DNA from: Asparagopsis taxiformis
Taxonomy: Eukaryota > Rhodophyta > Florideophyceae > Bonnemaisoniales > Bonnemaisoniaceae
Length of the DNA: 64,000 nucleotides
Direction of reading: 5' to 3'
Assembly: GCA_030407315.1 (NCBI GenBank)
Contig: JALQPE010000284.1
Span: forward strand, 19,821-83,820
In this document: positions 1 through 64,000 of the stretch, piece by piece
Layout of the letters: every line of letters starts with the position of its first letter
How positions within the stretch are numbered: position 1 is the stretch's first letter
Made by a program: the position numbers and the translations under genes
Notes under the pieces: model-generated
Told to the model about the DNA's origin: nothing
The model's database searches: none
Seen by the model: the letters and a program-made list of their open reading frames with translations, nothing else

Positions 1-9
1 GGTCTTGTG

Positions 10-17
10 GAAATGAC
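10..17. repeat. 8-bp target-site duplication of hAT element (left)
   Basis: GAAATGAC directly precedes the left terminal inverted repeat. The identical octamer directly follows the right terminus at 2471-2478. Confidence 0.93.
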
Positions 18-2470
18 TAGGCCTGTGCATGGTCCGACTGGATTCCAGTCCGGACTAGTCCACCTCCTTGTGGTTCCTAGATTCGTCCAAATGCATCTGA
101 ACCCGTCCGATTAAATGGGAATAAGGCAGGTCTGCAGTCTGAGAAACAGTGTGAAGACTGTACCGAGGTCCGGTCACTTTTTTTGGTGAACCAGTCTGGT
201 CCGTATCCATTATAGCATAGAACTGGACCGGACTGGTTCAAAACCCATACGGACCCTGAAGTTCAAATTTGAACGTGCCCAAGACATCCATACTCTCTCA
301 TTCCACGTATTTCCCTCTCCAAACAAACTGTTCGTTCAATACTGTGGTTTTCCTGCATTGCACCATGGATAAGTCCGCGAATGATTCTAGCATCGAAAGC
401 CGCGCTCTGGTAGAGACGCCATCCCTGCAGTCTCAGGAATCGACTAGAAGAGGAAATCAAGATTCTGCAACCACGAAGAAACGGAAGTTGAGTTCGGTTT
501 GGAAATACTTCACAGAGTCTGCAAATGGGGAGGAAATCAGACAAAAGTGCATCAAATGCTCCACATCATTTAGTATCAACAGTGGTGTGTCAACGCTGAC
601 CAGACATGTGCGTAAGCATGGTTTTCTACTTGATAACCGTTAGAAAACGTTCAACAGGGATGGGTCATTGGCAGAAAAATTAATGCTCCCACGAGCAGAA
701 CTACAAGAGTGTGTTTTTACGCAACTATCTCTTTGGATTGTGAGCAGTTTAAATCCATTCTCCGTAGTAGAGAACGTTGAATTTGTTAAGCTCCTGAAGC
801 TATTGAACGAAAATGTCGATGTACCTTGCAGAACGACAATACAGAGGAGAATTGATGGGATGTACGAAAGAAAGCTCATCCACATGAAGGCCGCCCTCCA
901 AAAAGTTCCCGGAAAATTTAGTTTGACCACTGATGCATGGTCATCTCGTATCTCGTGTATACAAAGGATACATGGCCATTACAGCACATTGGGTGGACAG
1001 TAACTGGTTTCAAAAGGATGCCTGCTAGATTTTTTCCGTTTCCCTACTCCGCATACGGGTGACGCTACTGCTCAGATCCTGTTTAAAGCCATTGAAAAAT
1101 GGGACTTGCGCGATTCCGTAGGATCGGTAACAACTGACAACGCTAGTGATATTTGCACCGGTGTGCGTATATTTCATGCGAAACTATACGATGGAAGAAG
1201 AAGTTTTGTACCTCTGCAGGACTTTCATGTGCGTTGCATGGCACATATTATCAACATTGCAGTTAAAGATGCTTTATCATTGATATGTAGAGAGGTAAGC
1301 TCTGTAAGAACAATTTTGAATTTATTAAGGGCCTCTGTCAAACGGCGTGATACGTTTGAGAACGTTGCAATAGCTCTTGGGGAATCGAATGCAACACTTC
1401 CTGGGATAGATGTTGATACAAGGTGGTCGTCGACTTTCAACATGATGCAGAAAGCGTTTGAAGTGAAAAATGTTTTAAATACTGTTGTCAGTAACATTCC
1501 AGAGCTTGCGGAGTGGTCAATTACTGACTCGGATTGGCTCCAATAGAGGAAAATATGTGACTTTCTACAGACTGCAGCTGCTCTGACCGAAAATCAGTCA
1601 GGTAAGAAATATGTCACGTTGAATGTATGTTCGAAGGGATTCAAGCTCCTTTTGAGAAATTGCAGCTCTGTTATTGATGAAAATGACACTGTTTTGAGAC
1701 CAATCGCCGAAAAAATGAAGATGAAACTTGAGAAATATGAGAGTTTGGTGTGTTCCGACATAGCCTGTTTGGCGAGAATACTTGATCCTCGTTTTCCCAA
1801 CGACATTCTACGGGATAGCGACATACTACGGCGTTATGTACCAATATCAACTGGCTCCAGCAATTCATCCGGAATTCAAGCGGGTGGAAGTATTTCTAAA
1901 TCACTCTATGACCAACTATGGGATGATGAAGATTTTTGTCTTTCCGGAACGTCTGATGACGAAATTAATCGTTTTCTGCAGGCAACAAATGCAGGGGATC
2001 GTTTAATTGACCCACTAACCTGGTGGGGAAATAATCAGGGTAGATTTCCTTCTATTGCAACGCGAAATGTGCTAGCTATTCAGGCCTCTTCTGTACCGAG
2101 TGAGAGCACTTTTTCTCTAGCAGGTATGATGGTAGATACTAGCAGGTGCTCGCTAAGTGACAGATCAATCAAGTCTTGCCTACTTCTGAATTCCTGGAAT
2201 CGATATATGGAGTAAAGGGTAGTTCAGTCCATGAGACTGCGGTCTTGCACGGTTCGGTCCACAATAGGGAGCCGTCAGTGAGGTCCTTTCTGAGGGTTCA
2301 ATGTCCGGTCCAAATCCTTAGTGAACGTATGTATCAGGACCGCAGTCCCAATTCGTCAACGTGTCTGAGACTGCAGTCTGTTTCTGGCTAATCATTGGAC
2401 TGTTCAAGTTCAGTCCACTATTCGTATTCTAACCAGATTTCGGACCAAAGTGGGACCATGCACAGGCCTA
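18..2470 (+). mobile_element. hAT DNA transposon, complete ends, decayed gene
   Basis: Both ends are visible. The sequence TAGGCCTGTGCATGGTCC at 18-35 is repeated in inverse orientation at 2453-2470. The 8-bp direct repeat GAAATGAC flanks the element at 10-17 and 2471-2478, and an 8-bp duplication is the hAT signature. Subterminal DNA on both sides is rich in short GGTCC/GGACC motifs, as expected for transposase binding sites. The single internal gene has the BED-finger to dimerisation-domain order of a hAT transposase but is broken, so this copy is not autonomous. The intact ends mean it could still be mobilised in trans. Confidence 0.93.
269..2215 (+). pseudogene. hAT transposase, broken
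   Basis: The remnant starts with a basic region and a BED-type zinc finger (WKYF...C-x2-C...H-x4-H around 500-615). It continues with the RNase-H-like core: TTDAW near 920, DNASD near 1136 and CMAHIINI near 1235. It ends with a hAT dimerisation domain (SSVPSESTFSLAGMMVD near 2085). One frame runs from 269 to 2215 but is interrupted by TAG at 641, TAA at 1001 and TAG at 1544. Between about 945 and 1015 the family-typical reading (YKGYMAITAHWVDSNW) lies in another frame, so there are also at least two compensating frameshifts. The product would not be functional. Only one gene is expected in a hAT element and no cargo is seen. Confidence 0.9.
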
Positions 2471-2478
2471 GAAATGAC

Positions 2479-2810
2479 TTTTTTAAGAAAACTTCTATAG
2501 ATAATTTCTACCAGAAATTTAATTTAGGGTTAGATGGACATCTGGAAAGTTGAAGACCTCCACCCGGCTGAAGCTTAAAGCAGCTCCCAGCGGCCGAAAA
2601 ACAACGTGGGCAGAGTAGCTACACTTGGTAAAATCTATCTTTTCTCCCTTCCACTATTCTACAGCTTTCCTCCACAACTGCCACGTACAACATACTTGAC
2701 TCCATTCGTCTTGTCTTGAGATCGCCGACGGTTCTGATGACAGGCTGTCTTGTATTAGCATCCTGAAACAGACAATGGCACCGTAGTAGTTGGAGACGAA
2801 ATTCTCCTTA
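2479..2810. other. Unannotated flank between hAT and repeat family
   Basis: No ORF, repeat or RNA signal recognised in this stretch. Confidence 0.4.
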
Positions 2811-3303
2811 TAGTAACGATTTACCTGGAATCACTATTAAATTTCTATTGTATTTCATGGTCGCTGAAAGTCTTTCCTAGCCAATAGACCCGTTTTTCTT
2901 CATAGTTACATCCAAAATTCAACCCCCAACTACCCAATAAAAAAATTCAGCAGCAGCGAATCTCATAATCTACTCGCCCACTTGGCACAGTACAGTACGC
3001 TACTTTACGAAATACTCTAACACTACTGGCTCCTGTGGCCACACGATGCACACATGGCATGCTTAGTTATATTTTGCCGTGTGCAGTGCAACTGGCCTGC
3101 CATCTGGCCTGGCAACCACTGCACATGGCCGGCGCAGTAGTGTACAGTGCAGCTTCAGCCAGGATAGTGTATCCACTGAGTGCACTGTACGCGAGTGCGA
3201 CACTATTATCCTGTACAATAAAAGTGTATCCTACGCATGGTAGATTAGTGAATACAGTACTATAGGGGCATAATACACTAGAAAATTATGTGAAGGTGTA
3301 TCG
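2811..3303 (+). repeat. Dispersed repeat, diverged copy 1
   Basis: This stretch aligns by eye along nearly its full length with 5689-6165 and, inverted, with 31340-31816. The alignment starts at TAGTAACGATTTACCTG and includes the shared block CAACCCCCAACTACCCAATA. Divergence from the arm copies is clearly higher (many substitutions) than between the two arm copies. It could be the 5' part of the Helitron family that follows, because a GC-rich GAA hairpin occurs downstream of the arm copy and also after the Helitron gene. That link is inference. Confidence 0.75.
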
Positions 3304-4078
3304 CACCATGCAACGCTCCATGCAATGTTGGTTGTGTTGCACACTGTACTAAACGGTAGGCTGCACGGTTGTTTCGAGACCTCCACGTCTCTGTTGCGAG
3401 CGCGTTGCGAGCGAAGCGAACATCTTTCCGGGAAGGAAATTCAGTGCACGAGCAAGTCGGTCCGTTGCTGTGGCTCTCTGGCGCGCCGGCGGGTGGGAAA
3501 CGCCTTCCGTCGATCAGTCCGCGGTTGCTGTAGGAAGATACGCCCCCCTCGAACTCCTCACTATACCCGAGTACTGTGCCGAGTCACACACTACTCGGGG
3601 AAGGAGCAGCTCAACGGGTGACCCCTTTTGACACGTACGAGTACAGTAGAGGACCGTGACTGTGGACCACCGGGGAAAGTTTCTTTAAGTTAGTACCCGA
3701 CCCACAGTCGTGGTCCAAACCCGCTCCTGAGAAGGGAAACTGGAGGAGCACAAGTCCTGGTCTACTTACAGGCAAAACCGGGGGTTACTCGTACCCTCAG
3801 AGTGCAAACTCAAAGTGTTGAGCTGGGTTGCAAGACCCCCACTGGCCGCAAGAAGGAGTAGCGTCCTGAGGCACAAAGCGAACGAACATTGATCAAAATG
3901 CCCAACCCGACAACAACACCAGAGAGGGCTTCACGGGGCGGAGCACAGGCAAACAGCGGCGGGCGGAGGTGCAAGAAGAGGAGCTGGGCGTCCCCGTTCT
4001 GTGAATCGCCAGGATGGTTCATCGGCGCATCAACCGAGCAGCAGAAATGGGCAGCGACGGAGGGGATAAGCAGTCACC
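3304..4078. other. Region upstream of the Helitron gene
   Basis: No conserved domain recognised. A short open frame at 3889-4086 encodes a basic, Cys-containing peptide directly upstream of the Helitron N-terminal piece in another frame. It may be a frameshifted start of that gene, but I cannot show this. Confidence 0.3.
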
Positions 4079-5354
4079 GTGCCTGAGCCGGACGAAGGGA
4101 ATATGCATGCTGAGGGTGATCATGTATCTGTGGGACCTGCCGTAGAGGCCGTTGAAAACGAAGGAGCTGGAGGAGTAGATGAGATCCAGCCGTCAGGGAG
4201 GCCCGAAGTCGATCGCGTGAGACTCACTGGAGTAGCTGAACCTAGAAGCAGATCCTTTCCAGTTCACTACGTATGGGATTCTGGAGCGCCTAGGTCGACT
4301 GGAACTACTAGAGAACGTTGCTGTGGACGATGTGGCAGTCGTTCGCATACCGTTTCGAGATGTCCATTGACTGATTGGACTCTACGCGTCCTGTACTGCA
4401 AGTTCTGTGGGTCAATCCTGTTCGGAAAAGAGTCGGAAGGTGTATGCTGTGGCGGAAGCAGTAGATTTGCTGGGATCTCATTCCGACGACGCCACACGAA
4501 TGAGTCACTCAAAGAGCTGTACTCATGGCGATCTATGCGCAAGAGCTCCGTGCAGATTAATTCTCTCTTTGCTACTGTCTTGACATTCATGGACATGAAG
4601 TATGTAAGAGGCGGAGGTCCATCATTCCTACATCTCCACGGAAATGCCGCAGTAGCTCTCCCACTGAAGGACAACAACCGTTACACCTTTCTGTGGTCAA
4701 GCGAATTAGGGCCCAGCTTGCGGCAAAATGACTATAGGTCCTCACTGATTAGGAATGCAGTCGTTGACGGAAGTGTTATGCACGCTGTACGAGTTCTCTA
4801 GCGGCATATGGACCCGAGGCCTTCTATAATGCGTGAATCTTATCGTTCACTGTTTCAAAGAGGCAGTTCCTTCACTGAATTGCAGACAAACGTGCAAGGA
4901 AGCGATGTTGAAATATCTCCTGACTCTGTCGGAAGTGATGGCATCTCCGTGCGGAACTTCACAGGGAGACACGTTGGAAGCGTAGAGACCGAAAGAGCAA
5001 GTGGTCCACTCGATGAAGAAAACCCAGGAATGCCAACATATCTACAGGCGTACACAGTTCAACAGAATGGTCTTTTCTCGACCCAAACGCCCATGGCACA
5101 ATTAGTTGGAGGGAGTGACACAACGAGGGAAGAAGGAGGAGGAAGAGTTGTAAAGTACCGAACTCTAAAACCCTCTTCACGAATCGCCGAAAAAGGTGCA
5201 TTCCCGCTTCTGTACCCCTACGGAAGAGACCAAGAGCCGTTTGATATGGATGTCTACCTGAGGGCAAAGAGAAACCCTTCGTCTTCTGGAGATGAAGTGA
5301 AAAAGAAGCTGGAGCGAATGACCTGGGCGGAAAATGTCAAAAGACGCCTTTATA
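4079..5354 (+). pseudogene. Helitron protein, N-terminal part
   Basis: The piece begins with an acidic leader followed by Cys-rich zinc-binding motifs (CGRCGSRSHTVSRC, then CKFCG and CCGG) near 4318-4450. It continues with a Helitron-like N-domain ending FPLLYPYGRD and a LERMTWAENVKRRLY stretch. The FP.L.P.G and tryptophan-basic pattern is typical of the region just before the Rep domain. TAG at 4799 interrupts the frame. The first codon in the frame is GTG, so the true start may lie upstream or in another frame. At 5355 the gene is cut by the terminal inverted repeat of element 1; the gene resumes at 32157. Confidence 0.8.
5349..5354. repeat. 6-bp target-site duplication of element 1 (left)
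   Basis: TTTATA lies immediately before the left terminus ACACTGATTTCCAG. The same hexamer lies immediately after the right terminus at 32151-32156. With one copy removed the Helitron frame is restored. Confidence 0.9.
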
Positions 5355-5688
5355 ACACTGATTTCCAGTAATTCAGAAAAAAATATTTATATCAGAAAAG
5401 TTCAAAAGTCTGGATTTATGTTTGCTGTTGGTAAAGGGCTAATTGGAGCCTCATTCTAGCGGGTGGATATGATTTGAGCGCTTTTTGAGCTTTTAAACAG
5501 TTTATATGGATTCTGTTCTGCCTCAGTTGGTATCATGACGATGGGACACGTGTCCTATATGTTGTGGGTAGCTTCTGGACAAGCTGCAATCGGTACGCAC
5601 TGCGAGAAACTAAAGAGGACAGCTGTCTCTAGGAAGCGTTCACTTCATGAGTGCACAATGCCTAGCTCAAAGGTAAGCTTCTTGTAGT

Positions 5689-6165
5689 AACGATTTACCT
5701 GAAATCGCTATTAAATTTCTGCTGTATTTAATGCTTGCCGAAAGCCCCTCCCAGCCAATCGACTCGTTTTCCTTCATAGTTACATCCAAAAATCAACCCC
5801 CAACTACCCAATAAAAAATTCAGCAGCAGCGAATCTCATAATCTACTCGCCCACTTCGCACTGTACATTACGATACTTTACGAAATACTATGGTCCTACT
5901 GGCTCATATGACCACACGTTGCACACATGGCACGCTCAGTTGTACTTGGCCATGTGCCGTGCAACTTCCCTAGCAACCGCTGCACATGGCCATTTCAGTA
6001 GTGTACAGAGAAGTAGAGGGAGAATGGTGTATGGACAGGGTGCTCTTTCTGCAGTTGCGACACTATAATCCAGTCCTGTAAAAGTGTATTCAAGCCTAGA
6101 TAGAGATGCGAATACGGTAGTTATGAGGACATGCTACACTACCATAGTATGTGAGAGTGTATGGG
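5689..6165 (+). repeat. Dispersed repeat copy 2 (left arm)
   Basis: This is a homologue of 2811-3303. It is followed by a hairpin with a 7-bp GC stem and GAA loop at 6248-6264, also present downstream of the Helitron helicase at 62631. It may be a non-autonomous Helitron carried in the arm. Confidence 0.7.
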
Positions 6166-6431
6166 TATATTGGAATGGGAAATATTTGGGGATTGCGAGC
6201 CAAGACTTGCCTGCTCTGGCAAATACAATTCCGGCCGATCGGATACACGCGCGCGAAGCGCGCGCCAGTGCGTAGAGGGTACTTTTCTCGGTTCAACGAT
6301 ACGCATGAACAGGACATATCTCCAGATTCTTTGTGAAGATTATGAGATATCATGGCGACATGAACGCTAAGAATGTCCACTGAGAGAAGTAAGCGTATCC
6401 CAGCACACTCAAATATACGCCTCGTGCACTG

Positions 6432-8241
6432 TTGAGACTTCCCGAAAGCACGCCGGTTCCCTGGGAGCAGCTTCGCGAAGTGGAGGCCTTTATCACATCA
6501 CGAATGTCAAACGATTTGTTAGCCAAGTTTCGCATGTTCTCGAACAAGTCTCACAGGCGCAACGGGGCAACAATGATGGGGGAACGAAGCGTGCTTGTCG
6601 TCATTTTCGTCGCATAGGACTGCCAACTTGTGACGATGAAGAACCTCCGCTCCATTATCTGGACCATGTCAAGAAACTTGAGTCACTGGAGGCGATCTGT
6701 ATGGAGCTTTACGCCGACCGCGAAAATAATTCTGTGGCAGATTGTTGTTACGAATCCAAGCCCTTGCGAGACACTCCTTTCACCAACAGCCTTTCATACT
6801 GACCTTTCTACCTTGTTCTCTCAATCATGGCTACTCTCCACCGCGCAGCTCCTCAACTGCTTCCCGACACCATCGACTAATGTAGCCAACGTCAAATGCT
6901 CACAGCGGAACTATTTCTATCTTTCATCAATGAGTTTGTTATACTACAAAGGTCCTCAGCGATTTGTTACTATATGGCTCCAGATTTGAACATGTTCAGC
7001 ACAGTGATATTAGCGGGCGAGAGCTAGACGAAGGTGATGGTGATGGGAATGAATTGGTGAATGGCCAATATTCTCTGTCTTTTTGGAGATATGACTATGT
7101 GCTATGTGAATTGCAAAGTGGATTAGTGGAGTAATGTCACCCATTTTAACCGGGAGCGAATATGTCGAGGTGCAACCATTGACAAAACAATCGTCAGCAA
7201 GAATCGAGGTGGAATGGCGCGACTATAGCTCGATGGAGGGCCAAAGCGGCAGTGCAGATGTCTCACGGACGGTCCTCACATCTCAATTGATGAAGGGATG
7301 ATAATGTAATCGTTCATGGTCCGATTGCTGTAAAGTCGCCGCTTCGCTCCCATTATGTTTGCGCGATTGCCGTACAAGCATGACGCCAATCTTGAGATTT
7401 TACCACTGGCAAGATTGAATGGGCAGTATACAACTATTTCACCTCTCAATCAATTGCAGCAGGAAGGATTAGCACCCATCGAACAAGCATACGACAATCG
7501 TCGCGAGACGCTGAATCGGATCAATGAGCATCTACTATGTCAGGGTGCGTTGAAAGAAATGAATGTTGACTTTGTGGACAATTGTGAGTGTATTTGATTG
7601 CAGTGCATATGGTTGAGGCGCTCAGGAGAGGCACTGACTTGTACCATAACCAGTATCCTTATCCGTGGTATGAAGCTGAAAAACGCGGACTATTCGCGAA
7701 CTAGGTGAACTAATTGTACATCTACCGGCACTGCTTTATTCTTTCGCTGAGAAGATTGATTACTCAAGTTGAGTGGAACCCTTCGTCTCATCGTGGATCG
7801 CAATGTCGCTAACCAAATCCCATCGAAGAACAACGTGAATGTACCATTCAAAGACATGTCTCACTCGAACTGCTGTGGTGTGATGAGAAGCCTTCAGTTC
7901 TCGACGTTTGTTATTTCCACCCATTCTATTGTACTGTCTGCAGGGGGATTTTCAAGATTTAATTGATTCATCCGTGCAAGTCTGTTAAGATGAACTCGTC
8001 CAGTGTCGATATTCTTGTCACCGCTGCACACAAGTCGCTAGTATCCAAACTGTCCTTGCTTTCGGCAAATTTTTCAAATGATCAATATGCTCCGGGAAGT
8101 GAAGAAGGTACCTCAACAGAGTTTTGGATTGATATCGCGTTGCGCTGGGGAGACTATGATTCGCATACCGCTGAAAAGTATTCCAGAGCAAAATTTCACG
8201 ACTATGAGACCGACGACATGACGATAGATATGAAAGTCTGA
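6432..8241 (+). pseudogene. Decayed coding remnants in left arm, function unknown
   Basis: Several short frames follow one another with frame changes. One begins MRLPESTPVPWEQLREVEAF at 6432 and appears to continue in a second frame through GLPTCDDEEPPLHYLDHVKK near 6620-6680. Another at 7355-7597 contains LARLNGQYTTISPLNQLQQE, and a third lies at 7963-8241. None gives a recognisable domain. Because both arms carry the same broken frames with almost no differences, decay preceded arm homogenisation. The mirror copy is at 16800-17368 and 29834-31074 on the minus strand. It may derive from a captured or older transposon gene. Confidence 0.45.
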
Positions 8242-8824
8242 CAGGATTGCTGATCGCAGCGATCGCGGCTGTCGACATTGTCAAAAGAAAAAACAAGCGA
8301 TAGAGCACGCAGAAGCGACTAGGCGCATCTGGGATAGTCTTCATTAGACTTTGGGGTGGGCAGGAGGATTATGACACAGTCTGGGTCGATCACTGCAAAT
8401 GAGAAGGCATGAATGTACATCCCACGCGTGACGACACAACTCCTCTTTGTATGCCATTACTAAGGTACAAAGATGAATTGTCTAGCGTCATACCTGACGC
8501 GCCATCGGTGCGTCTTACATACTCACTGCTGCAATCTAACAGTTTCGCTCACGTGTAAAGACTTCATCCACCATACGATCGAACCTAGTTACATAGGGCT
8601 GGTGGTGTGCTCACGCGATGTATTTTTTTCCAAAGGGCTTTGTAGGAATGCCAGAGGTGAATTGGTGTCACAAAGAGATGTGATGTGTAGCATAGGTGCG
8701 GCGTCTGCTTTCTTTGCGCTGAACGACCAAACCATGACTTCCCATCCCGGCACCACGCACGCATATATCCGCCGTGCACATCCTCACCTCTTATGAAACT
8801 CGTCTCATTGTTACCAGCCCATCT

Positions 8825-8992
8825 ATGGATACTGCAAAATCTACGCCTCGCTTCGAACAACGCCAAGCGCGTTCGAGATCGCCGAGCGCCACTGCTGATT
8901 CGGACGATGGTTCAGCGCACATTTCTAATCCAGATAGCGATTCTGGCGTATCTAAACCTGCTCAGTTTCCTAAGAGATTGATGCACAACTAT
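8825..8992 (+). pseudogene. Truncated 5' end of a gene at inner edge of left arm
   Basis: An ATG opens a Ser/Arg/Asp-rich frame (MDTAKSTPRFEQRQARSR..., then an acidic DSDDGS tract) ending in FPKRLM just where arm homology stops. The right arm has the same start on the minus strand (16216 down to 16049). Both copies break at the same point, so the rest of the gene was lost when the arms formed or the central cargo was inserted. Function unknown; a low-complexity, SR-like N-terminus. Confidence 0.5.
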
Positions 8993-9050
8993 TTTCATGG
9001 ATCTATGAATGTGCTTGGAAAAGGCTGAGGTCCACTGCAGAGGCAGTCCT

Positions 9051-11690
9051 TCAGCTCAGGCATTGCCGTATCTTATTTATTGTACGAGTTCCAATCTTGT
9101 TAGAACTTGAAAGCCGATGGAAGTTTACATGGACACTCTCCACGGGGACTAAATCGACCCAAGGTACACTACTGTTCCCCTTTTGTATGAATGAAGGTGC
9201 GTAAGACCCTGAGTATGCTGAGGTCCCTTTCCGCAATTCCCACCAATGCACTTCCAGCTTAGATACATTTCCAGCCTCGCTCCGCACCACATTTCTGATG
9301 TTTCCGAGCCAGAAAGGAAGGATAGCTGACTGTTGCTCTCCTTTCACTACCACGAATGTATTGATTTCATATTCGAGATCCTGGAAGGCTTCTGCTCTAT
9401 CATGGTGATCTCTTTCTTCGTTATAGTCCTCTCCAGTGTTGTCAGTCCTGCAGATAGAATTTGCGAGTTCAAAACATTCTCGAAGGTTCCAATGAAATGA
9501 GATATCCCTAGATTGATACACTTGGTCCCTTAGATGTCTCAGTTTCTGCATTTTTGCCGGGTCATTGATCCGTGTCTCTTCAGATTGAAGTCTCTTATTA
9601 ACCTCTATGTAGTTAGAAGGAGCAACTACTGAGGTGGGTGGGGTCTTGTGTAAGCTAGGAACAGACTTAAGAAAGCCTGAATCGCTGTCATTCTCTAGAA
9701 GCGGTATCCAGTCGTCGTCACTGTTAGTCTTCACACAGCACTTTGTACGGAAGTATCTTGTCGTATTATTAATATCTGAAGCATTTTGTGTCGCAAACTC
9801 TGGAGAAAGCTCAGAAGATGTGTGATTAAACTTGAAATACCTAAAGCTAGTGAATCGCTTCACTTTCTTCAAGCAGTTATCTTGTTTGCACAGGCCCGAG
9901 AAATTGATGATATTGGACATATTGTTGACAACAGGAGAGGGTGTGTAGGCAAGCTGGAGCTGTCTCATCAAGTCCTGCATCGTAATTGCGTCGTTTGTAC
10001 GTAGGCGTCGTGATGTACAACTAAATGTTTGGTCTATATCGGTGTGAGTATGCCCGATTGGTAAAAATGAAGCGTGGACTTCTCTGAAGACACCCCAAGA
10101 GAAAAGAGATTCTAAATAAGCAAGCAAAAAGCTGTTCTTATTCTCTCGAATACAGTTATCAAGCTGTACGTAGAGCACAGGTGGGAGCGATGGATATGAA
10201 AGTGTCTTCATTTGAATAGTACGGTGCAAAGCTTCGATAATATGATTTGCCCCCGTCTCAAACTCCTCTGTGAGTGTGTAAAGTGATAAATGCTTGACAC
10301 TACCATGTTCCAATACCCCTACGAGCTTCACCTTGAGAGAATGACCTTTTGTATTCTTCGTTGAGAATGTAAAATGTGGAAGGCCGAAAGACGACTGGTC
10401 GGCACCGTCAACAATCAGAGACATGTACTGCGAGGGGTATAAGATAGATTGTTCGCATTTTCGCAAATATTCTTGTCTCTCACGTGAAACCATTTCATTA
10501 TGTTTACGCTTCGCTTTCAGCACATCTTCTGATTTTCCCTTATCGGTCCCAGCCCGGTTCAGGGCCGAGCGGAATGACTCACACTCATGGCAGATGGTAA
10601 AGCGATGGACTTTTCGGATCTTGAGGTTTGGAACATAAAGCTTCCATGTCTTGTAGAAATAGATTCTTGAAGGTGGCTTGGAGTTGTATATTTGCTCGAA
10701 CTCTGTCTTGAACCAGTCATACACTTGCCCCTTCTGGAAGAAAGGCAAATGGTGTTCTGCAGAGTCGGGCATTTGGTCTCCAGTACTTTCCGACAGTCTC
10801 TTTAGGAAGGTAATGATCCTCTCCCTGCCATCAGCCACAGTGGTTCCACCAACTCCAGTTATACGCATAGTTTTTCGACTCATGGGTGTTCCCTTTACAG
10901 AACATTGAAGATCAGTAGAGAAACCGAAACATTTATCAAGGAAACGGCTGCAAACGCGATTCTTGTTAAAGTAAAATGCATTGGTGCTGGTGTCGAGCAT
11001 CCTCTGAAGATAATTCCTCCTTTCATACTGTTTCATCAAGAGAACTTTTGAAAGTTGTGACGCCAGGAAACGTTGGTCAACTTTCTGAAGACATTTTATC
11101 CTTTTACAGCACTTTTCTTTGGTGAGTATGTTCATCAAATGACTCTGGTCGTCACCACGAACTTGAATTGTGTGAGAAAATGGGATGATTAAATCCCTTC
11201 CAATCCCTGTTTCCTTTGCTTCCTTCTTCCGGCGCTTCCGCAAGTCCGAATCCTCATCTTCTGCAGGAACCCTAGCCTTGAACGAGTACTTTCTCTTTCC
11301 TGTTTCGACATTGAAAGGAGGGTAATGTGGGGATTTATTGAGATCGTTCTCTGTACTGTCATTTCCCTCATCAATCGAATGTTCATCCATGCAGTTTTCA
11401 TGCGCAGCTGATTCGAGCTCATCATATGTGGGCGAGCAGAAAAGATCATAATTCTTGGGGTTCGCAAAATAACTTTCAGAGAGCTCATCATAGTTAGCTT
11501 CCGAGATTGACATTGTAGACCCCTCTGATGAAGTCATGTATTCATCTGAACCGTGTAATAGATGCGGCAAGAATGAACGACAATTGTTCAATTTATGAGA
11601 AACTGGTTTCTGGGAGTTGCACAGTTCTCCGAGTGGGGATGATCTATATCGTTCTGTGGCTGAATATTGAATGTATGTTAACGGAAACAT
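9051..11690 (-). CDS. Transposase candidate with DUF7869-like core and BAH-like tail
   Basis: An intact frame of about 879 codons. I chose the ATG at 11690 because the frame upstream to 11735 has only a TTG. An acidic, Ser-rich N-terminus with basic patches (RKRRKKEAKE) is followed by a core with SLIVDGADQSSF, YVQLDNCIRENKN (near residue 509) and SFLPIGHTHTDIDQTF (near 547). This D...DN...GHTH.D.D pattern fits the DUF7869 family of RNase-H-like proteins found in transposon contexts. A C-terminal part (about residues 777-865: FVVVKGE..., FWLGNIRNVV, WVDLVPVESVHV) has a BAH-like layout, and the transposase-like protein at 54433 has a similar one. It lies divergent to the methyltransferase gene. 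Catalysis of transposition is inference. Confidence 0.75.
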   Translation of the reverse strand: MFPLTYIQYSATERYRSSPLGELCNSQKPVSHKLNNCRSFLPHLLHGSDEYMTSSEGSTMSISEANYDELSESYFANPKNYDLFCSPTYDELESAAHENCMDEHSIDEGNDSTENDLNKSPHYPPFNVETGKRKYSFKARVPAEDEDSDLRKRRKKEAKETGIGRDLIIPFSHTIQVRGDDQSHLMNILTKEKCCKRIKCLQKVDQRFLASQLSKVLLMKQYERRNYLQRMLDTSTNAFYFNKNRVCSRFLDKCFGFSTDLQCSVKGTPMSRKTMRITGVGGTTVADGRERIITFLKRLSESTGDQMPDSAEHHLPFFQKGQVYDWFKTEFEQIYNSKPPSRIYFYKTWKLYVPNLKIRKVHRFTICHECESFRSALNRAGTDKGKSEDVLKAKRKHNEMVSRERQEYLRKCEQSILYPSQYMSLIVDGADQSSFGLPHFTFSTKNTKGHSLKVKLVGVLEHGSVKHLSLYTLTEEFETGANHIIEALHRTIQMKTLSYPSLPPVLYVQLDNCIRENKNSFLLAYLESLFSWGVFREVHASFLPIGHTHTDIDQTFSCTSRRLRTNDAITMQDLMRQLQLAYTPSPVVNNMSNIINFSGLCKQDNCLKKVKRFTSFRYFKFNHTSSELSPEFATQNASDINNTTRYFRTKCCVKTNSDDDWIPLLENDSDSGFLKSVPSLHKTPPTSVVAPSNYIEVNKRLQSEETRINDPAKMQKLRHLRDQVYQSRDISFHWNLRECFELANSICRTDNTGEDYNEERDHHDRAEAFQDLEYEINTFVVVKGEQQSAILPFWLGNIRNVVRSEAGNVSKLEVHWWELRKGTSAYSGSYAPSFIQKGNSSVPWVDLVPVESVHVNFHRLSSSNKIGTRTINKIRQCLS

Positions 11691-12822
11691 TTTGAAGAGC
11701 TCAGTGATGATGGATAGATCGTACAGCGCAAACAATTGAGAACCTATTCATGCATACTGATATTCAGTTGAAAGCAGACAAACCTTTTCTAGAGCTTACC
11801 TATGGCGATATGTTTCATATGTGAAGATGAATTCATTGTATACAGATTGTTGTTTGACCTGGATCGTGACACGTTATTCATCGATATCTCATAACTTCAT
11901 ACCAAATACCGATTCCGATATGATACTAGGGTCAAATTTACAGCTTTTATATGAGCATCCGTGCTGCTGTCTCCGTGACTTCTTCTGTTCGTTATTCATA
12001 TTGGCTTTTCGATTGTTCTGTACACATCACTGATGGTTCTTTCTCAATGAGCTGGCACTCGTCACATTTCTGCCAAGTGATGAGAATCACTCCACGGCGG
12101 ATATGGAAGTAGTTTCTCCGCGTATGAGTCACATTTCATCATTATGTAAAAGTCATGTGACTACCACTTTGTCTCACTGAATGAAACTGACGAAGATATG
12201 AAATAAAACTTGTTCGAGGACTCCTGTATACAATGTGATACAGCTGGTATGTCAACTGTCACATTTTTGGCAACTAAAATATTGACCTAGCCACTGAGAA
12301 TTACCAATCACAATACTCCACTCAAGCAAATTGTATTGCATGTATGTTGAAAAGTATGGCCCGATAGTGTTAATCGTATGGCAGCTTCGCAATCTAACCT
12401 CTTCAACACTGTTCTATCCTTCTAGAGCTTGAGGAGAACTAATTTTTTACCGTTAACAAAAACTAATCACTTTGACAGGTGATCCTGGAATCGTGAACGA
12501 CAGAGACGCCGTATGTGTTTTCTTGTGTGTTTTCTTGTAATACTTTCCAGACAGTATCAATCAGGCCCTCGAAGCTCGCCCATCGCCTAGGCTAGCCTAA
12601 CCAACAGCTGTTGGTCAAGCTTCAGGTCGTCTCCACAGGAATCTTTCCACTGCGCACCAAACTCACAATATCATTTTCGTCTGGGAAAGCAACTCTGTGG
12701 TCCTGATTTATGTTTGTGCCCGATTTTGTTTGTGATCTGGTCTTACTAAAGATATTATGGGTCGGAACACATGTGCCACCAGAGAAAGACCTTCCTCACC
12801 GCCAAGAACAAAACAGGTTGAA
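11691..12822. promoter_or_regulatory. Divergent intergenic region of element 1
   Basis: About 1.1 kb separates the two divergent genes and must hold both promoters. The motif GTCACATTT recurs near 12065, 12127 and 12259, the last being part of GTCACATTTTTGGC. It is AT-rich, with no ORF of note and no assignable TATA box. A regulatory role is inferred from position only. Confidence 0.4.
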
Positions 12823-12872
12823 ATGGCAAAAGCTTTATTCGTGGATATCATGGAGGGTTCTAAAACTGTTCG

Positions 12873-15683
12873 GTGGATCCTCTCTCTTGCATTCCATTGA
12901 CAAATATTCGATGTATATCTCCGTCAGGAGTTGAGCGCCTGAAACGATCGCTCAGCAACGGAAATGGAGGGCTGAACTATATAGCAGGATCTGATACACC
13001 AATTGTTGTCTCTCTTTCGGGCTCATTCCATCATTACATCAGCAACTACTTCCAATCCGAATGCGGATTGCCGGAGTCCGAAGCAGACACGAAAATAAAG
13101 AGCAGGAAGGATTGGTACGGAGTTGTAGACGGCATGCATCGTCTGAAAGCCATTACTGATCTTGCTGCCGAGTACCCAGATTCCTGGGAAGGATTTTTGT
13201 GGCCAGTTACCATTATCAAGGGTGATTGTAATATTCAAGTATTGAAACAATTGGCGCGACAACAGAATATAAAACACAGTGATGCATTCTATGTTGAGTC
13301 TACTTTCTACGATATGCTTCAAGGGTTGAGGGATGAAGCAGACCGGCTCACGACACTTCGTAATGGGAAAAGACCTGTTGCAAAAGAGGTTGCCGCAGCA
13401 TATGATGGCTTTGGTCATCAGAAAGAAAGCACTGTAAAACAAACAGCCTCAACTGCAATGCGGCTTCCAATGAGGGTGATAAAGACTATAGGTGAAATTA
13501 CAAATGGTGAACACCCTGACCTTGCTGGTGATGGTGACAACTCCGATGAGAAGAAAGTCATGGAAACCGTAGATTGTCGAGTGTTCCGGAAGTTTGTACA
13601 CATCACATCGCTGAAGTCTTCAACAGTGTTTATGACCGCACCAGAGTCTATGCCCGGAGAAGAAGGAATCGAATGTCAGATAAATACTCTTCATCGAATT
13701 GCAGAGTTGGGATTGATGCACCGGAAGAAATCGTCTTGCTCGTACATCAAACCCGCTCAACCGGCAACCGTTGTCGAACAATTCAAAAAGGCTGTTCTTG
13801 CTCACAAGGAAGTTCAAAAGTTCAAGGCATTCCTTGAAAGAGAGAAATGGCCGAATGAAATGACAACAGTACTACACAATCTGCTACGTACCACTAAACT
13901 TGACGAGGATGTCCAGCAAAACGTTGGGAACCGTGAGATACTACCAATTCTCATTGAGCAGTACAGGAAACATTACCCCGCGATAGCTGCACAAAAGGAG
14001 CTCAAGTTTCTCGCATCTCTAAAGATTTCGGAGAGGGAAACTAGGGAAATGCAATGTGCAGTACAACAGAGCAATATCAATACAAAGGATAAGCCAGTGG
14101 GTCAGTCTCAGTACTCTAAACGTAAGCCAGATGAGAACGGAGATGCACGTACAGCACAAGCTCCGATCAAAACTGATACAGATTCTACCATTGGTAATCA
14201 GAACAGTTCTTTCCGCATTGAATCTGCAGAAAACCCGAGCTCAATTGTCTTGAACGACTCTATTTTACCAGAACAAGGAGTTTGTCCGACTAATGCCTCA
14301 GAGAGACTTGAAACCCGGAAAAGAGTGATACAGGAAGTATCCAGTCCATCATCAAAAGCCACTTTCGAAAACAATGTAGACATCCTAACCGACATTGGGA
14401 TTCACTGTCACCAAATGCGATGGCAGGATTTCGATAAAACAATTCGGAAGACTACTGATTCCCGGTTCGACATGATGTTGATAGACCCTCCTTATGGAAC
14501 TCCGGAGTGTCGTTCTCGAGCAGGAAGTTTGTACGATAATTTTGTCGATGACAAAGAGATGCGGGCTGTTTCTCAATTTGCCCGTCGGGTGTTGGTACCA
14601 GGAGGTTCTGTCTTTCTATTTTCCTCAATTCAGTATGCAACTGGGTGGATGAAATCTCTCGAGACTGAGAATTTTAAAGTTATGAAGCATCTCTTCGTCG
14701 TTGTTAAGAAAACGGAACGATTGCAGTTCACAAGGGCGGAGCTATTCCCCCAGAATGCATGTGAGTATGGGATACTGGCGTATGCGCCAGGAAGGCATCC
14801 TGAAAACTTCAAACCTGACTTTATTAGCCCATACTCAATGGTACAATGCTCTGAAAAGCGAAAATTCTCAACGATATCGGGTGTCCTTGTTCCACAACAC
14901 AAGTTACTCAAGCCAGGAACCAAATCACCAGTGCTAACTGAAGAGAAAAACCCTGACCTTCTTGCAGAGCTAATGACAACTTTCTGTCCGCAGAAAGGAT
15001 CCGTCATCGATATATACGCGGGAACTTTAACAACCGCGATAGCAGCAATGAGAACAAATCGAAAATGCACATCTGTGGAGGCTGACAGTGCACTTTTCCG
15101 TTTGGCACATCAAAGGTTGAAACTTATAGCATCATCTCTCCAGGCAGGTCTCAGGAAGAATAACAAGAGATTGAGACCAACGACCGTATCAAATACAGTC
15201 ACACGTTCCAAATCTAGATCTGCTGTCTCACAGGCCGAAGAGTCCGCTACAATCGCCAAAACTTCTGTGCTCCTTGGCTCTCAATTGAAGACTCAATCAA
15301 ACACCGAACATTTTATTCATGAGAAAAATGTGCAACATACGTTCATGGCTGGTGAGGAGGTTCTTCTTTTACATGAGGGAAAGGAGGTCGGGCTAGCTCA
15401 GCTTTTCCCACCGAAACAGAATGGACAAACGTTCTGCACAACAATTCATGGAACACGTCTCAACGAGGAATTAGCAGGTTCGAGTGGCAAACATGGAGGG
15501 AAACCTCCATTTCTTGCTGCAATTACGAAATGTTTCATTTACGATGAACATAAGAGCACAAAGAACCCTTACTCTTGTCCCGGCCCTGAAGAACCGCCCA
15601 CGACTCTGGGAGGTCTTCACGCAGCTGGAATATACGTGTGGGATGTGGGTTGTATGAAACCAAAGAGATACTCCAAAACGTAA
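12873..15683 (+). CDS. ParB-like / DPPY DNA methyltransferase fusion protein
   Basis: Residues 8-170 resemble a ParB/Srx-like domain, with IPLTNIRCISPSGVERLKRSL and the signature VVDGMHRLKAI. Motif IV DPPY is at residue 538 and motif I (DIYAGTLTTA) at 713. The IV-before-I order marks a beta-class amino methyltransferase (N6-adenine or N4-cytosine) with the catalytic DPPY intact. Residues 820-930 form a third module ending PPTTLGGLHAAGIYVWD...M. The frame has no ATG near its start: GTG at 12873 is the first start-like codon, while an ATG frame from 12823 (MAKALFVDIMEGSKTV) runs into it one frame off. A short intron or a single frameshift is likely there. Target base and partner are unknown. 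Presumed nuclear. Confidence 0.85.
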   Translation: MDPLSCIPLTNIRCISPSGVERLKRSLSNGNGGLNYIAGSDTPIVVSLSGSFHHYISNYFQSECGLPESEADTKIKSRKDWYGVVDGMHRLKAITDLAAEYPDSWEGFLWPVTIIKGDCNIQVLKQLARQQNIKHSDAFYVESTFYDMLQGLRDEADRLTTLRNGKRPVAKEVAAAYDGFGHQKESTVKQTASTAMRLPMRVIKTIGEITNGEHPDLAGDGDNSDEKKVMETVDCRVFRKFVHITSLKSSTVFMTAPESMPGEEGIECQINTLHRIAELGLMHRKKSSCSYIKPAQPATVVEQFKKAVLAHKEVQKFKAFLEREKWPNEMTTVLHNLLRTTKLDEDVQQNVGNREILPILIEQYRKHYPAIAAQKELKFLASLKISERETREMQCAVQQSNINTKDKPVGQSQYSKRKPDENGDARTAQAPIKTDTDSTIGNQNSSFRIESAENPSSIVLNDSILPEQGVCPTNASERLETRKRVIQEVSSPSSKATFENNVDILTDIGIHCHQMRWQDFDKTIRKTTDSRFDMMLIDPPYGTPECRSRAGSLYDNFVDDKEMRAVSQFARRVLVPGGSVFLFSSIQYATGWMKSLETENFKVMKHLFVVVKKTERLQFTRAELFPQNACEYGILAYAPGRHPENFKPDFISPYSMVQCSEKRKFSTISGVLVPQHKLLKPGTKSPVLTEEKNPDLLAELMTTFCPQKGSVIDIYAGTLTTAIAAMRTNRKCTSVEADSALFRLAHQRLKLIASSLQAGLRKNNKRLRPTTVSNTVTRSKSRSAVSQAEESATIAKTSVLLGSQLKTQSNTEHFIHEKNVQHTFMAGEEVLLLHEGKEVGLAQLFPPKQNGQTFCTTIHGTRLNEELAGSSGKHGGKPPFLAAITKCFIYDEHKSTKNPYSCPGPEEPPTTLGGLHAAGIYVWDVGCMKPKRYSKT

Positions 15684-15751
15684 CGATTTCCTCTACTTCG
15701 GAATGGTGGTCTAAGGTAATTCATGCACAGTAACTAATCGAGTTCATCCAA

Positions 15752-15850
15752 AAGAGGAACTGTCATGTACCTTGGGTCTATTTAGTCCCCGTGGATAGTG
15801 TCCATGTAAACTTCCATTGGCTTTCAAGTTTTAGCAGGATTGGAATTCTT
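15752..15850 (+). pseudogene. Fragment of the element 1 transposase C-terminus
   Basis: The plus strand reads HVPWVYLVPVDSVHVNFHW, clearly homologous to the C-terminus of the minus-strand gene at 9051 (VPWVDLVPVESVHVNFHR). The nucleotide match pairs 9084-9190 with 15745-15855 in inverse orientation at roughly 85 percent. So older, more diverged inverted homology continues inward from the arms. It suggests the element was once a head-to-head dimer with a second transposase copy, most of which has been replaced by the methyltransferase gene. Confidence 0.75.
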
Positions 15851-16048
15851 ACGGTAAACAGTTAGTAGGCCTAGTTTTTTCCAGAAGCCGATGTTGTTGT
15901 GTGCTATGGGAAAAATAGTGCACCAGATGCAACACCATGGCACACCACCATAGACAATAATTTTTCCCTGGAGATCCACAATAATTCCCTAGCGAGTCTG
16001 GAATAGAAATAGACCAGACACTGGAACCAGTAGCCCCACATGGTGAAC

Positions 16049-17368
16049 ATAGTTTTGCATCAATCTCTTAGGAAACTGAGCAGGTTTAGATACGCCAGAA
16101 TCGCTATCTGGATTAGAAATGTGCGCTGAACCATCGTCCGAATCAGCAGTGGCGCTCGGCGATCTCGAACGCGCTTGGCGTTGTTCGAAGCGAGGCGTAG
16201 ATTTTGCAGTATCCATAGATGGGCTGGTAACAATGAGACGAGTTTCATAAGAGGTGAGGATGTGCACGGCGGATATATGCGTGCGTGGTGCCGGGATGGG
16301 AAGTCATGGTTTGGTCGTTCAGCGCAAAGAAAGCAGACGCCGCACCTACGCTACACATCACATCTCTTTGTGACACCAATTCACCTCTGGCATTCCTACA
16401 AAGCCCTTTGGAAAAAATACATCGCGTGAGCACACCACCAGCCCTATGTAACTAGGTTCGATCGTATGGTGGATGAAGTCTTTACACGTGAGCGAAACTG
16501 TTAGATTGCAGCAGTGAGTATGTAAGACGCACCGATGGCGCGTCAGGTATGACGCTAGACAATTCATCTTTGTACCTTAGTAATGGCATACAAAGAGGAG
16601 TTGTGTCGTCACGCGTGGGATGTACATTCATGCCTTCTCATTTGCAGTGATCGACCCAGACTGTGTCATAATCCTCCTGCCCACCCCAAAGTCTAATGAA
16701 GACTATCCCAGATGCGCCTAGTCGCTTCTGCGTGCTCTATCGCTTGTTTTTTTCTTTTGACAATGTCGACAGCCGCGATCGCTGCGATCAGCAATCCTGT
16801 CAGACTTTCATATCTATCGTCATGTCGTCGGTCTCATAGTCGTGAAATTTTGCTCTGGAATACTTTTCAGCGGTATGCGAATCATAGTCTCCCCAGCGCA
16901 ACGCGATATCAATCCAAAACTCTGTTGAGGTACCTTCTTCACTTCCCGGAGCATATTGATCATTTGAAAAATTTGCCGAAAGCAAGGACAGTTTGGATAC
17001 TAGCGACTTGTGTGCAGCGGTGACAAGAATATCGACACTGGACGAGTTCATCTTAACAGACTTGCACGGATGAATCAATTAAATCTTGAAAATCCCCCTG
17101 CAGACAGTACAATAGAATGGGTGGAAATAACAAACGTCGAGAACTGAAGGCTTCTCATCACACCACAGCAGTTCGAGTGAGACATGTCTTTGAATGGTAC
17201 ATTCACGTTGTTCTTCGATGGGATTTGGTTAGCGACATTGCGATCCACGATGAGACGAAGGGTTCCACTCAACTTGAGTAATCAATCTTCTCAGCGAAAG
17301 AATAAAGCAGTGCCGGTAGATGTACAATTAGTTCACCTAGTTCGCGAATAGTCCGCGTTTTTCAGCTA
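16049..17368 (-). repeat. Element 1 right inverted arm, inner part
   Basis: Reverse complement of about 7675-8992. It is interrupted at its outer side by the Gypsy element; the continuation is at 29834-32150. Contains the minus-strand copy of the truncated MDTAKSTPRF gene start (16216 down to 16049) and of other arm frames. Confidence 0.92.
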
Positions 17369-17373
17369 CATAC
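17369..17373. repeat. 5-bp target-site duplication of Gypsy element (left)
   Basis: CATAC precedes the 5' LTR and recurs at 29834-29838 after the 3' LTR. Confidence 0.93.
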
Positions 17374-18056
17374 TGTCGTACCGCCTGGCGGTCCTCGCTG
17401 ATCGAGCCGTGTCGCTTCCCTATTGGGTACCCACTTACGGGATGTGCCAATCAGAAGGCACCAGCCAACTGGCGTGTTTCCTATACTTAGGACCAGCTAT
17501 GGCTGACAAATAACCCCACCCGGGCCTATCGGCCCCGGCCAAGACCCCACAAGGGGCAAATTTTAACTTAGGCTGATCAGCCATACATTACAATGTAAGC
17601 CTATTGGCAATGACCTCGCGGGTAGGCGAGCGCCAGTAATTGGGTTCTGATTGGTCACTAACTGGATATTTATTCCTAACCACTAACCCTAGCTTACAGT
17701 AGACTTAGTATAAAACGGCCACTGGAATAGCCAGTAGGCACGGTTTCTAGAGTAACGTAAACTCAAGTGGAATTACGACCCACAGGAACAGTGTTCGCAT
17801 ACCTATTGTTCAACCCCTCTCCGGGAAAACCTTAGGGTTAGCCAACAGCTCGACGGATTACGTCATCTTGCTCCATTAATACGCACCTCGCGTGAGCGCT
17901 ATAATCGCACAACCCCCTCCGGGTAGCGATACCTTCTCTCTTACGAGACTACCCGCCGGGTACCTATAAGGTTCATCTGCTCTACCACTTCCTCTACCGA
18001 GGCTCGGGACACCTGTCGGGTGGTTTGCCGCTCTAGCGGATTTTCTACCTGCTACA
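17374..18056 (+). repeat. 5' LTR
   Basis: Starts TGTCGTACCG and ends CCTGCTACA. Matches 29151-29833 except for about three substitutions (a C/T in the CCAGTAGG-ACGG block, a C/A in GATTACGT-ATC and a G/T in CTATAAG-TTC). A TATA box (TATAAAA, 17709-17715) lies inside. TTGGT follows the LTR directly, where a primer-binding site is expected. Confidence 0.95.
17709..17715 (+). promoter_or_regulatory. TATA box in LTR
   Basis: TATAAAA, in the 5' LTR; the same motif is in the 3' LTR at about 29486. Likely RNA polymerase II promoter of the retrotransposon. Confidence 0.6.
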
Positions 18057-18133
18057 TTGGTCTCTCGACCTAGAACCTTGTACCCTCGGGTAAGTCTCTT
18101 TGAGAGAAATTTTCCTTCACAATCATCTTCACG

Positions 18134-20071
18134 ATGCCTCGTAACCCTACAGCGGGACCCTCTAGTGAGGACATAGCGCCTGCCAGCGACTTATCCGATT
18201 CGGATCTGATCGCCGAAGAGGGCGTGGTGATTAACACCCTGCAAGACCGAGCTGACCGAATCTTCAACGAGCGGTTGGAAGAATTCAAGGCTGAATTCAG
18301 CACCGTCGTCGAGAAGACTGTTCAAGACCGCAGGGCGGAAATCGTAGACGCTACGGTCGAAACCGTCATGGAACTGGTCGAGCCAAAGCTGATGGCCGCC
18401 AGCCGAGAAGCCACCCAAGATCGGGACGCCGAGTTCCTAGCGGAAACCTGGAATCAGGTCAAAGCCGAATTCGCTAAACGCGTATCCCTTTTGGAAACTC
18501 GTCTGGAGGAGCTTTCGATTCACGGCTTTAGTGCCAGTCCATTAGGACAACAGGAGTTTCCTGCTCGCCGCAGCCGATCGGCTGACTTCCCTGACCCTAC
18601 ATCCGATAGGGAGGAAGAAGAAGATCCCCGATTGGATCAAGTTGCAGAAGCAACCCGACACCTGTCGGACCGTGTCGACGCCCTCGCCGAATCACTATCC
18701 CAAACAGGGAATATCTCTCGCACGAGACAGCACACTCGTGCCACCGGATCTATACCGGAAAACCCCTCGTGGGATGATGAAGAAGGACCTCTTGAGGAAG
18801 GCTTAGTGCCTTTGAAGGCCCGCGAACCCGCGTTCGACCAGGTGGTCTCCTATCGGTACTACCGACTCAAGAACAAGTCCCTAACGACTGATACCCCAAC
18901 GGGTAAATCAAGAAGCATGTATAAGCTAACGGAGAAGATCCGTAATTTCAACGCGTCATTCACGCCGTTCGATGGTACGGAACCCATCGATATCCTCCGG
19001 TTCCTCGCGGAATTTCAAGATGCATGTGATTCATGCGGAGTCTCGGAGGGAGAAGCTACCAAGTTACTCAAGTATTTCCTGGAAGGAGAACCTCAACGGT
19101 TTATCGCCGCTGAGGCGCGAAAGCGCAAGCTTCTCAACCACCTGCACCAGCAGATCACTTGGCCTCAAGCCGTTAACGCCCTTCTGGCTCGCTACGCGAC
19201 GGACAATGTCCTAGCGGACGCATATGACGCAGTAACGCGTATACGGCAAGGGCCGGATGAAGACGAAGCTGCATACGCAGACAGACTGCAGGACGCTGCA
19301 CTCCTGTGTGCGAACGTCTTCTCGGAAAGAGACTTGGTCAACTACTACCTCAAGGGCCTACGCCCAGAGGTTAAACACACCGTCAAGGTGACTATAGGCC
19401 GCAGTGGCGGAGAAGATTTTCTTGCTGTCCGTAACCTTGCTAAAGGACTCGGGGACTCTTTAAGAGCTTCGCTACCCGCAAAGCCGAAGGCTTACCCTAC
19501 TCGGGAAATCGCGGACCGTAAACGCAAAGCGTTGCTCGCTACCGTACCCGGAGAACCGGCTGTGATACCGCGGACCCCGCCGCCGACCTTACCTTCCCCT
19601 ACCGGGAACCCAATGGGCGCGCCAATGCAGGCCCCTACCCTAACGGGAGAACATCTTAAACTCGCTGAGAGTATGATCCCCGAAGGGGCTGTTACTTGGA
19701 GATGCTCTGGCTGTCGCCAACCGGGGCATGTGTTATACACTTGCCCTTACCTACCACCCTCAGTGGGAACTTACTTCGCCTTTGCGAACTACGCTTACCA
19801 GCAAGAACCGGAGCAGGTTATGCGCCGCCAACAGCGCCAGTCCAATCGGTTCAACCGAAAAAGGGATTACCCTAAAGCCGTGCTCCAACGGTCAAACCCT
19901 CCAACACGCATGGTTGCGTTCGCCGATGACGAAAATCATCCCAAATTGGGCCCTCTGAGGCGAGACGTTTTAGAACGTAACGGATCTTCCGTAACGGCTC
20001 AAGACGTTGCCGACGCCTTGACACCACCGACGACTCCGACACGTCGTCGGAAAACTAATGACGGGGAGTGA
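18134..20071 (+). CDS. gag: Gag capsid/nucleocapsid protein
   Basis: 645 codons, starting at an ATG 78 nt downstream of the LTR. An acidic, coiled-coil-prone N-terminus (residues 30-180) precedes a capsid-like region (about 265-440: FNASFTPFDGTEPIDILRF, and LKYFLEGEPQRF). Then comes one CCHC zinc knuckle near residue 522 (CSGCRQPGHVLYTC). This is the usual Ty3/Gypsy gag order. It forms the cytoplasmic particle and binds element RNA. The 3' end overlaps the next frame by 14 nt (ATGACGGGGAGTGA), a layout that would allow reinitiation or frameshifting into the protease frame. Confidence 0.92.
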   Translation: MPRNPTAGPSSEDIAPASDLSDSDLIAEEGVVINTLQDRADRIFNERLEEFKAEFSTVVEKTVQDRRAEIVDATVETVMELVEPKLMAASREATQDRDAEFLAETWNQVKAEFAKRVSLLETRLEELSIHGFSASPLGQQEFPARRSRSADFPDPTSDREEEEDPRLDQVAEATRHLSDRVDALAESLSQTGNISRTRQHTRATGSIPENPSWDDEEGPLEEGLVPLKAREPAFDQVVSYRYYRLKNKSLTTDTPTGKSRSMYKLTEKIRNFNASFTPFDGTEPIDILRFLAEFQDACDSCGVSEGEATKLLKYFLEGEPQRFIAAEARKRKLLNHLHQQITWPQAVNALLARYATDNVLADAYDAVTRIRQGPDEDEAAYADRLQDAALLCANVFSERDLVNYYLKGLRPEVKHTVKVTIGRSGGEDFLAVRNLAKGLGDSLRASLPAKPKAYPTREIADRKRKALLATVPGEPAVIPRTPPPTLPSPTGNPMGAPMQAPTLTGEHLKLAESMIPEGAVTWRCSGCRQPGHVLYTCPYLPPSVGTYFAFANYAYQQEPEQVMRRQQRQSNRFNRKRDYPKAVLQRSNPPTRMVAFADDENHPKLGPLRRDVLERNGSSVTAQDVADALTPPTTPTRRRKTNDGE

Positions 20072-20432
20072 GGTGTCGCACTCCCGTCAGGAGGTGGAGC
20101 GATTACGCTACTCGGTGGACATCTCACCACAACCACCTCCGCAGGAAAAGGCTGCAACTCCCTCTAGGGACCAAAGTCTTTCCCAGACACCAACCCCTTC
20201 GGGTTCCCCCACAGGGACTCGAACCTCAAGGCCGAAAGCCTCATGCCTGCTTAAGGCCGCCCATTACGTAGTAATGGGTTCCATCGGACTCGATCCGTCA
20301 ATTCTCACGCCTATGCGTATGGTGATGGACACCGGGTCCGGACCATCGGTCATCCATGAAAGGAGCTTACCCCAACAATTGGGAACAATTCCAAGTCCCT
20401 ACGGGGAAAGTTCCGCAACTGGCCGATGCTAA
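20058..20432 (+). CDS. Protease frame (5' part of pol)
   Basis: A 124-codon frame opening with an ATG that overlaps the gag stop. It contains MRMVMDTGSGPSVIHE, the aspartic protease active-site motif (DTG). After about residue 100 the protease homology moves into the frame of the 20356 ORF (KVPQLADANGNPLRIKG, FVAPKLAVPLILGT), so the protease is divided between two frames. The switch falls around 20375-20400. Either a lesion or a +1 shift is possible; a lesion is simpler, as no family-typical shift site is evident. Confidence 0.8.
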   Translation: MTGSEVSHSRQEVERLRYSVDISPQPPPQEKAATPSRDQSLSQTPTPSGSPTGTRTSRPKASCLLKAAHYVVMGSIGLDPSILTPMRMVMDTGSGPSVIHERSLPQQLGTIPSPYGESSATGRC

Positions 20433-23400
20433 CGGCAATCCTCTTCGGATAAAAGGCAAGATAATACTGTCCTTACAGTTAGGCCACAAGTCCTTTGAGG
20501 AAGAATTCTTCGTCGCGCCTAAGTTGGCCGTACCCCTCATCTTGGGAACTGGGGCAATGAATACCCACGTAGACGCAATTAGGTGCCGGGCCCAACGAAT
20601 TGATATTCACGACGGCGGGTCGATAGCTATCCTAGTGATGTCGCCTACGCGTAAAACATCCCCCACCCTTTCGTGCTACGTGGATGCCTCGCGACCCTCT
20701 AATGGGATTAACTTAGACCGCCAGCCTCATGGCATTCGATTGTCACAAAGTGTGAATGTTCCTCCGCGGAGTCAAGTAACAACTACTGTTGTATGCGCCG
20801 GTGGCGGCTTGAGTATACTCTCTCCGAGAGATCGGATCCTTCACCGACATCGTGTCTCTATCCCGAATGGGGTTGCGGAAGTCATCCCGCGACAGGAATT
20901 CCTGACTATATTAACTAACTTCGGTACATCCGACAAGTACCTCCCTAAAGGGACAATTATAGGCTATGCCCTTCGGGCACCCGAACGGCCAATGCGCCCC
21001 ATGGCTCTCAGCCGTTCTACCCCTTCCTCCCAAGAGGCCTCCACTATGGTGACTACTCTCCCTCAGGAGCAAGAGGCCGAGGCCACCCAACCATCAAGCT
21101 GGAAGCAAGAAGTCTCTCTGGACCACCTTGGTCAAATCCCGTTGAGGGAACGCATCCTTAGCATGCTATCTCGACACGAGTCTATGTGGGATGGATCCCT
21201 AGGGGACATCCGCGCTACGGAACACCGAATCGACATAGTCGAAGGGAGCAAGCCTAGACGGCAACAACCCTACCGGATGGGACCCGCTCGTCGAGAGATT
21301 GCCCGTAAGGAAATAACCAGCATGCTGGAAAAAGGAGTGATCGAACCGTCGACCTCCGAATGGGCTAGCCCAGTGGTTCTTGTCCCGAAGAAGGATGGTA
21401 AATTACGCTTTTGCGTCGACTATAGGGGTCTTAACGACATCACTGTCAATGATGTGTACCCCCTTCCACGAATGGATGATTGTATTGACTCCCTCGGAGA
21501 TGCTCAAGTATTCACCACATTGGATTGTAATTCTGGCTATTGGCAGATCCCTGTTGCACAGGACGACCGTGACAAAACGGCATTCACCTCCCACTTGGGG
21601 ACATATCGCTTCAAGCGTTTGCCTTTTGGCTTAAAGAATGCTCCGGCAACGTTTCAGCGTGCCATCGACATTATTCTTAGCAGCGTTCGCTGGCAGACCT
21701 GTCTGATTTACTTAGACGATGTGATCGTATTCTCTCGGGACGAGGCCGAACATCTCCACCATGTGGACCAAGTACTCTCCCTCCTACGGGAAGCAGGTGT
21801 CACCCTGAAGTTGACAAAGTGTCATTTCTTCGAAAAGAAGGTTGATTACCTGGGACATGTCGTGATGCCAGGAAAGCTAGCTGTTGCACAGAACGCCACT
21901 TCGGCTATCGCTGACGCGATCTTTCCGCAAACGCCTACGCAAATGCGATCCTTCCTCGGAAGCTGTGGCGTCTTTCGACGATTCATCAAAGGGTATGCCG
22001 CAATTGCGCACCCCTTGAACGAAATGCTGACCAAAGACAGCCTCCCTAAATTCGGGAAAGAACCTCCTACCGAGGACCAACAGCGCGCGTTCAACGCTCT
22101 CAAAGAGGTCATGATCAAGCCGCCGATACTGGCTCTACCCAAGTTGGGTCAACCCTACACCGTAGACACGGACGCTTCCGCATACCAAATAGGATGCGCT
22201 CTGCTTCAGCAGCAAGGGGAAGAGAACGATCTCAAGCCAATTGGCTATTGGTCGCGGACCTTGACTAAACCTGAAAGAGGTTACTCCCCTACGGAGCGTG
22301 AATGTCTAGCCGTCGTATGGGCTGTCACTATCCTACGTCCATACTTGGAGCAAACAAAGTTTGTAGTCCGGACGGACCATAACGCGCTGCGTTGGCTCAT
22401 GAATATCAACGACCCTTCAGGGAGACTATGCCGTGGGCGCCTCCGACTTGCGGAATTTGACTATCAAATAGTCTACCGACCCGGTCGGGTTCACCAACTA
22501 CCAGACGCCCTTTCGCGTGTTGAAACTAACGGCGAGACGCCCGTCACTATTGACGATGAAATACCAACTCTGTTGGCCACGCACGCACCGCTAGGTGAAA
22601 CATCCTTGGATGATGACACTGATGTTTGGTTCTACGACCTTTCTCTAGCAAGAGACCACGCCAAGGAGGCGCCTAATCGCAACGGTACACCCGTCTTAAC
22701 AACCCATCCGCAAACGGAAAACTACTGCCCGATAACTCTCCAAGAGTGGCTCGAAGAGCAAAGAACGGACGACTTCTGCCAACAGGCCCTGGCCTCGCAG
22801 AAGTCTGACTCTCTCTTCTTCGAAGATGAAGACGGTGTCCTTTGTAGGAAGTCCAGACTGGATGGGTCATCCCAAATCGTAGTACCTAAAGCCTTACGGC
22901 AACGTCTATTGACGATGTGCCACCACGGCATATTGGCAGGACATCCGGGACAGAATCGCATGTATGACACGATGCGCCTATCTTACTACTGGCCTGCAAT
23001 GGCTGCGGACATAACCGGAACGGTTGAACGCTGTTCAGCGTGTGCGAGAAACCGATTACGGTTGCGCAAACATGCGAGTACCCTCCAGCTGTTCCCAGCT
23101 ACCACACCATTGGATGACGTTGCAATTGACCTCCTCGGTCCTCTACCTCGTACCAAGAAAGGTAACGTGCACCTACTGGTGATTTCATGTCGCTTCTCCA
23201 GGCTCACCCAAGTGGTGCCCCTGCGAAGCATTACGGCTTACCATGTGGCAGTAGCCTTTTGTACACATTGGGTGTTTAAGTATGGTCCTCCACGGACATT
23301 ACTATCCGATAACGGTCCGCAATTTGCGTCGAAGTTCTTCCAGGCTGTCTGCCTCCAGTTAGGAACGAAGAACGTCTTCACGACGGCATACCATCCCCAG

Positions 23401-25104
23401 ACAAATGGGCAAGTCGAACGGTATAACCGTACTCTATTGAGCATGCTACGTAATTACGTAAATGATAACCAGGACGACTGGGATGTCTACGCATCAGCGT
23501 TAACCTATGCGTACAACACGCACGTGCATCGCACAACGGGAACTACACCCTTCGACCTCATCCTAAGCCGACCTCCACCGCCATATGCGACACACCATTC
23601 GGTGAAAAGGAGTGCAACGCCAGACGCGTTCACGAAGCAAGACTTCTTACGCCGTATTACGGATACCATTGATATGGCAGGTAAACGCCTTCACAGCGCG
23701 CAAGCACGCTACAAGCGTAACTTCGACCGGTCAATCCGGAAGTCTAAACGACTCATCACTACCGATGATTACGTTTATCTGGATAATCCAGAAGTCCGTG
23801 AACGGAACAAGCTAACTCCAATAGCTCAAGGTCCCTATAGGGTTATCCGTGCCGGACGGCGAACGGTTTACATCGACCGCGATGGTATCACCGAAAAGGT
23901 TAGTCTCGATAGAGTTGCACTCGCTCCGCGACCAACCGAGGAACCAACCTTGCCACCTAGGCCACAGTCCGTTAACGCACAAGCGTCACCATCAGGTGCA
24001 GACGCCCTCGCGCCGAATACACAACCACGCCAGCCGCCGGGCGACGGCCAACAATACGCGCCAAACAAATCACCTTCACCAACTCCTAATCAGGAATACC
24101 CCTTCAGGGATCAACCATCGTCTCCACGACAACCTACAATTAGGATAACACCTGAAGGTAGTGGTTTGGGACAAACCACCCTTCAGGAGGGGGCCCCCGA
24201 CGCTGTGCGCGTAAGCAAAAATTTTGCAACTCCCTCTCGGGATCAACCTTGTAGTCTTTCACCCTTCGGTAACTCACCCACAATTGGGAACGACGCACAC
24301 GACCCAAGTCGTTCACCCACCCAGCCGGTAACTACCAACCGCAATCGCACACAATTGCGAAGAAGTCAACAAAGACGCCATGACAACTCTGCCAATGCAG
24401 ACCAAGACCAAGACGTCAACCCAGACCGGGCTCTTACATCGCACAAGCGAACGTTGCGACAAGACACGACAAATGTCGACGCTGCTGAAGCCGCCCGAAG
24501 ACGTTCAAACCGCACAATTGCGACGAGAGGACAACCATCCAGGTCATGCGTACAGACGCCGAGTTCCCCTCAACGGGACGCGAACGCTCCATCGGGAGCC
24601 GAACTTCACATAGCGAACCAAGCAAGTCAAGCACCCGCCCATTTGGCAATACCCAAACCGGGTCGACAAACTCGCTCAAGCGCGAAGAAGAAGAAAGCCA
24701 CGGCAAACCCCGTAAGGTCTTTGGAAACCACCCCCAATGGGGAACAAGAGAAAGCGCCACAGGGTACGCAGCCGAACTCGGAACGAGTAGCTCTCCCTGA
24801 AGGGACGAAGGAAACCCCAGAGGGAAGTAGCGACGCCGAACGCGCAACCTCAGAGGAGGAATATCCCATCGATGATCTCCTAGATTACGTCACTGACGAC
24901 GACGGGGAACAATGGTTCCTGGTGAAGTGGTATGGCTACCGAAAGCCGACATGGACGCAACGCGCGAACGTCCCCCCTGAATGGGCATCAAGGTACTTCC
25001 GTCGAAGACAACACCGCGAAGGTGACAGGCAACCACGCCGAGCGCGCACGCGCAAACCCAAGAGAGGGAAGAAGATGCGTAACCCCACAGGGATAAGAAC
25101 CTAA
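20356..25104 (+). CDS. pol: Pol polyprotein with chromodomain
   Basis: 1582 codons in one frame. Domains in order: rest of the protease (residues 1-75); reverse transcriptase with KKDGKLRFCVDYRGLND and the catalytic YLDD near 451; RNase H (about 600-735, TDASAYQIG, TDHNALRW); integrase zinc finger (HHGILAGHPGQ...CSACARN, about 855-900); integrase catalytic D (near 920), D (LSDNGPQF, near 983) and E (QVERYNR, near 1019); a GPY/F-type region (PIAQGPYRVIRAGRR); a low-complexity linker (about 1190-1490); and a chromodomain (YPIDDLLDY...WFLVKWYGYRKPTW, about 1500-1550). The chromodomain places it among chromoviruses, which use it to target histone marks. The listed ATG is only the first in this frame; translation probably enters from the protease frame. 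Confidence 0.94.
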   Translation: MKGAYPNNWEQFQVPTGKVPQLADANGNPLRIKGKIILSLQLGHKSFEEEFFVAPKLAVPLILGTGAMNTHVDAIRCRAQRIDIHDGGSIAILVMSPTRKTSPTLSCYVDASRPSNGINLDRQPHGIRLSQSVNVPPRSQVTTTVVCAGGGLSILSPRDRILHRHRVSIPNGVAEVIPRQEFLTILTNFGTSDKYLPKGTIIGYALRAPERPMRPMALSRSTPSSQEASTMVTTLPQEQEAEATQPSSWKQEVSLDHLGQIPLRERILSMLSRHESMWDGSLGDIRATEHRIDIVEGSKPRRQQPYRMGPARREIARKEITSMLEKGVIEPSTSEWASPVVLVPKKDGKLRFCVDYRGLNDITVNDVYPLPRMDDCIDSLGDAQVFTTLDCNSGYWQIPVAQDDRDKTAFTSHLGTYRFKRLPFGLKNAPATFQRAIDIILSSVRWQTCLIYLDDVIVFSRDEAEHLHHVDQVLSLLREAGVTLKLTKCHFFEKKVDYLGHVVMPGKLAVAQNATSAIADAIFPQTPTQMRSFLGSCGVFRRFIKGYAAIAHPLNEMLTKDSLPKFGKEPPTEDQQRAFNALKEVMIKPPILALPKLGQPYTVDTDASAYQIGCALLQQQGEENDLKPIGYWSRTLTKPERGYSPTERECLAVVWAVTILRPYLEQTKFVVRTDHNALRWLMNINDPSGRLCRGRLRLAEFDYQIVYRPGRVHQLPDALSRVETNGETPVTIDDEIPTLLATHAPLGETSLDDDTDVWFYDLSLARDHAKEAPNRNGTPVLTTHPQTENYCPITLQEWLEEQRTDDFCQQALASQKSDSLFFEDEDGVLCRKSRLDGSSQIVVPKALRQRLLTMCHHGILAGHPGQNRMYDTMRLSYYWPAMAADITGTVERCSACARNRLRLRKHASTLQLFPATTPLDDVAIDLLGPLPRTKKGNVHLLVISCRFSRLTQVVPLRSITAYHVAVAFCTHWVFKYGPPRTLLSDNGPQFASKFFQAVCLQLGTKNVFTTAYHPQTNGQVERYNRTLLSMLRNYVNDNQDDWDVYASALTYAYNTHVHRTTGTTPFDLILSRPPPPYATHHSVKRSATPDAFTKQDFLRRITDTIDMAGKRLHSAQARYKRNFDRSIRKSKRLITTDDYVYLDNPEVRERNKLTPIAQGPYRVIRAGRRTVYIDRDGITEKVSLDRVALAPRPTEEPTLPPRPQSVNAQASPSGADALAPNTQPRQPPGDGQQYAPNKSPSPTPNQEYPFRDQPSSPRQPTIRITPEGSGLGQTTLQEGAPDAVRVSKNFATPSRDQPCSLSPFGNSPTIGNDAHDPSRSPTQPVTTNRNRTQLRRSQQRRHDNSANADQDQDVNPDRALTSHKRTLRQDTTNVDAAEAARRRSNRTIATRGQPSRSCVQTPSSPQRDANAPSGAELHIANQASQAPAHLAIPKPGRQTRSSAKKKKATANPVRSLETTPNGEQEKAPQGTQPNSERVALPEGTKETPEGSSDAERATSEEEYPIDDLLDYVTDDDGEQWFLVKWYGYRKPTWTQRANVPPEWASRYFRRRQHREGDRQPRRARTRKPKRGKKMRNPTGIRT

Positions 25105-25384
25105 CAAGGTACCCACTGGGTGGAGCTACCAAACCTCGGAGGGTCAAGCCAAAAAGGGCGCACTTTATCACCGCCAACCGGAGCCATTGCGGAAATTAAG
25201 ATTTTCAGGAAATGAAAAAATTGCCAAAAAAGGGTCTCAACAAACAAATCCGCACGTCAGCGTGATGATGCATCTTTAATGTACCTCAGAGGTGCCTCAG
25301 GACTACCTGATGAACAATGGCGCAACGCAAAAGCGTGTTCAAACTATCGTTAGAGGTTATTCTCCCAAAGGCAATTGCCAGTCC

Positions 25385-28300
25385 TTAGCGACGATAATGG
25401 CTAGAAGGCCGAGGCCGATGAGAGGCAGACGGTGCCGTAGGGGCAGGAGCGCGTACATTCGTCGAAGGACGAGGATGGCGGGGTGCAACCCTTGCGAAGG
25501 TAGGATTACGACGCAAACCGCGTTGCGGAACTGCACTAGAACCCCGACGACGGGCAGGCACAGGGCCATGCGAAGACGCAACCGCAGAGGCGGATAACCC
25601 AACTGCTGGGATGGACGCGGGAGGCGGAGAAACATCTGGCGACTCAGGCGACCCTAACCGGGCATCAAGACGCGCAAGTAAAGGATTACTAGCATCCGCA
25701 GCACCCACGGGGGAATGAAGACGAGTACGCACGTTGCGTTCGGGAAGACCCTCATCGGGAGACCTAGCGCGACGACGCGAGTAACCAGGCTGAACTGCCT
25801 CCTCGCCACCCTCTTCGGGAATAACTGCTTGCTGCAGTAGACGCCTGGCGTCCTCCAACTCACCTTCTAATTCCCCAATCCGGGTTCGCAATTCTGCTGC
25901 CTCCAGGCGTGCGGCCTCAACCTCCCTATCCGCTGTGCGGCGACGCTCTCGGGCGATGTTACGCTGTTCGCGTCCTTGCTTATAGCGAGCAGCTAACGTG
26001 ATGCACGACAATGCGAGTCCATCCAACGCGGATCTTACGATGTAACGCCCATTGGCAGAGGCAAAAATGGAAGCCACCGTACCATCCCCGAGATCATCGG
26101 CCAACCGCCGCACATGCGGAATCGATAGCAATTCGCGACTCGACAATTCCCCACGTAGGATATCAACAGCAGGAGGCTGACGCGTGACTACATCATCACC
26201 GTTCACGGATGGCTCAGAGCCTTGGTCGGATGTCAGAAGCGCCTCCATGGCGGGACCCACTTGGGATGAAGGGGCAGCTGTAGGCTGAGGGGTTGGCGCG
26301 GTAGGCGCGACGGTCATCGGGACCTGACTTTCGTACAAGTCATCAGCACCACTGGGTGGTAAGGAAGCAACGGGAGCGAAGCTCCGTCCTGCGTAAGGCG
26401 AACGCCCAGCTGGGCCCCCCGCCTCGGCGGCCGTCCACCACGGACGCGGCACAAATGCCTCGCCAACAGGCTGATATTTGTAAGAGTCGGGGTGACCGTC
26501 GGAATACCTGTCAGGCTCCACGCCGTAATACCCATCTTCGGTGAACTCACCATCTCTGCGATAAGGCGGCAGCTCTGCGACTGTACCATCTCGATGGTTT
26601 AACACGTTAATACGTAACGCCCTCACCGGCAAGTCAACAGTCCTGTAGATAACCACCTTCTCCGGTGCCACTCCCGTGATGTTGGTACTGACCAATTCCT
26701 GCGGATAATCATCACCCCCAAGGGCCACCTTCAGCAACCGACGCACTACCGAACCAGGTAACTCCCGACTATAGGGGACCACGTCCGACACCGGAACCTT
26801 CGGGATATCGTACCAAGTACTGCTCACCCTATTGAGGAGTTCCTCCGCCATCACCAGCACAAACCCCCGCGTCTCGGCGGTACGAGCCAACTCGATACCT
26901 ATAAGGATATCCCTCTCCAACTCGAGGTACGATCGGAACCTGTCCATTCGCCATTCGGGCGCGTCGCGAAGAGCGGAATTGTGGAAATACACCAGCGACG
27001 GAGGGTCGGCAACGGGCAAACACATCGGTGGAGATGACTTGCCTTCCCAAGTGGGATCATCCCATAGCGGGTCCAAATCTTCCCTAGCTACCTCCATGGG
27101 TCTAGTGGCCGGCTCAGCAGAGCTACCATGACGGTGCGCGAACACGCGATAATCATTCGCCGTCACCTGACGCCCCATCCTTCGGGAAGTAACCCTAGCG
27201 TGCAAACGCATATGATGCTCGTAGCTACCCGTATCGGGACGTGGAGGGTACGCAAACCAGCGTGACCGAACCATCGGTAGATCCGCTACGGAGCCTTGGT
27301 ACGATTCCTCTTGGAACAAGCGACGATTCATACGTTCGACGTAAAGCGCATCTCCGGGATGGAGCAGGAAAGTCCTGTCGCTACATAGCGTATGGGGGAC
27401 ACGGAAGTGACGCATAGGGCGACTCGAAGGGAGACGGGAGTAAGCCGACCAACATTCGTTTTGAACCTGATGGTTTTGACCCCGGAGGGAGCCCATGAGA
27501 AGCATATCGCGACGTAACTCGCTTCTCGGGCGATCCGTAAAGTCCCTACGAGGGAGTCGCGCAAACGGGTAGTGTTCCCAAGGAGCGGCGAGCTCACGCC
27601 TGAAAGGCAAGGCTTGCGAGTCGAATACCACCAGTTCATCAGCATTGGCTGGGTAGAATTCTCCCATGGAGCGCCAATTGGCAGTCGGCTTAGGTGCCCG
27701 AGGGGGAGTGTCGTGTGACGGAACAGCTGGTGCTGGAGCAGACGCAACCGCGTAAGGGTCAACTAGGGCGGTGCCCGACGGTCTTACGCCTACAGAGGCA
27801 TCGGCGGCAGCCGCACCAGACCCACTTCGGGTAACTCTGCCAGTAGAGGCATATGGGTCTATGACCTTCTCGACAGGTTGAGCATTAGCCTTTTCGGCTG
27901 CTGCCTTCTTGGCTTCTGCTCGAGCAGCCTCGCGGCGCAACTCTTCTTCCCTACGCTTTCGAGCGTCCGCCAGTATCTGTTGGTTGCGGCGGCCATAGTC
28001 CTCATAGGGATTCGCTGAAGCGTCATGACCAGAAGAGGTACGAGCCGCCGGGGCGGAAGGACGAGAAGTAATCGGACGCGAACTTGGCGAAGGCCTGACG
28101 TTCGGCTGCCTTGTTGGCCTGGGCGTAGCGCCTCCCTCGGCGACGACTTCTATCACCTCCTCGGTGTCGGCCGGCATGGCTCCCCTTGGAGACGGGCCGG
28201 CGGCCTTCGATGACTCACCTTCGCGTGACGGCGGATTAACCGATGACGGTTTGACACTTGCCACTGGGGTGGAAGGCTTCGGGGAAGCAGGCGATTCAGC

Positions 28301-28651
28301 CGGAACAGAGTCGCGCTCTTGTGCGCTTGCCCTGGTAGGGGGGACCGTCTCTTCGGAACGCGCTTGTGTGTTCACAACCTTGCCAGCAGGCGACGCTGGA
28401 TCAGCGGTGCCTTTGGCGGCAGTCGAACGCGTTCGCGTTTGCGATTGAGCCGCGGTGGCTGACGGCACGCGTGGCGCTGAAGTCGACGAAGACTTAGCCG
28501 GTGTAGGCGGAACCCCGGTGCGGGAGGAGGAAGCCTAGTGGCGCGTCGTGGGACGGCGAACGCTGGAGCGTGTGGTAGGACGGTTGGGCGAACCCATATT
28601 GTCTCCTTCCTCTTCAGAGGATTCGAATTGAATCGGAGCACGAGGGGTCAT
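25385..28651 (-). CDS. Long antisense accessory ORF of the Gypsy element
   Basis: A 1027-codon open stretch lies on the strand opposite to gag-pol, between pol and the 3' LTR. The open part as such begins with GTG at 28468. The same frame continues upstream across one TAG (28537-28535) to ATG codons near 28651 (MTPRAPIQFESSEEEGDNM), so the gene may be about 1090 codons with one amber codon. The N-terminal third is Ser/Pro/Ala/Arg-rich and has a Lys/Arg/Ala helix (near 28000-27900). A globular middle (about 27650-26400) has no known motif. A coiled coil (REQRNIARERRRTADREVEA... to about 25830) and a basic tail follow. Function unknown. Such extra ORFs are known in some plant Ty3 elements, but I see no envelope features. 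Confidence 0.6.
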
Positions 28652-29138
28652 CCTAAAAGCCAGTAGAGGCGATGACGGACGTTGATAAAAACCCTGAAGC
28701 GGGACGAACAAGTAGCCTATTGGCTTAAGTCTCCGGGAGGGAGCTGCGCTATTCAACCCAGGAAGGGGGATCGCGAGGCAATGGGCCGAAACGGCGAATG
28801 CAAGCCTCGAATTGGCACCGCTCGTGCGATCACGCGGCTAATTATTTAGCAGATGGACGCAAAAACCCTTTGAGGGATAATGGAAAGGACGCGAATGCGT
28901 GGACGCAGTTGGACACCGAAGGGGTGAATACGCTGTGTTGCGTTAGGGCGATGATGAACCTGAAACAGGTATTGATTCCAATAGGAAACGGTCGGGCGGA
29001 ACTCGGGAAGAGTCGGATGGACAACACATTTAGTGTGCACGCGCCGCGCGCGGGAAAATTTTGAATTGCACAATGCAACGGCCACAGCCAAAAATTGTAA
29101 TTTATTTGATCAAATTTTGTCGGGACGACAAATCTCTC

Positions 29139-29149
29139 AGGAGGGGGCC
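29139..29149 (+). promoter_or_regulatory. Polypurine tract of Gypsy element
   Basis: AGGAGGGGGCC directly precedes the 3' LTR, the expected place for plus-strand DNA priming. Confidence 0.6.
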
Positions 29150-29150
29150 G

Positions 29151-29833
29151 TGTCGTACCGCCTGGCGGTCCTCGCTGATCGAGCCGTGTCGCTTCCCTAT
29201 TGGGTACCCACTTACGGGATGTGCCAATCAGAAGGCACCAGCCAACTGGCGTGTTTCCTATACTTAGGACCAGCTATGGCTGACAAATAACCCCACCCGG
29301 GCCTATCGGCCCCGGCCAAGACCCCACAAGGGGCAAATTTTAACTTAGGCTGATCAGCCATACATTACAATGTAAGCCTATTGGCAATGACCTCGCGGGT
29401 AGGCGAGCGCCAGTAATTGGGTTCTGATTGGTCACTAACTGGATATTTATTCCTAACCACTAACCCTAGCTTACAGTAGACTTAGTATAAAACGGCCACT
29501 GGAATAGCCAGTAGGTACGGTTTCTAGAGTAACGTAAACTCAAGTGGAATTACGACCCACAGGAACAGTGTTCGCATACCTATTGTTCAACCCCTCTCCG
29601 GGAAAACCTTAGGGTTAGCCAACAGCTCGACGGATTACGTAATCTTGCTCCATTAATACGCACCTCGCGTGAGCGCTATAATCGCACAACCCCCTCCGGG
29701 TAGCGATACCTTCTCTCTTACGAGACTACCCGCCGGGTACCTATAAGTTTCATCTGCTCTACCACTTCCTCTACCGAGGCTCGGGACACCTGTCGGGTGG
29801 TTTGCCGCTCTAGCGGATTTTCTACCTGCTACA
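29151..29833 (+). repeat. 3' LTR
   Basis: Near-identical partner of 17374-18056. Followed by the TSD CATAC at 29834-29838. Confidence 0.95.
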
Positions 29834-32150
29834 CATACCACGGATAAGGATACTGGTTATGGTACAAGTCAGTGCCTCTCCTGAGCGCCTCAACCATATG
29901 CACTGCAATCAAATACACTCACAATTGTCCACAAAGTCAACATTCATTTCTTTCAACGCACCCTGACATAGTAGATGCTCATTGATCCGATTCAGCGTCT
30001 CGCGACGATTGTCGTATGCTTGTTCGATGGGTGCTAATCCTTCCTGCTGCAATTGATTGAGAGGTGAAATAGTTGTATACTGCCCATTCAATCTTGCCAG
30101 TGGTAAAATCGCAAGATTGGCGTCATGCTTGTACGGCAATCGCGCAAACATAATGGGAGCGAAGCGGCGACTTTACAGCAATCGGACCATGAACGATTAC
30201 ATTATCATCCCTTCATCAATTGAGATGTGAGGACCGTCCGTGAGACATCTGCACTGCCGCTTTGGCCCTCCATCGAGCTATAGTCGCGCCATTCCACCTC
30301 GATTCTTGCTGACGATTGTTTTGTCAATGGTTGCACCTCGACATATTCGCTCCCGGTTAAAATGGGTGACATTACTCCACTAATCCACTTTGCAATTCAC
30401 ATAGCACATAGTCATATCTCCAAAAAGACAGAGAATATTGGCCATTCACCAATTCATTCCCATCACCATCACCTTCGTCTAGCTCTCGCCCGCTAATATC
30501 ACTGTGCTGAACATGTTCAAATCTGGAGCCATATAGTAACAAATCGCTGAGGACCTTTGTAGTATAACAAACTCATTGATGAAAGATAGAAATAGTTCCG
30601 CTGTGAGCATTTGACGTTGGCTACATTAGTCGATGGTGTCGGGAAGCAGTTGAGGAGCTGCGCGGTGGAGAGTAGCCATGATTGAGAGAACAAGGTAGAA
30701 AGGTCAGTATGAAAGGCTGTTGGTGAAAGGAGTGTCTCGCAAGGGCTTGGATTCGTAACAACAATCTGCCACAGAATTATTTTCGCGGTCGGCGTAAAGC
30801 TCCATACAGATCGCCTCCAGTGACTCAAGTTTCTTGACATGGTCCAGATAATGGAGCGGAGGTTCTTCATCGTCACAAGTTGGCAGTCCTATGCGACGAA
30901 AATGACGACAAGCACGCTTCGTTCCCCCATCATTGTTGCCCCGTTGCGCCTGTGAGACTTGTTCGAGAACATGCGAAACTTGGCTAACAAATCGTTTGAC
31001 ATTCGTGATGTGATAAAGGCCTCCACTTCGCGAAGCTGCTCCCAGGGAACCGGCGTGCTTTCGGGAAGTCTCAACAGTGCACGAGGCGTATATTTGAGTG
31101 TGCTGGGATACGCTTACTTCTCTCAGTGGACATTCTTAGCGTTCATGTCGCCATGATATCTCATAATCTTCACAAAGAATCTGGAGATATGTCCTGTTCA
31201 TGCGTATCGTTGAACCGAGAAAAGTACCCTCTACGCACTGGCGCGCGCTTCGCGCGCGTGTATCCGATCGGCCGGAATTGTATTTGCCAGAGCAGGCAAG
31301 TCTTGGCTCGCAATCCCCAAATATTTCCCATTCCAATATACCCATACACTCTCACATACTATGGTAGTGTAGCATGTCCTCATAACTACCGTATTCGCAT
31401 CTCTATCTAGGCTTGAATACACTTTTACAGGACTGGATTATAGTGTCGCAACTGCAGAAAGAGCACCCTGTCCATACACCATTCTCCCTCTACTTCTCTG
31501 TACACTACTGAAATGGCCATGTGCAGCGGTTGCTAGGGAAGTTGCACGGCACATGGCCAAGTACAACTGAGCGTGCCATGTGTGCAACGTGTGGTCATAT
31601 GAGCCAGTAGGACCATAGTATTTCGTAAAGTATCGTAATGTACAGTGCGAAGTGGGCGAGTAGATTATGAGATTCGCTGCTGCTGAATTTTTTATTGGGT
31701 AGTTGGGGGTTGATTTTTGGATGTAACTATGAAGGAGAACGAGTCGATTGGCTGGGAGGGGCTTTCGGCAAGCATTAAATACAGCAGAAATTTAATAGCG
31801 ATTTCAGGTAAATCGTTACTACAAGAAGCTTACCTTTGAGCTAGGCATTGTGCACTCATGAAGTGAACGCTTCCTAGAGACAGCTGTCCTCTTTAGTTTC
31901 TCGCAGTGCGTACCGATTGCAGCTTGTCCAGAAGCTACCCACAACATATAGGACACGTGTCCCATCGTCATGATACCAACTGAGGCAGAACAGAATCCAT
32001 ATAAACTGTTTAAAAGCTCAAAAAGCGCTCAAATCATATCCACCCGCTAGAATGAGGCTCCAATTAGCCCTTTACCAACAGCAAACATAAATCCAGACTT
32101 TTAAACTTTTCTGATATAAATATTTTTTCTGAATTACTGGAAATCAGTGT
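29834..32150 (-). repeat. Element 1 right inverted arm, outer part
   Basis: Reverse complement of about 5355-7670, ending with CTGGAAATCAGTGT at the right terminus. Carries the third copy of the dispersed repeat (31340-31816) and the GC hairpin with GAA loop (about 31241-31257). Followed by TSD TTTATA. Confidence 0.92.
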
Positions 32151-32156
32151 TTTATA

Positions 32157-34049
32157 CAGACAATATTCTCGTCAACTCCGGTGTAGTCTTACAATCATGG
32201 TTGCTGCGTACCAAAACAAATATCGAAGATCTGCGGCTCCAATTCATTGAATCAGAACAGATCGGAAGGGTCGTTTCCGAGCGTGAGCTCAATGCCACTA
32301 CACTTGCCGCTGACGATACGTACCGACCTGGGAGGCTTTTCCTACCTGATACTCACGTGAACTCTCCTGCGTACTGGAAATCCAAACTTCTTGATGTTCA
32401 AGCTTTGGTCGCGAGGCGGCAGTCCCCGTCTCTCCTTATTACGTTGACCATGAACCCGTGGCGCGAAGGAATGGGACGTCTTGGGTTGGACATTCAGAAC
32501 AGGTCTGCACATTCTGCTACTTGTGAAAAGCCCAGAGTGTTTGATCGCCCAGACATCGTTGCTCGCGTATACAATCAGATGGCGAATGATGTCATGACAG
32601 AGTTGGAAAAGAACGCAGAGCATTATTTCGGACGGAAGTGCATTGCAATCGCATGTAAGCTTGAATTTAAGGCTCGTAACACACCCCATCATCATATTAT
32701 TCTCTTTCTGGAGGGAGGAGTTCTCGAAGACATGGACGAAATAGATGGAATGATAAGCGCAGAGCTTCCCTCACAAAATGACGACCCTGAGCTTCGTGAA
32801 CTGGTCAAAAAGTTCAACAGACACAGACACTCCAGCTATTGCAGAGGAAGGGCCAGAAACGGGAGGTGTCGGTTTGGGTACGAGGATCTGCAGGTCAACC
32901 CGACCACGTATGTTGATGAAACGTGTGACCGAATAGTGTACCGTCGAAGGAGCAGTGAAGATCTCAAGGTAGTCCCTTACAACCCAAAACTCACGAAACG
33001 TTACAGGTGTCACATTAACGTGGAACGTACACAAGGGGGCGGGGCGGTTGCATACCTCATGAAGTACACTTTCAAGCCACCAAAACTTCACGATGTCTTC
33101 GTAAACTCCCGTGAAGAGTCCAGGGGAGCTTCGTCGAGTACTGCACCACGCAATCCAGCTCGAGACAACATTCGAAACGATATTAGGCTCTTCATGCGTG
33201 CCAGGGTTACTGGAACCGTCGAAGCAGCCTGGTCTCTATTCGAGTTCAGACATGTTCGAATCCATCCGACTGTCAATGCGTACACAATTCACCTTGATGG
33301 CGAGCGCCAAATGATCATAAGAAACCCTTACTTACCCAGTGAGATCCTAAATGACTCCCCGCTTCTTCGATACTACAAGCGCCCTGCATCGTACAGCTCT
33401 TTGAAATTTCTGGACTACATGGAAAAAGTGAAGCTCACGAAGAATCTGACTGCAACTCAGAGACGGGTAGACGTACTTCCACCCCGGGACTCTGGCTCAC
33501 CCCCTCACTATGTCATTGACAAAGGAGCAGATGGTGAGACAGTCGCGAGAATCCGTTTCGTCCCCCCCCTCAAACTCTGAGCTTTTCTCCCTCCGGATCA
33601 TGCTTCTTCACAAGGCTGTTTCGTCTTATAGCGATGCAAAAACAGTTGAAGGTCACCTCCACAGGTCTTTCCGAGATGCTGCTGTGGCGATGGGGCTTTA
33701 CGCAGACGGAAATGAGTTTGAGAAAAGCTTTGATGAAGCTGTTCGAATGCATTGCACCCCATCTAGTATGCGGTTTCAGCTGGTCACTCTGTACCAGCAA
33801 GGTGCTGATCCTGAACGAATGTACAATAAGCACAAGAACTTTTTGATGTCAGACATAAGTAGATCATCACCTGAAGCGAAAGAGCGAGAGTTGGCTTCAA
33901 GGCTCTTCTCCATATCTGATCAACATGGCGGAAAGTTATTGCGTGAGATTCCATATTTCCGGCACAAACTGCCTTCCAATTCTCGAACCTCAGAGTTTGA
34001 AAGAGCCCGCCAGGACGTCGAAACTTTGTCCTCCCCTTCTTCCCGGTAG
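32157..34049 (+). pseudogene. Helitron Rep (HUH-like) domain part, frameshifted
   Basis: The first frame (to 33580) contains PSLLITLTMNPW and LEFKARNTPHHHIILFLEGG. These correspond to Rep motif 1 and the HUH metal-binding motif of Helitron rolling-circle initiators; here the site reads PHHHI. The KYTFKP segment near 33063 may be the Rep tyrosine region. A run of eight C near 33566 shifts the frame, and the protein continues at 33510-34049 with a helicase-preceding region. The piece resumes exactly after element 1 and is cut again at 34056 by element 2. The product is inactive as it stands. Confidence 0.82.
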
Positions 34050-34055
34050 ACAATC
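34050..34055. repeat. 6-bp target-site duplication of element 2 (left)
   Basis: ACAATC precedes the left end AACACAGCATGAG. The same hexamer is at 60883-60888 after the right end. Confidence 0.8.
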
Positions 34056-34085
34056 AACACAGCATGAGGAAAAATGGCTATTTTT

Positions 34086-34530
34086 CCAGCCCAGAATTTA
34101 GTTCGTACAGTGGTGAAAAACCAGGCCACGTCGCTGGTTAAAACGATCCCCAACCTCTGGATAAGCCCCATCGAATATTTTAGTAAATTTGCTGGTGAAA
34201 TTCCAGTGCTTGTACAGTACGAGTGGCCTGGTTGAAAACCAGTGGTTTGGATGGTTTGGCCAGGGGGTACTGGTTTGCACCAGGCCACGGCGGTGGGTCG
34301 GACAGTGGTTATGATCCAGCGTACTGTGCTGGTTAATTTCAGGAGGTGATCTGGATTTTGACCAGCCAATGAAGTGGAGTATATCAGTTTTGGTGATGGA
34401 ATATGACCAGAGGGTAGGCTGGTTGTTGGCACAGTGAGTGCTGGTTGGAAACCAGCACATCAGCTGGTTGAAACCAGCCTACCCACTGGTTTTCAACCAG
34501 ACCCGACACTGGTTTGAAGCAGTCGAAAGA
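34086..34530. repeat. Left subterminal CTGGT/ACCAG motif cluster of element 2
   Basis: CTGGT or its complement recurs about every 15-30 bp (for example near 34132, 34190, 34227, 34238, 34270, 34330, 34441, 34463, 34484, 34509). A matching cluster sits at 60440-60848. Such clustered short motifs at both ends are typical of transposase binding regions. Confidence 0.65.
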
Positions 34531-34559
34531 CTGGAATAATTCCATCGTCTGAAGTAGAT

Positions 34560-35900
34560 TCTACCAATGTACACACAGGTTTTTTCCATCATATTGTATG
34601 GATTTTTGTTGCAGTGTAATGGTTGCAAACCAGCAGTATAGATGGATTGTAGTACTGATTTGAGTGGTAAAGTACCATCAAAGAAGGTGGTTGAAGGGCT
34701 GGAAGGACGGGAAATTTACCACCGGACGGGATGGAATGGATAGGGTGGGACGCTGGCTTTCGGCGGGTGGGAGACGCCACTATTCTAATCATAGGATCTA
34801 GGATGGGAAGTGTAGGACAGATAAGAACTGAACATATGACAGATTGGTCATGTCGACCAGAATTACATCTTCTTCCTGGTAGGGAAGGGGACTGCAAGTT
34901 TATTCTAACGAGCGCTGAATTAAAGTATTGATAGTACTACCATTTCTACTCTACAAAACTGCTATCTATGTACTGTGAGCTGTAGAAAACTAAAGCCTAT
35001 TTCCTATTTCGGAGTAGAGACGAAATAAAGTATGGATATGATGAATAGAGGAAAAAGTTAGAAATTGAAATGAACCCATAGCGATTGAAGAGAAGGTGAA
35101 AATACGTACCGAAAGGGGAGCGGGAGGGGAGAATGAGAAGAAAGAACCGAATTATGGGAGAGAGAAAGTCTGTTAGTATTTGTTGTAGCGTCTTGGTCAG
35201 AGTAGAGATGGAGAACTTACATGGTTACATGGGAAGGGAATTGAGAAAGCAGAAGGAGATCCCCTATAGGGGAAAAACCTGGGTGATAACGAGAGAGAGT
35301 GACGAGAAGAGTGGAAAAGAGTGACGGTAGGCGCTTAAATGTCGACAGAAGGTGCCCGTGGCGGTCAGAAACGACGCTTGGCACGACGCTTGGCGAGACT
35401 AAAGCGCGCACTTTTTTCTATTTCAAAAAATGGCGGACAATTGTGCCGCACAGCAAATGAAGACGTCCAAGATGGTCACAAATCTTACAGCGCACCATGC
35501 GCCGTGAGTACAGTGAAAGAACAAAGATGTTCAGAGAATGAGAATTAAATCAGAAGGATAAAGTCGAAAGGACGCGGTATGGAATATGTGTAAAGAGGGA
35601 TGTACAAGTAGTGGTTAAAAAGCACAAAAAGATATTAGAGTGTAAGTACGTATAGATGGAATGAGTTATTATCAGGGAGCAGAGCAGAAAAGACTTTCAC
35701 GTAAAGATTTAATGTTTTGATGTTGTGTGAGGTGGGAAAGTAGAGAAGGGCACATAGATTGTTAGCGATATATAAATTTATATGAACAATATTGTACCGA
35801 GTAGTAATAGAAAGCTAGCCTGCCCTCGGAGGGTGTCTATTTCCTCTAGTGGTGATAGAAGAAGGTCCGCCATCGAGGAAAGATGGACCACCATGTGTAA
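34560..35900. other. Non-coding, purine-rich stretch of element 2
   Basis: No coding region or domain recognised. About 35000-35320 is strongly A/G-biased on the plus strand. Confidence 0.4.
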
Positions 35901-35922
35901 TAGAACGAGTAGAAAAGTTGAC

Positions 35923-36838
35923 GGAGCATATATGCTCTCATCCACAACTGTACTCCTGAACTATAGTTCAGCAGTACAGTTGTGGATGAGACAGACCTTT
36001 CGAACACCAGCGGTAAGAGGCCGAAACCAGCTTCCCATGAGCTTCTGTACCTCGCATTCTCCAGATTCATACTTTGAGACAGGATAGACTAGCGCACATG
36101 GATGTAGAGGATATGAAACGGTATCGGAAGCAGTAGTCTGATCGGTTCTCTGTTCTCGAAGAAATACTTCCAGGACTATCCAGAGTGTAGGATAAGATGA
36201 CATGGAAAGAACAGGAGTCGATCAACTCCTGTTCTTTCCATGTCTTCGAAGACAGAAACCGGCAGCACGCCTGAAGGACAGAACCCTTTGTGACCTCCTC
36301 AGGTTTAGAGCAATCACGGAAAGCAGAAGTACTGGAGGTGCCGGATGTTTAACCATCCGGTACCTCCAGTACCAATTGGTCAGAAGAGGTCCACCGGACG
36401 CCTTTGGCGAGATACCCGAGAATATTCTCAGGCAAATCTACTTCTCATCCATATGGATGAGAAGCTACTCACTACTAGTAGTTCTGCTTGCACATTCGTA
36501 AACAGCTGTAGAACTGGAGAGCTTCACCGTCACCCACGAGTAGTGGTTGTATAGGGAGAAGAAGCACGGGTGGAAGGATGTGCAAAGATGATTGAGAAAT
36601 GGGTCAACGGTAGTGCACCATGGTGCACAATCGTTGACCCACTTCACTAGAAAACCAAGATACCATATTGGACACTGGTTTACTTGAGACACACGCTTGT
36701 CCAGGAAGACGAAGAGAGGGGCAATACCCCGTTCGGGACCTCCTGACGCTGTTTTTTCATACTCGACTAGTCGAGCAAAACTCAATCTGGGTAGCAAACT
36801 AGTCCGGATTGAGTTTTGCTCGACCAGTTCCAGTATGC
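35923..36838. repeat. Array of six unrelated perfect or near-perfect hairpins
   Basis: Hairpins lie at 35936-35991 (19-bp stem, loop itself palindromic), 36199-36244 (20-bp stem), 36329-36372 (22-bp stem, one or two mismatches), 36441-36464 (24-bp perfect palindrome), 36600-36641 (10-bp outer stem around a 16-bp palindrome) and 36758-36838. Smaller palindromes lie at 35924-35937 and 36471-36482. Stem sequences differ from one hairpin to the next, so this is not a simple tandem repeat. No coding role is seen. Confidence 0.85.
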
Positions 36839-37830
36839 CAAATATTTGGCCCCTCTGCAGATTTCGCTCTAGTCTACGAATGTGCTGGTAATTACAATGT
36901 AATTGAAGTAATTGTAATTACATTTTTTGGAGCACACTAGATTCTCGAGACCGACTAGCTGGCGAGATAATTACTTCCCGTAATTAGTAGTTGAAATTGA
37001 CGCTCAATTACAATTACTTCAATTACAATGTAATTACCACTATATTCAGAAACTAAAGTGAAATCTACAGGGGGGGTCAAAAAATTTGTCATACCGGAAT
37101 TGGTCGAGTAAAACTCAATCCGGCCTAGTCCGTTTCCCGGATTGAGTTTCACTCGACCAATTCCGGTATGACAAATTTTTTGACCCCCCTGTAGATTTCA
37201 CTCTAGTTTCCAAACATGGTGGTAATTACATTGTAATTGAAGTAATTGTAATTACATTTTTTGGAGCACACTAGACTCTCGAGACCGACTCGCTGGCAAG
37301 ATAATTACTTTCCGTGATTAGTACTTTGAAATTGACACTCAATTGCAATTACTTCAATTACAATGTAACTACCGCCATATTTGGAAACTAGAGCAAATTC
37401 TATGGGAGGGTCAAGAAATTTGTCATACCGGAATTTGTCGAGTAAAACTCAATCCGGGAAACGGACTAGGCCGGATTGAGTTTTGCTCGACCAATTCCGG
37501 TATGACAAATTTTTTGACCCCCTTGTAGATTTCACTGTAGTTTCCGAATATGGTATTAATTACATTGTAATTGAAGTAATTGCAATTGAGTGTCAATTCC
37601 AACTACTAATTACGGAAAGTAATTATCTCGCCAGCGAGTCGGTCTCGAGAATCTAGTGTGCTCCAAAAAATGTGATTGCAACTACTCTAATTACATTGTA
37701 ATTACCACCATATTCGTAAACTAGAGTGAAATTTACAGGGGGGTTAAAAAATTTGTCATACCGGAATTAGTCGAGCAAAACTCAATCTGGAAATCAAGCA
37801 ACGCCGGATTGAGTATTGCCAAACTAGTCT
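36839..37830. repeat. Tandem array of alternating palindromic units A and B
   Basis: Unit A (about 37070-37200, 37405-37530, partial 37738-37830) is a hairpin with arms of about 50 bp containing GTCATACCGGAATTGGTCGAG. Unit B (about 36880-37040, 37215-37375, 37555-37720) contains inverted GGTAATTACA...TGTAATTACC arms and a CTCGAGACCGACT core. They alternate with a period of about 330 bp. The loop between the A arms reads CCTAGTCCGTTTC in one copy and GAAACGGACTAGG in the next, that is, the loop is inverted. Confidence 0.85.
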
Positions 37831-37899
37831 TTGAGCTGTAACGTCCATCCATAGTCACCTACAACATGTCTGCTAGTCCTCCAGCCTCACCCGCTTTGG

Positions 37900-39590
37900 A
37901 TGCGACGCCTATGCTCTTTGCCCCTCTCCACACCATACAATTCCGTCATGCCTCCTCCCAACGAAAACAACGACCTGCTCTGCGAAATAGAAGAGATGTA
38001 CTCCGCACTTCTTCAACGGTTTCTCGCTCCTATCCATGATGGATTGGCCGCTTTGCGCTATCTAGCTTCAATTCTAGAGGGTACCAACACGCGTGGCGTT
38101 TCATGCCGGGACCACGGTCCCGACATGCACATTGCTTGCCAGGTCGTGAACAGCATTTTCACCAACAAAGCCACCGTCTCCCGCTTTGTAGCTCACTGCA
38201 CCATAAAGGAATTGGCGAGGACTGGCACTCCGTTCGAAAACTCCTCTGCAAACCCTTCTGAACCTTCCAATTCATGTCCAACTCTGCTCCTCGCCGCGTT
38301 GTCCTTCTCCCAATTCTCTTCCGCCCCTTCAGACACCACACAGTCCAAGCGGTCCCTCATCACCAGCCCTGTCGGGAAGAAACACGTCTACCTTCAGCGG
38401 TCCATCGCCGGCTCTGCTTTCTTGTCGATGGCCAATGACCACATCGTTAGGTGGAAGGATTCTACCATGCGCAAGGCAGGACTAGCAGACCCTGGAGAAG
38501 AAGATGACCTTAAAATGTCGACAGAACTCCGCAGCTATCCACTTCGCAATGCGACTGTTGTGCCTCTGAACAAGCCCGCCTGGGTGCGCCTCCCATCTCA
38601 TGCTCTTCGCGAAGCATTTGCTCTCGCGATGCCTACCGACGAAGACAACCTCTTCGTGCCCCCTTCAAAGCGGAAAAGACTATCTACCGACTCCGACATG
38701 GAATCCATTCAAGCTCCCTCACCCTCGTCCCCCACTTTCAGAAATTCCGGTCTCGCTCCCGCCGACACTGCACCAGTTCTAATCGCTACTTCCGCGCTGC
38801 GTGCACTCACAAAGTTCTTCAACAACTCCAGAAAGACTGTGAAACTGGAGCTCCTCAAATCGTCCTTTCTTCTCCACCAAGACTTCGGCGCCGCTCTCCT
38901 CGAAAATCCTGCGAGCAGAAACCATGGTTCGTTCATGACTGGAAGCAATGAGCTCCCCATTCGTCCCCCGACGATTCCATTCCGACCACAACGAGAGCGT
39001 ACGGAAACAGTGCCGAAGCACACAAAGTTTATGAAGAAAACGACAAAATCTTCAACGCTTTCACACTCGGCTGTGAGGAGCTCATGGTTCAGCTCACCTA
39101 TACAGTTTCCGTCACAGACACAGATGCTGTCTCCTCATCCCCCAGTACCTCAAAGCAGAGAAAAGCGGTGATAAAATTCTCCTTCCTCACTACTGCCATG
39201 ATTCTTATCAGCAGTCTCACTCAGTGCAATCAACGTCACATTCTCTGTTACAGCATGCAAAGTATTCTCGCCGCTTACAAAATTGCTCTATGTTTGAAGT
39301 CCCTCTTCTGCACAATGCTCAATGCAGAATATTATGCAGAAGATGGCTTCCCATGTGTTGGACATCACGGCTGCCTCGACATTCGCGACTACATCCCGGG
39401 TGGCGAGCTACTCTCCAGTTTGATTCGGAAGAAGAGGAACGTATCTGCCCATGAATATGAGACCATCAAATTTGATGAATCTGACCTTCACTCTACGGCG
39501 TCTGAGGACCCCAATCCTTCCTGCAACGCCACAGAAGATTTGCAACCTCTCTACGAAGATGAACAGCTTGTAATATCCCTCGTAAAGTGA
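37900..39590 (+). pseudogene. Unknown ORF of element 2, one frameshift
   Basis: A first frame (37900-39171; likely ATG MPPPNENNDL at about 37948) encodes about 400 residues with no motif I recognise. It has Ser/Pro-rich segments and a basic PPSKRKR patch that could be nuclear-localising. Between about 38940 and 39030 coding appears to pass to another frame (reading VYEENDKIFNAFTLGCEELM), which continues to the stop at 39590 with an acidic tail. The pair looks like one gene of about 540 residues with a single frame break. It is the only coding sequence of element 2 outside the putative element 3, so it could be its transposition or accessory protein. No homology claimed. Confidence 0.45.
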
Positions 39591-39715
39591 GTCTTGCCCC
39601 ATACCTAGAGCTAGCTACTTCAAACCCTGCCGTAAAACTTTGTGTTTGTTGTCACCTTCATACTTGGTAAGTGCCCATTTTACTGCTTTCACCTCCTTCC
39701 TTCTACTAGCACCTT

Positions 39716-39749
39716 CGTCTGTGTTCTCGGAAATGGACGCGGACGTCCA
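39716..39749 (+). repeat. Left terminal repeat of element 3
   Basis: Inverse of 59958-59991 with about one mismatch (GTGTTCTCGG against GTGTTTTCGG). Confidence 0.75.
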
Positions 39750-40079
39750 CAACCTCTAGTACACCTAGTATTACTAGGCGGACGTCCATGTTCTCCAGTA
39801 TTTTTGGATGTCCGCCTAGAACCGGACGTCCATGCGGTCTAGTACGTCTAGAATTACTAGGGCGACATTCATTGTTTCTAGTACCACGGATGTCCCCCTC
39901 GGGATGGACTTCCGCCATGTCTATGTCCACCTAGGACGGGCGCCGGTTCAGAAATTCAAAAATTTCGACCCCAGAAATTTCTGCCGCCGTGCTCGACATG
40001 GATGTCCGCATCCATCACGGCGCCCACTCTATTTTTCCTTGTCGGTCGACTCCAATTTCGTCTTTAATTTTTTCATCCT

Positions 40080-41160
40080 CTCGCTCACACCCCCTTCCAG
40101 TTGGCGCTCACCTCCCCCGTACTGTACCTCAAACACCCCCAATACCACTCTAGCACGCATTTTCAGCTACCTATCCCCGCTTCCACGGTGCACACCTCCA
40201 TTCCATACCTACTTTTCTGCTCTACCGTACAGATTTCGTATAACCAGTCCTCATACTACCTCAGAATAGCGAAAAACACCCCCTATCTCCTCGACCATGC
40301 TCTCCCCCATCACCTTTGCAACGTATTGTTCTTCAATACCCTCTCTCCTCTACCTTCAACCCCTCTCCTTCGCCCTCTCCACAAACTTCCCCTACAGCTT
40401 ACTCTTCCAAAACCTCTCAGTCCCCATCCAGTACCCGACCTGCTCCACCCCTCCCTCCCTCAGCTGCTCCATGCCCCCCACGCCATCCGCATCTTCGATA
40501 CCGTATACACCACCACCACTGGCCCACGCTCCCGCTCCCCCGCCGTCTCCCCAGAAACCTCCCCGCTCTGAAACACATATCAACCCCCCACTTCGCACCC
40601 TTCCTCCCACTCCCCTCCCTCCCCAAATACAATAACCCCCTTCTTCTCCATCACATCCCCACTCACCACAGCCAGAACAGACGCCACCCCTCCCCCTCTT
40701 TCTCCTCACTTTCCTAAAACCCCCTCCTCTCGGCGCCTTCAACCGCACCCTCCTACGGTCCCACCTAAACACCTCCTCCGCCCTCACTACCCCAACACCC
40801 CGCAGCGTCTCCCCAATCCCCATAATATGCTTGTCGGCACTCCTCTCCGAATCACACTCCAATCTAAACCCGCACTCCGTACATTTCCACCTCCCCCTGT
40901 ACCATCCCAAGATTGCATCCCTCCACAGAACACATCCTCATACCACAGAAGAATTTTCTTCCTCTCATACCTCATCCTTAAAACCTTCATCTGCTCCATG
41001 TAAATTTCGATGTAAATATTTTCTCCACTATGCAATCTCAAACATGTATGAGCCTATGCCTTTCCGCTTTGTTAACCCTGAATATTGGTACTCATGTATT
41101 CATAAAATAGGGCCACCCACATCCCTATCCCGTTCTGCAAGCTTTACAAACCACTAGACG
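40080..41160. other. Pyrimidine-rich non-coding stretch
   Basis: About 40080-40760 is extremely C/T-rich on the plus strand with very few G. Open frames here are low-complexity artefacts of that bias. No gene supported. Confidence 0.5.
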
Positions 41161-41340
41161 CATACTCCACAACTATACAACAAACACTACCCGCTATTTC
41201 AGACGACGCGGTACACAAGTAGCGTAGTCTCAACCTTCCGTGCAGCCTTCCCTGATGCATACAAGTGCGAAACACGTCTAGACTACTACTACTACGATAT
41301 AGTATATCAGAAGTGACTGCGGGAATTTTCGGCACAGGAG

Positions 41341-41445
41341 ATGCTGGGCCACCAAATTGATTTTTCGGAAATTCTAGAATTTCTGGGCTGGCCAGCAGTG
41401 CAATCGAGCTGGACATCCACCGGACGTCCATTTCAGGTTGGTTGT
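41341..41445 (+). repeat. Repeat R, partial copy 1
   Basis: Contains only the right part of repeat R: TTCTAGAATTTCTGGGCTGG, then GAGCTGGACATCCACCGGAC and GTCCATTTCAGG. Confidence 0.7.
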
Positions 41446-41622
41446 GAGAGAGTGGGGCGGGACCATGATGAAACAAGGACCAAGACCTGTCCCTGGCGTA
41501 TTGAGCCTGAAATCGACCCTTCGTGAGACGCGATTTTGGCTTACAGTTAGTGCTTACAGAAGCCAGTGACAACCCCACTCGGGGCGGCGGTCGGTTCCTG
41601 GGGCCGTTGTGGCCAAATTAGA

Positions 41623-41830
41623 CACCTTGATTTCAATTAAAATTTGGGCTATTCTCAAAAACATGCACATGTGAACATGTTTTTGAGATGGGGGTGTGCC
41701 GTACGGCACAATCGACCGCCCAAATCGATGTTTTTTGCAATATTTTTTTCTGCCCGAAATTGTAGAATTTCTGGGCTGGCCAGCAATGCATCTGAGCTGG
41801 ACATCCACCGGACGTCCATTTCAGGTTGAT
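41623..41830 (+). repeat. Repeat R, copy 2
   Basis: A full copy of about 200 bp. Landmarks: AAAATTTGGGCTATTCTC; a hairpin with a 15-bp stem (CTCAAAAACATG...CATGTTTTTGAG); the perfect 14-bp palindrome GTGCCGTACGGCAC; CGACCGCCCAAATCGATG; and the end GGACGTCCATTTCAGG, which resembles the terminal motif of element 3. Lies 270 bp beyond the 3' end of the dioxygenase gene. Confidence 0.85.
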
Positions 41831-42098
41831 CGTGTATCGTGCACGTCCACCCATTACCGGAAGCAAGTAGGCGATGAAGCACGTACAAACCCAATTGTTC
41901 TGCTATTTCTACCATAGACCATCGAGTCTAGAGATGTGAGGGAATCGTCCTGGAAATCATGCTCCAACCCACGAGGGAATGGACAATCTAGTTTGAAAGC
42001 ATGGAACGGAAGTACATTATACTAGGTTCATAGATTGAAAGTGATAAAGGAGATGATTATATTCTCGATAATTGTTTACCAAAGTAGTAGTTGTTAAG

Positions 42099-43772
42099 CT
42101 ATCTAGCCGTCGGAAAATTGTTCTTCTCTTCGTCCTCACTATATTCAGGATCTCCCGGCAGAATAGGCGTTATCGGCAACTGTGGAGTTGATCTGCTCAA
42201 GATGAATTCTTCACCCGCTGTGAGGGTTCTCTTCTTGGGAGCTTCTGTCGTCTTCATCCGCATGATTCCGAGCTGCCCTGTCTTCGGCCTACGATCTTTC
42301 TTGACCGGGATGGGAACAACTGTCTTGTGGCGAACATTGACAGGTGCCGGTTGACTTTGCCTGGCAGACCGGCGCGGAGCATTGGGGATTACTTCTTCTT
42401 CGAATCCCAACCGCCTGATGAAACCAAACGAAACATTGTCGGGAATCGGATACGACGCATTCCTGAAATACGTGTGATACCTCGTTGTCGTGTGTGACAC
42501 AACTCTGTCGACATGCCCTGCCCCGGCATGTTGTACATGGCCGTGACCGATGAAGACTGAACGTGGCGGAACGATTACCTTCTTCAGCTTCATCGTCTTG
42601 GCGTACATATCTAATTCCAGCGCTTTGGAAAAGACGTACTTGTGGGACCCTGGACACACCCAGATAGGGAATGGGTCATCTCCGTTGGCAATAACAAAGT
42701 AACCCGGAAGTTGATCTTTGCGGTCGCGAGGAGGAACAGGGAAATCATTGTGTGGGACCTGCCGAGGACACCCCTTTCCCGTTATCAAAAACCGTCCCCC
42801 AGATGCCGGCATGACAAGTTTTTCTCCCGGTAAACCGCACTCCTCCAGCCCTATCAGCCGGACAAGGATTCCCAACCACACATCCAGCAGGGCTCGCCGC
42901 GTCACAAACTTGAACCGGTCGATATGCGTCTCATCGTTCTCGGCATAGTCAACCAGGCAGTGGCGCGTAGACGTGAAGCGAGCCCTCCCCTCATTCCGGT
43001 TCTTCTCATCTGTTTCATCGTCCCCTGTATTGACAATGGGACTCCACAGCTGCCGGTTCCCAGGGTCCTTGTGCACCTCCTCCCCCTCCCACGTTCCCAA
43101 AAAGTACCGAAACAATTCCTGGTTAGGAATTTCTTCCATGAGACCCAAGTCAAATGGGAACTTGTCCGACGCATCGAGGTAGCTTACATCCGCGAAATTG
43201 TGCATCACCGTATACCCTCGCTCGTTGATTTCCGTTCGGCAATTGTGGAAGTACGCCATACCAGTGCCGGCCTCATACGAATCCTTCCAGCTTGTAGACA
43301 TTCGCGCAACCTGGGCGAAGTCCAGCCTCGAGGGTAGAAACGTCGATGTAGGCTCACACATCGCCTTGGCAGCCATCTTCCACGCTGCGAAAAACATCGG
43401 ATAGATGGTGTCGATCTCCAAAACAAGATGACGAGCCCGATGTTGTTCCGGAATATGCAGCCCCTCAAACACAGGGTCCATCGCCACTTGCTTCAAATAC
43501 CTCACCTCTCTGCCCTCCTCATCGATTTCCACACTCTCCAATAACAACCTGAGCTCAATCGGGGGCAGACAGCCAACCCTCACCGATGCGATGACGTCCG
43601 CGGGACGCTGCGCCAGATGATGCCCTTCGGCTCGGTCTTTGACTTCGAAATCGTCAGGAAGAGATGGCATACGGTCGTCGAACAGGAGGTCGTGTTCAGA
43701 AGGAGAGTCACGAACGATGTAACCGTCTTCATCGACTTCCACTCCTTCCGGAACAGTGAATGTAATTGTCAC
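42099..43772 (-). CDS. 2-oxoglutarate/Fe(II)-dependent dioxygenase
   Basis: 557 codons from the first start-like codon (GTG, 43772). The iron and cosubstrate residues of the double-stranded beta-helix fold are visible: H341 and D343 in VPHND, H415 in VQHAGAGH, and R431 in TRYHTYF. Between them GYFVIANGDDPFPIWVCPGSHKY has the turn of phytanoyl-CoA-dioxygenase-like enzymes. A basic C-terminal tail (about 470-540) could bind nucleic acid. The GTG overlaps the stop of the ParB-like gene by 4 nt (GTGA), the frame is open for at least 35 codons upstream without ATG, and the next ATG is residue 35. It may therefore be translated as a fusion with the upstream gene through a frameshift or intron. Substrate unknown; a modified DNA base is a reasonable guess because TET/JBP oxygenases ride on fungal transposons. 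Confidence 0.78.
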   Translation of the reverse strand: MTITFTVPEGVEVDEDGYIVRDSPSEHDLLFDDRMPSLPDDFEVKDRAEGHHLAQRPADVIASVRVGCLPPIELRLLLESVEIDEEGREVRYLKQVAMDPVFEGLHIPEQHRARHLVLEIDTIYPMFFAAWKMAAKAMCEPTSTFLPSRLDFAQVARMSTSWKDSYEAGTGMAYFHNCRTEINERGYTVMHNFADVSYLDASDKFPFDLGLMEEIPNQELFRYFLGTWEGEEVHKDPGNRQLWSPIVNTGDDETDEKNRNEGRARFTSTRHCLVDYAENDETHIDRFKFVTRRALLDVWLGILVRLIGLEECGLPGEKLVMPASGGRFLITGKGCPRQVPHNDFPVPPRDRKDQLPGYFVIANGDDPFPIWVCPGSHKYVFSKALELDMYAKTMKLKKVIVPPRSVFIGHGHVQHAGAGHVDRVVSHTTTRYHTYFRNASYPIPDNVSFGFIRRLGFEEEVIPNAPRRSARQSQPAPVNVRHKTVVPIPVKKDRRPKTGQLGIMRMKTTEAPKKRTLTAGEEFILSRSTPQLPITPILPGDPEYSEDEEKNNFPTAR

Positions 43773-46099
43773 TTCGCGGACCCCCTTGCTTTCGACTTGG
43801 CCCTCGTCTGCACCCTGTTTTCTTCCTCGTCCGAAGCGGTATGGACAGATTCTTGGTTGGAGGGAGTCGCACCAGCACGTTGGTTATCTTGGGGGACAAT
43901 CTCAACGGCAGAATCGGGGGAACGGGCGGAGTCTTCGTCACCCTCATCACCGGAAACAGTGGCTTGTTGTTGATCGGTGGGTTTATCAACAACGGCCTGC
44001 TCTTCTTCCCCGGCGGATTGTTGTACCACAACCGGCTCTTCTTCCTCGAGGCGTGTGCTCCCCGTCGAGCGAAGTCGCTGTGAACGGCGGCGGATGCCAT
44101 GCGAAGCAGGCTCATGTTCGACATTCCGCTGCTTCTTGTGAGTGAGTCTCACATTGGCAGCAGAAGGGCGGCGTTTGCGTCGAGCCTTAGTCTTCTTCTT
44201 CAATGTCGGATTGAAAAACTCTTTCAAGTTCGTTTCCAAATCCTGTAAACGCGTGGTTCTCCGTCGCATTCGAACCTCACTGCTCCGGTCGTCCCCTCTA
44301 TACATTGCAATGGCATTGGTGAGATGCCATTGCAACTCCTTCGGCTGCTTAACCGACCCAATTGCCATCTCTGTGCTCAGAAATGACTTGCGCATAATAC
44401 TCTTTGGGCGCCCATACGCAGCGTACAGAGAATTTGCTATTGCAGTCACGCGACGGACGTATGTATAGAAGTCGTTCACGTCAAAGCGTCCATCCGGACG
44501 TCCACCATGAGCAGGGTTCAAGTACTCCGAAAGACCACGCAAGACGAAGACAAAGTTTTCTTCCAGCAACTCGCGCACTATCTTGTGGTCCAGGTGCGTT
44601 ATCCCAATCTCGTTGCGGCGCTCGGAATTGTTCAGCTCACGCAACACTTCGTCGAGAACAGGATGCTTCAGCGTTGCTATAGCCAAACGCGTCCACCGCC
44701 GGGCCGTGTTCGTTGAATTCATCATCCCCATGAACTGCGCCTCGAACAATGTTCGGATGACATCAGACTCACGCAAGTCGCCAGCGTTTTCCACGTTATT
44801 TGCAACAGCAATCGTACGGATGAACTGCTGGATGGACGACAAGATTCGAACCAGGGAGCGCTCCGTCAGTTGCGTCCCAGTCGTATGGTTCGACTCTGCA
44901 CTCTTGTGGATGATCTCATGAGGCTGAAGATCACTGTCGTCCTTGCGGCGAAGGTAGTACACATCCAGAGGCTGAGTAACCCAGCGCAAGCGGTTTGCGT
45001 CCTGTGGCAGCTTGGTTCTGTGCATACGGGTGAGGCGCGTGAAGTCATCGGCAATGCTATGCATAGCATTGAGACGATGCAGTCCGTCGATCACGGTCAC
45101 GTTCGCATTGGCATGGAATTTGCCATTCTGGAACAGACGCGTGTCGGCGGGCAGATGCGTGTTCTGCGACCTCAGCACCGTCACAGTGATACGCGAAGAG
45201 CTCACATACCCCACAGCCAACATATTGTTGCGCAGGTCCTCCACGTGGTCTTCTTTCACATCCCGAAGGGTCACGGCCTGTTCCACTAGCTGCCTCACCA
45301 ACACAGTCGCTCCTTCTCCGACGTAATCCGACGTCACAAACTTGGGCACCGTAATTTGCGTCCCCTGCTGCTCACGAATGCTTTCCGCCACCTCCGGTTC
45401 GTCGTCCACCTCGGTTACGTCCTGCGTAGTAGCTTCGGTGACGTTGGAGCGAGCAGGGTGCTTCGTGCCTCCACTGGAGGCTCTGGCAGAGCGAGCAGGG
45501 TGCTTCGTGCCTCCACTGGAGGGTCTCGCAGAGCGAGCAGGGCGCTTCGTGCCTCCCGAAACCGGAATGGAGCGTGCTGGATGCTTCGTACCCCCCGAAC
45601 CAGTGATTTCGCCTGCCGGACCGGTACTGGGCATCCGTCCCGAGCTGGCCTGGTTCGTCGCTGCGTTGAAGTTTGACGCTGCAGCAGGGGTACGAATGTC
45701 GCTAGGGCCATCCTCCGCAGCGGGGCGCATCATCCGAGTATCCCAAGGGTAAAACGCCGCGGCGTATGCTCCACCCATCGTCTCCGGCGGTCCCTCGGCG
45801 CCATCAAACATGTACGGGAACGGGAGGTCCTTGAACTTGTCCTTAGTCGCAATGTTGCGCACGACGATATAGTCCGCCTCGTCGGTTTCCGGCAGCTTGT
45901 GGTTGTGCAGCGTGCGCGGAAGGCCAACATCGCCACCAGCAGTGCTCACCGAAGCCGTCCCAATATGCACAGCCGCACCGTCCACGTCCGCAAACAAATT
46001 GACATCGACGCCGCGCTTGAGTCCGCGCGACTCCGCTGACGCGCTCACTTGATCGCCGCAAACCGTTGAAAACAAACTGCTGAAATGCGTATCCGCCAT
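43769..46099 (-). CDS. ParB/Srx-like domain protein with N-terminal cargo module
   Basis: About 776 codons from the ATG at 46099 (MADTHFSSLFSTVCG); upstream codons to 46246 lack ATG. Residues 20-120 end in EGPPETMGGAYAAAFYPWD...M, matching the C-terminal module of the methyltransferase at 12873. Next come four tandem copies of SGGTKHPARS-like units (about 165-220), basic and possibly DNA-contacting. Then a ParB/Srx-like domain follows with VIDGLHRLNAM near 336 and downstream helices matching those of the element 1 protein. A basic KKKTKARRKRRPS patch and a long acidic tail close the protein. In bacteria ParB-like domains bind parS DNA or hydrolyse nucleotides; here the role is unknown. It is directly upstream of the dioxygenase, in a 4-nt overlap. 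Confidence 0.8.
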   Translation of the reverse strand: MADTHFSSLFSTVCGDQVSASAESRGLKRGVDVNLFADVDGAAVHIGTASVSTAGGDVGLPRTLHNHKLPETDEADYIVVRNIATKDKFKDLPFPYMFDGAEGPPETMGGAYAAAFYPWDTRMMRPAAEDGPSDIRTPAAASNFNAATNQASSGRMPSTGPAGEITGSGGTKHPARSIPVSGGTKRPARSARPSSGGTKHPARSARASSGGTKHPARSNVTEATTQDVTEVDDEPEVAESIREQQGTQITVPKFVTSDYVGEGATVLVRQLVEQAVTLRDVKEDHVEDLRNNMLAVGYVSSSRITVTVLRSQNTHLPADTRLFQNGKFHANANVTVIDGLHRLNAMHSIADDFTRLTRMHRTKLPQDANRLRWVTQPLDVYYLRRKDDSDLQPHEIIHKSAESNHTTGTQLTERSLVRILSSIQQFIRTIAVANNVENAGDLRESDVIRTLFEAQFMGMMNSTNTARRWTRLAIATLKHPVLDEVLRELNNSERRNEIGITHLDHKIVRELLEENFVFVLRGLSEYLNPAHGGRPDGRFDVNDFYTYVRRVTAIANSLYAAYGRPKSIMRKSFLSTEMAIGSVKQPKELQWHLTNAIAMYRGDDRSSEVRMRRRTTRLQDLETNLKEFFNPTLKKKTKARRKRRPSAANVRLTHKKQRNVEHEPASHGIRRRSQRLRSTGSTRLEEEEPVVVQQSAGEEEQAVVDKPTDQQQATVSGDEGDEDSARSPDSAVEIVPQDNQRAGATPSNQESVHTASDEEENRVQTRAKSKARGSAK

Positions 46100-46445
46100 G
46101 GTTGTTGAGTTGGAAAGGAAAAGAGATGGTTGACGTTGACGTATTGGAGTGATGTGGATGGTATGTTTCACGTTGTTGAAGAATGGTCGTGAACGCCAAT
46201 CGCTGGAAATAATAACACAATACAACCGAAATTTTGTTAGGTACACACCTATCGTGACCGCTGGAATGCAAGACAGGCAATCGAGATGTGAGTGTCCGTT
46301 CGGAACGGGCCCGAGTCGGGCTCTCGAAACCTGACGAGGTGGCGTGAAGCAGGCAGTGTCCTTGATGTGTAATGTGTTAAAATTACAGCTGTCAAGCTAG
46401 GCGGCTTTTGGGGCGGCTGCGAGCACCCCTTTATCCGGGGAACAC

Positions 46446-46615
46446 CCTGATTTGAGTTAAAATTTGGGCTATTCTCAAAAACATGCACATGTGAACATGT
46501 TTTTGAGATGGGGGTGTGCCGTACGGCACAATCGACCGCCCAAATCAAGGTTTTTTACAATATTTTTGCTGCCCGAAATTCTACAATTTCTGGGCTGGCC
46601 AGTAATGCATTAGCT
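46446..46615 (+). repeat. Repeat R, copy 3
   Basis: Same landmarks as copy 2, truncated on the right after GGGCTGGCCAGTAATGCAT. With copy 2 it brackets the dioxygenase/ParB gene pair in direct orientation. Confidence 0.85.
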
Positions 46616-47140
46616 ATCTGCTCTAAACCGATTCTAACAAGCAGAAAGAATCCTCTCCTTCATGACGATGCTCTCGAATTGAGTGCAATGCAACGGACTC
46701 CCTCCAAGAGAACGACAAAGCATCGTCTTTTCCAAGGCATTTCCGTACGAAAAATAATCGAAAAACATATTTGACTTTAACCTAACAGCTATCGCGAGCA
46801 CCGTACTCAGCTATATTTCCTCTGTAATTTCCTTCCTCCAACCAATCAATAGCCGCTTGGTCACAGGCTTAAAAGCCTTCCACTATCTGTCCTATCCATC
46901 GAAGACCCTCGGAGGGTTCGATCCAGGCCTTGATCACCCATGATGGGTGTGCAACCCGAGAAAATGAAAATGGAACATATTGCGACAGGGACGAGATATC
47001 ATTCAATGAAAGAGAAGTTCTCTTTCGTTTACTTTTTTCTAACAAGATTCTAAACGTCTACAAACCCTATGTCGTCCGTCCGTTTTCATCCCGGAGAGAT
47101 GTGGATGTGAGGTAAGACGCAGTGGTGATGTTGTGTTGAT
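46616..47140. other. Gap without recognised gene
   Basis: No ORF with support and no repeat recognised. Confidence 0.4.
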
Positions 47141-47150
47141 TCCCACAGAC

Positions 47151-47390
47151 GGAGGTGGAGGAGGTGGCTACGGAGGAAGCCTGGAGAACTTGTCCGGTAC
47201 TGACATCTCACATGTTGCCATTAACGGAGGTGGTGGAGGAGGCTATGGTGCAAGCCTGGAGAACATGTGACTCACATCTCGCAGATGTCAGTACCCATGG
47301 ATGAGAAGAAAAGCATGTTGAGGTGCGGTTCGGATATTCGATCCATTAACGGAGGTGGTGGAGGAGGCTATGGTGGAAGCCTGGAGAAGA
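47151..47390 (+). repeat. Gly-rich-coding short repeat, three copies
   Basis: GGAGG(T)GGTGGAGGAGGCTA-type units followed by GG(A/C)AAGCCTGGAGAA begin near 47151, 47226 and 47349. They could encode a GGGGGGYGGSLE motif, but no long frame spans all three copies. TGACATCTCACATG and an inverted relative lie between them. Confidence 0.6.
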
Positions 47391-47685
47391 ATAGAGTAGT
47401 CCTATACCCATGGATCACAAGAAGACGTTGTTGGGCTCCTTTTCGAAGCCCATTCGTCTCTTGAATAAATTTAGCACCCAAATCATATACGATTGCCGAG
47501 TTGACACCCCGTATGTCTCGTTGGTAGAAATAGCAGGGGTTCCACCACTCAGCTGGCGGGAAGTAGTTACTGATTATATGAGATATGGCTTAGCTCCCGC
47601 CAAAACCGATAGCTCTGGGCTCAGGTTCTCCAAATGTGGTTATACGAATGTGTTCTGACAATGCTAGAAGACGAATATCTGCATC

Positions 47686-47885
47686 CTGATTTGAATTAAA
47701 ATTTGGGCTATTCTCAAAAACATGCACATGTGAACATGTTTTTGAGATGGGGGTGTGCCGTACGGCACAATCGACCGCCCAAATCGATGTTTTTTTGCAA
47801 TATTTTTTCTGCCCGAAATTGTAGAATTTCTGGTCTGGCCAGCAATGCATCTGAGCTGGACATCCCCATGTCCAGTGGCCGTCCG
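47686..47885 (+). repeat. Repeat R, copy 4
   Basis: A full copy with hairpin and GTGCCGTACGGCAC palindrome. Its right end differs (GACATCCCCATGTCC). Lies 330 bp before the methyltransferase-SET gene. Confidence 0.85.
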
Positions 47886-48215
47886 GATGTCGCTCACCTG
47901 GTAAGCGTGATGCACCTGTGACAACCTATGTGACTGCAGTCACAGCCGCCATGGCGGCCGTGCAGTACAACACTCAAAGACAGGGAATCACAATCTTTTT
48001 AAAATTTTTCTCTACCACGTATCCGTCACAACTTATTACCTACACCGGTTACGGGTTTCAAGACCTTTCCAGTGCTGTGTACCCGTATACTCTGTTCCGT
48101 TCGATATCAACCAGTGTTCCTCACGAAAGAGTGCAAACGTCACGAGATACGTCGTCAAATTTGACTGTCTCGCCGAGCGGTCGCCATCCTGTACCGAATT
48201 TCCACTCATTCCATT

Positions 48216-51200
48216 ATGACGAATAAGCGCAGGCGCAACAGCAATCCGATCGTTGACGACGCAACCGTGCCAATTCTGCGCGAACCCGCTAGCCCTTGGG
48301 AGGATTCTAGTGACATGGGTACACGTCGAAACGTAGGTCGCGCCGCCCGCGAAACTACTCTCGCTGGCAAAGACTTCCTCCGCCTCTTGCTGGATTTATT
48401 CGCCCACTCAAGTTTCGCAGACTTGACGGACAAGCCGGGAGGTTTCACATACGCGGACCTTGGCGCTTGGGTTGCGCAGGGCACGGAAGAACAATTTCTG
48501 GCGCTGCAAGGTCGACTCAGCATGGCCTTCAGCGGTCGTTCGAAGAATGCTGGAGTCGAGGCGGATGTTGCCGAAATCGTCATGGCAGAGATGAACGTTG
48601 AGCGAGCCAAGCAGATTGTTCGTCTGGCATTACCGATTGCCGAGTTTTCAAGACAGGATGAGCGTATCGGGCAATGGGTTGAGCACTGCATCCTTTCTGG
48701 GATCGTGCCGCAGACCTTCCTTATTGGATGTAACATGCTTCCTTCGCCACTACAGGCGCCGCAGCGCGGGGAACCAAGCGCCTTCGTTCTTGCTCCACCG
48801 GAAACGTTCGAGGTATTGATGTATTTCCAAGCGTTGTCTATCATCCGAAATCACAACAAGAACCTGCCGCGTCGCCGAATAGGCGACGCGGCCGAAGAGG
48901 GGAACGAAGCCGCACGCGTCCCAGCCCATCGGAAAAGCACTAATCGAGCTTGTTACGTGGTTCAAGTTTTATACCATGCTTGGACCGATGTGGCCTTCGC
49001 CGCAAAGTTTTCCAGCTTCGAAGAGTTGATGGCGCCGTACATCATTTTCGACAGCAGTGAGCATTGGTTTGACGTGCTCGATGAAGGTCTATTCGCACCG
49101 ATGGAGCAGAAGCTAGATCTCTACCACGACAAAGCTCCCCTATCTCATCCTGATGGATATGGTGGAAAAGTAGAGACAAGAACCAGTGCGCAGCACAGTG
49201 CATTTAGGGACCTTGTGAGGAAGTTCTTCGACCGGTTGCAGTTTCTTATCGTCAACCCGGACCTGTACACCTGGCCGGAGTCCGACCGCTGGGGGGCGCT
49301 GGAAATATACTTGTCAAGCGGAAATCCGGACAAGCTGCCAGCGTACTTTGACACCCTCGACGAAGACGTTATGGCTGTCCTCCGCCCGGCACCACAAGCC
49401 GCGGACGCAGAAAAGGTCCCCAAGCCGGTTGATGACACTCCCACTCGTCGCAACACAGGAGGGAGAGGTTTGGTTCCGTCGACAAGACACACAACCAGGC
49501 TTCAACTTGGACCTGGGAGGACCAGTCTTACTGCCCAAGGGCCGTCTCCCCCGTCACCGTCACCCCATGCGACAGAAGAGCAGGAAAGTGAAGGGCAGGC
49601 TCTCGCAAAGGACTTTCTTTCGAAAATGAGTCAGTATTGCCGGGTGTACGACGTCCCTTTCGAAGATTTGGTCAGTGCCGACGAGAGCCGAGAACACGTG
49701 CCCATCACGGGCAACGTTCAGCTCATTCTGACTGATCCGCCCTACAATGTTCGTCGTAAGAGGAACGATTCCAACTCTTCGTACGACAGGCTAACTGCAG
49801 AAGATATGCAGGCTAGCATCGAAGTGTTTGACGAGCTGTTGCGCCCCGGTGGCCACGGCATCGTGTTCTGCTCCGTTTTGCAGTTCTACGAATGGTTCCA
49901 TTACTTGGAAACGTACAAAGGACCGCAGTCAGAAGGCCCAACCGATGCTGCTGCCAGTGATGACGGGTCGGATGAAGAAGAGGTTACGTCCATGAATTCG
50001 GACTCCGAAGCATCGCAGCACAGTGGCGAAGAAAGTGCGGATGAGGAGGAGGAGGAGGAGGAGGACGTCGTTCGGAATTCAGTTTTCTTCGTTGACGAGG
50101 TACCTCTGTTGTTTGTCCGACTACCTGGGCACCTCTATCAAATGCCGGGGCGGAAGAGGTACCAACGCATGAACATGGCAGAGGTCGCTATCCACTTCTG
50201 GAAGCGAGGTGTTCCGTTCAAGACTGGAAGCGAGATGGTGGCCTATAGGAACCACGGATACATGGACGGCACGTACCCGGCGTGGTGCAACGTCACCATC
50301 AATATGCCCGCCATCGATTCGAATGAGATGGTGTGGCGAACAAGGAGCACAACCGGTGCTACGGTCAGAGTTCGTGCAGAGCAGAAGAGCGTCGCTCTCA
50401 TGATGGAGTTGATCAGCCAGCATTCACAGCCTGGTGATATTGTTGTCGATCCATTCTCTGGCACTTTCGCAACGGGAAAAGCAGCTATGAGCTTGCCTGA
50501 GCACCGTGTTTTCGTCGGCAGTGACATGGACAAATTGTGTGTGGCACGATCGCTTCCAAAGCTGTGTGCAGTCATGTCACGTGTAATTCTTTCAAACAAC
50601 ACTGACATGAGGGTCACGACAGAAGCGAAACAGAGTGCTGAGAAGTTCTTGGCGTCCCCCTCTGTCACGATGCGTACGCAGAGGGAACGCAGGATCATCG
50701 AACCCCCACCTGGCCTTCCCCTGTACCAGAGGTTCCCGAAATATATTCGGCAGTACCTCTGGCAGCTGTGCCCAGAGTCGATTGCGTCGCACGAGCACAT
50801 GGAAAAACCGGTACATTATTGGCCACCTTCCCTGCGCCGCTGGTTGCAAACTGAAAACCCTCGCGTGATGCGGGCACACGATTGTGTTGCGAAAAAATTG
50901 AGCGTTCGACCATCGCTGATTAAGCATCCAAATGCAGGAAGAGGGCTCTTCGCTGAACAGACATTTAATGTTGGCGACGAAGTATGTGCATACTACGGAA
51001 CTGTTGTGTACTCTGATATGAGCAAGGAGTCGATGAGGTTCGCGTACGGAGAGGGTCACATGGCGATAACGAAGGAAACATTCTTGATGTATGCCATCAA
51101 GCTGTATGCAACAGCGGAGGACGACGAAAACATCGAGCATCCAATTTGGATTGTTCCGGCTCCGTTCTGTTCGGCGCAGTTCATCAACGACCCGCGGTAT

Positions 51201-51410
51201 TTGCGAGGTGAGGACACTCCGGCGGAAGACACCAGGCGGATGGCCAACGTCGAGTTTGTCGAGAACTACAGCAGCGGTTCGACGGGGAAGAAGCTCAAGG
51301 CGAAGGACCTAGAAAATCCGAAGATCATTGTAGTACGTGCAATCCGCGATATCCGTCCGGGGCAGGAGCTCTACGTTCATTATGGGACAGCGTTTAGAGC
51401 ATGGAATTAG
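48216..51410 (+). CDS. DPPY DNA methyltransferase fused to a SET domain
   Basis: 1064 codons, no interruption, ATG start. Residues 1-370 are a helical region with no recognised domain. Motif IV DPPY is at residue 507 (LILTDPPYNVRRKR) and motif I at 745 (VDPFSGTFATGKA), the beta-class order of N6-adenine/N4-cytosine methyltransferases. An acidic insert (Glu run near 605-615) separates them. Residues about 905-1060 form a SET domain: HPNAGRGLFAEQTF, then FINDPR with NVEFVE (the NH..C-type cofactor motif in variant form), and AIRDIRPGQELYVHYG. SET domains methylate protein lysines, usually histones. One protein would thus write both DNA and protein marks. Both catalytic motifs look intact. Bracketed by repeat R copies 4 and 5. 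Confidence 0.88.
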   Translation: MTNKRRRNSNPIVDDATVPILREPASPWEDSSDMGTRRNVGRAARETTLAGKDFLRLLLDLFAHSSFADLTDKPGGFTYADLGAWVAQGTEEQFLALQGRLSMAFSGRSKNAGVEADVAEIVMAEMNVERAKQIVRLALPIAEFSRQDERIGQWVEHCILSGIVPQTFLIGCNMLPSPLQAPQRGEPSAFVLAPPETFEVLMYFQALSIIRNHNKNLPRRRIGDAAEEGNEAARVPAHRKSTNRACYVVQVLYHAWTDVAFAAKFSSFEELMAPYIIFDSSEHWFDVLDEGLFAPMEQKLDLYHDKAPLSHPDGYGGKVETRTSAQHSAFRDLVRKFFDRLQFLIVNPDLYTWPESDRWGALEIYLSSGNPDKLPAYFDTLDEDVMAVLRPAPQAADAEKVPKPVDDTPTRRNTGGRGLVPSTRHTTRLQLGPGRTSLTAQGPSPPSPSPHATEEQESEGQALAKDFLSKMSQYCRVYDVPFEDLVSADESREHVPITGNVQLILTDPPYNVRRKRNDSNSSYDRLTAEDMQASIEVFDELLRPGGHGIVFCSVLQFYEWFHYLETYKGPQSEGPTDAAASDDGSDEEEVTSMNSDSEASQHSGEESADEEEEEEEDVVRNSVFFVDEVPLLFVRLPGHLYQMPGRKRYQRMNMAEVAIHFWKRGVPFKTGSEMVAYRNHGYMDGTYPAWCNVTINMPAIDSNEMVWRTRSTTGATVRVRAEQKSVALMMELISQHSQPGDIVVDPFSGTFATGKAAMSLPEHRVFVGSDMDKLCVARSLPKLCAVMSRVILSNNTDMRVTTEAKQSAEKFLASPSVTMRTQRERRIIEPPPGLPLYQRFPKYIRQYLWQLCPESIASHEHMEKPVHYWPPSLRRWLQTENPRVMRAHDCVAKKLSVRPSLIKHPNAGRGLFAEQTFNVGDEVCAYYGTVVYSDMSKESMRFAYGEGHMAITKETFLMYAIKLYATAEDDENIEHPIWIVPAPFCSAQFINDPRYLRGEDTPAEDTRRMANVEFVENYSSGSTGKKLKAKDLENPKIIVVRAIRDIRPGQELYVHYGTAFRAWN

Positions 51411-51635
51411 GGTCACGAAAGATGTTTTCATTTCGACTACAAATAAAGCTACGTTCCAGAGTTGAAGTATATCATATAATGCAGCATGTCCAGCCACCAT
51501 TAGTCCAGGGTGAAACCTATTGAGCAGTACTCGCCTGTCAAAAACCAATCGTTCACACTCTAGGTGCACTTCGTCCGAGCAGTGAACCTGACTGCTTGGA
51601 TGCTGTTATGCGTGCAGATGCAAAATACACGACCA
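51411..51635. other. 3' flank of methyltransferase-SET gene
   Basis: Short non-coding spacer; an AATAAA hexamer near 51442 may serve polyadenylation. Confidence 0.35.
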
Positions 51636-51840
51636 AGTTGAAATGGACGCCCGGTGGATGTCCAGCTCAGTTGCATTGCTGTCCAGCCCAGAAATTCTAC
51701 AATTCAGGGCAGAAAAAAATATTGCAAAAAACATCGATTTCAGCGGGTCGATTGTGCCGTACGGCACACCCCCATCTCAAAAACATGTTCACATGTGCAT
51801 GTTTTTGAGAATAGCCCAAATTTTAATTCAAATCAGGACG
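51636..51840 (-). repeat. Repeat R, copy 5 (inverted)
   Basis: Reverse complement of copies 2-4, with the same hairpin and palindrome. Forms an inverted pair with copy 4 around the methyltransferase-SET gene. Confidence 0.85.
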
Positions 51841-52070
51841 TCTTCCGGACATAGGGGTGCTCGCGGCCTAGCTCGACAGCTGTAATTGTACCTCATTAAA
51901 TACTGTTGATGACTGCCTACCGTATACAATCTGGGCTGTTGGCGTATTCTCCGGTACTTGACCTGACCTGAACGTTCATCGCAGACCGTTGTGGTTACCG
52001 ACACTATACAGCAATCTTTTTTGTATCTCGTGCAACTCAATCGTTCCATCGCTTCCGGGAAAGCTTCATT

Positions 52071-52868
52071 ATGCCGCCGCGTATTGCGAAGAAAGCTCCA
52101 AAGCCTCCGGGCCTCCAGAAAACCCGGTCAGCAGCTGCTGTATCGAGTGCCCGACAATCCCGTGCGAAGAAGCGGTCTGGGCCTACCGGCAGCATTGAAC
52201 CGCGGTCCGGTAGTCGCAAGACGGACCGGCGCAGAACTGGGGATCCGCAGCGAGAAAGTGAGGAAGGAGGAACGGCGCGGAGAGAGATGGGGCTTGACCG
52301 AGGCAAGCGTGCTCGCAGGGACAGTGAACATCATGATGATGACATGATAGTGGCTCAAAACATGTTGGAATTGCGGCAGAGTGCTATGGCAAAGGTAGTT
52401 CCTCCCGGGTTGGCAGATGCGGAGGTGCTGCAGACGGAGTCCCAGCCGGGGGTTCGCGAGACACTGGAGGCTGTGACCCCCACTGCGCCAACTATGCCGA
52501 GTACATCAGCCCCAGCAGGTAATGCAGTCAGGGACCCGAGGATAGCGGCAAGGGATGTTGTTTCTGAGCAACGTTCACAGGATGCCAACTATCATCGGCG
52601 GTCAGGTGGTACTGAGGGGAGAGAGCAGCCGGAGTGCGGGCCTCGTCACAACAGACTGTCATTGGTGCCAAATATGCGCGTAACGCCCCCGCGACGTCAG
52701 GCTATTGCCGATGGAGGACATCATATTCCCGATAGCGTGCGAGATGGGGGGACGGTGAGGGCAGAGAGGTTGCATCCGCCGGAATCCATCGATTTAATGG
52801 CGAGTCGCATCAATGCGCAGAAGAAGAAGATCGCGGAGCTGGAAAAAAAGTGTTTAGCCAGGACATAG
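52071..52868 (+). CDS. Coiled-coil protein, N-terminal frame
   Basis: 265 codons from ATG. A basic, Pro/Arg-rich N-terminus (MPPRIAKKAPKPPGLQ) with several Lys/Arg clusters is followed by low-complexity sequence, and it ends in the start of a coiled coil (INAQKKKIAELEKK). At 52844-52850 the zero frame reads A-AAA-AAG, after which a -1 shift leads straight into the 52850-54355 frame and continues the heptads (VFSQDIANKALTTEIVALEA). I take the two frames as one gene expressed by -1 frameshifting, or a gene with one indel. Without a shift the product ends 6 codons later in CLART. Function unknown; the basic, coiled-coil layout suggests a nuclear or structural partner. Confidence 0.6.
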   Translation: MPPRIAKKAPKPPGLQKTRSAAAVSSARQSRAKKRSGPTGSIEPRSGSRKTDRRRTGDPQRESEEGGTARREMGLDRGKRARRDSEHHDDDMIVAQNMLELRQSAMAKVVPPGLADAEVLQTESQPGVRETLEAVTPTAPTMPSTSAPAGNAVRDPRIAARDVVSEQRSQDANYHRRSGGTEGREQPECGPRHNRLSLVPNMRVTPPRRQAIADGGHHIPDSVRDGGTVRAERLHPPESIDLMASRINAQKKKIAELEKKCLART

Positions 52869-54355
52869 CAAACAAGGCGCTCACCACGGAGATAGTTGCG
52901 TTGGAGGCTAAGGTGAAGACTCTGCAGGCGGAAAATGCCAGCCTTACTGCAATTGCGAGAACAGGTAGAATCAGTGATCACGGTGGCGGTAAGTCGAAAA
53001 TACAGAAAGCCATTCCTGTGAAATACCTTGGAGTTCTTAGGGCGGTTGAGGAAAACCTGACAAAGTGGTGCAAGAACGAGACTATGGAGCTGGACCCTAT
53101 AGCGGAACAAACGCAGAGACGTTGGACTGGACGTACCATCGAGGTAGAGCCGGTAGAAGGGACACTTTGGAGCGAAAACGGTGTAGGATATATTGCTACC
53201 CCTCCGGGCTATATCATCAAGAATCTGCAGTGGTATACACCTTCGTACAGAGACGAGAGTGATCTGCTGAATGACTTGGTGCGACACGTACTGCGTCAAA
53301 GTCCGTGGTGTGATGTGTTTTCCGATGAGGAGCAGCGTGTGTGCTGTCAAGAGGCTGTGGCGGGGAGCAAGGAATTGAAAGTGAAGGTGACGCAGAAACT
53401 GTCCGACGTGATGAGTGCACGGAAGCGTAATGCGAGGGACAGATTGTTCGGTTCGCTGGGGTACACGAAATTAATGTCTAGATGCACGATGCTGACGACG
53501 CGAGCTGAGATGGACGAGCGAGAGGATCAAAAGCGCGAAGCGTCTGAGAAGCTTTTGAAACGGGAAAGCAACGGTGATTTGGATATGGGGAGGTGGCGAA
53601 CGGCACCGTTCTCAGAGCTGCGATACAGCAAAGGCATGGTTCCTGACAGCTTCGAAATGGAAGTGAATGGTGATGCATGGTTTAACAACCGAGTAGCTGT
53701 GAATGTGCTGGACATCTTCAGGGGTTATTCGATACGACCAGAACAAGTAATGGACATAGAGACGAGCATACTAACGCTGGCGCGCCTGGATGCTTGGCTA
53801 GTGACTACTGTGGAGTGTTTGGATGAACCGAAGGGGAAAGGAGGTGCACGGCAGAAGGAGTTTACAAGGCGGTACAGTCAATATGTGGGGGTAGCTTTTC
53901 AGCAATTAGTTGGTATGGTGGTGTACTGCATGTCTTGTCTCCAAGGCTCGCAAGCAAGGGAAGAAACGGACGTTGTCGAGAGCGAACAGCGGACTAGTGC
54001 ACAGTCACGGCATGTGTTTGCAAGCCGTACTGTGACGAGAGAGGCTGTTGAAGTGTGGCAAAGCGGAGAGGGGTCTGGAATTGTTCATGTCGTTGATGAT
54101 GTAAACCGCTGCTCATCACTTGTTCTAGTGTCCGAGGATTGGATTCAATCGCATATTACGTCAAACCTCGGTGCTGTAATGGATTGTGTGATTGCGCAAG
54201 GACTAATTGGCGCAGAACTTTTCGTCGTTGACCCATATGCTGGACACCTGAGTGCAAACCTGAATGTCGAAATCAATGCCCCACAGTATGGGGGCATGGA
54301 GCGGCGCCATGCAGCCACTGCTGATAACGGTTTTGGCGTAATGGAGGATGGTTGA
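52850..54355 (+). CDS. Coiled-coil protein, -1 frame body
   Basis: About 500 codons without an ATG at the beginning (the frame opens at a GTG inside the overlap). Starts with the heptad pattern EIVALEAKVKTLQAENASL, then a mixed alpha/beta region with conserved-looking blocks (GTLWSENGVGYIATPPGY, LFGSLGYTKLMSRC, WFNNRVAVNVLDIF). I do not recognise a family. It lies 80 bp from the converging transposase-like gene, and both probably share terminator DNA. Its presence between the methyltransferase-SET and transposase-like genes suggests an accessory role in the element. Confidence 0.6.
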   Translation: MFSQDIANKALTTEIVALEAKVKTLQAENASLTAIARTGRISDHGGGKSKIQKAIPVKYLGVLRAVEENLTKWCKNETMELDPIAEQTQRRWTGRTIEVEPVEGTLWSENGVGYIATPPGYIIKNLQWYTPSYRDESDLLNDLVRHVLRQSPWCDVFSDEEQRVCCQEAVAGSKELKVKVTQKLSDVMSARKRNARDRLFGSLGYTKLMSRCTMLTTRAEMDEREDQKREASEKLLKRESNGDLDMGRWRTAPFSELRYSKGMVPDSFEMEVNGDAWFNNRVAVNVLDIFRGYSIRPEQVMDIETSILTLARLDAWLVTTVECLDEPKGKGGARQKEFTRRYSQYVGVAFQQLVGMVVYCMSCLQGSQAREETDVVESEQRTSAQSRHVFASRTVTREAVEVWQSGEGSGIVHVVDDVNRCSSLVLVSEDWIQSHITSNLGAVMDCVIAQGLIGAELFVVDPYAGHLSANLNVEINAPQYGGMERRHAATADNGFGVMEDG

Positions 54356-54432
54356 AATTAGTGCAGTAAATGTGACGTTGACTAGAAGGCTTATCATGTA
54401 GTACATTATCAATAGAGTGCTGCGATTTAGAT

Positions 54433-57400
54433 TTATTCTTCTTCATTATCATCTGTGAACTGGTAATCAGTGTTGGTGTAGAAGCGGTTGAGATAGAAAC
54501 GGTGGTCCGACCAGTGCATTTGTTTCGTAAATGGCTTGACTGGAAAGTTACTTCGTACGATGTGCACGGTGCCAGATATAGTAGATGCAGGAATGAGGTC
54601 AAACCAAGGACCACCTGCACTGTGGGATGCAGTGTCATTGCTGTCAACGGATCCGTTGTCCGGGTCCCATGTGGACCACTTTAAACAAATGCACCCAAGT
54701 GATTTTTCCACAGCGGTTTTTGGGGCAAAGCAGGTCATATACTGAACGAAAGCGAGTTCTACAGGTTGAAACAGGTTTGGAGACTGCAGGCGTACCAGTG
54801 CCAGGACGCGCCCTACCCATATGGTTCTGTAGTCATCGGCAGTTCCGGAGATGACGACAAAGGAGTACTGCGATCTCTTTGCGGGGCCGAATGATGAAGT
54901 TGCAAAGACGCGCTGCTGCTTGTGCCTCGACACGTTTGTGGGGCGAAGCATGCCACTGTGCGGGTCAAAGTCGTCGGCATCTGGGACGTACCCTCCCATG
55001 ACGTAGGCGGACTTTACCACGGTGACGGAAATGTCCATGTCATGTATTGGAGGGCCTTCTGCCGTGGCGCGCAGTCTAGCGAGGGTGAGGAACGCTTGTG
55101 CAGCTGTGTCACCGAGTTGCTGGAATAGCGTTATGGTGCCAGACGGGAACGAGGAGTTGTGCAGAGGCAAAAGAGTGGCAGGATCGGGCTGTCCGTCGAT
55201 ATCTGCAACGAGGAGGGTTGCATCGGGCAGCAGGGAGGCAAAGTCGTGCAGTGCAACGGTGAATCCGTCGCGAACGAGTACTGCACCGTCTGTGGGCGAT
55301 ATCATGCGTGCGTTTCCCAATGTGTTCGATGGGGTGTGACCAGTTGGAGTGGCCAAGGAGAATTCCATGTGGCGAATAGTCTCTTCCATGGCTGTGGAGC
55401 GCCTTCGAGAGGTTTTCCTATAACTCTGTTTGAACAGAAGATGCGAGTGTTCGTAGGGGCCTGCATCAATGTGTTCCAGGGCGCCATATCTCTGCAAGTC
55501 ACCGGGAAGATGGTCTAGAAGATGGAACTTGAAAGTTTTGAGACCTGTGGTGTGGAATGGGCCGAGGGTGGAGAGCATTGATTGTTTGAAATAGGAAATG
55601 GAGTTCTGGAGGCTTTCTAGTTCGGCGGCAGTCCAGTGCTTGATGCGACCGCGTTTCATGACCCATGCGACGAGGTCAGAGTATTGCGTGCAGATGGAAG
55701 TGAGGGGGGCTGTCTCTACTTCGTCACAGCATGTGTCAATGAATGCTGCGATGAAAGGGAACACCATGTCGACATGGTGATAGTCTTTGGCTGCGAGCAT
55801 GCCGCGTATGCCGTCCTCCGTGAAGAGGCCGTTCAAATTGGTGCCCTTCTCACCCTTGGAGAAGTCGACATGAAGACCGGTGATGTAGTAGTCGCGTTCG
55901 ATAGCGGACAGAATGCTGTTTGAGCCGGCGAGGATGGATTTTTTCACCTTCTTGAAGGTGCGAGGTGTCCCGGAATGGGAGGCAGTGGTGGTGGTGAGGT
56001 CTGGGGAGCTGAGGCGGTGGACAATGCACTGTTTGATGAGCTTTGAGATGCCGAGGTGGAGATTGTGCAGAGGCTCGAAGGAGAAAATGTTGTAGGGGTC
56101 TAGGGGACTGTTGGTGGGTAAAAGAGCGGTCGATTCGAGGACAGAGTGTTGTTCGAGGAGGGAGAGAGCTTCGAGCGGAGCAGTTGTATGCTCCTGAGCG
56201 CTCTCTTGGCGTGCAGAGCGTGTATCATCGAGGGAGCGGGGCTGGTGTGGCGCGGTGGATTCAAGTTGAGTGGCGGGGATGTAGCAGCGGTGGCAGGGAT
56301 GTGTGGTGGTAGTGCTGTTGCGAGTGCATGACAGCTCTTTGGCCTCTGGAAAGTCGCAGCAATAATTGGCTAGGATGGGAAAGCATTGGCGGGCAGTTGC
56401 AGTGGAGTCTGTGCAGGGGAACCCGGAAGAGAACGCGGTGGATAGGGACGAAAACACTTTTTCGAGTGCTTTATGAAGAATATCAATTTTGCGAGCGCGA
56501 CTAGCAGAACTAGAGGTTGTCGGCATTTCATCACCGAACAAGGCGTTGGACGAAGGGTTAACAATGTACGGAAGATACCCGACGATGGTGAGGCCGGTAC
56601 GGATGCAGTGGCGACGGAGGGGGGCGGAGAAGTTGAGCAGTGTGACGTGTATGGGGTATGCGACGATTGCGGAGCTCTTGAGGCTTGTGCTGCTCTTGTC
56701 GGAGTACACTTGGAGGAGGCCGGCAAAGGAGGAAGGTGTGGGATCAGTTTCCTCTGCCCATACGACCTGTGGATCTTCCGAGAGCTGCACGCGCTGTCTA
56801 GTAACCTGGTGCAGCGTTTTCGCGAATTCTGTGTGTAGGGGATGAGAAAATATTGCGGTGCCGTCTGGGGCGGTCTGTGGGGAGGGGTGGAAGAGAGTAT
56901 TTTGGTCGTTAGCCAGTGCTAACTGCCTGCGGAGCATGTCGACTGGGTCGCGGAGGTACAGCTGTGCCGAGTACTTACCAGTTTTGTCTGGAATGATGTG
57001 GCTCTTGTAACCTTCGGTGCGGAAATGTGTTTCGACCATGGAAGCGGTAACGTGGCGACATTCTTCTACGGTGCGAACGGCGCTGTTGAACTTTTCTAGG
57101 GAGAATGCGGGGTCTTGTAGGATGGTGATGACTTCGCTCACGCGGCCAGCGCCGGCCTTGTACTCGAGGGTTGTGAGACTGGCGGCGAGGGATTGCACGA
57201 GGAGGTCTGCGCGGGAGGGGGTTGAGGTTGGTGGCAGTGGAGCGTCACAGGGTGAGTCGCTGGAGGAAGCACGACCAGATTCTGGGTCTGGGGAGCTGGG
57301 TTGCGGGGAATCATGGTCGCCGTTTCGAGCAGGCTCATGGGTGACGGCAGGGACACGAGCGTTGTTGAAATGTTGGGGAGAGGGGTTGAAACGGTAGCGA

Positions 57401-57474
57401 CACGTTCGCTCATGCAGCGCGAGCGCATAAGCATCTACGCAGTAGTAGAAGCACCCTTCATACTTGCATTCCAT
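54433..57474 (-). CDS. Large transposase-like protein with BAH-like tail
   Basis: 1013 codons, ATG start. An N-terminal Cys/His motif (CKYEGCFYYCVDAYALALHE) may bind zinc. HPCHRC lies near residue 394, and FSFEPLHNLHLGISKLIKQC near 467. The last resembles the D.xHN.FLG block of CACTA/Plavaka-type transposases, although the acidic residue here is E. YEHSHLLFKQSYRKTSRR follows near 680. The C-terminal 150 residues (SFVVISG...IWVGRVLALVR..., WFDLIPASTISGTVHIV) have the same BAH-like layout as the element 1 candidate. An acidic DDNEEE ends the chain. It is the only strong transposase candidate in elements 2 and 3. The family name is uncertain. Confidence 0.72.
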   Translation of the reverse strand: MECKYEGCFYYCVDAYALALHERTCRYRFNPSPQHFNNARVPAVTHEPARNGDHDSPQPSSPDPESGRASSSDSPCDAPLPPTSTPSRADLLVQSLAASLTTLEYKAGAGRVSEVITILQDPAFSLEKFNSAVRTVEECRHVTASMVETHFRTEGYKSHIIPDKTGKYSAQLYLRDPVDMLRRQLALANDQNTLFHPSPQTAPDGTAIFSHPLHTEFAKTLHQVTRQRVQLSEDPQVVWAEETDPTPSSFAGLLQVYSDKSSTSLKSSAIVAYPIHVTLLNFSAPLRRHCIRTGLTIVGYLPYIVNPSSNALFGDEMPTTSSSASRARKIDILHKALEKVFSSLSTAFSSGFPCTDSTATARQCFPILANYCCDFPEAKELSCTRNSTTTTHPCHRCYIPATQLESTAPHQPRSLDDTRSARQESAQEHTTAPLEALSLLEQHSVLESTALLPTNSPLDPYNIFSFEPLHNLHLGISKLIKQCIVHRLSSPDLTTTTASHSGTPRTFKKVKKSILAGSNSILSAIERDYYITGLHVDFSKGEKGTNLNGLFTEDGIRGMLAAKDYHHVDMVFPFIAAFIDTCCDEVETAPLTSICTQYSDLVAWVMKRGRIKHWTAAELESLQNSISYFKQSMLSTLGPFHTTGLKTFKFHLLDHLPGDLQRYGALEHIDAGPYEHSHLLFKQSYRKTSRRRSTAMEETIRHMEFSLATPTGHTPSNTLGNARMISPTDGAVLVRDGFTVALHDFASLLPDATLLVADIDGQPDPATLLPLHNSSFPSGTITLFQQLGDTAAQAFLTLARLRATAEGPPIHDMDISVTVVKSAYVMGGYVPDADDFDPHSGMLRPTNVSRHKQQRVFATSSFGPAKRSQYSFVVISGTADDYRTIWVGRVLALVRLQSPNLFQPVELAFVQYMTCFAPKTAVEKSLGCICLKWSTWDPDNGSVDSNDTASHSAGGPWFDLIPASTISGTVHIVRSNFPVKPFTKQMHWSDHRFYLNRFYTNTDYQFTDDNEEE

Positions 57475-58060
57475 GTCGAGTTTTGACGCAAAAGGGAGGA
57501 TTGCGAGCTGAACAGGGGAGACTGTGCCGTCCAGATGCGACCAATTTTATTTTTGTGGTGCTTTCGAGACTTGGAATGTAACGTGTTCGTAGTTTTGTGG
57601 GTAGTAGTTTTGTGCTCACTCCAGCTGACATCCCAACGGTGGAATTTAACCGAGAGTTCAATCATTTCCAACTGTTACATCACATTGCGTGCTGGCAACG
57701 TGTGCATGGAAGGACGAACGACTGCCCTGGGAGATGAATTTTCAATTAATTCATTTGTAATAATAAACTTTTTTATTTCCGAACTTCGTGGAATCTGAAT
57801 GTGCTTTACAGCGGATATGCCACGGATCATGTAAGGAAAGCAAATGGATTCTCATATATATGATTATATGTTTATATTCGTTGTTCTCGATCCGGATCTC
57901 ATTGTTCGGGGATTCAGAGACCATGGCTTGGGCCATACTCAATCTCACTGCCGGCGATGATTTCGAGTATGCACAGCAAGACTTAAGCGGACGCTGAAAG
58001 CTGTCCGGTCGACGCCGCAGGCTCCACTCCGCCCTCATCACCGACTGAGATTCTTTGACC
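57475..58060. promoter_or_regulatory. Upstream region of the transposase-like gene
   Basis: No ORF with support. It must contain the promoter for the minus-strand gene; no distinct TATA box assigned. Confidence 0.3.
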
Positions 58061-58069
58061 GCCTTTGCT

Positions 58070-59130
58070 TTGTTTAGTGTAGAGGATGGACGAAGGTACG
58101 TGCGCGAATCTTGAGGGTATGCATTGAGGGAAGCGTGGGTTTTGAGTCTGACTATTTCCGTTGATGCGATATTTTTCATTGGAAGCCTGTTGACTCATGG
58201 TGTGTATTGAGCGGAGGATGGAAGAGAGGTACGTGAAGTTTTGAAAGTATGCTGCGAGGGAAGGTTGGTTTTGAGTCTGACTGTTGTGGTTGATTCCGAT
58301 GTTGTGTAGATGATGCAGGAATGTTGATGACGGAAGGTAAGTTTCATTGAGTGCCAAGATGTGCTTTGCGAAGATATGGACTGCTGACTATGATTATTAT
58401 TCATTGCAAGGTTTTTGGATCATGGTTTGTATTGTGTGTAGGATGGATGAGAGGTACATTTGCGAGTTCTCAGGGTATGTAGCGAGGGAAACGTTGGTTT
58501 TCAATCTGACTGTTGCGATTGATTCCGATGTTGCGTAGGTGATGGAGGAATAGTGATGACGGAAGGTAAGTCACATTGGGCGCCCAGACCGGTTGTGCGA
58601 AGATGCGGAATGCTGACTACTTTTCTTGGCTACACGATTACGTGATTTATGGTTTTTATTGTGTGCAGGATGGAACAGGTAAGGTAAGTGTGCGAGTTTT
58701 GAAAGTAAGCAGCGAGGGAAGGTTGGTTTTGAGTCTGACTATTTCCGTTGATGCGATATTTTTCATTGGAAGCCTATTGAGTCATGGTGTGTATTGTGTG
58801 GAGCGAAGGTAAGTGTGCGAGTTTTGAAAGTATGCTGCGAGGGAAGGTTGGTTTTGAGTCTGACTGTTGTGGTTGATTCCGATGTTGTGTAGATGATGCA
58901 GGAATGTTGATGACAGAAGGTAAGTTTCACTGAGCACCAAGACTTGTTTTGCGAAGATATGGACTGCTGACTTTGATTATTCATTGCAAGGTTTTTGGAT
59001 CATGGTTTGTATTGTGTGTAGGATGGATGAGAGGTAAGTAAGGGAGTTTCTAGGATATCTGTCGTGGTAAGCGTTGCTTTTGAATCTGACTGTTGTGGTT
59101 GATTGATGTTGTGTATGTGATGCAGGAGTG
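58070..59130 (+). repeat. Tandem array with phased splice-like signals
   Basis: About nine degenerate units with a period near 115 bp. Donor-like GTAAGT/GTACGT motifs stand near 58093, 58229, 58335, 58455, 58566, 58683, 58808, 58919 and 59033. Each interval has a CTGAC branch-like box and ends in TGTGTAG or similar. Short conserved segments between acceptor and donor alternate: GATGGATGAGAG (12 nt) and a 27-nt segment ending GTTGATGACGGAAG. Two unit types therefore alternate, as tandem introns with micro-exons would. Confidence 0.7.
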
Positions 59131-59738
59131 GTGAAGCAGGAACGGCAGGACTGAAGGAGAGTGAAGAAGGGATGTAGGAAGATGGGGAATGAAGCTGTGA
59201 GGTGTTTCTGGTATGTGTATATTTTCGGGCATACGATAGAAGTGAGAGTGGGTTTCAAGTGGTGTAAGATTTTGCTGACCATGTTCGTGTTTGATGTCTT
59301 GATGATTTAATGGGCTGGGGTGGTGTCGAGGAAAGCGGGGATGGAATTGGGAAGGAGCGGATTTTTTGTAATCTAGGTCGTGAGGGTTCTTGAAGTATGT
59401 GCGGATGGTGGTGCATGGCGTTCGGATGGTAGGGAGAACGCGATAGTGAGGGAGATGGGTGATCGACGATATGCTGACAGGTATTTTGTATTCTGGCTGG
59501 ATACGTATTTCGTATTCTGGCTGGATACATATTCCGTATTCTGACTGGATACGTATTTCCTATTCTAACGGGTATTTATTTCCTATTCTGACCAGATATG
59601 TATTCCCTATTCTAGAGAGACGTATTGTATACGAGCAGTTTCGTAAATGAGAGAATAAAATACGGCCCGATATGGGCCCTGAATTTACCATCCGCTGTAA
59701 TTTCTTCCCTCCCGGTTTTCGCTGATATATTGTATACT

Positions 59739-59867
59739 GGATGTCGGGTCCTAGTATTCCGCCATATGTACTAGAGAAAGTGGATGTCGGGCCCTAGGAT
59801 CCCGCCATATGTACTAGAGAAAGTGGATGTCGGGTCCTAGTATTCCGCCATATGTACTAGAGAAAGT
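59739..59867 (+). repeat. 43-bp tandem repeat, three copies
   Basis: Units begin GGATGTCGGG at 59739, 59782 and 59825 and contain CCGCCATATGTACTAGAG. Near-identical. The GG(A)TGTC and CTAGTA motifs are also found beside the left end of element 3, so this is its subterminal motif cluster. Confidence 0.9.
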
Positions 59868-59957
59868 GCATCCAAAAAATTTTTATTTTTTTTTGGACGC
59901 GGACGTTCATTTGTTCTAGTAAATCTCGGGGCCGACTAGGACCCGTACTAGAGAGAC

Positions 59958-59991
59958 TGGACGTCCGCGTCCATTTCCGAAAACACAGACG
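59958..59991 (-). repeat. Right terminal repeat of element 3
   Basis: Inverse partner of 39716-39749. Confidence 0.75.
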
Positions 59992-60439
59992 TTTCTACAT
60001 CCTCCTATAAGAGATCTGGTGCATGCGAGCGGGCATATTGGTCGTTCAAAATCTATCTTGGTAACTGGAAGAATTGCGTTTGTACGGATCCGTATGCATA
60101 CGCGGTGGAAGTAGTGGAATGCCAATCTGCATATATGCAGATTATGACCGCGATGCCAAACCATTTCCTGACCTACTGTACAACGTCAATCGCTCCACTC
60201 TTCATTGTAATTCCCGTGTTCACTCCGACCCCACCGCCCAATTCACCTCCCTTCCAGTACTACAATACTATACTACCTATCAATTATTTCCTAGCTTTCT
60301 ACCTTCTAACCTACCTCAACATAGGAAATTTCCCTCCTTCATGGCAACACCAGAATATATTCCAAGAAACAATTTCATACATGCACCTAGCCTACAAGCA
60401 GCTCACCCAAAGACATTGCTCATGCGTAAGTTCATTTAC

Positions 60440-60848
60440 ACCATGTCCCACACTACACCTACTGTAATGGAACCACCAGAACCAGCGAAACCAGCCTCCC
60501 AAACTAGTCCATGCACTGGTTTCAACCACCCTCCGTACTGTATCCGTCGCTGGTTTGCCATTCCCGTCATTCCATAGCCAAAATTAATAATTTCAATGGT
60601 TTTATCCCACCCCCCGCTGGCCGTCAGCGAATGGACGGGCGCAAATCTAAAACCATCAAAAAAATCATACCCAACTACAGTACAGAACAAGCCTTTCAGC
60701 CTGGCCTGACCAATGGTTTCCTCTGGTTTTTTTCCATCCCATTTCTCTACTGTATCCAGCCACGTCGCGTGGTTTTTTTCCAATAAAATTTATAAATTTT
60801 GCTCTGGCCGGCTATTCCATCGAAATCTACAGGTTCAAACCAGTGAAA
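60440..60848. repeat. Right subterminal motif cluster of element 2
   Basis: Recurrent CTGGT/ACCAG motifs facing those at 34086-34530. CACGTCGCGTGG near 60763 corresponds to the left CCACGTCGCTGG block. Confidence 0.6.
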
Positions 60849-60888
60849 TCAATGGTTTTCTCAAAAATTGCTCATGCTGTGAACAATC

Positions 60889-62399
60889 CCTACAACTCCT
60901 TGAATTCACAACAAAAGAGAGTGTTTGACTCAATTCTTGGTACAGTTCGTTCTCGTGCGAATGAAAACGTGCTACAGACCGATGGGAAAGCTTTTTTCCT
61001 GCAAGGAAGGGCCGGGACAGGAAAGACATATCTACTGTCTTTGCTCCGAGACATGGCAAGGTCAGAGGGATATTTGGTGGAAATTACTGCGACAACAGGA
61101 ATAGCGGCTTCTCTCTATAAGGGGGGAAGGACTCTTCACAGTCTGCTGGGAATTGGAATCGATGACAAAGACAGTTCTGACAATCACGCGCGCCTTTCCA
61201 AGTACGGTCCTAGGTCTCAACGTGGGGAGCTTATCCGGAAAACTTCCCTACTAATCGTGGATGAATCTTCAATGATGCAGAAGATCCTTTTCGAGCACGT
61301 AGACACCATTCTCAAGGATCTTCGCGTTTCAAACCCAGACGGAGAAGCTTCTTCATCGCGTCATCCGAGATTGGCGGAATCACTATAGTTTTGCAGATGA
61401 CTATCTGCAACTTCTTCCTGTGGTTCCGTCACGAAGACTTATCGAGGGACGAGAATGGAAACCAGAGCTACATTAATGTAGCGCTACTTGATGAGCTGCC
61501 GTGGTCGTCTCCTCTCTGGAGATATATATCCGTTCTCCGTATACAACAACAAGTCCGACAAGCGGAAGACCAAGAGTTCGGAAGACTTCTATTGAAACTA
61601 GCGAATGGTACATATGACACAGAGAGAAAGCTCCCCTCAAGTCGACTGGATCGATGACCACTTCGTAGGTTCCTCTGGAAATGTCTCAGCTCTCGAAATA
61701 AAGCTGATGTTGATCTGGATAGAATGATCGTATGCCCAACGAATACTCTGGTAGAAGAGCATAACAAAAAAGCCCTCGATCTGTTTCCCTGGACAGTCAA
61801 AGAGCTCTTCTCTGCGACGATCATAAAACCTAGCCCTCGCAATCAACAGAATCCTGTCAAGATTTTGTAGTACCAGAGATGACCTACAATTACTGCCCTT
61901 CAGGAGTTCCTCCGCATAAACTCGAGTTGAAGGAAGGTACCCCATCATGGTCATCCGAAATGTACTCCATCCGCACATCGTCAATGGCGCTTTGTTCACT
62001 GTATCCAGAATCGGGAGGAGAACTATCGTCGTCTCACAGAGAAGCAATCAAGGAACATCTGTTTTCCTACTGCATCGCATCGACTTTGCTTTCGACTTCA
62101 ACGGCGTCAAGGTTCTCCGAAGGCAGTTCCCGATACGTCTCGCTTTTGCTGCAACGGTTCACAAAGCACAAGGGCAGACACTGAAGAACGTTTGTGTTGA
62201 TCTCAGATCCAACTTCTTCTCTAACGGGCAGTTGTATGTCGCTCTATCGAGAGTGAGGAAGTCTGAACACGTCGTCCTCCTTCATAAGCCGGAAGATACA
62301 CCTAATGGAGCTCCGAGCATTCACCAGCATGCCTATTACAGTATCCATCCTTTCTTACCAGAGGCTGTTGCTTTCGCTGAAGGGGATACTTCGAACTAG
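60889..62399 (+). pseudogene. Helitron helicase part, frameshifted
   Basis: This is the Pif1-like helicase of the Helitron. Walker A GRAGTGKT lies near 61009 and Walker B LLIVDESSMMQ near 61250. Motif III survives as DDYLQLLPVVP near 61397, but in a different frame from Walker A. Late motifs FPIRLAFAATVHKAQGQTL and GQLYVALSRVR lie at 62120-62255. At least three frame changes (about 61385, 61640, 61900-61950) and stops show it is inactive. The start of the piece fits exactly to the TSD of element 2. Confidence 0.88.
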
Positions 62400-62630
62400 A
62401 TAGTACTCTATGCAATCGCTCTCTTTACCTCTTCTTCTACAAGCGTATCTAGCTGATACGTACGTATTAGTGTCCAGCTTTCATTCAATGATGTTGTTCT
62501 CCTCTCTTTCTCGCGTATCTAGCTGATGCGTACTCATATGTGTCCACGTTTCAAAATAAAATGTCGTTTCTCATCTTTTTGAAAAAAAATCCAAATGTCT
62601 ACTTCACCAATGCAGAAACTCTGGTGTGTC

Positions 62631-62649
62631 GCGCGCGCGAAGCGCGCGC
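62631..62649. other. GC hairpin with GAA loop, candidate Helitron 3' hairpin
   Basis: An 8-bp alternating GC stem around GAA, followed by CAGCGCGCC, 230 bp after the Helitron gene. The same hairpin followed by CAGTGCG is in both arms of element 1 (6248-6264 and about 31241-31257). A Helitron terminus normally has a short hairpin just before CTRR; no clear CTRR follows here. Confidence 0.4.
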
Positions 62650-62679
62650 CAGCGCGCCTTTAGCTCTTGTTATATTATT

Positions 62680-64000
62680 AAATCTTGCAAGGAAATTGTT
62701 AACAGAGAATCTGCATTCAGGGTTATGCGGACGTCTAAAGGTGTGGTCTCTGATTGGCACCAGTGCCAGATCACGCTACACTTTCACTACCACTTTGATT
62801 ACGACATCGCCAACGCTGACTGCCTGGCAACGTGCTCGTCCCTATAGCCCCGCAGATTGCGTACCGCCTTGTGCACGATGCTGGCATTTCTCAACGCGGC
62901 AATCGACGTGTGCTGTGCGCCGTCATATCGTGATACAGCAGTTTATCGATAGCAGCTCCCGCGCATCAGCGCCACTGCTTGTACCGGTGCTTGGCGGTCG
63001 GCATTCCTTGGTACGAAATTGGATCTGACACCGCATCGAATAGCGATGACATAAGCGCTATAAATATCAGCGAGACAATATGTTGCGCCTTATTCGCATA
63101 TTGAATTGAGCAAATCGCGCACAGAAGATCGTTCGGCCGACGACAAGCGCTAGATTGCGACGGGAAAAACCTATCAGCTGTCGCATCAAATTGTTATTTC
63201 AGGCGAATGATTACTACACCGCTCGGCAGCAGCGCGGGTATAATGCGGTAGTAATCAACGACGCCCGAATAGCGAACGCTGCGCGCCGGACAGAAAGCTC
63301 AGTGAGTGATGTCCAGCGCACGGGGTGCCTTGCGGGACGGCGAACATATCGTTAAGCGTGAGCGGAACGGATAGCAACGTAGGAAAATGATTCGATGAAC
63401 GACGACACCTGCATCAAGAAACATTCCATCACTGCGCGACACGAGCGGTGCACATGACGCGCAGCGGCGCGTCGGCTATAAACCGGGGTGCATCAACAGC
63501 CAGCCAGCGCAGCGGAGTCAATCAATCACAGCGCAACAGTCGACACGGCCAATCTGCGGATCGCTCGACGGCAAGCAAGTGCACGCCAGCGGAGGCGTAC
63601 ACGTCTGGTTGGCACGTCCGTCGCAGGGTGTGTGCGGTGTCCAGCGTTGGCAGCGATGGGAGCCGCGCGTAAATAGACGGCGGTGCGACGTGTGCGGGGA
63701 ATTGAAACGACGGGTGTCGAAGGGATGCGGGTTGAAATGAGGTGTGTGTTTATGTGATTGTGTTGCTACTCGTGTCTGGCGCCATGTCGACGCGATTGAC
63801 GCGTGCAAAACAGCGACGGATCGGTGTAAATTTGTGTTTGGCGGCGCGTCGACAGGTCCGGTGGCCACATTTACGCTGTTGAGAACGGCCAATGTGCCGT
63901 TCACAGCGCGGCTGTTCTCGCTGGTGCCCCGGAGAGACTCGGCGTCATCAATTCGAATGGGGTCGCGGTGGAGGTGGTGCTACCGAATGGACGCGGCGTT
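62680..64000. other. GC-rich right flank, no gene recognised
   Basis: Several short overlapping frames but no domain, repeat or RNA recognised. The tail (63350-64000) is GC-richer than the transposons to the left and could be older genomic DNA. Confidence 0.4.

Follow-up and report, generated by a model that had tools for sequence, protein, structure and literature searches.

A predicted DNA methyltransferase–SET fusion protein carried by a recently amplified Plavaka-type transposon of a red alga

Introduction

SET genes and TET-like oxygenases are already known as cargo of transposons, as part of the text of one recent study sets out (PMC12730594), and bdelloid rotifers illustrate, in the passages seen of a second, how an amino-methyltransferase acquired by capture can become part of the histone code (PMC8885841). 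The bdelloid enzyme N4CMT couples a bacterial amino-methyltransferase to a chromodomain and works with a separate SETDB1 protein; as portrayed in the same passages it is a host gene acting against transposons (PMC8885841), whereas the protein described here is a single chain that is itself carried by a transposon. Amongst DNA transposons, the HarbingerS and MuDR elements of Phytophthora include a SET histone methyltransferase gene, as does our element, but they belong to other transposase superfamilies and the passage that cites them mentions no fusion to an amino-methyltransferase (PMC12730594). SETMAR/Metnase likewise joins a SET domain to transposon machinery; in the accounts available it is a fusion with a mariner transposase in primates and, unlike the present protein, is without a DNA methyltransferase.

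The fungal TET/JBP-carrying Plavaka elements share with the element described here a Plavaka transposase, 2-bp target duplications and oxygenase-type cargo, judging from excerpts of the text (Kojima 2025, PMC12730594). According to these excerpts they begin with TGT (PlavakaA) or CATCA (PlavakaB), compared to CGTCTGTG in our element (PMC12730594). The dioxygenase of our element furthermore has no TET_JBP match at E ≤ 1, and the element has an extra methyltransferase–SET gene and a non-fungal host. The Plavaka-linked giant repeats of Amoebidium are also large, carry cargo that is poor in introns and have red algal relatives, but the cargo named for them is tyrosine recombinases, they form tandem clusters of up to 50 kb and their host is 5mC-methylated, as far as the excerpt describes them (PMC11244446). 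Amongst the matches listed in a search of open PMC full texts, a scope that lies mostly outside subscription journals and Repbase Reports, we found no description of a DNA methyltransferase–SET fusion.

Here we report on such a fusion in a 64,000-nucleotide stretch of Asparagopsis taxiformis DNA, referred to below as the window. Two enzyme domains share one frame, the fusion and its signature residues are conserved, the element has amplified recently with its genes intact and a putative dioxygenase recurs as a neighbour. The reading that we tentatively prefer, at somewhat less than an even chance, is that of a two-headed methyltransferase that writes both N6-methyladenine and a lysine mark in a reversible fashion and keeps the element open. 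The DPPY domain would place N6-methyladenine on the DNA of the element, the SET domain would add a lysine mark there, probably to histones, and the DGxHR-dioxygenase would remove or oxidise the base mark and thereby make the marking reversible; in sum, the element would remain accessible to transcription and able to transpose in a host seemingly without 5-methylcytosine. The anti-silencing direction, which is drawn chiefly from how successful the element has been, is the weakest step of this mechanism.

An uninterrupted frame with methyltransferase and SET domains

ORF calls and translation bear out the claim of an earlier sequence-only reading that a single unbroken frame spans the gene (all 1,064 codons are open), and the motifs that it had named lie where it had placed them: DPPY at residues 507-510, DPFSGTFATG at residues 745-754, and GRGLF, FINDPR, ANVEF and GQELYVHYG all inside residues 908-1057. 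It had also proposed profile searches of the two halves and structure prediction. Both Pfam profiles exceed their curated cut-offs, PF01555 at residues 501-773 (E 2.9e-15; 57.3 bits against 26.7) and the SET profile PF00856 at residues 908-1057 (E 1e-6; 29.5 bits against 22.4). The N-terminal part has no Pfam match at E ≤ 1, no chromodomain is present amongst the Pfam matches of the protein at the same threshold, and Rfam gave no match. The coordinates are collected in Table 1.

Table 1 Features of the transposon and its genes (positions within the window)
Feature	Positions	Strand	Remarks
Whole Plavaka-type DNA transposon	39716..59991		20,276 bp, bounded by inverted ends
Terminal inverted repeats, 47 nt	39716-39762 / 59945-59991		CGTCTGTG...CACAGACG; 89% complementary
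Cargo-flanking repeat	41370..41870		36-nt palindrome 41653-41688; downstream of dioxygenase ORF
Putative 2OG-Fe(II) dioxygenase ORF, 557 aa	42099..43772	-	HxD ... H ... R, motif only
825-aa ORF with DGLHR (DGxHR) motif	43769..46246	-	ParB/DndB-like at best
Cargo-flanking repeat	46415..46626		palindrome 46473-46508; upstream of DGxHR ORF
Cargo-flanking repeat	47684..47865		palindrome 47712-47747; upstream of methyltransferase–SET gene
Methyltransferase–SET fusion gene	48216..51410	+	single open frame, 1,064 aa
N-terminal helical region	48354..49391	+	residues about 47-392; AlphaFold helices, pLDDT mostly 80-96
Beta-class amino-methyltransferase domain	49626..50615	+	residues 471-800
DPPY (motif IV)	49734-49745	+	inside methyltransferase domain
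Motif I DPFSGTFATG	50448-50477	+	inside methyltransferase domain
SET domain	50928..51395	+	residues 905-1060; PF00856 above cut-off
Cargo-flanking repeat, inverse orientation	51592..51868		palindrome 51775-51810; downstream of methyltransferase–SET gene
Overlapping ORF pair, 265 aa and 501 aa	52071..54355	+	no Pfam family over cut-off
Plavaka transposase, 1,013 aa	54433..57474	-	PF18759 E 3.7e-24

The methyltransferase is of bacterial type and belongs to the beta class by its PF01555 domain, by the order of its motifs, with motif IV (DPPY) preceding motif I, and by the fold of the class. A profile of 35 sequences searched against the PDB recovered the methyltransferases 5hek (6e-16; DpnA in the sequence search, M1.HpyAVI in the structure title), CcrM (3e-9), MboIIA (7e-7) and bdelloid N4CMT (1.4e-3), and the SET enzymes KMT2C (2e-5), an EZH2 chimera (1.9e-4) and KMT5A (8e-4). 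The AlphaFold model is of high confidence across much of both halves and includes confident strands between residues 895 and 1042 in the SET part; an acidic loop within the methyltransferase domain (residues about 572-619) is of low confidence. When the whole-protein model was compared with solved folds, the rows listed were filled by methyltransferase structures, a result that says nothing on the SET fold; the catalytic fold of the beta-class N6-adenine enzymes CcrM, M.BceJIV, MboIIA, M1.HpyAVI and RsrI matches the methyltransferase half. These enzymes are bacterial and are not known to possess a SET domain. As a rule, a DPPY motif points to N6-adenine as the target, and bdelloid N4CMT has an N4C-type motif in contrast to the DPPY of the fusion protein. 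At the other end of the chain, SET domains being for the most part histone methyltransferases, the stretch that is usually NHSC reads FINDPR, a departure that counts against the preferred reading.

Conservation of the fusion

A protein search with the fusion returned 60 homologues at E ≤ 1e-3, one of which (the near-copy P0002) is 99% identical to the searched part and all others at most 37%. Precomputed annotation assigns both Pfam domains to 23 of the 60, and a fresh scan at E ≤ 0.01 of alignment A1, comprising the query and 34 of the homologues, finds PF01555 in 35/35 sequences and SET in 33/35. The divergence of the parts was compared in the query and 59 homologues, with P0002 omitted; 57 of these 60 offer at least 180 methyltransferase and at least 100 SET letters, P0046, P0060 and P0061 falling short. 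Median pairwise identity is 36% in the methyltransferase, 29% in the SET and 17% in the N-terminal part, and the methyltransferase and SET halves diverge together (rho 0.37; 0/500 permutations).

The number of homologues, the domain matches across the alignment and the intact copies in the alga's own genome place the fusion beyond chance, and by sequence comparison it is an old conserved family and not a single-sequence accident. The notion that an error of assembly or gene modelling joined two neighbouring genes has next to no probability: the fusion is common to independent homologues, and a stop between the halves, which the sequence-only reading had named as a refutation, was found in none of the 43 scored own-genome copies, all of which keep one frame on separate contigs and thus answer the objection at the DNA level.

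The signature residues are conserved in both halves. DPP[YFW] is found in 56 of the 60 homologues and R720, D745 and G749 in all 60, and from these conserved residues methyltransferase and SET chemistry are both likely. The six SET residues that we scored are our own choice, guided by common SET motifs as well as by the alignment. It is conceivable, yet distinctly unlikely, that the methyltransferase half alone is active and that the SET part serves as a non-catalytic protein-binding module; the ten homologues that fall below five of the six residues and the two aligned sequences without a SET match at E 0.01 point in this direction, but at least five of the six are retained in 50/60 homologues and Y1056 is also kept in 50/60, which argues against it. 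The observation of the sequence-only reading is confirmed, and its interpretation, that the fusion might set the chromatin state of the element or of its target, is partly supported.

Scans for a viral origin were negative or nearly so: P0001 gave no match in viral contigs, and of 64 stretches that fit the pattern of alignment A1 one encodes a relative (a short match).

The transposon and its ends

The fusion protein is cargo of the transposon and distinct from its transposase. We name the element Plavaka-type by the predicted transposase; the published terminal motifs differ. Left ends were read in copies C613, C236 and C2140 as well as in C2876, with one base changed, and right ends in C348, C613, C250 and C2140; in these four other left and four other right ends the likeness stops at the identical base and the flanks differ. 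The left terminus is CGTCTGTG in four of the five left ends and CATCTGTG in one, and CACAGACG closes all five right ends; the published Plavaka termini, TGT..ACA or CATCA..TGATG, are absent from the five left and five right ends read. A 2-bp target duplication, TT, lies beside the element of the window, and the flanking dinucleotides agree in all three elements with both ends read (TT in the window, TT in C613, TA in C2140), a count that leaves out C348 and C250, whose left end lies outside the fetched stretch, and C2876 and C236, whose right end does. The element combines terminal inverted repeats with a target duplication in the 2-3 bp range of Plavaka.

From left to right, the dioxygenase and DGxHR genes point leftward, the methyltransferase–SET gene and the two overlapping ORFs rightward, and the Plavaka gene leftward again. 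Measured from the methyltransferase–SET gene, the convergent Plavaka gene lies 3,027-3,034 bp downstream in at least 13 of the 43 scored copies and the divergent DGxHR gene 1.2-2.8 kb upstream in at least 7 (window included in each).

The ends of the element bear repeated subterminal motifs. These motifs, together with the resemblance of the methyltransferase to the N6-adenine enzyme CcrM, speak for a role in the control of transposition, whereby methylated ends or subterminal repeats would regulate the binding of the transposase or tie jumping to replication, and the SET domain would methylate the transposase itself, or else histones where the element is excised. CcrM is cell-cycle regulated, and Dam acts in a comparable manner on the transposition of bacterial Tn10/Tn5. 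No target motif was identified, however, and we consider this explanation to be quite unlikely.

The inner repeats were also considered as an independently mobile cassette and this was rejected for the sample read, in which 30/30 copies (that of the window included) are collinear with the window downstream to about 52.9 kb.

Recent amplification with intact genes

The genome harbours at least 43 copies of the fusion gene, scored from 4,137 candidates, and 43/43 (window included) are full length and stop-free. At least 45 copies of the Plavaka transposase are present, all 45 of those scored being open, along with at least 40 left ends (99-100% identical) and at least 40 right ends (96-100%). 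The mean difference amongst 30 fusion copies is 0.12% in the ORF, a lower diversity biased by the picking of copies by protein score, and 0.26-0.55% in the flanking non-coding DNA. On account of these divergences the amplification is a very recent burst. The variant codons of the 30 copies, subject to the same selection by protein score and hence biased, comprise 11 synonymous and 7 non-synonymous ones; 4 of the 7 lie within the acidic tract.

DNA methylation combined with a repressive lysine mark might allow the element to silence itself after a burst and so spare its host, and the passages seen of the rotifer study propose that bdelloid N4CMT and SETDB1 silence transposons together (PMC8885841). 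We regard self-silencing as unlikely here: the genes of the element are intact and its amplification is both heavy and recent, and KMT2C (2e-5) is the best SET profile match, although the gap to EZH2 is small. The tentatively preferred reading remains one in which the marks would keep the element open.

The putative dioxygenase and the DGxHR gene

Six homologues of the dioxygenase ORF were found by protein search; H341, H415 and R431 are invariant in the seven aligned sequences and residue 343 is D in six and E in one. In 2OG-Fe(II) dioxygenases HxD...H...R is the residue pattern for metal and 2-oxoglutarate, and the triad with its following R places the ORF in this superfamily at the level of motifs. 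It matches no Pfam family, TET_JBP included, at E ≤ 1, Pfam at this threshold likewise gave nothing relevant for the DGxHR assignment, and a PDB sequence search gave no relevant match for either the dioxygenase or the DGxHR assignment. Searches of the alga's own genome with PF12851 (TET_JBP) and MT-A70 gave no match and are uninformative, since prokaryote controls were equally silent. Distant TET/JBP-like proteins may be recognisable by structure alone, according to part of a recent text (PMC12730594).

The DGxHR ORF and the dioxygenase form one 1,380-aa frame in copy L040, and a frame break near 43.8 kb separates them in the window. The DGxHR ORF is present in at least 55 copies; 24 of the 55 scored have frames of at least 1,300 aa and 31 have shorter ones, classes that were judged by length with L040 as the one translated. 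In many copies, therefore, DGxHR ORF and dioxygenase do not form a single chain, a point against the preferred reading. No homologue of residues 280-690 of the 825-aa ORF was found at E ≤ 1e-3 amongst 8,000 candidates scored. Its own profile gives E 2.5, by the DGxHR motif alone, the DGxHR region of a relative matches DndB weakly (E 0.13) and P0027 matches the ParB-like phrog_1033 at E 0.093; ParB as a firm name was lowered to ParB/DndB-like after the first two of these values.

The weak likeness of the relative to DndB, and the best phage-family match of the methyltransferase half, the DNA methyltransferase phrog_67 (E 4.9e-17), would suit a selfish marking akin to restriction-modification, through which modified element DNA may escape a nuclease of the host or of a rival element. 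Such an escape appears highly improbable, as no nuclease family was matched amongst the element ORFs scanned and the SET domain is left unexplained.

A second methyltransferase–SET family of the same genome, on contig C363, is 23% identical (PF01555 2e-16, SET 3.6e-6) and has a dioxygenase relative about 2 kb past the 3' end of the fusion gene (L046 2401-3012), preceded by a DGSHR-containing frame. Blastp of the region (E 2.8e-15) and the profile (E 1.4e-29) detect this relative and tblastn with the 1,380-aa protein missed it; we followed the former two. P0066, a dioxygenase homologue, and P0036, a fusion homologue, each reside on a 14,025-base contig, probably the same one, and P0027 unites a DGAHR motif, methyltransferase and SET domain in one chain. 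On these grounds the pairing of the partner gene with the methyltransferase–SET gene is likely to be functional, and the preferred reading assigns the reversal of the base mark to the DGxHR-dioxygenase.

The genomic setting

PF01555 matches over cut-off number at least 150 in the alga's own genome (from 2,605 candidates), and 145/150 are stop-free in the matched stretch. The few frames that were read form two groups: methyltransferase–SET proteins (window and C363, with C2808 a C363-type copy whose frame breaks at the start of SET) and DGxHR-methyltransferases without SET (window 12873-15683, L042, L043 and L045; two with a Cys-rich tail). The groups are linked by a 40-residue stretch that is common to the 825-aa ORF and a 936-aa DGxHR-methyltransferase ORF (E 3e-8). 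PF00145 has no match in the genome, a search that exon-split genes could escape, and CpG observed/expected is 0.96; for both reasons the host seems to agree with an absence of 5-methylcytosine.

A broader proposition, possible though on balance rather unlikely, is that transposons of the red alga took over the DNA-methylation chemistry of the genome. With no detectable 5-methylcytosine writer and at least 150 amino-methyltransferase genes, many of them probably transposon-borne, an ancient lineage coupling DNA and histone lysine marks with an oxidative eraser partner would represent a complete mobile and reversible epigenetic system. If true, a conserved single protein that writes both marks, accompanied by a putative dioxygenase, would amount to self-contained chromatin setting by a mobile element. 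It would open to direct test the long-standing question of how transposons are dealt with in eukaryotes that lack 5-methylcytosine, such as this red alga seems to be, and whether mobile elements are able to provide the marks; the fusion protein is also a candidate for use in the laboratory as a dual writer.

A fungal host, at first suggested by the Plavaka gene, was rejected once genes for LHC proteins and phycobilisome linkers were found; linkers of this kind in the nuclear genome of a eukaryote indicate a red alga. In the PDB the top row for the LHC protein is the multi-domain chain 9vfj, and its best single-domain chains belong to 7y5e, a Porphyridium structure. The genome comprises 141.5 Mb in 3,156 contigs, with 10 LHC, 13 phycobilisome-linker and 7 tubulin matches; five of the seven tubulin matches fall in long stop-free frames, and contig C38 holds LHC, phycobilisome-linker and tubulin matches.

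A second element type and shared sequences

The stretch 9051–15683 is assigned to a second element type, in which an ORF with a DUF7869 domain adjoins, within the window, a 936-aa ORF predicted to encode a DNA amino-methyltransferase with a DGMHR motif; a profile scan of the latter matched no SET domain. This methyltransferase ORF and the DGxHR ORF of the Plavaka-type element (43772–46246) have a 40-aa stretch in common (GPEEPPTTLGGLHAAGIYVWD / GAEGPPETMGGAYAAAFYPWD; E 3e-8), apart from which the two differ. Presumably the stretch resembles a plant transposon domain.

Both cargo units of the Plavaka-type element, the putative dioxygenase–DGxHR pair and the methyltransferase-SET gene, are bracketed by a 36-nt palindrome that is the same in four places, with one copy inverted (83% in register), and that lies at these four sites approximately 230–470 bp beyond each unit end. 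It is a candidate for a shared operator or a binding site of an element protein.

Features of the window
Feature	Position	Evidence
DUF7869 ORF	9051–11735	PF25273, E 2.9e-48
936-aa ORF, predicted DNA amino-methyltransferase	12873–15683	PF01555, E 9.5e-12; DGMHR motif
Ty3/gypsy-like retroelement	18134–25104	reading of frames
Helitron-like N-terminal domain	32147–33580	PF14214, E 4.5e-18
36-nt palindrome, four copies	41653–41688; 46473–46508; 47712–47747; 51775–51810
Tandem minisatellites	59482–59871	24- and 43-nt spacing

Methyltransferases in the genome

The assembly to which the window belongs holds at least 150 scored matches to DNA amino-methyltransferases of several families, the matched stretch being free of stops in 145 of 150, alongside which no C5-methyltransferase was detectable. 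In Asparagopsis taxiformis, the bromoform (mbb) contig is drawn with genes labelled as site-specific and adenine-specific DNA methyltransferase, according to the legend to a figure showing the mbb locus (PMC12115072), and the genes so labelled may be cargo of such elements.

Other repeats

The ORF sets at 6099–6986 and 30520–31407 are inverted and identical (100% over three overlapping frames); they form the two arms, approximately 24 kb apart, of another large inverted repeat. The minisatellites are situated immediately interior to the right end of the Plavaka-type element.
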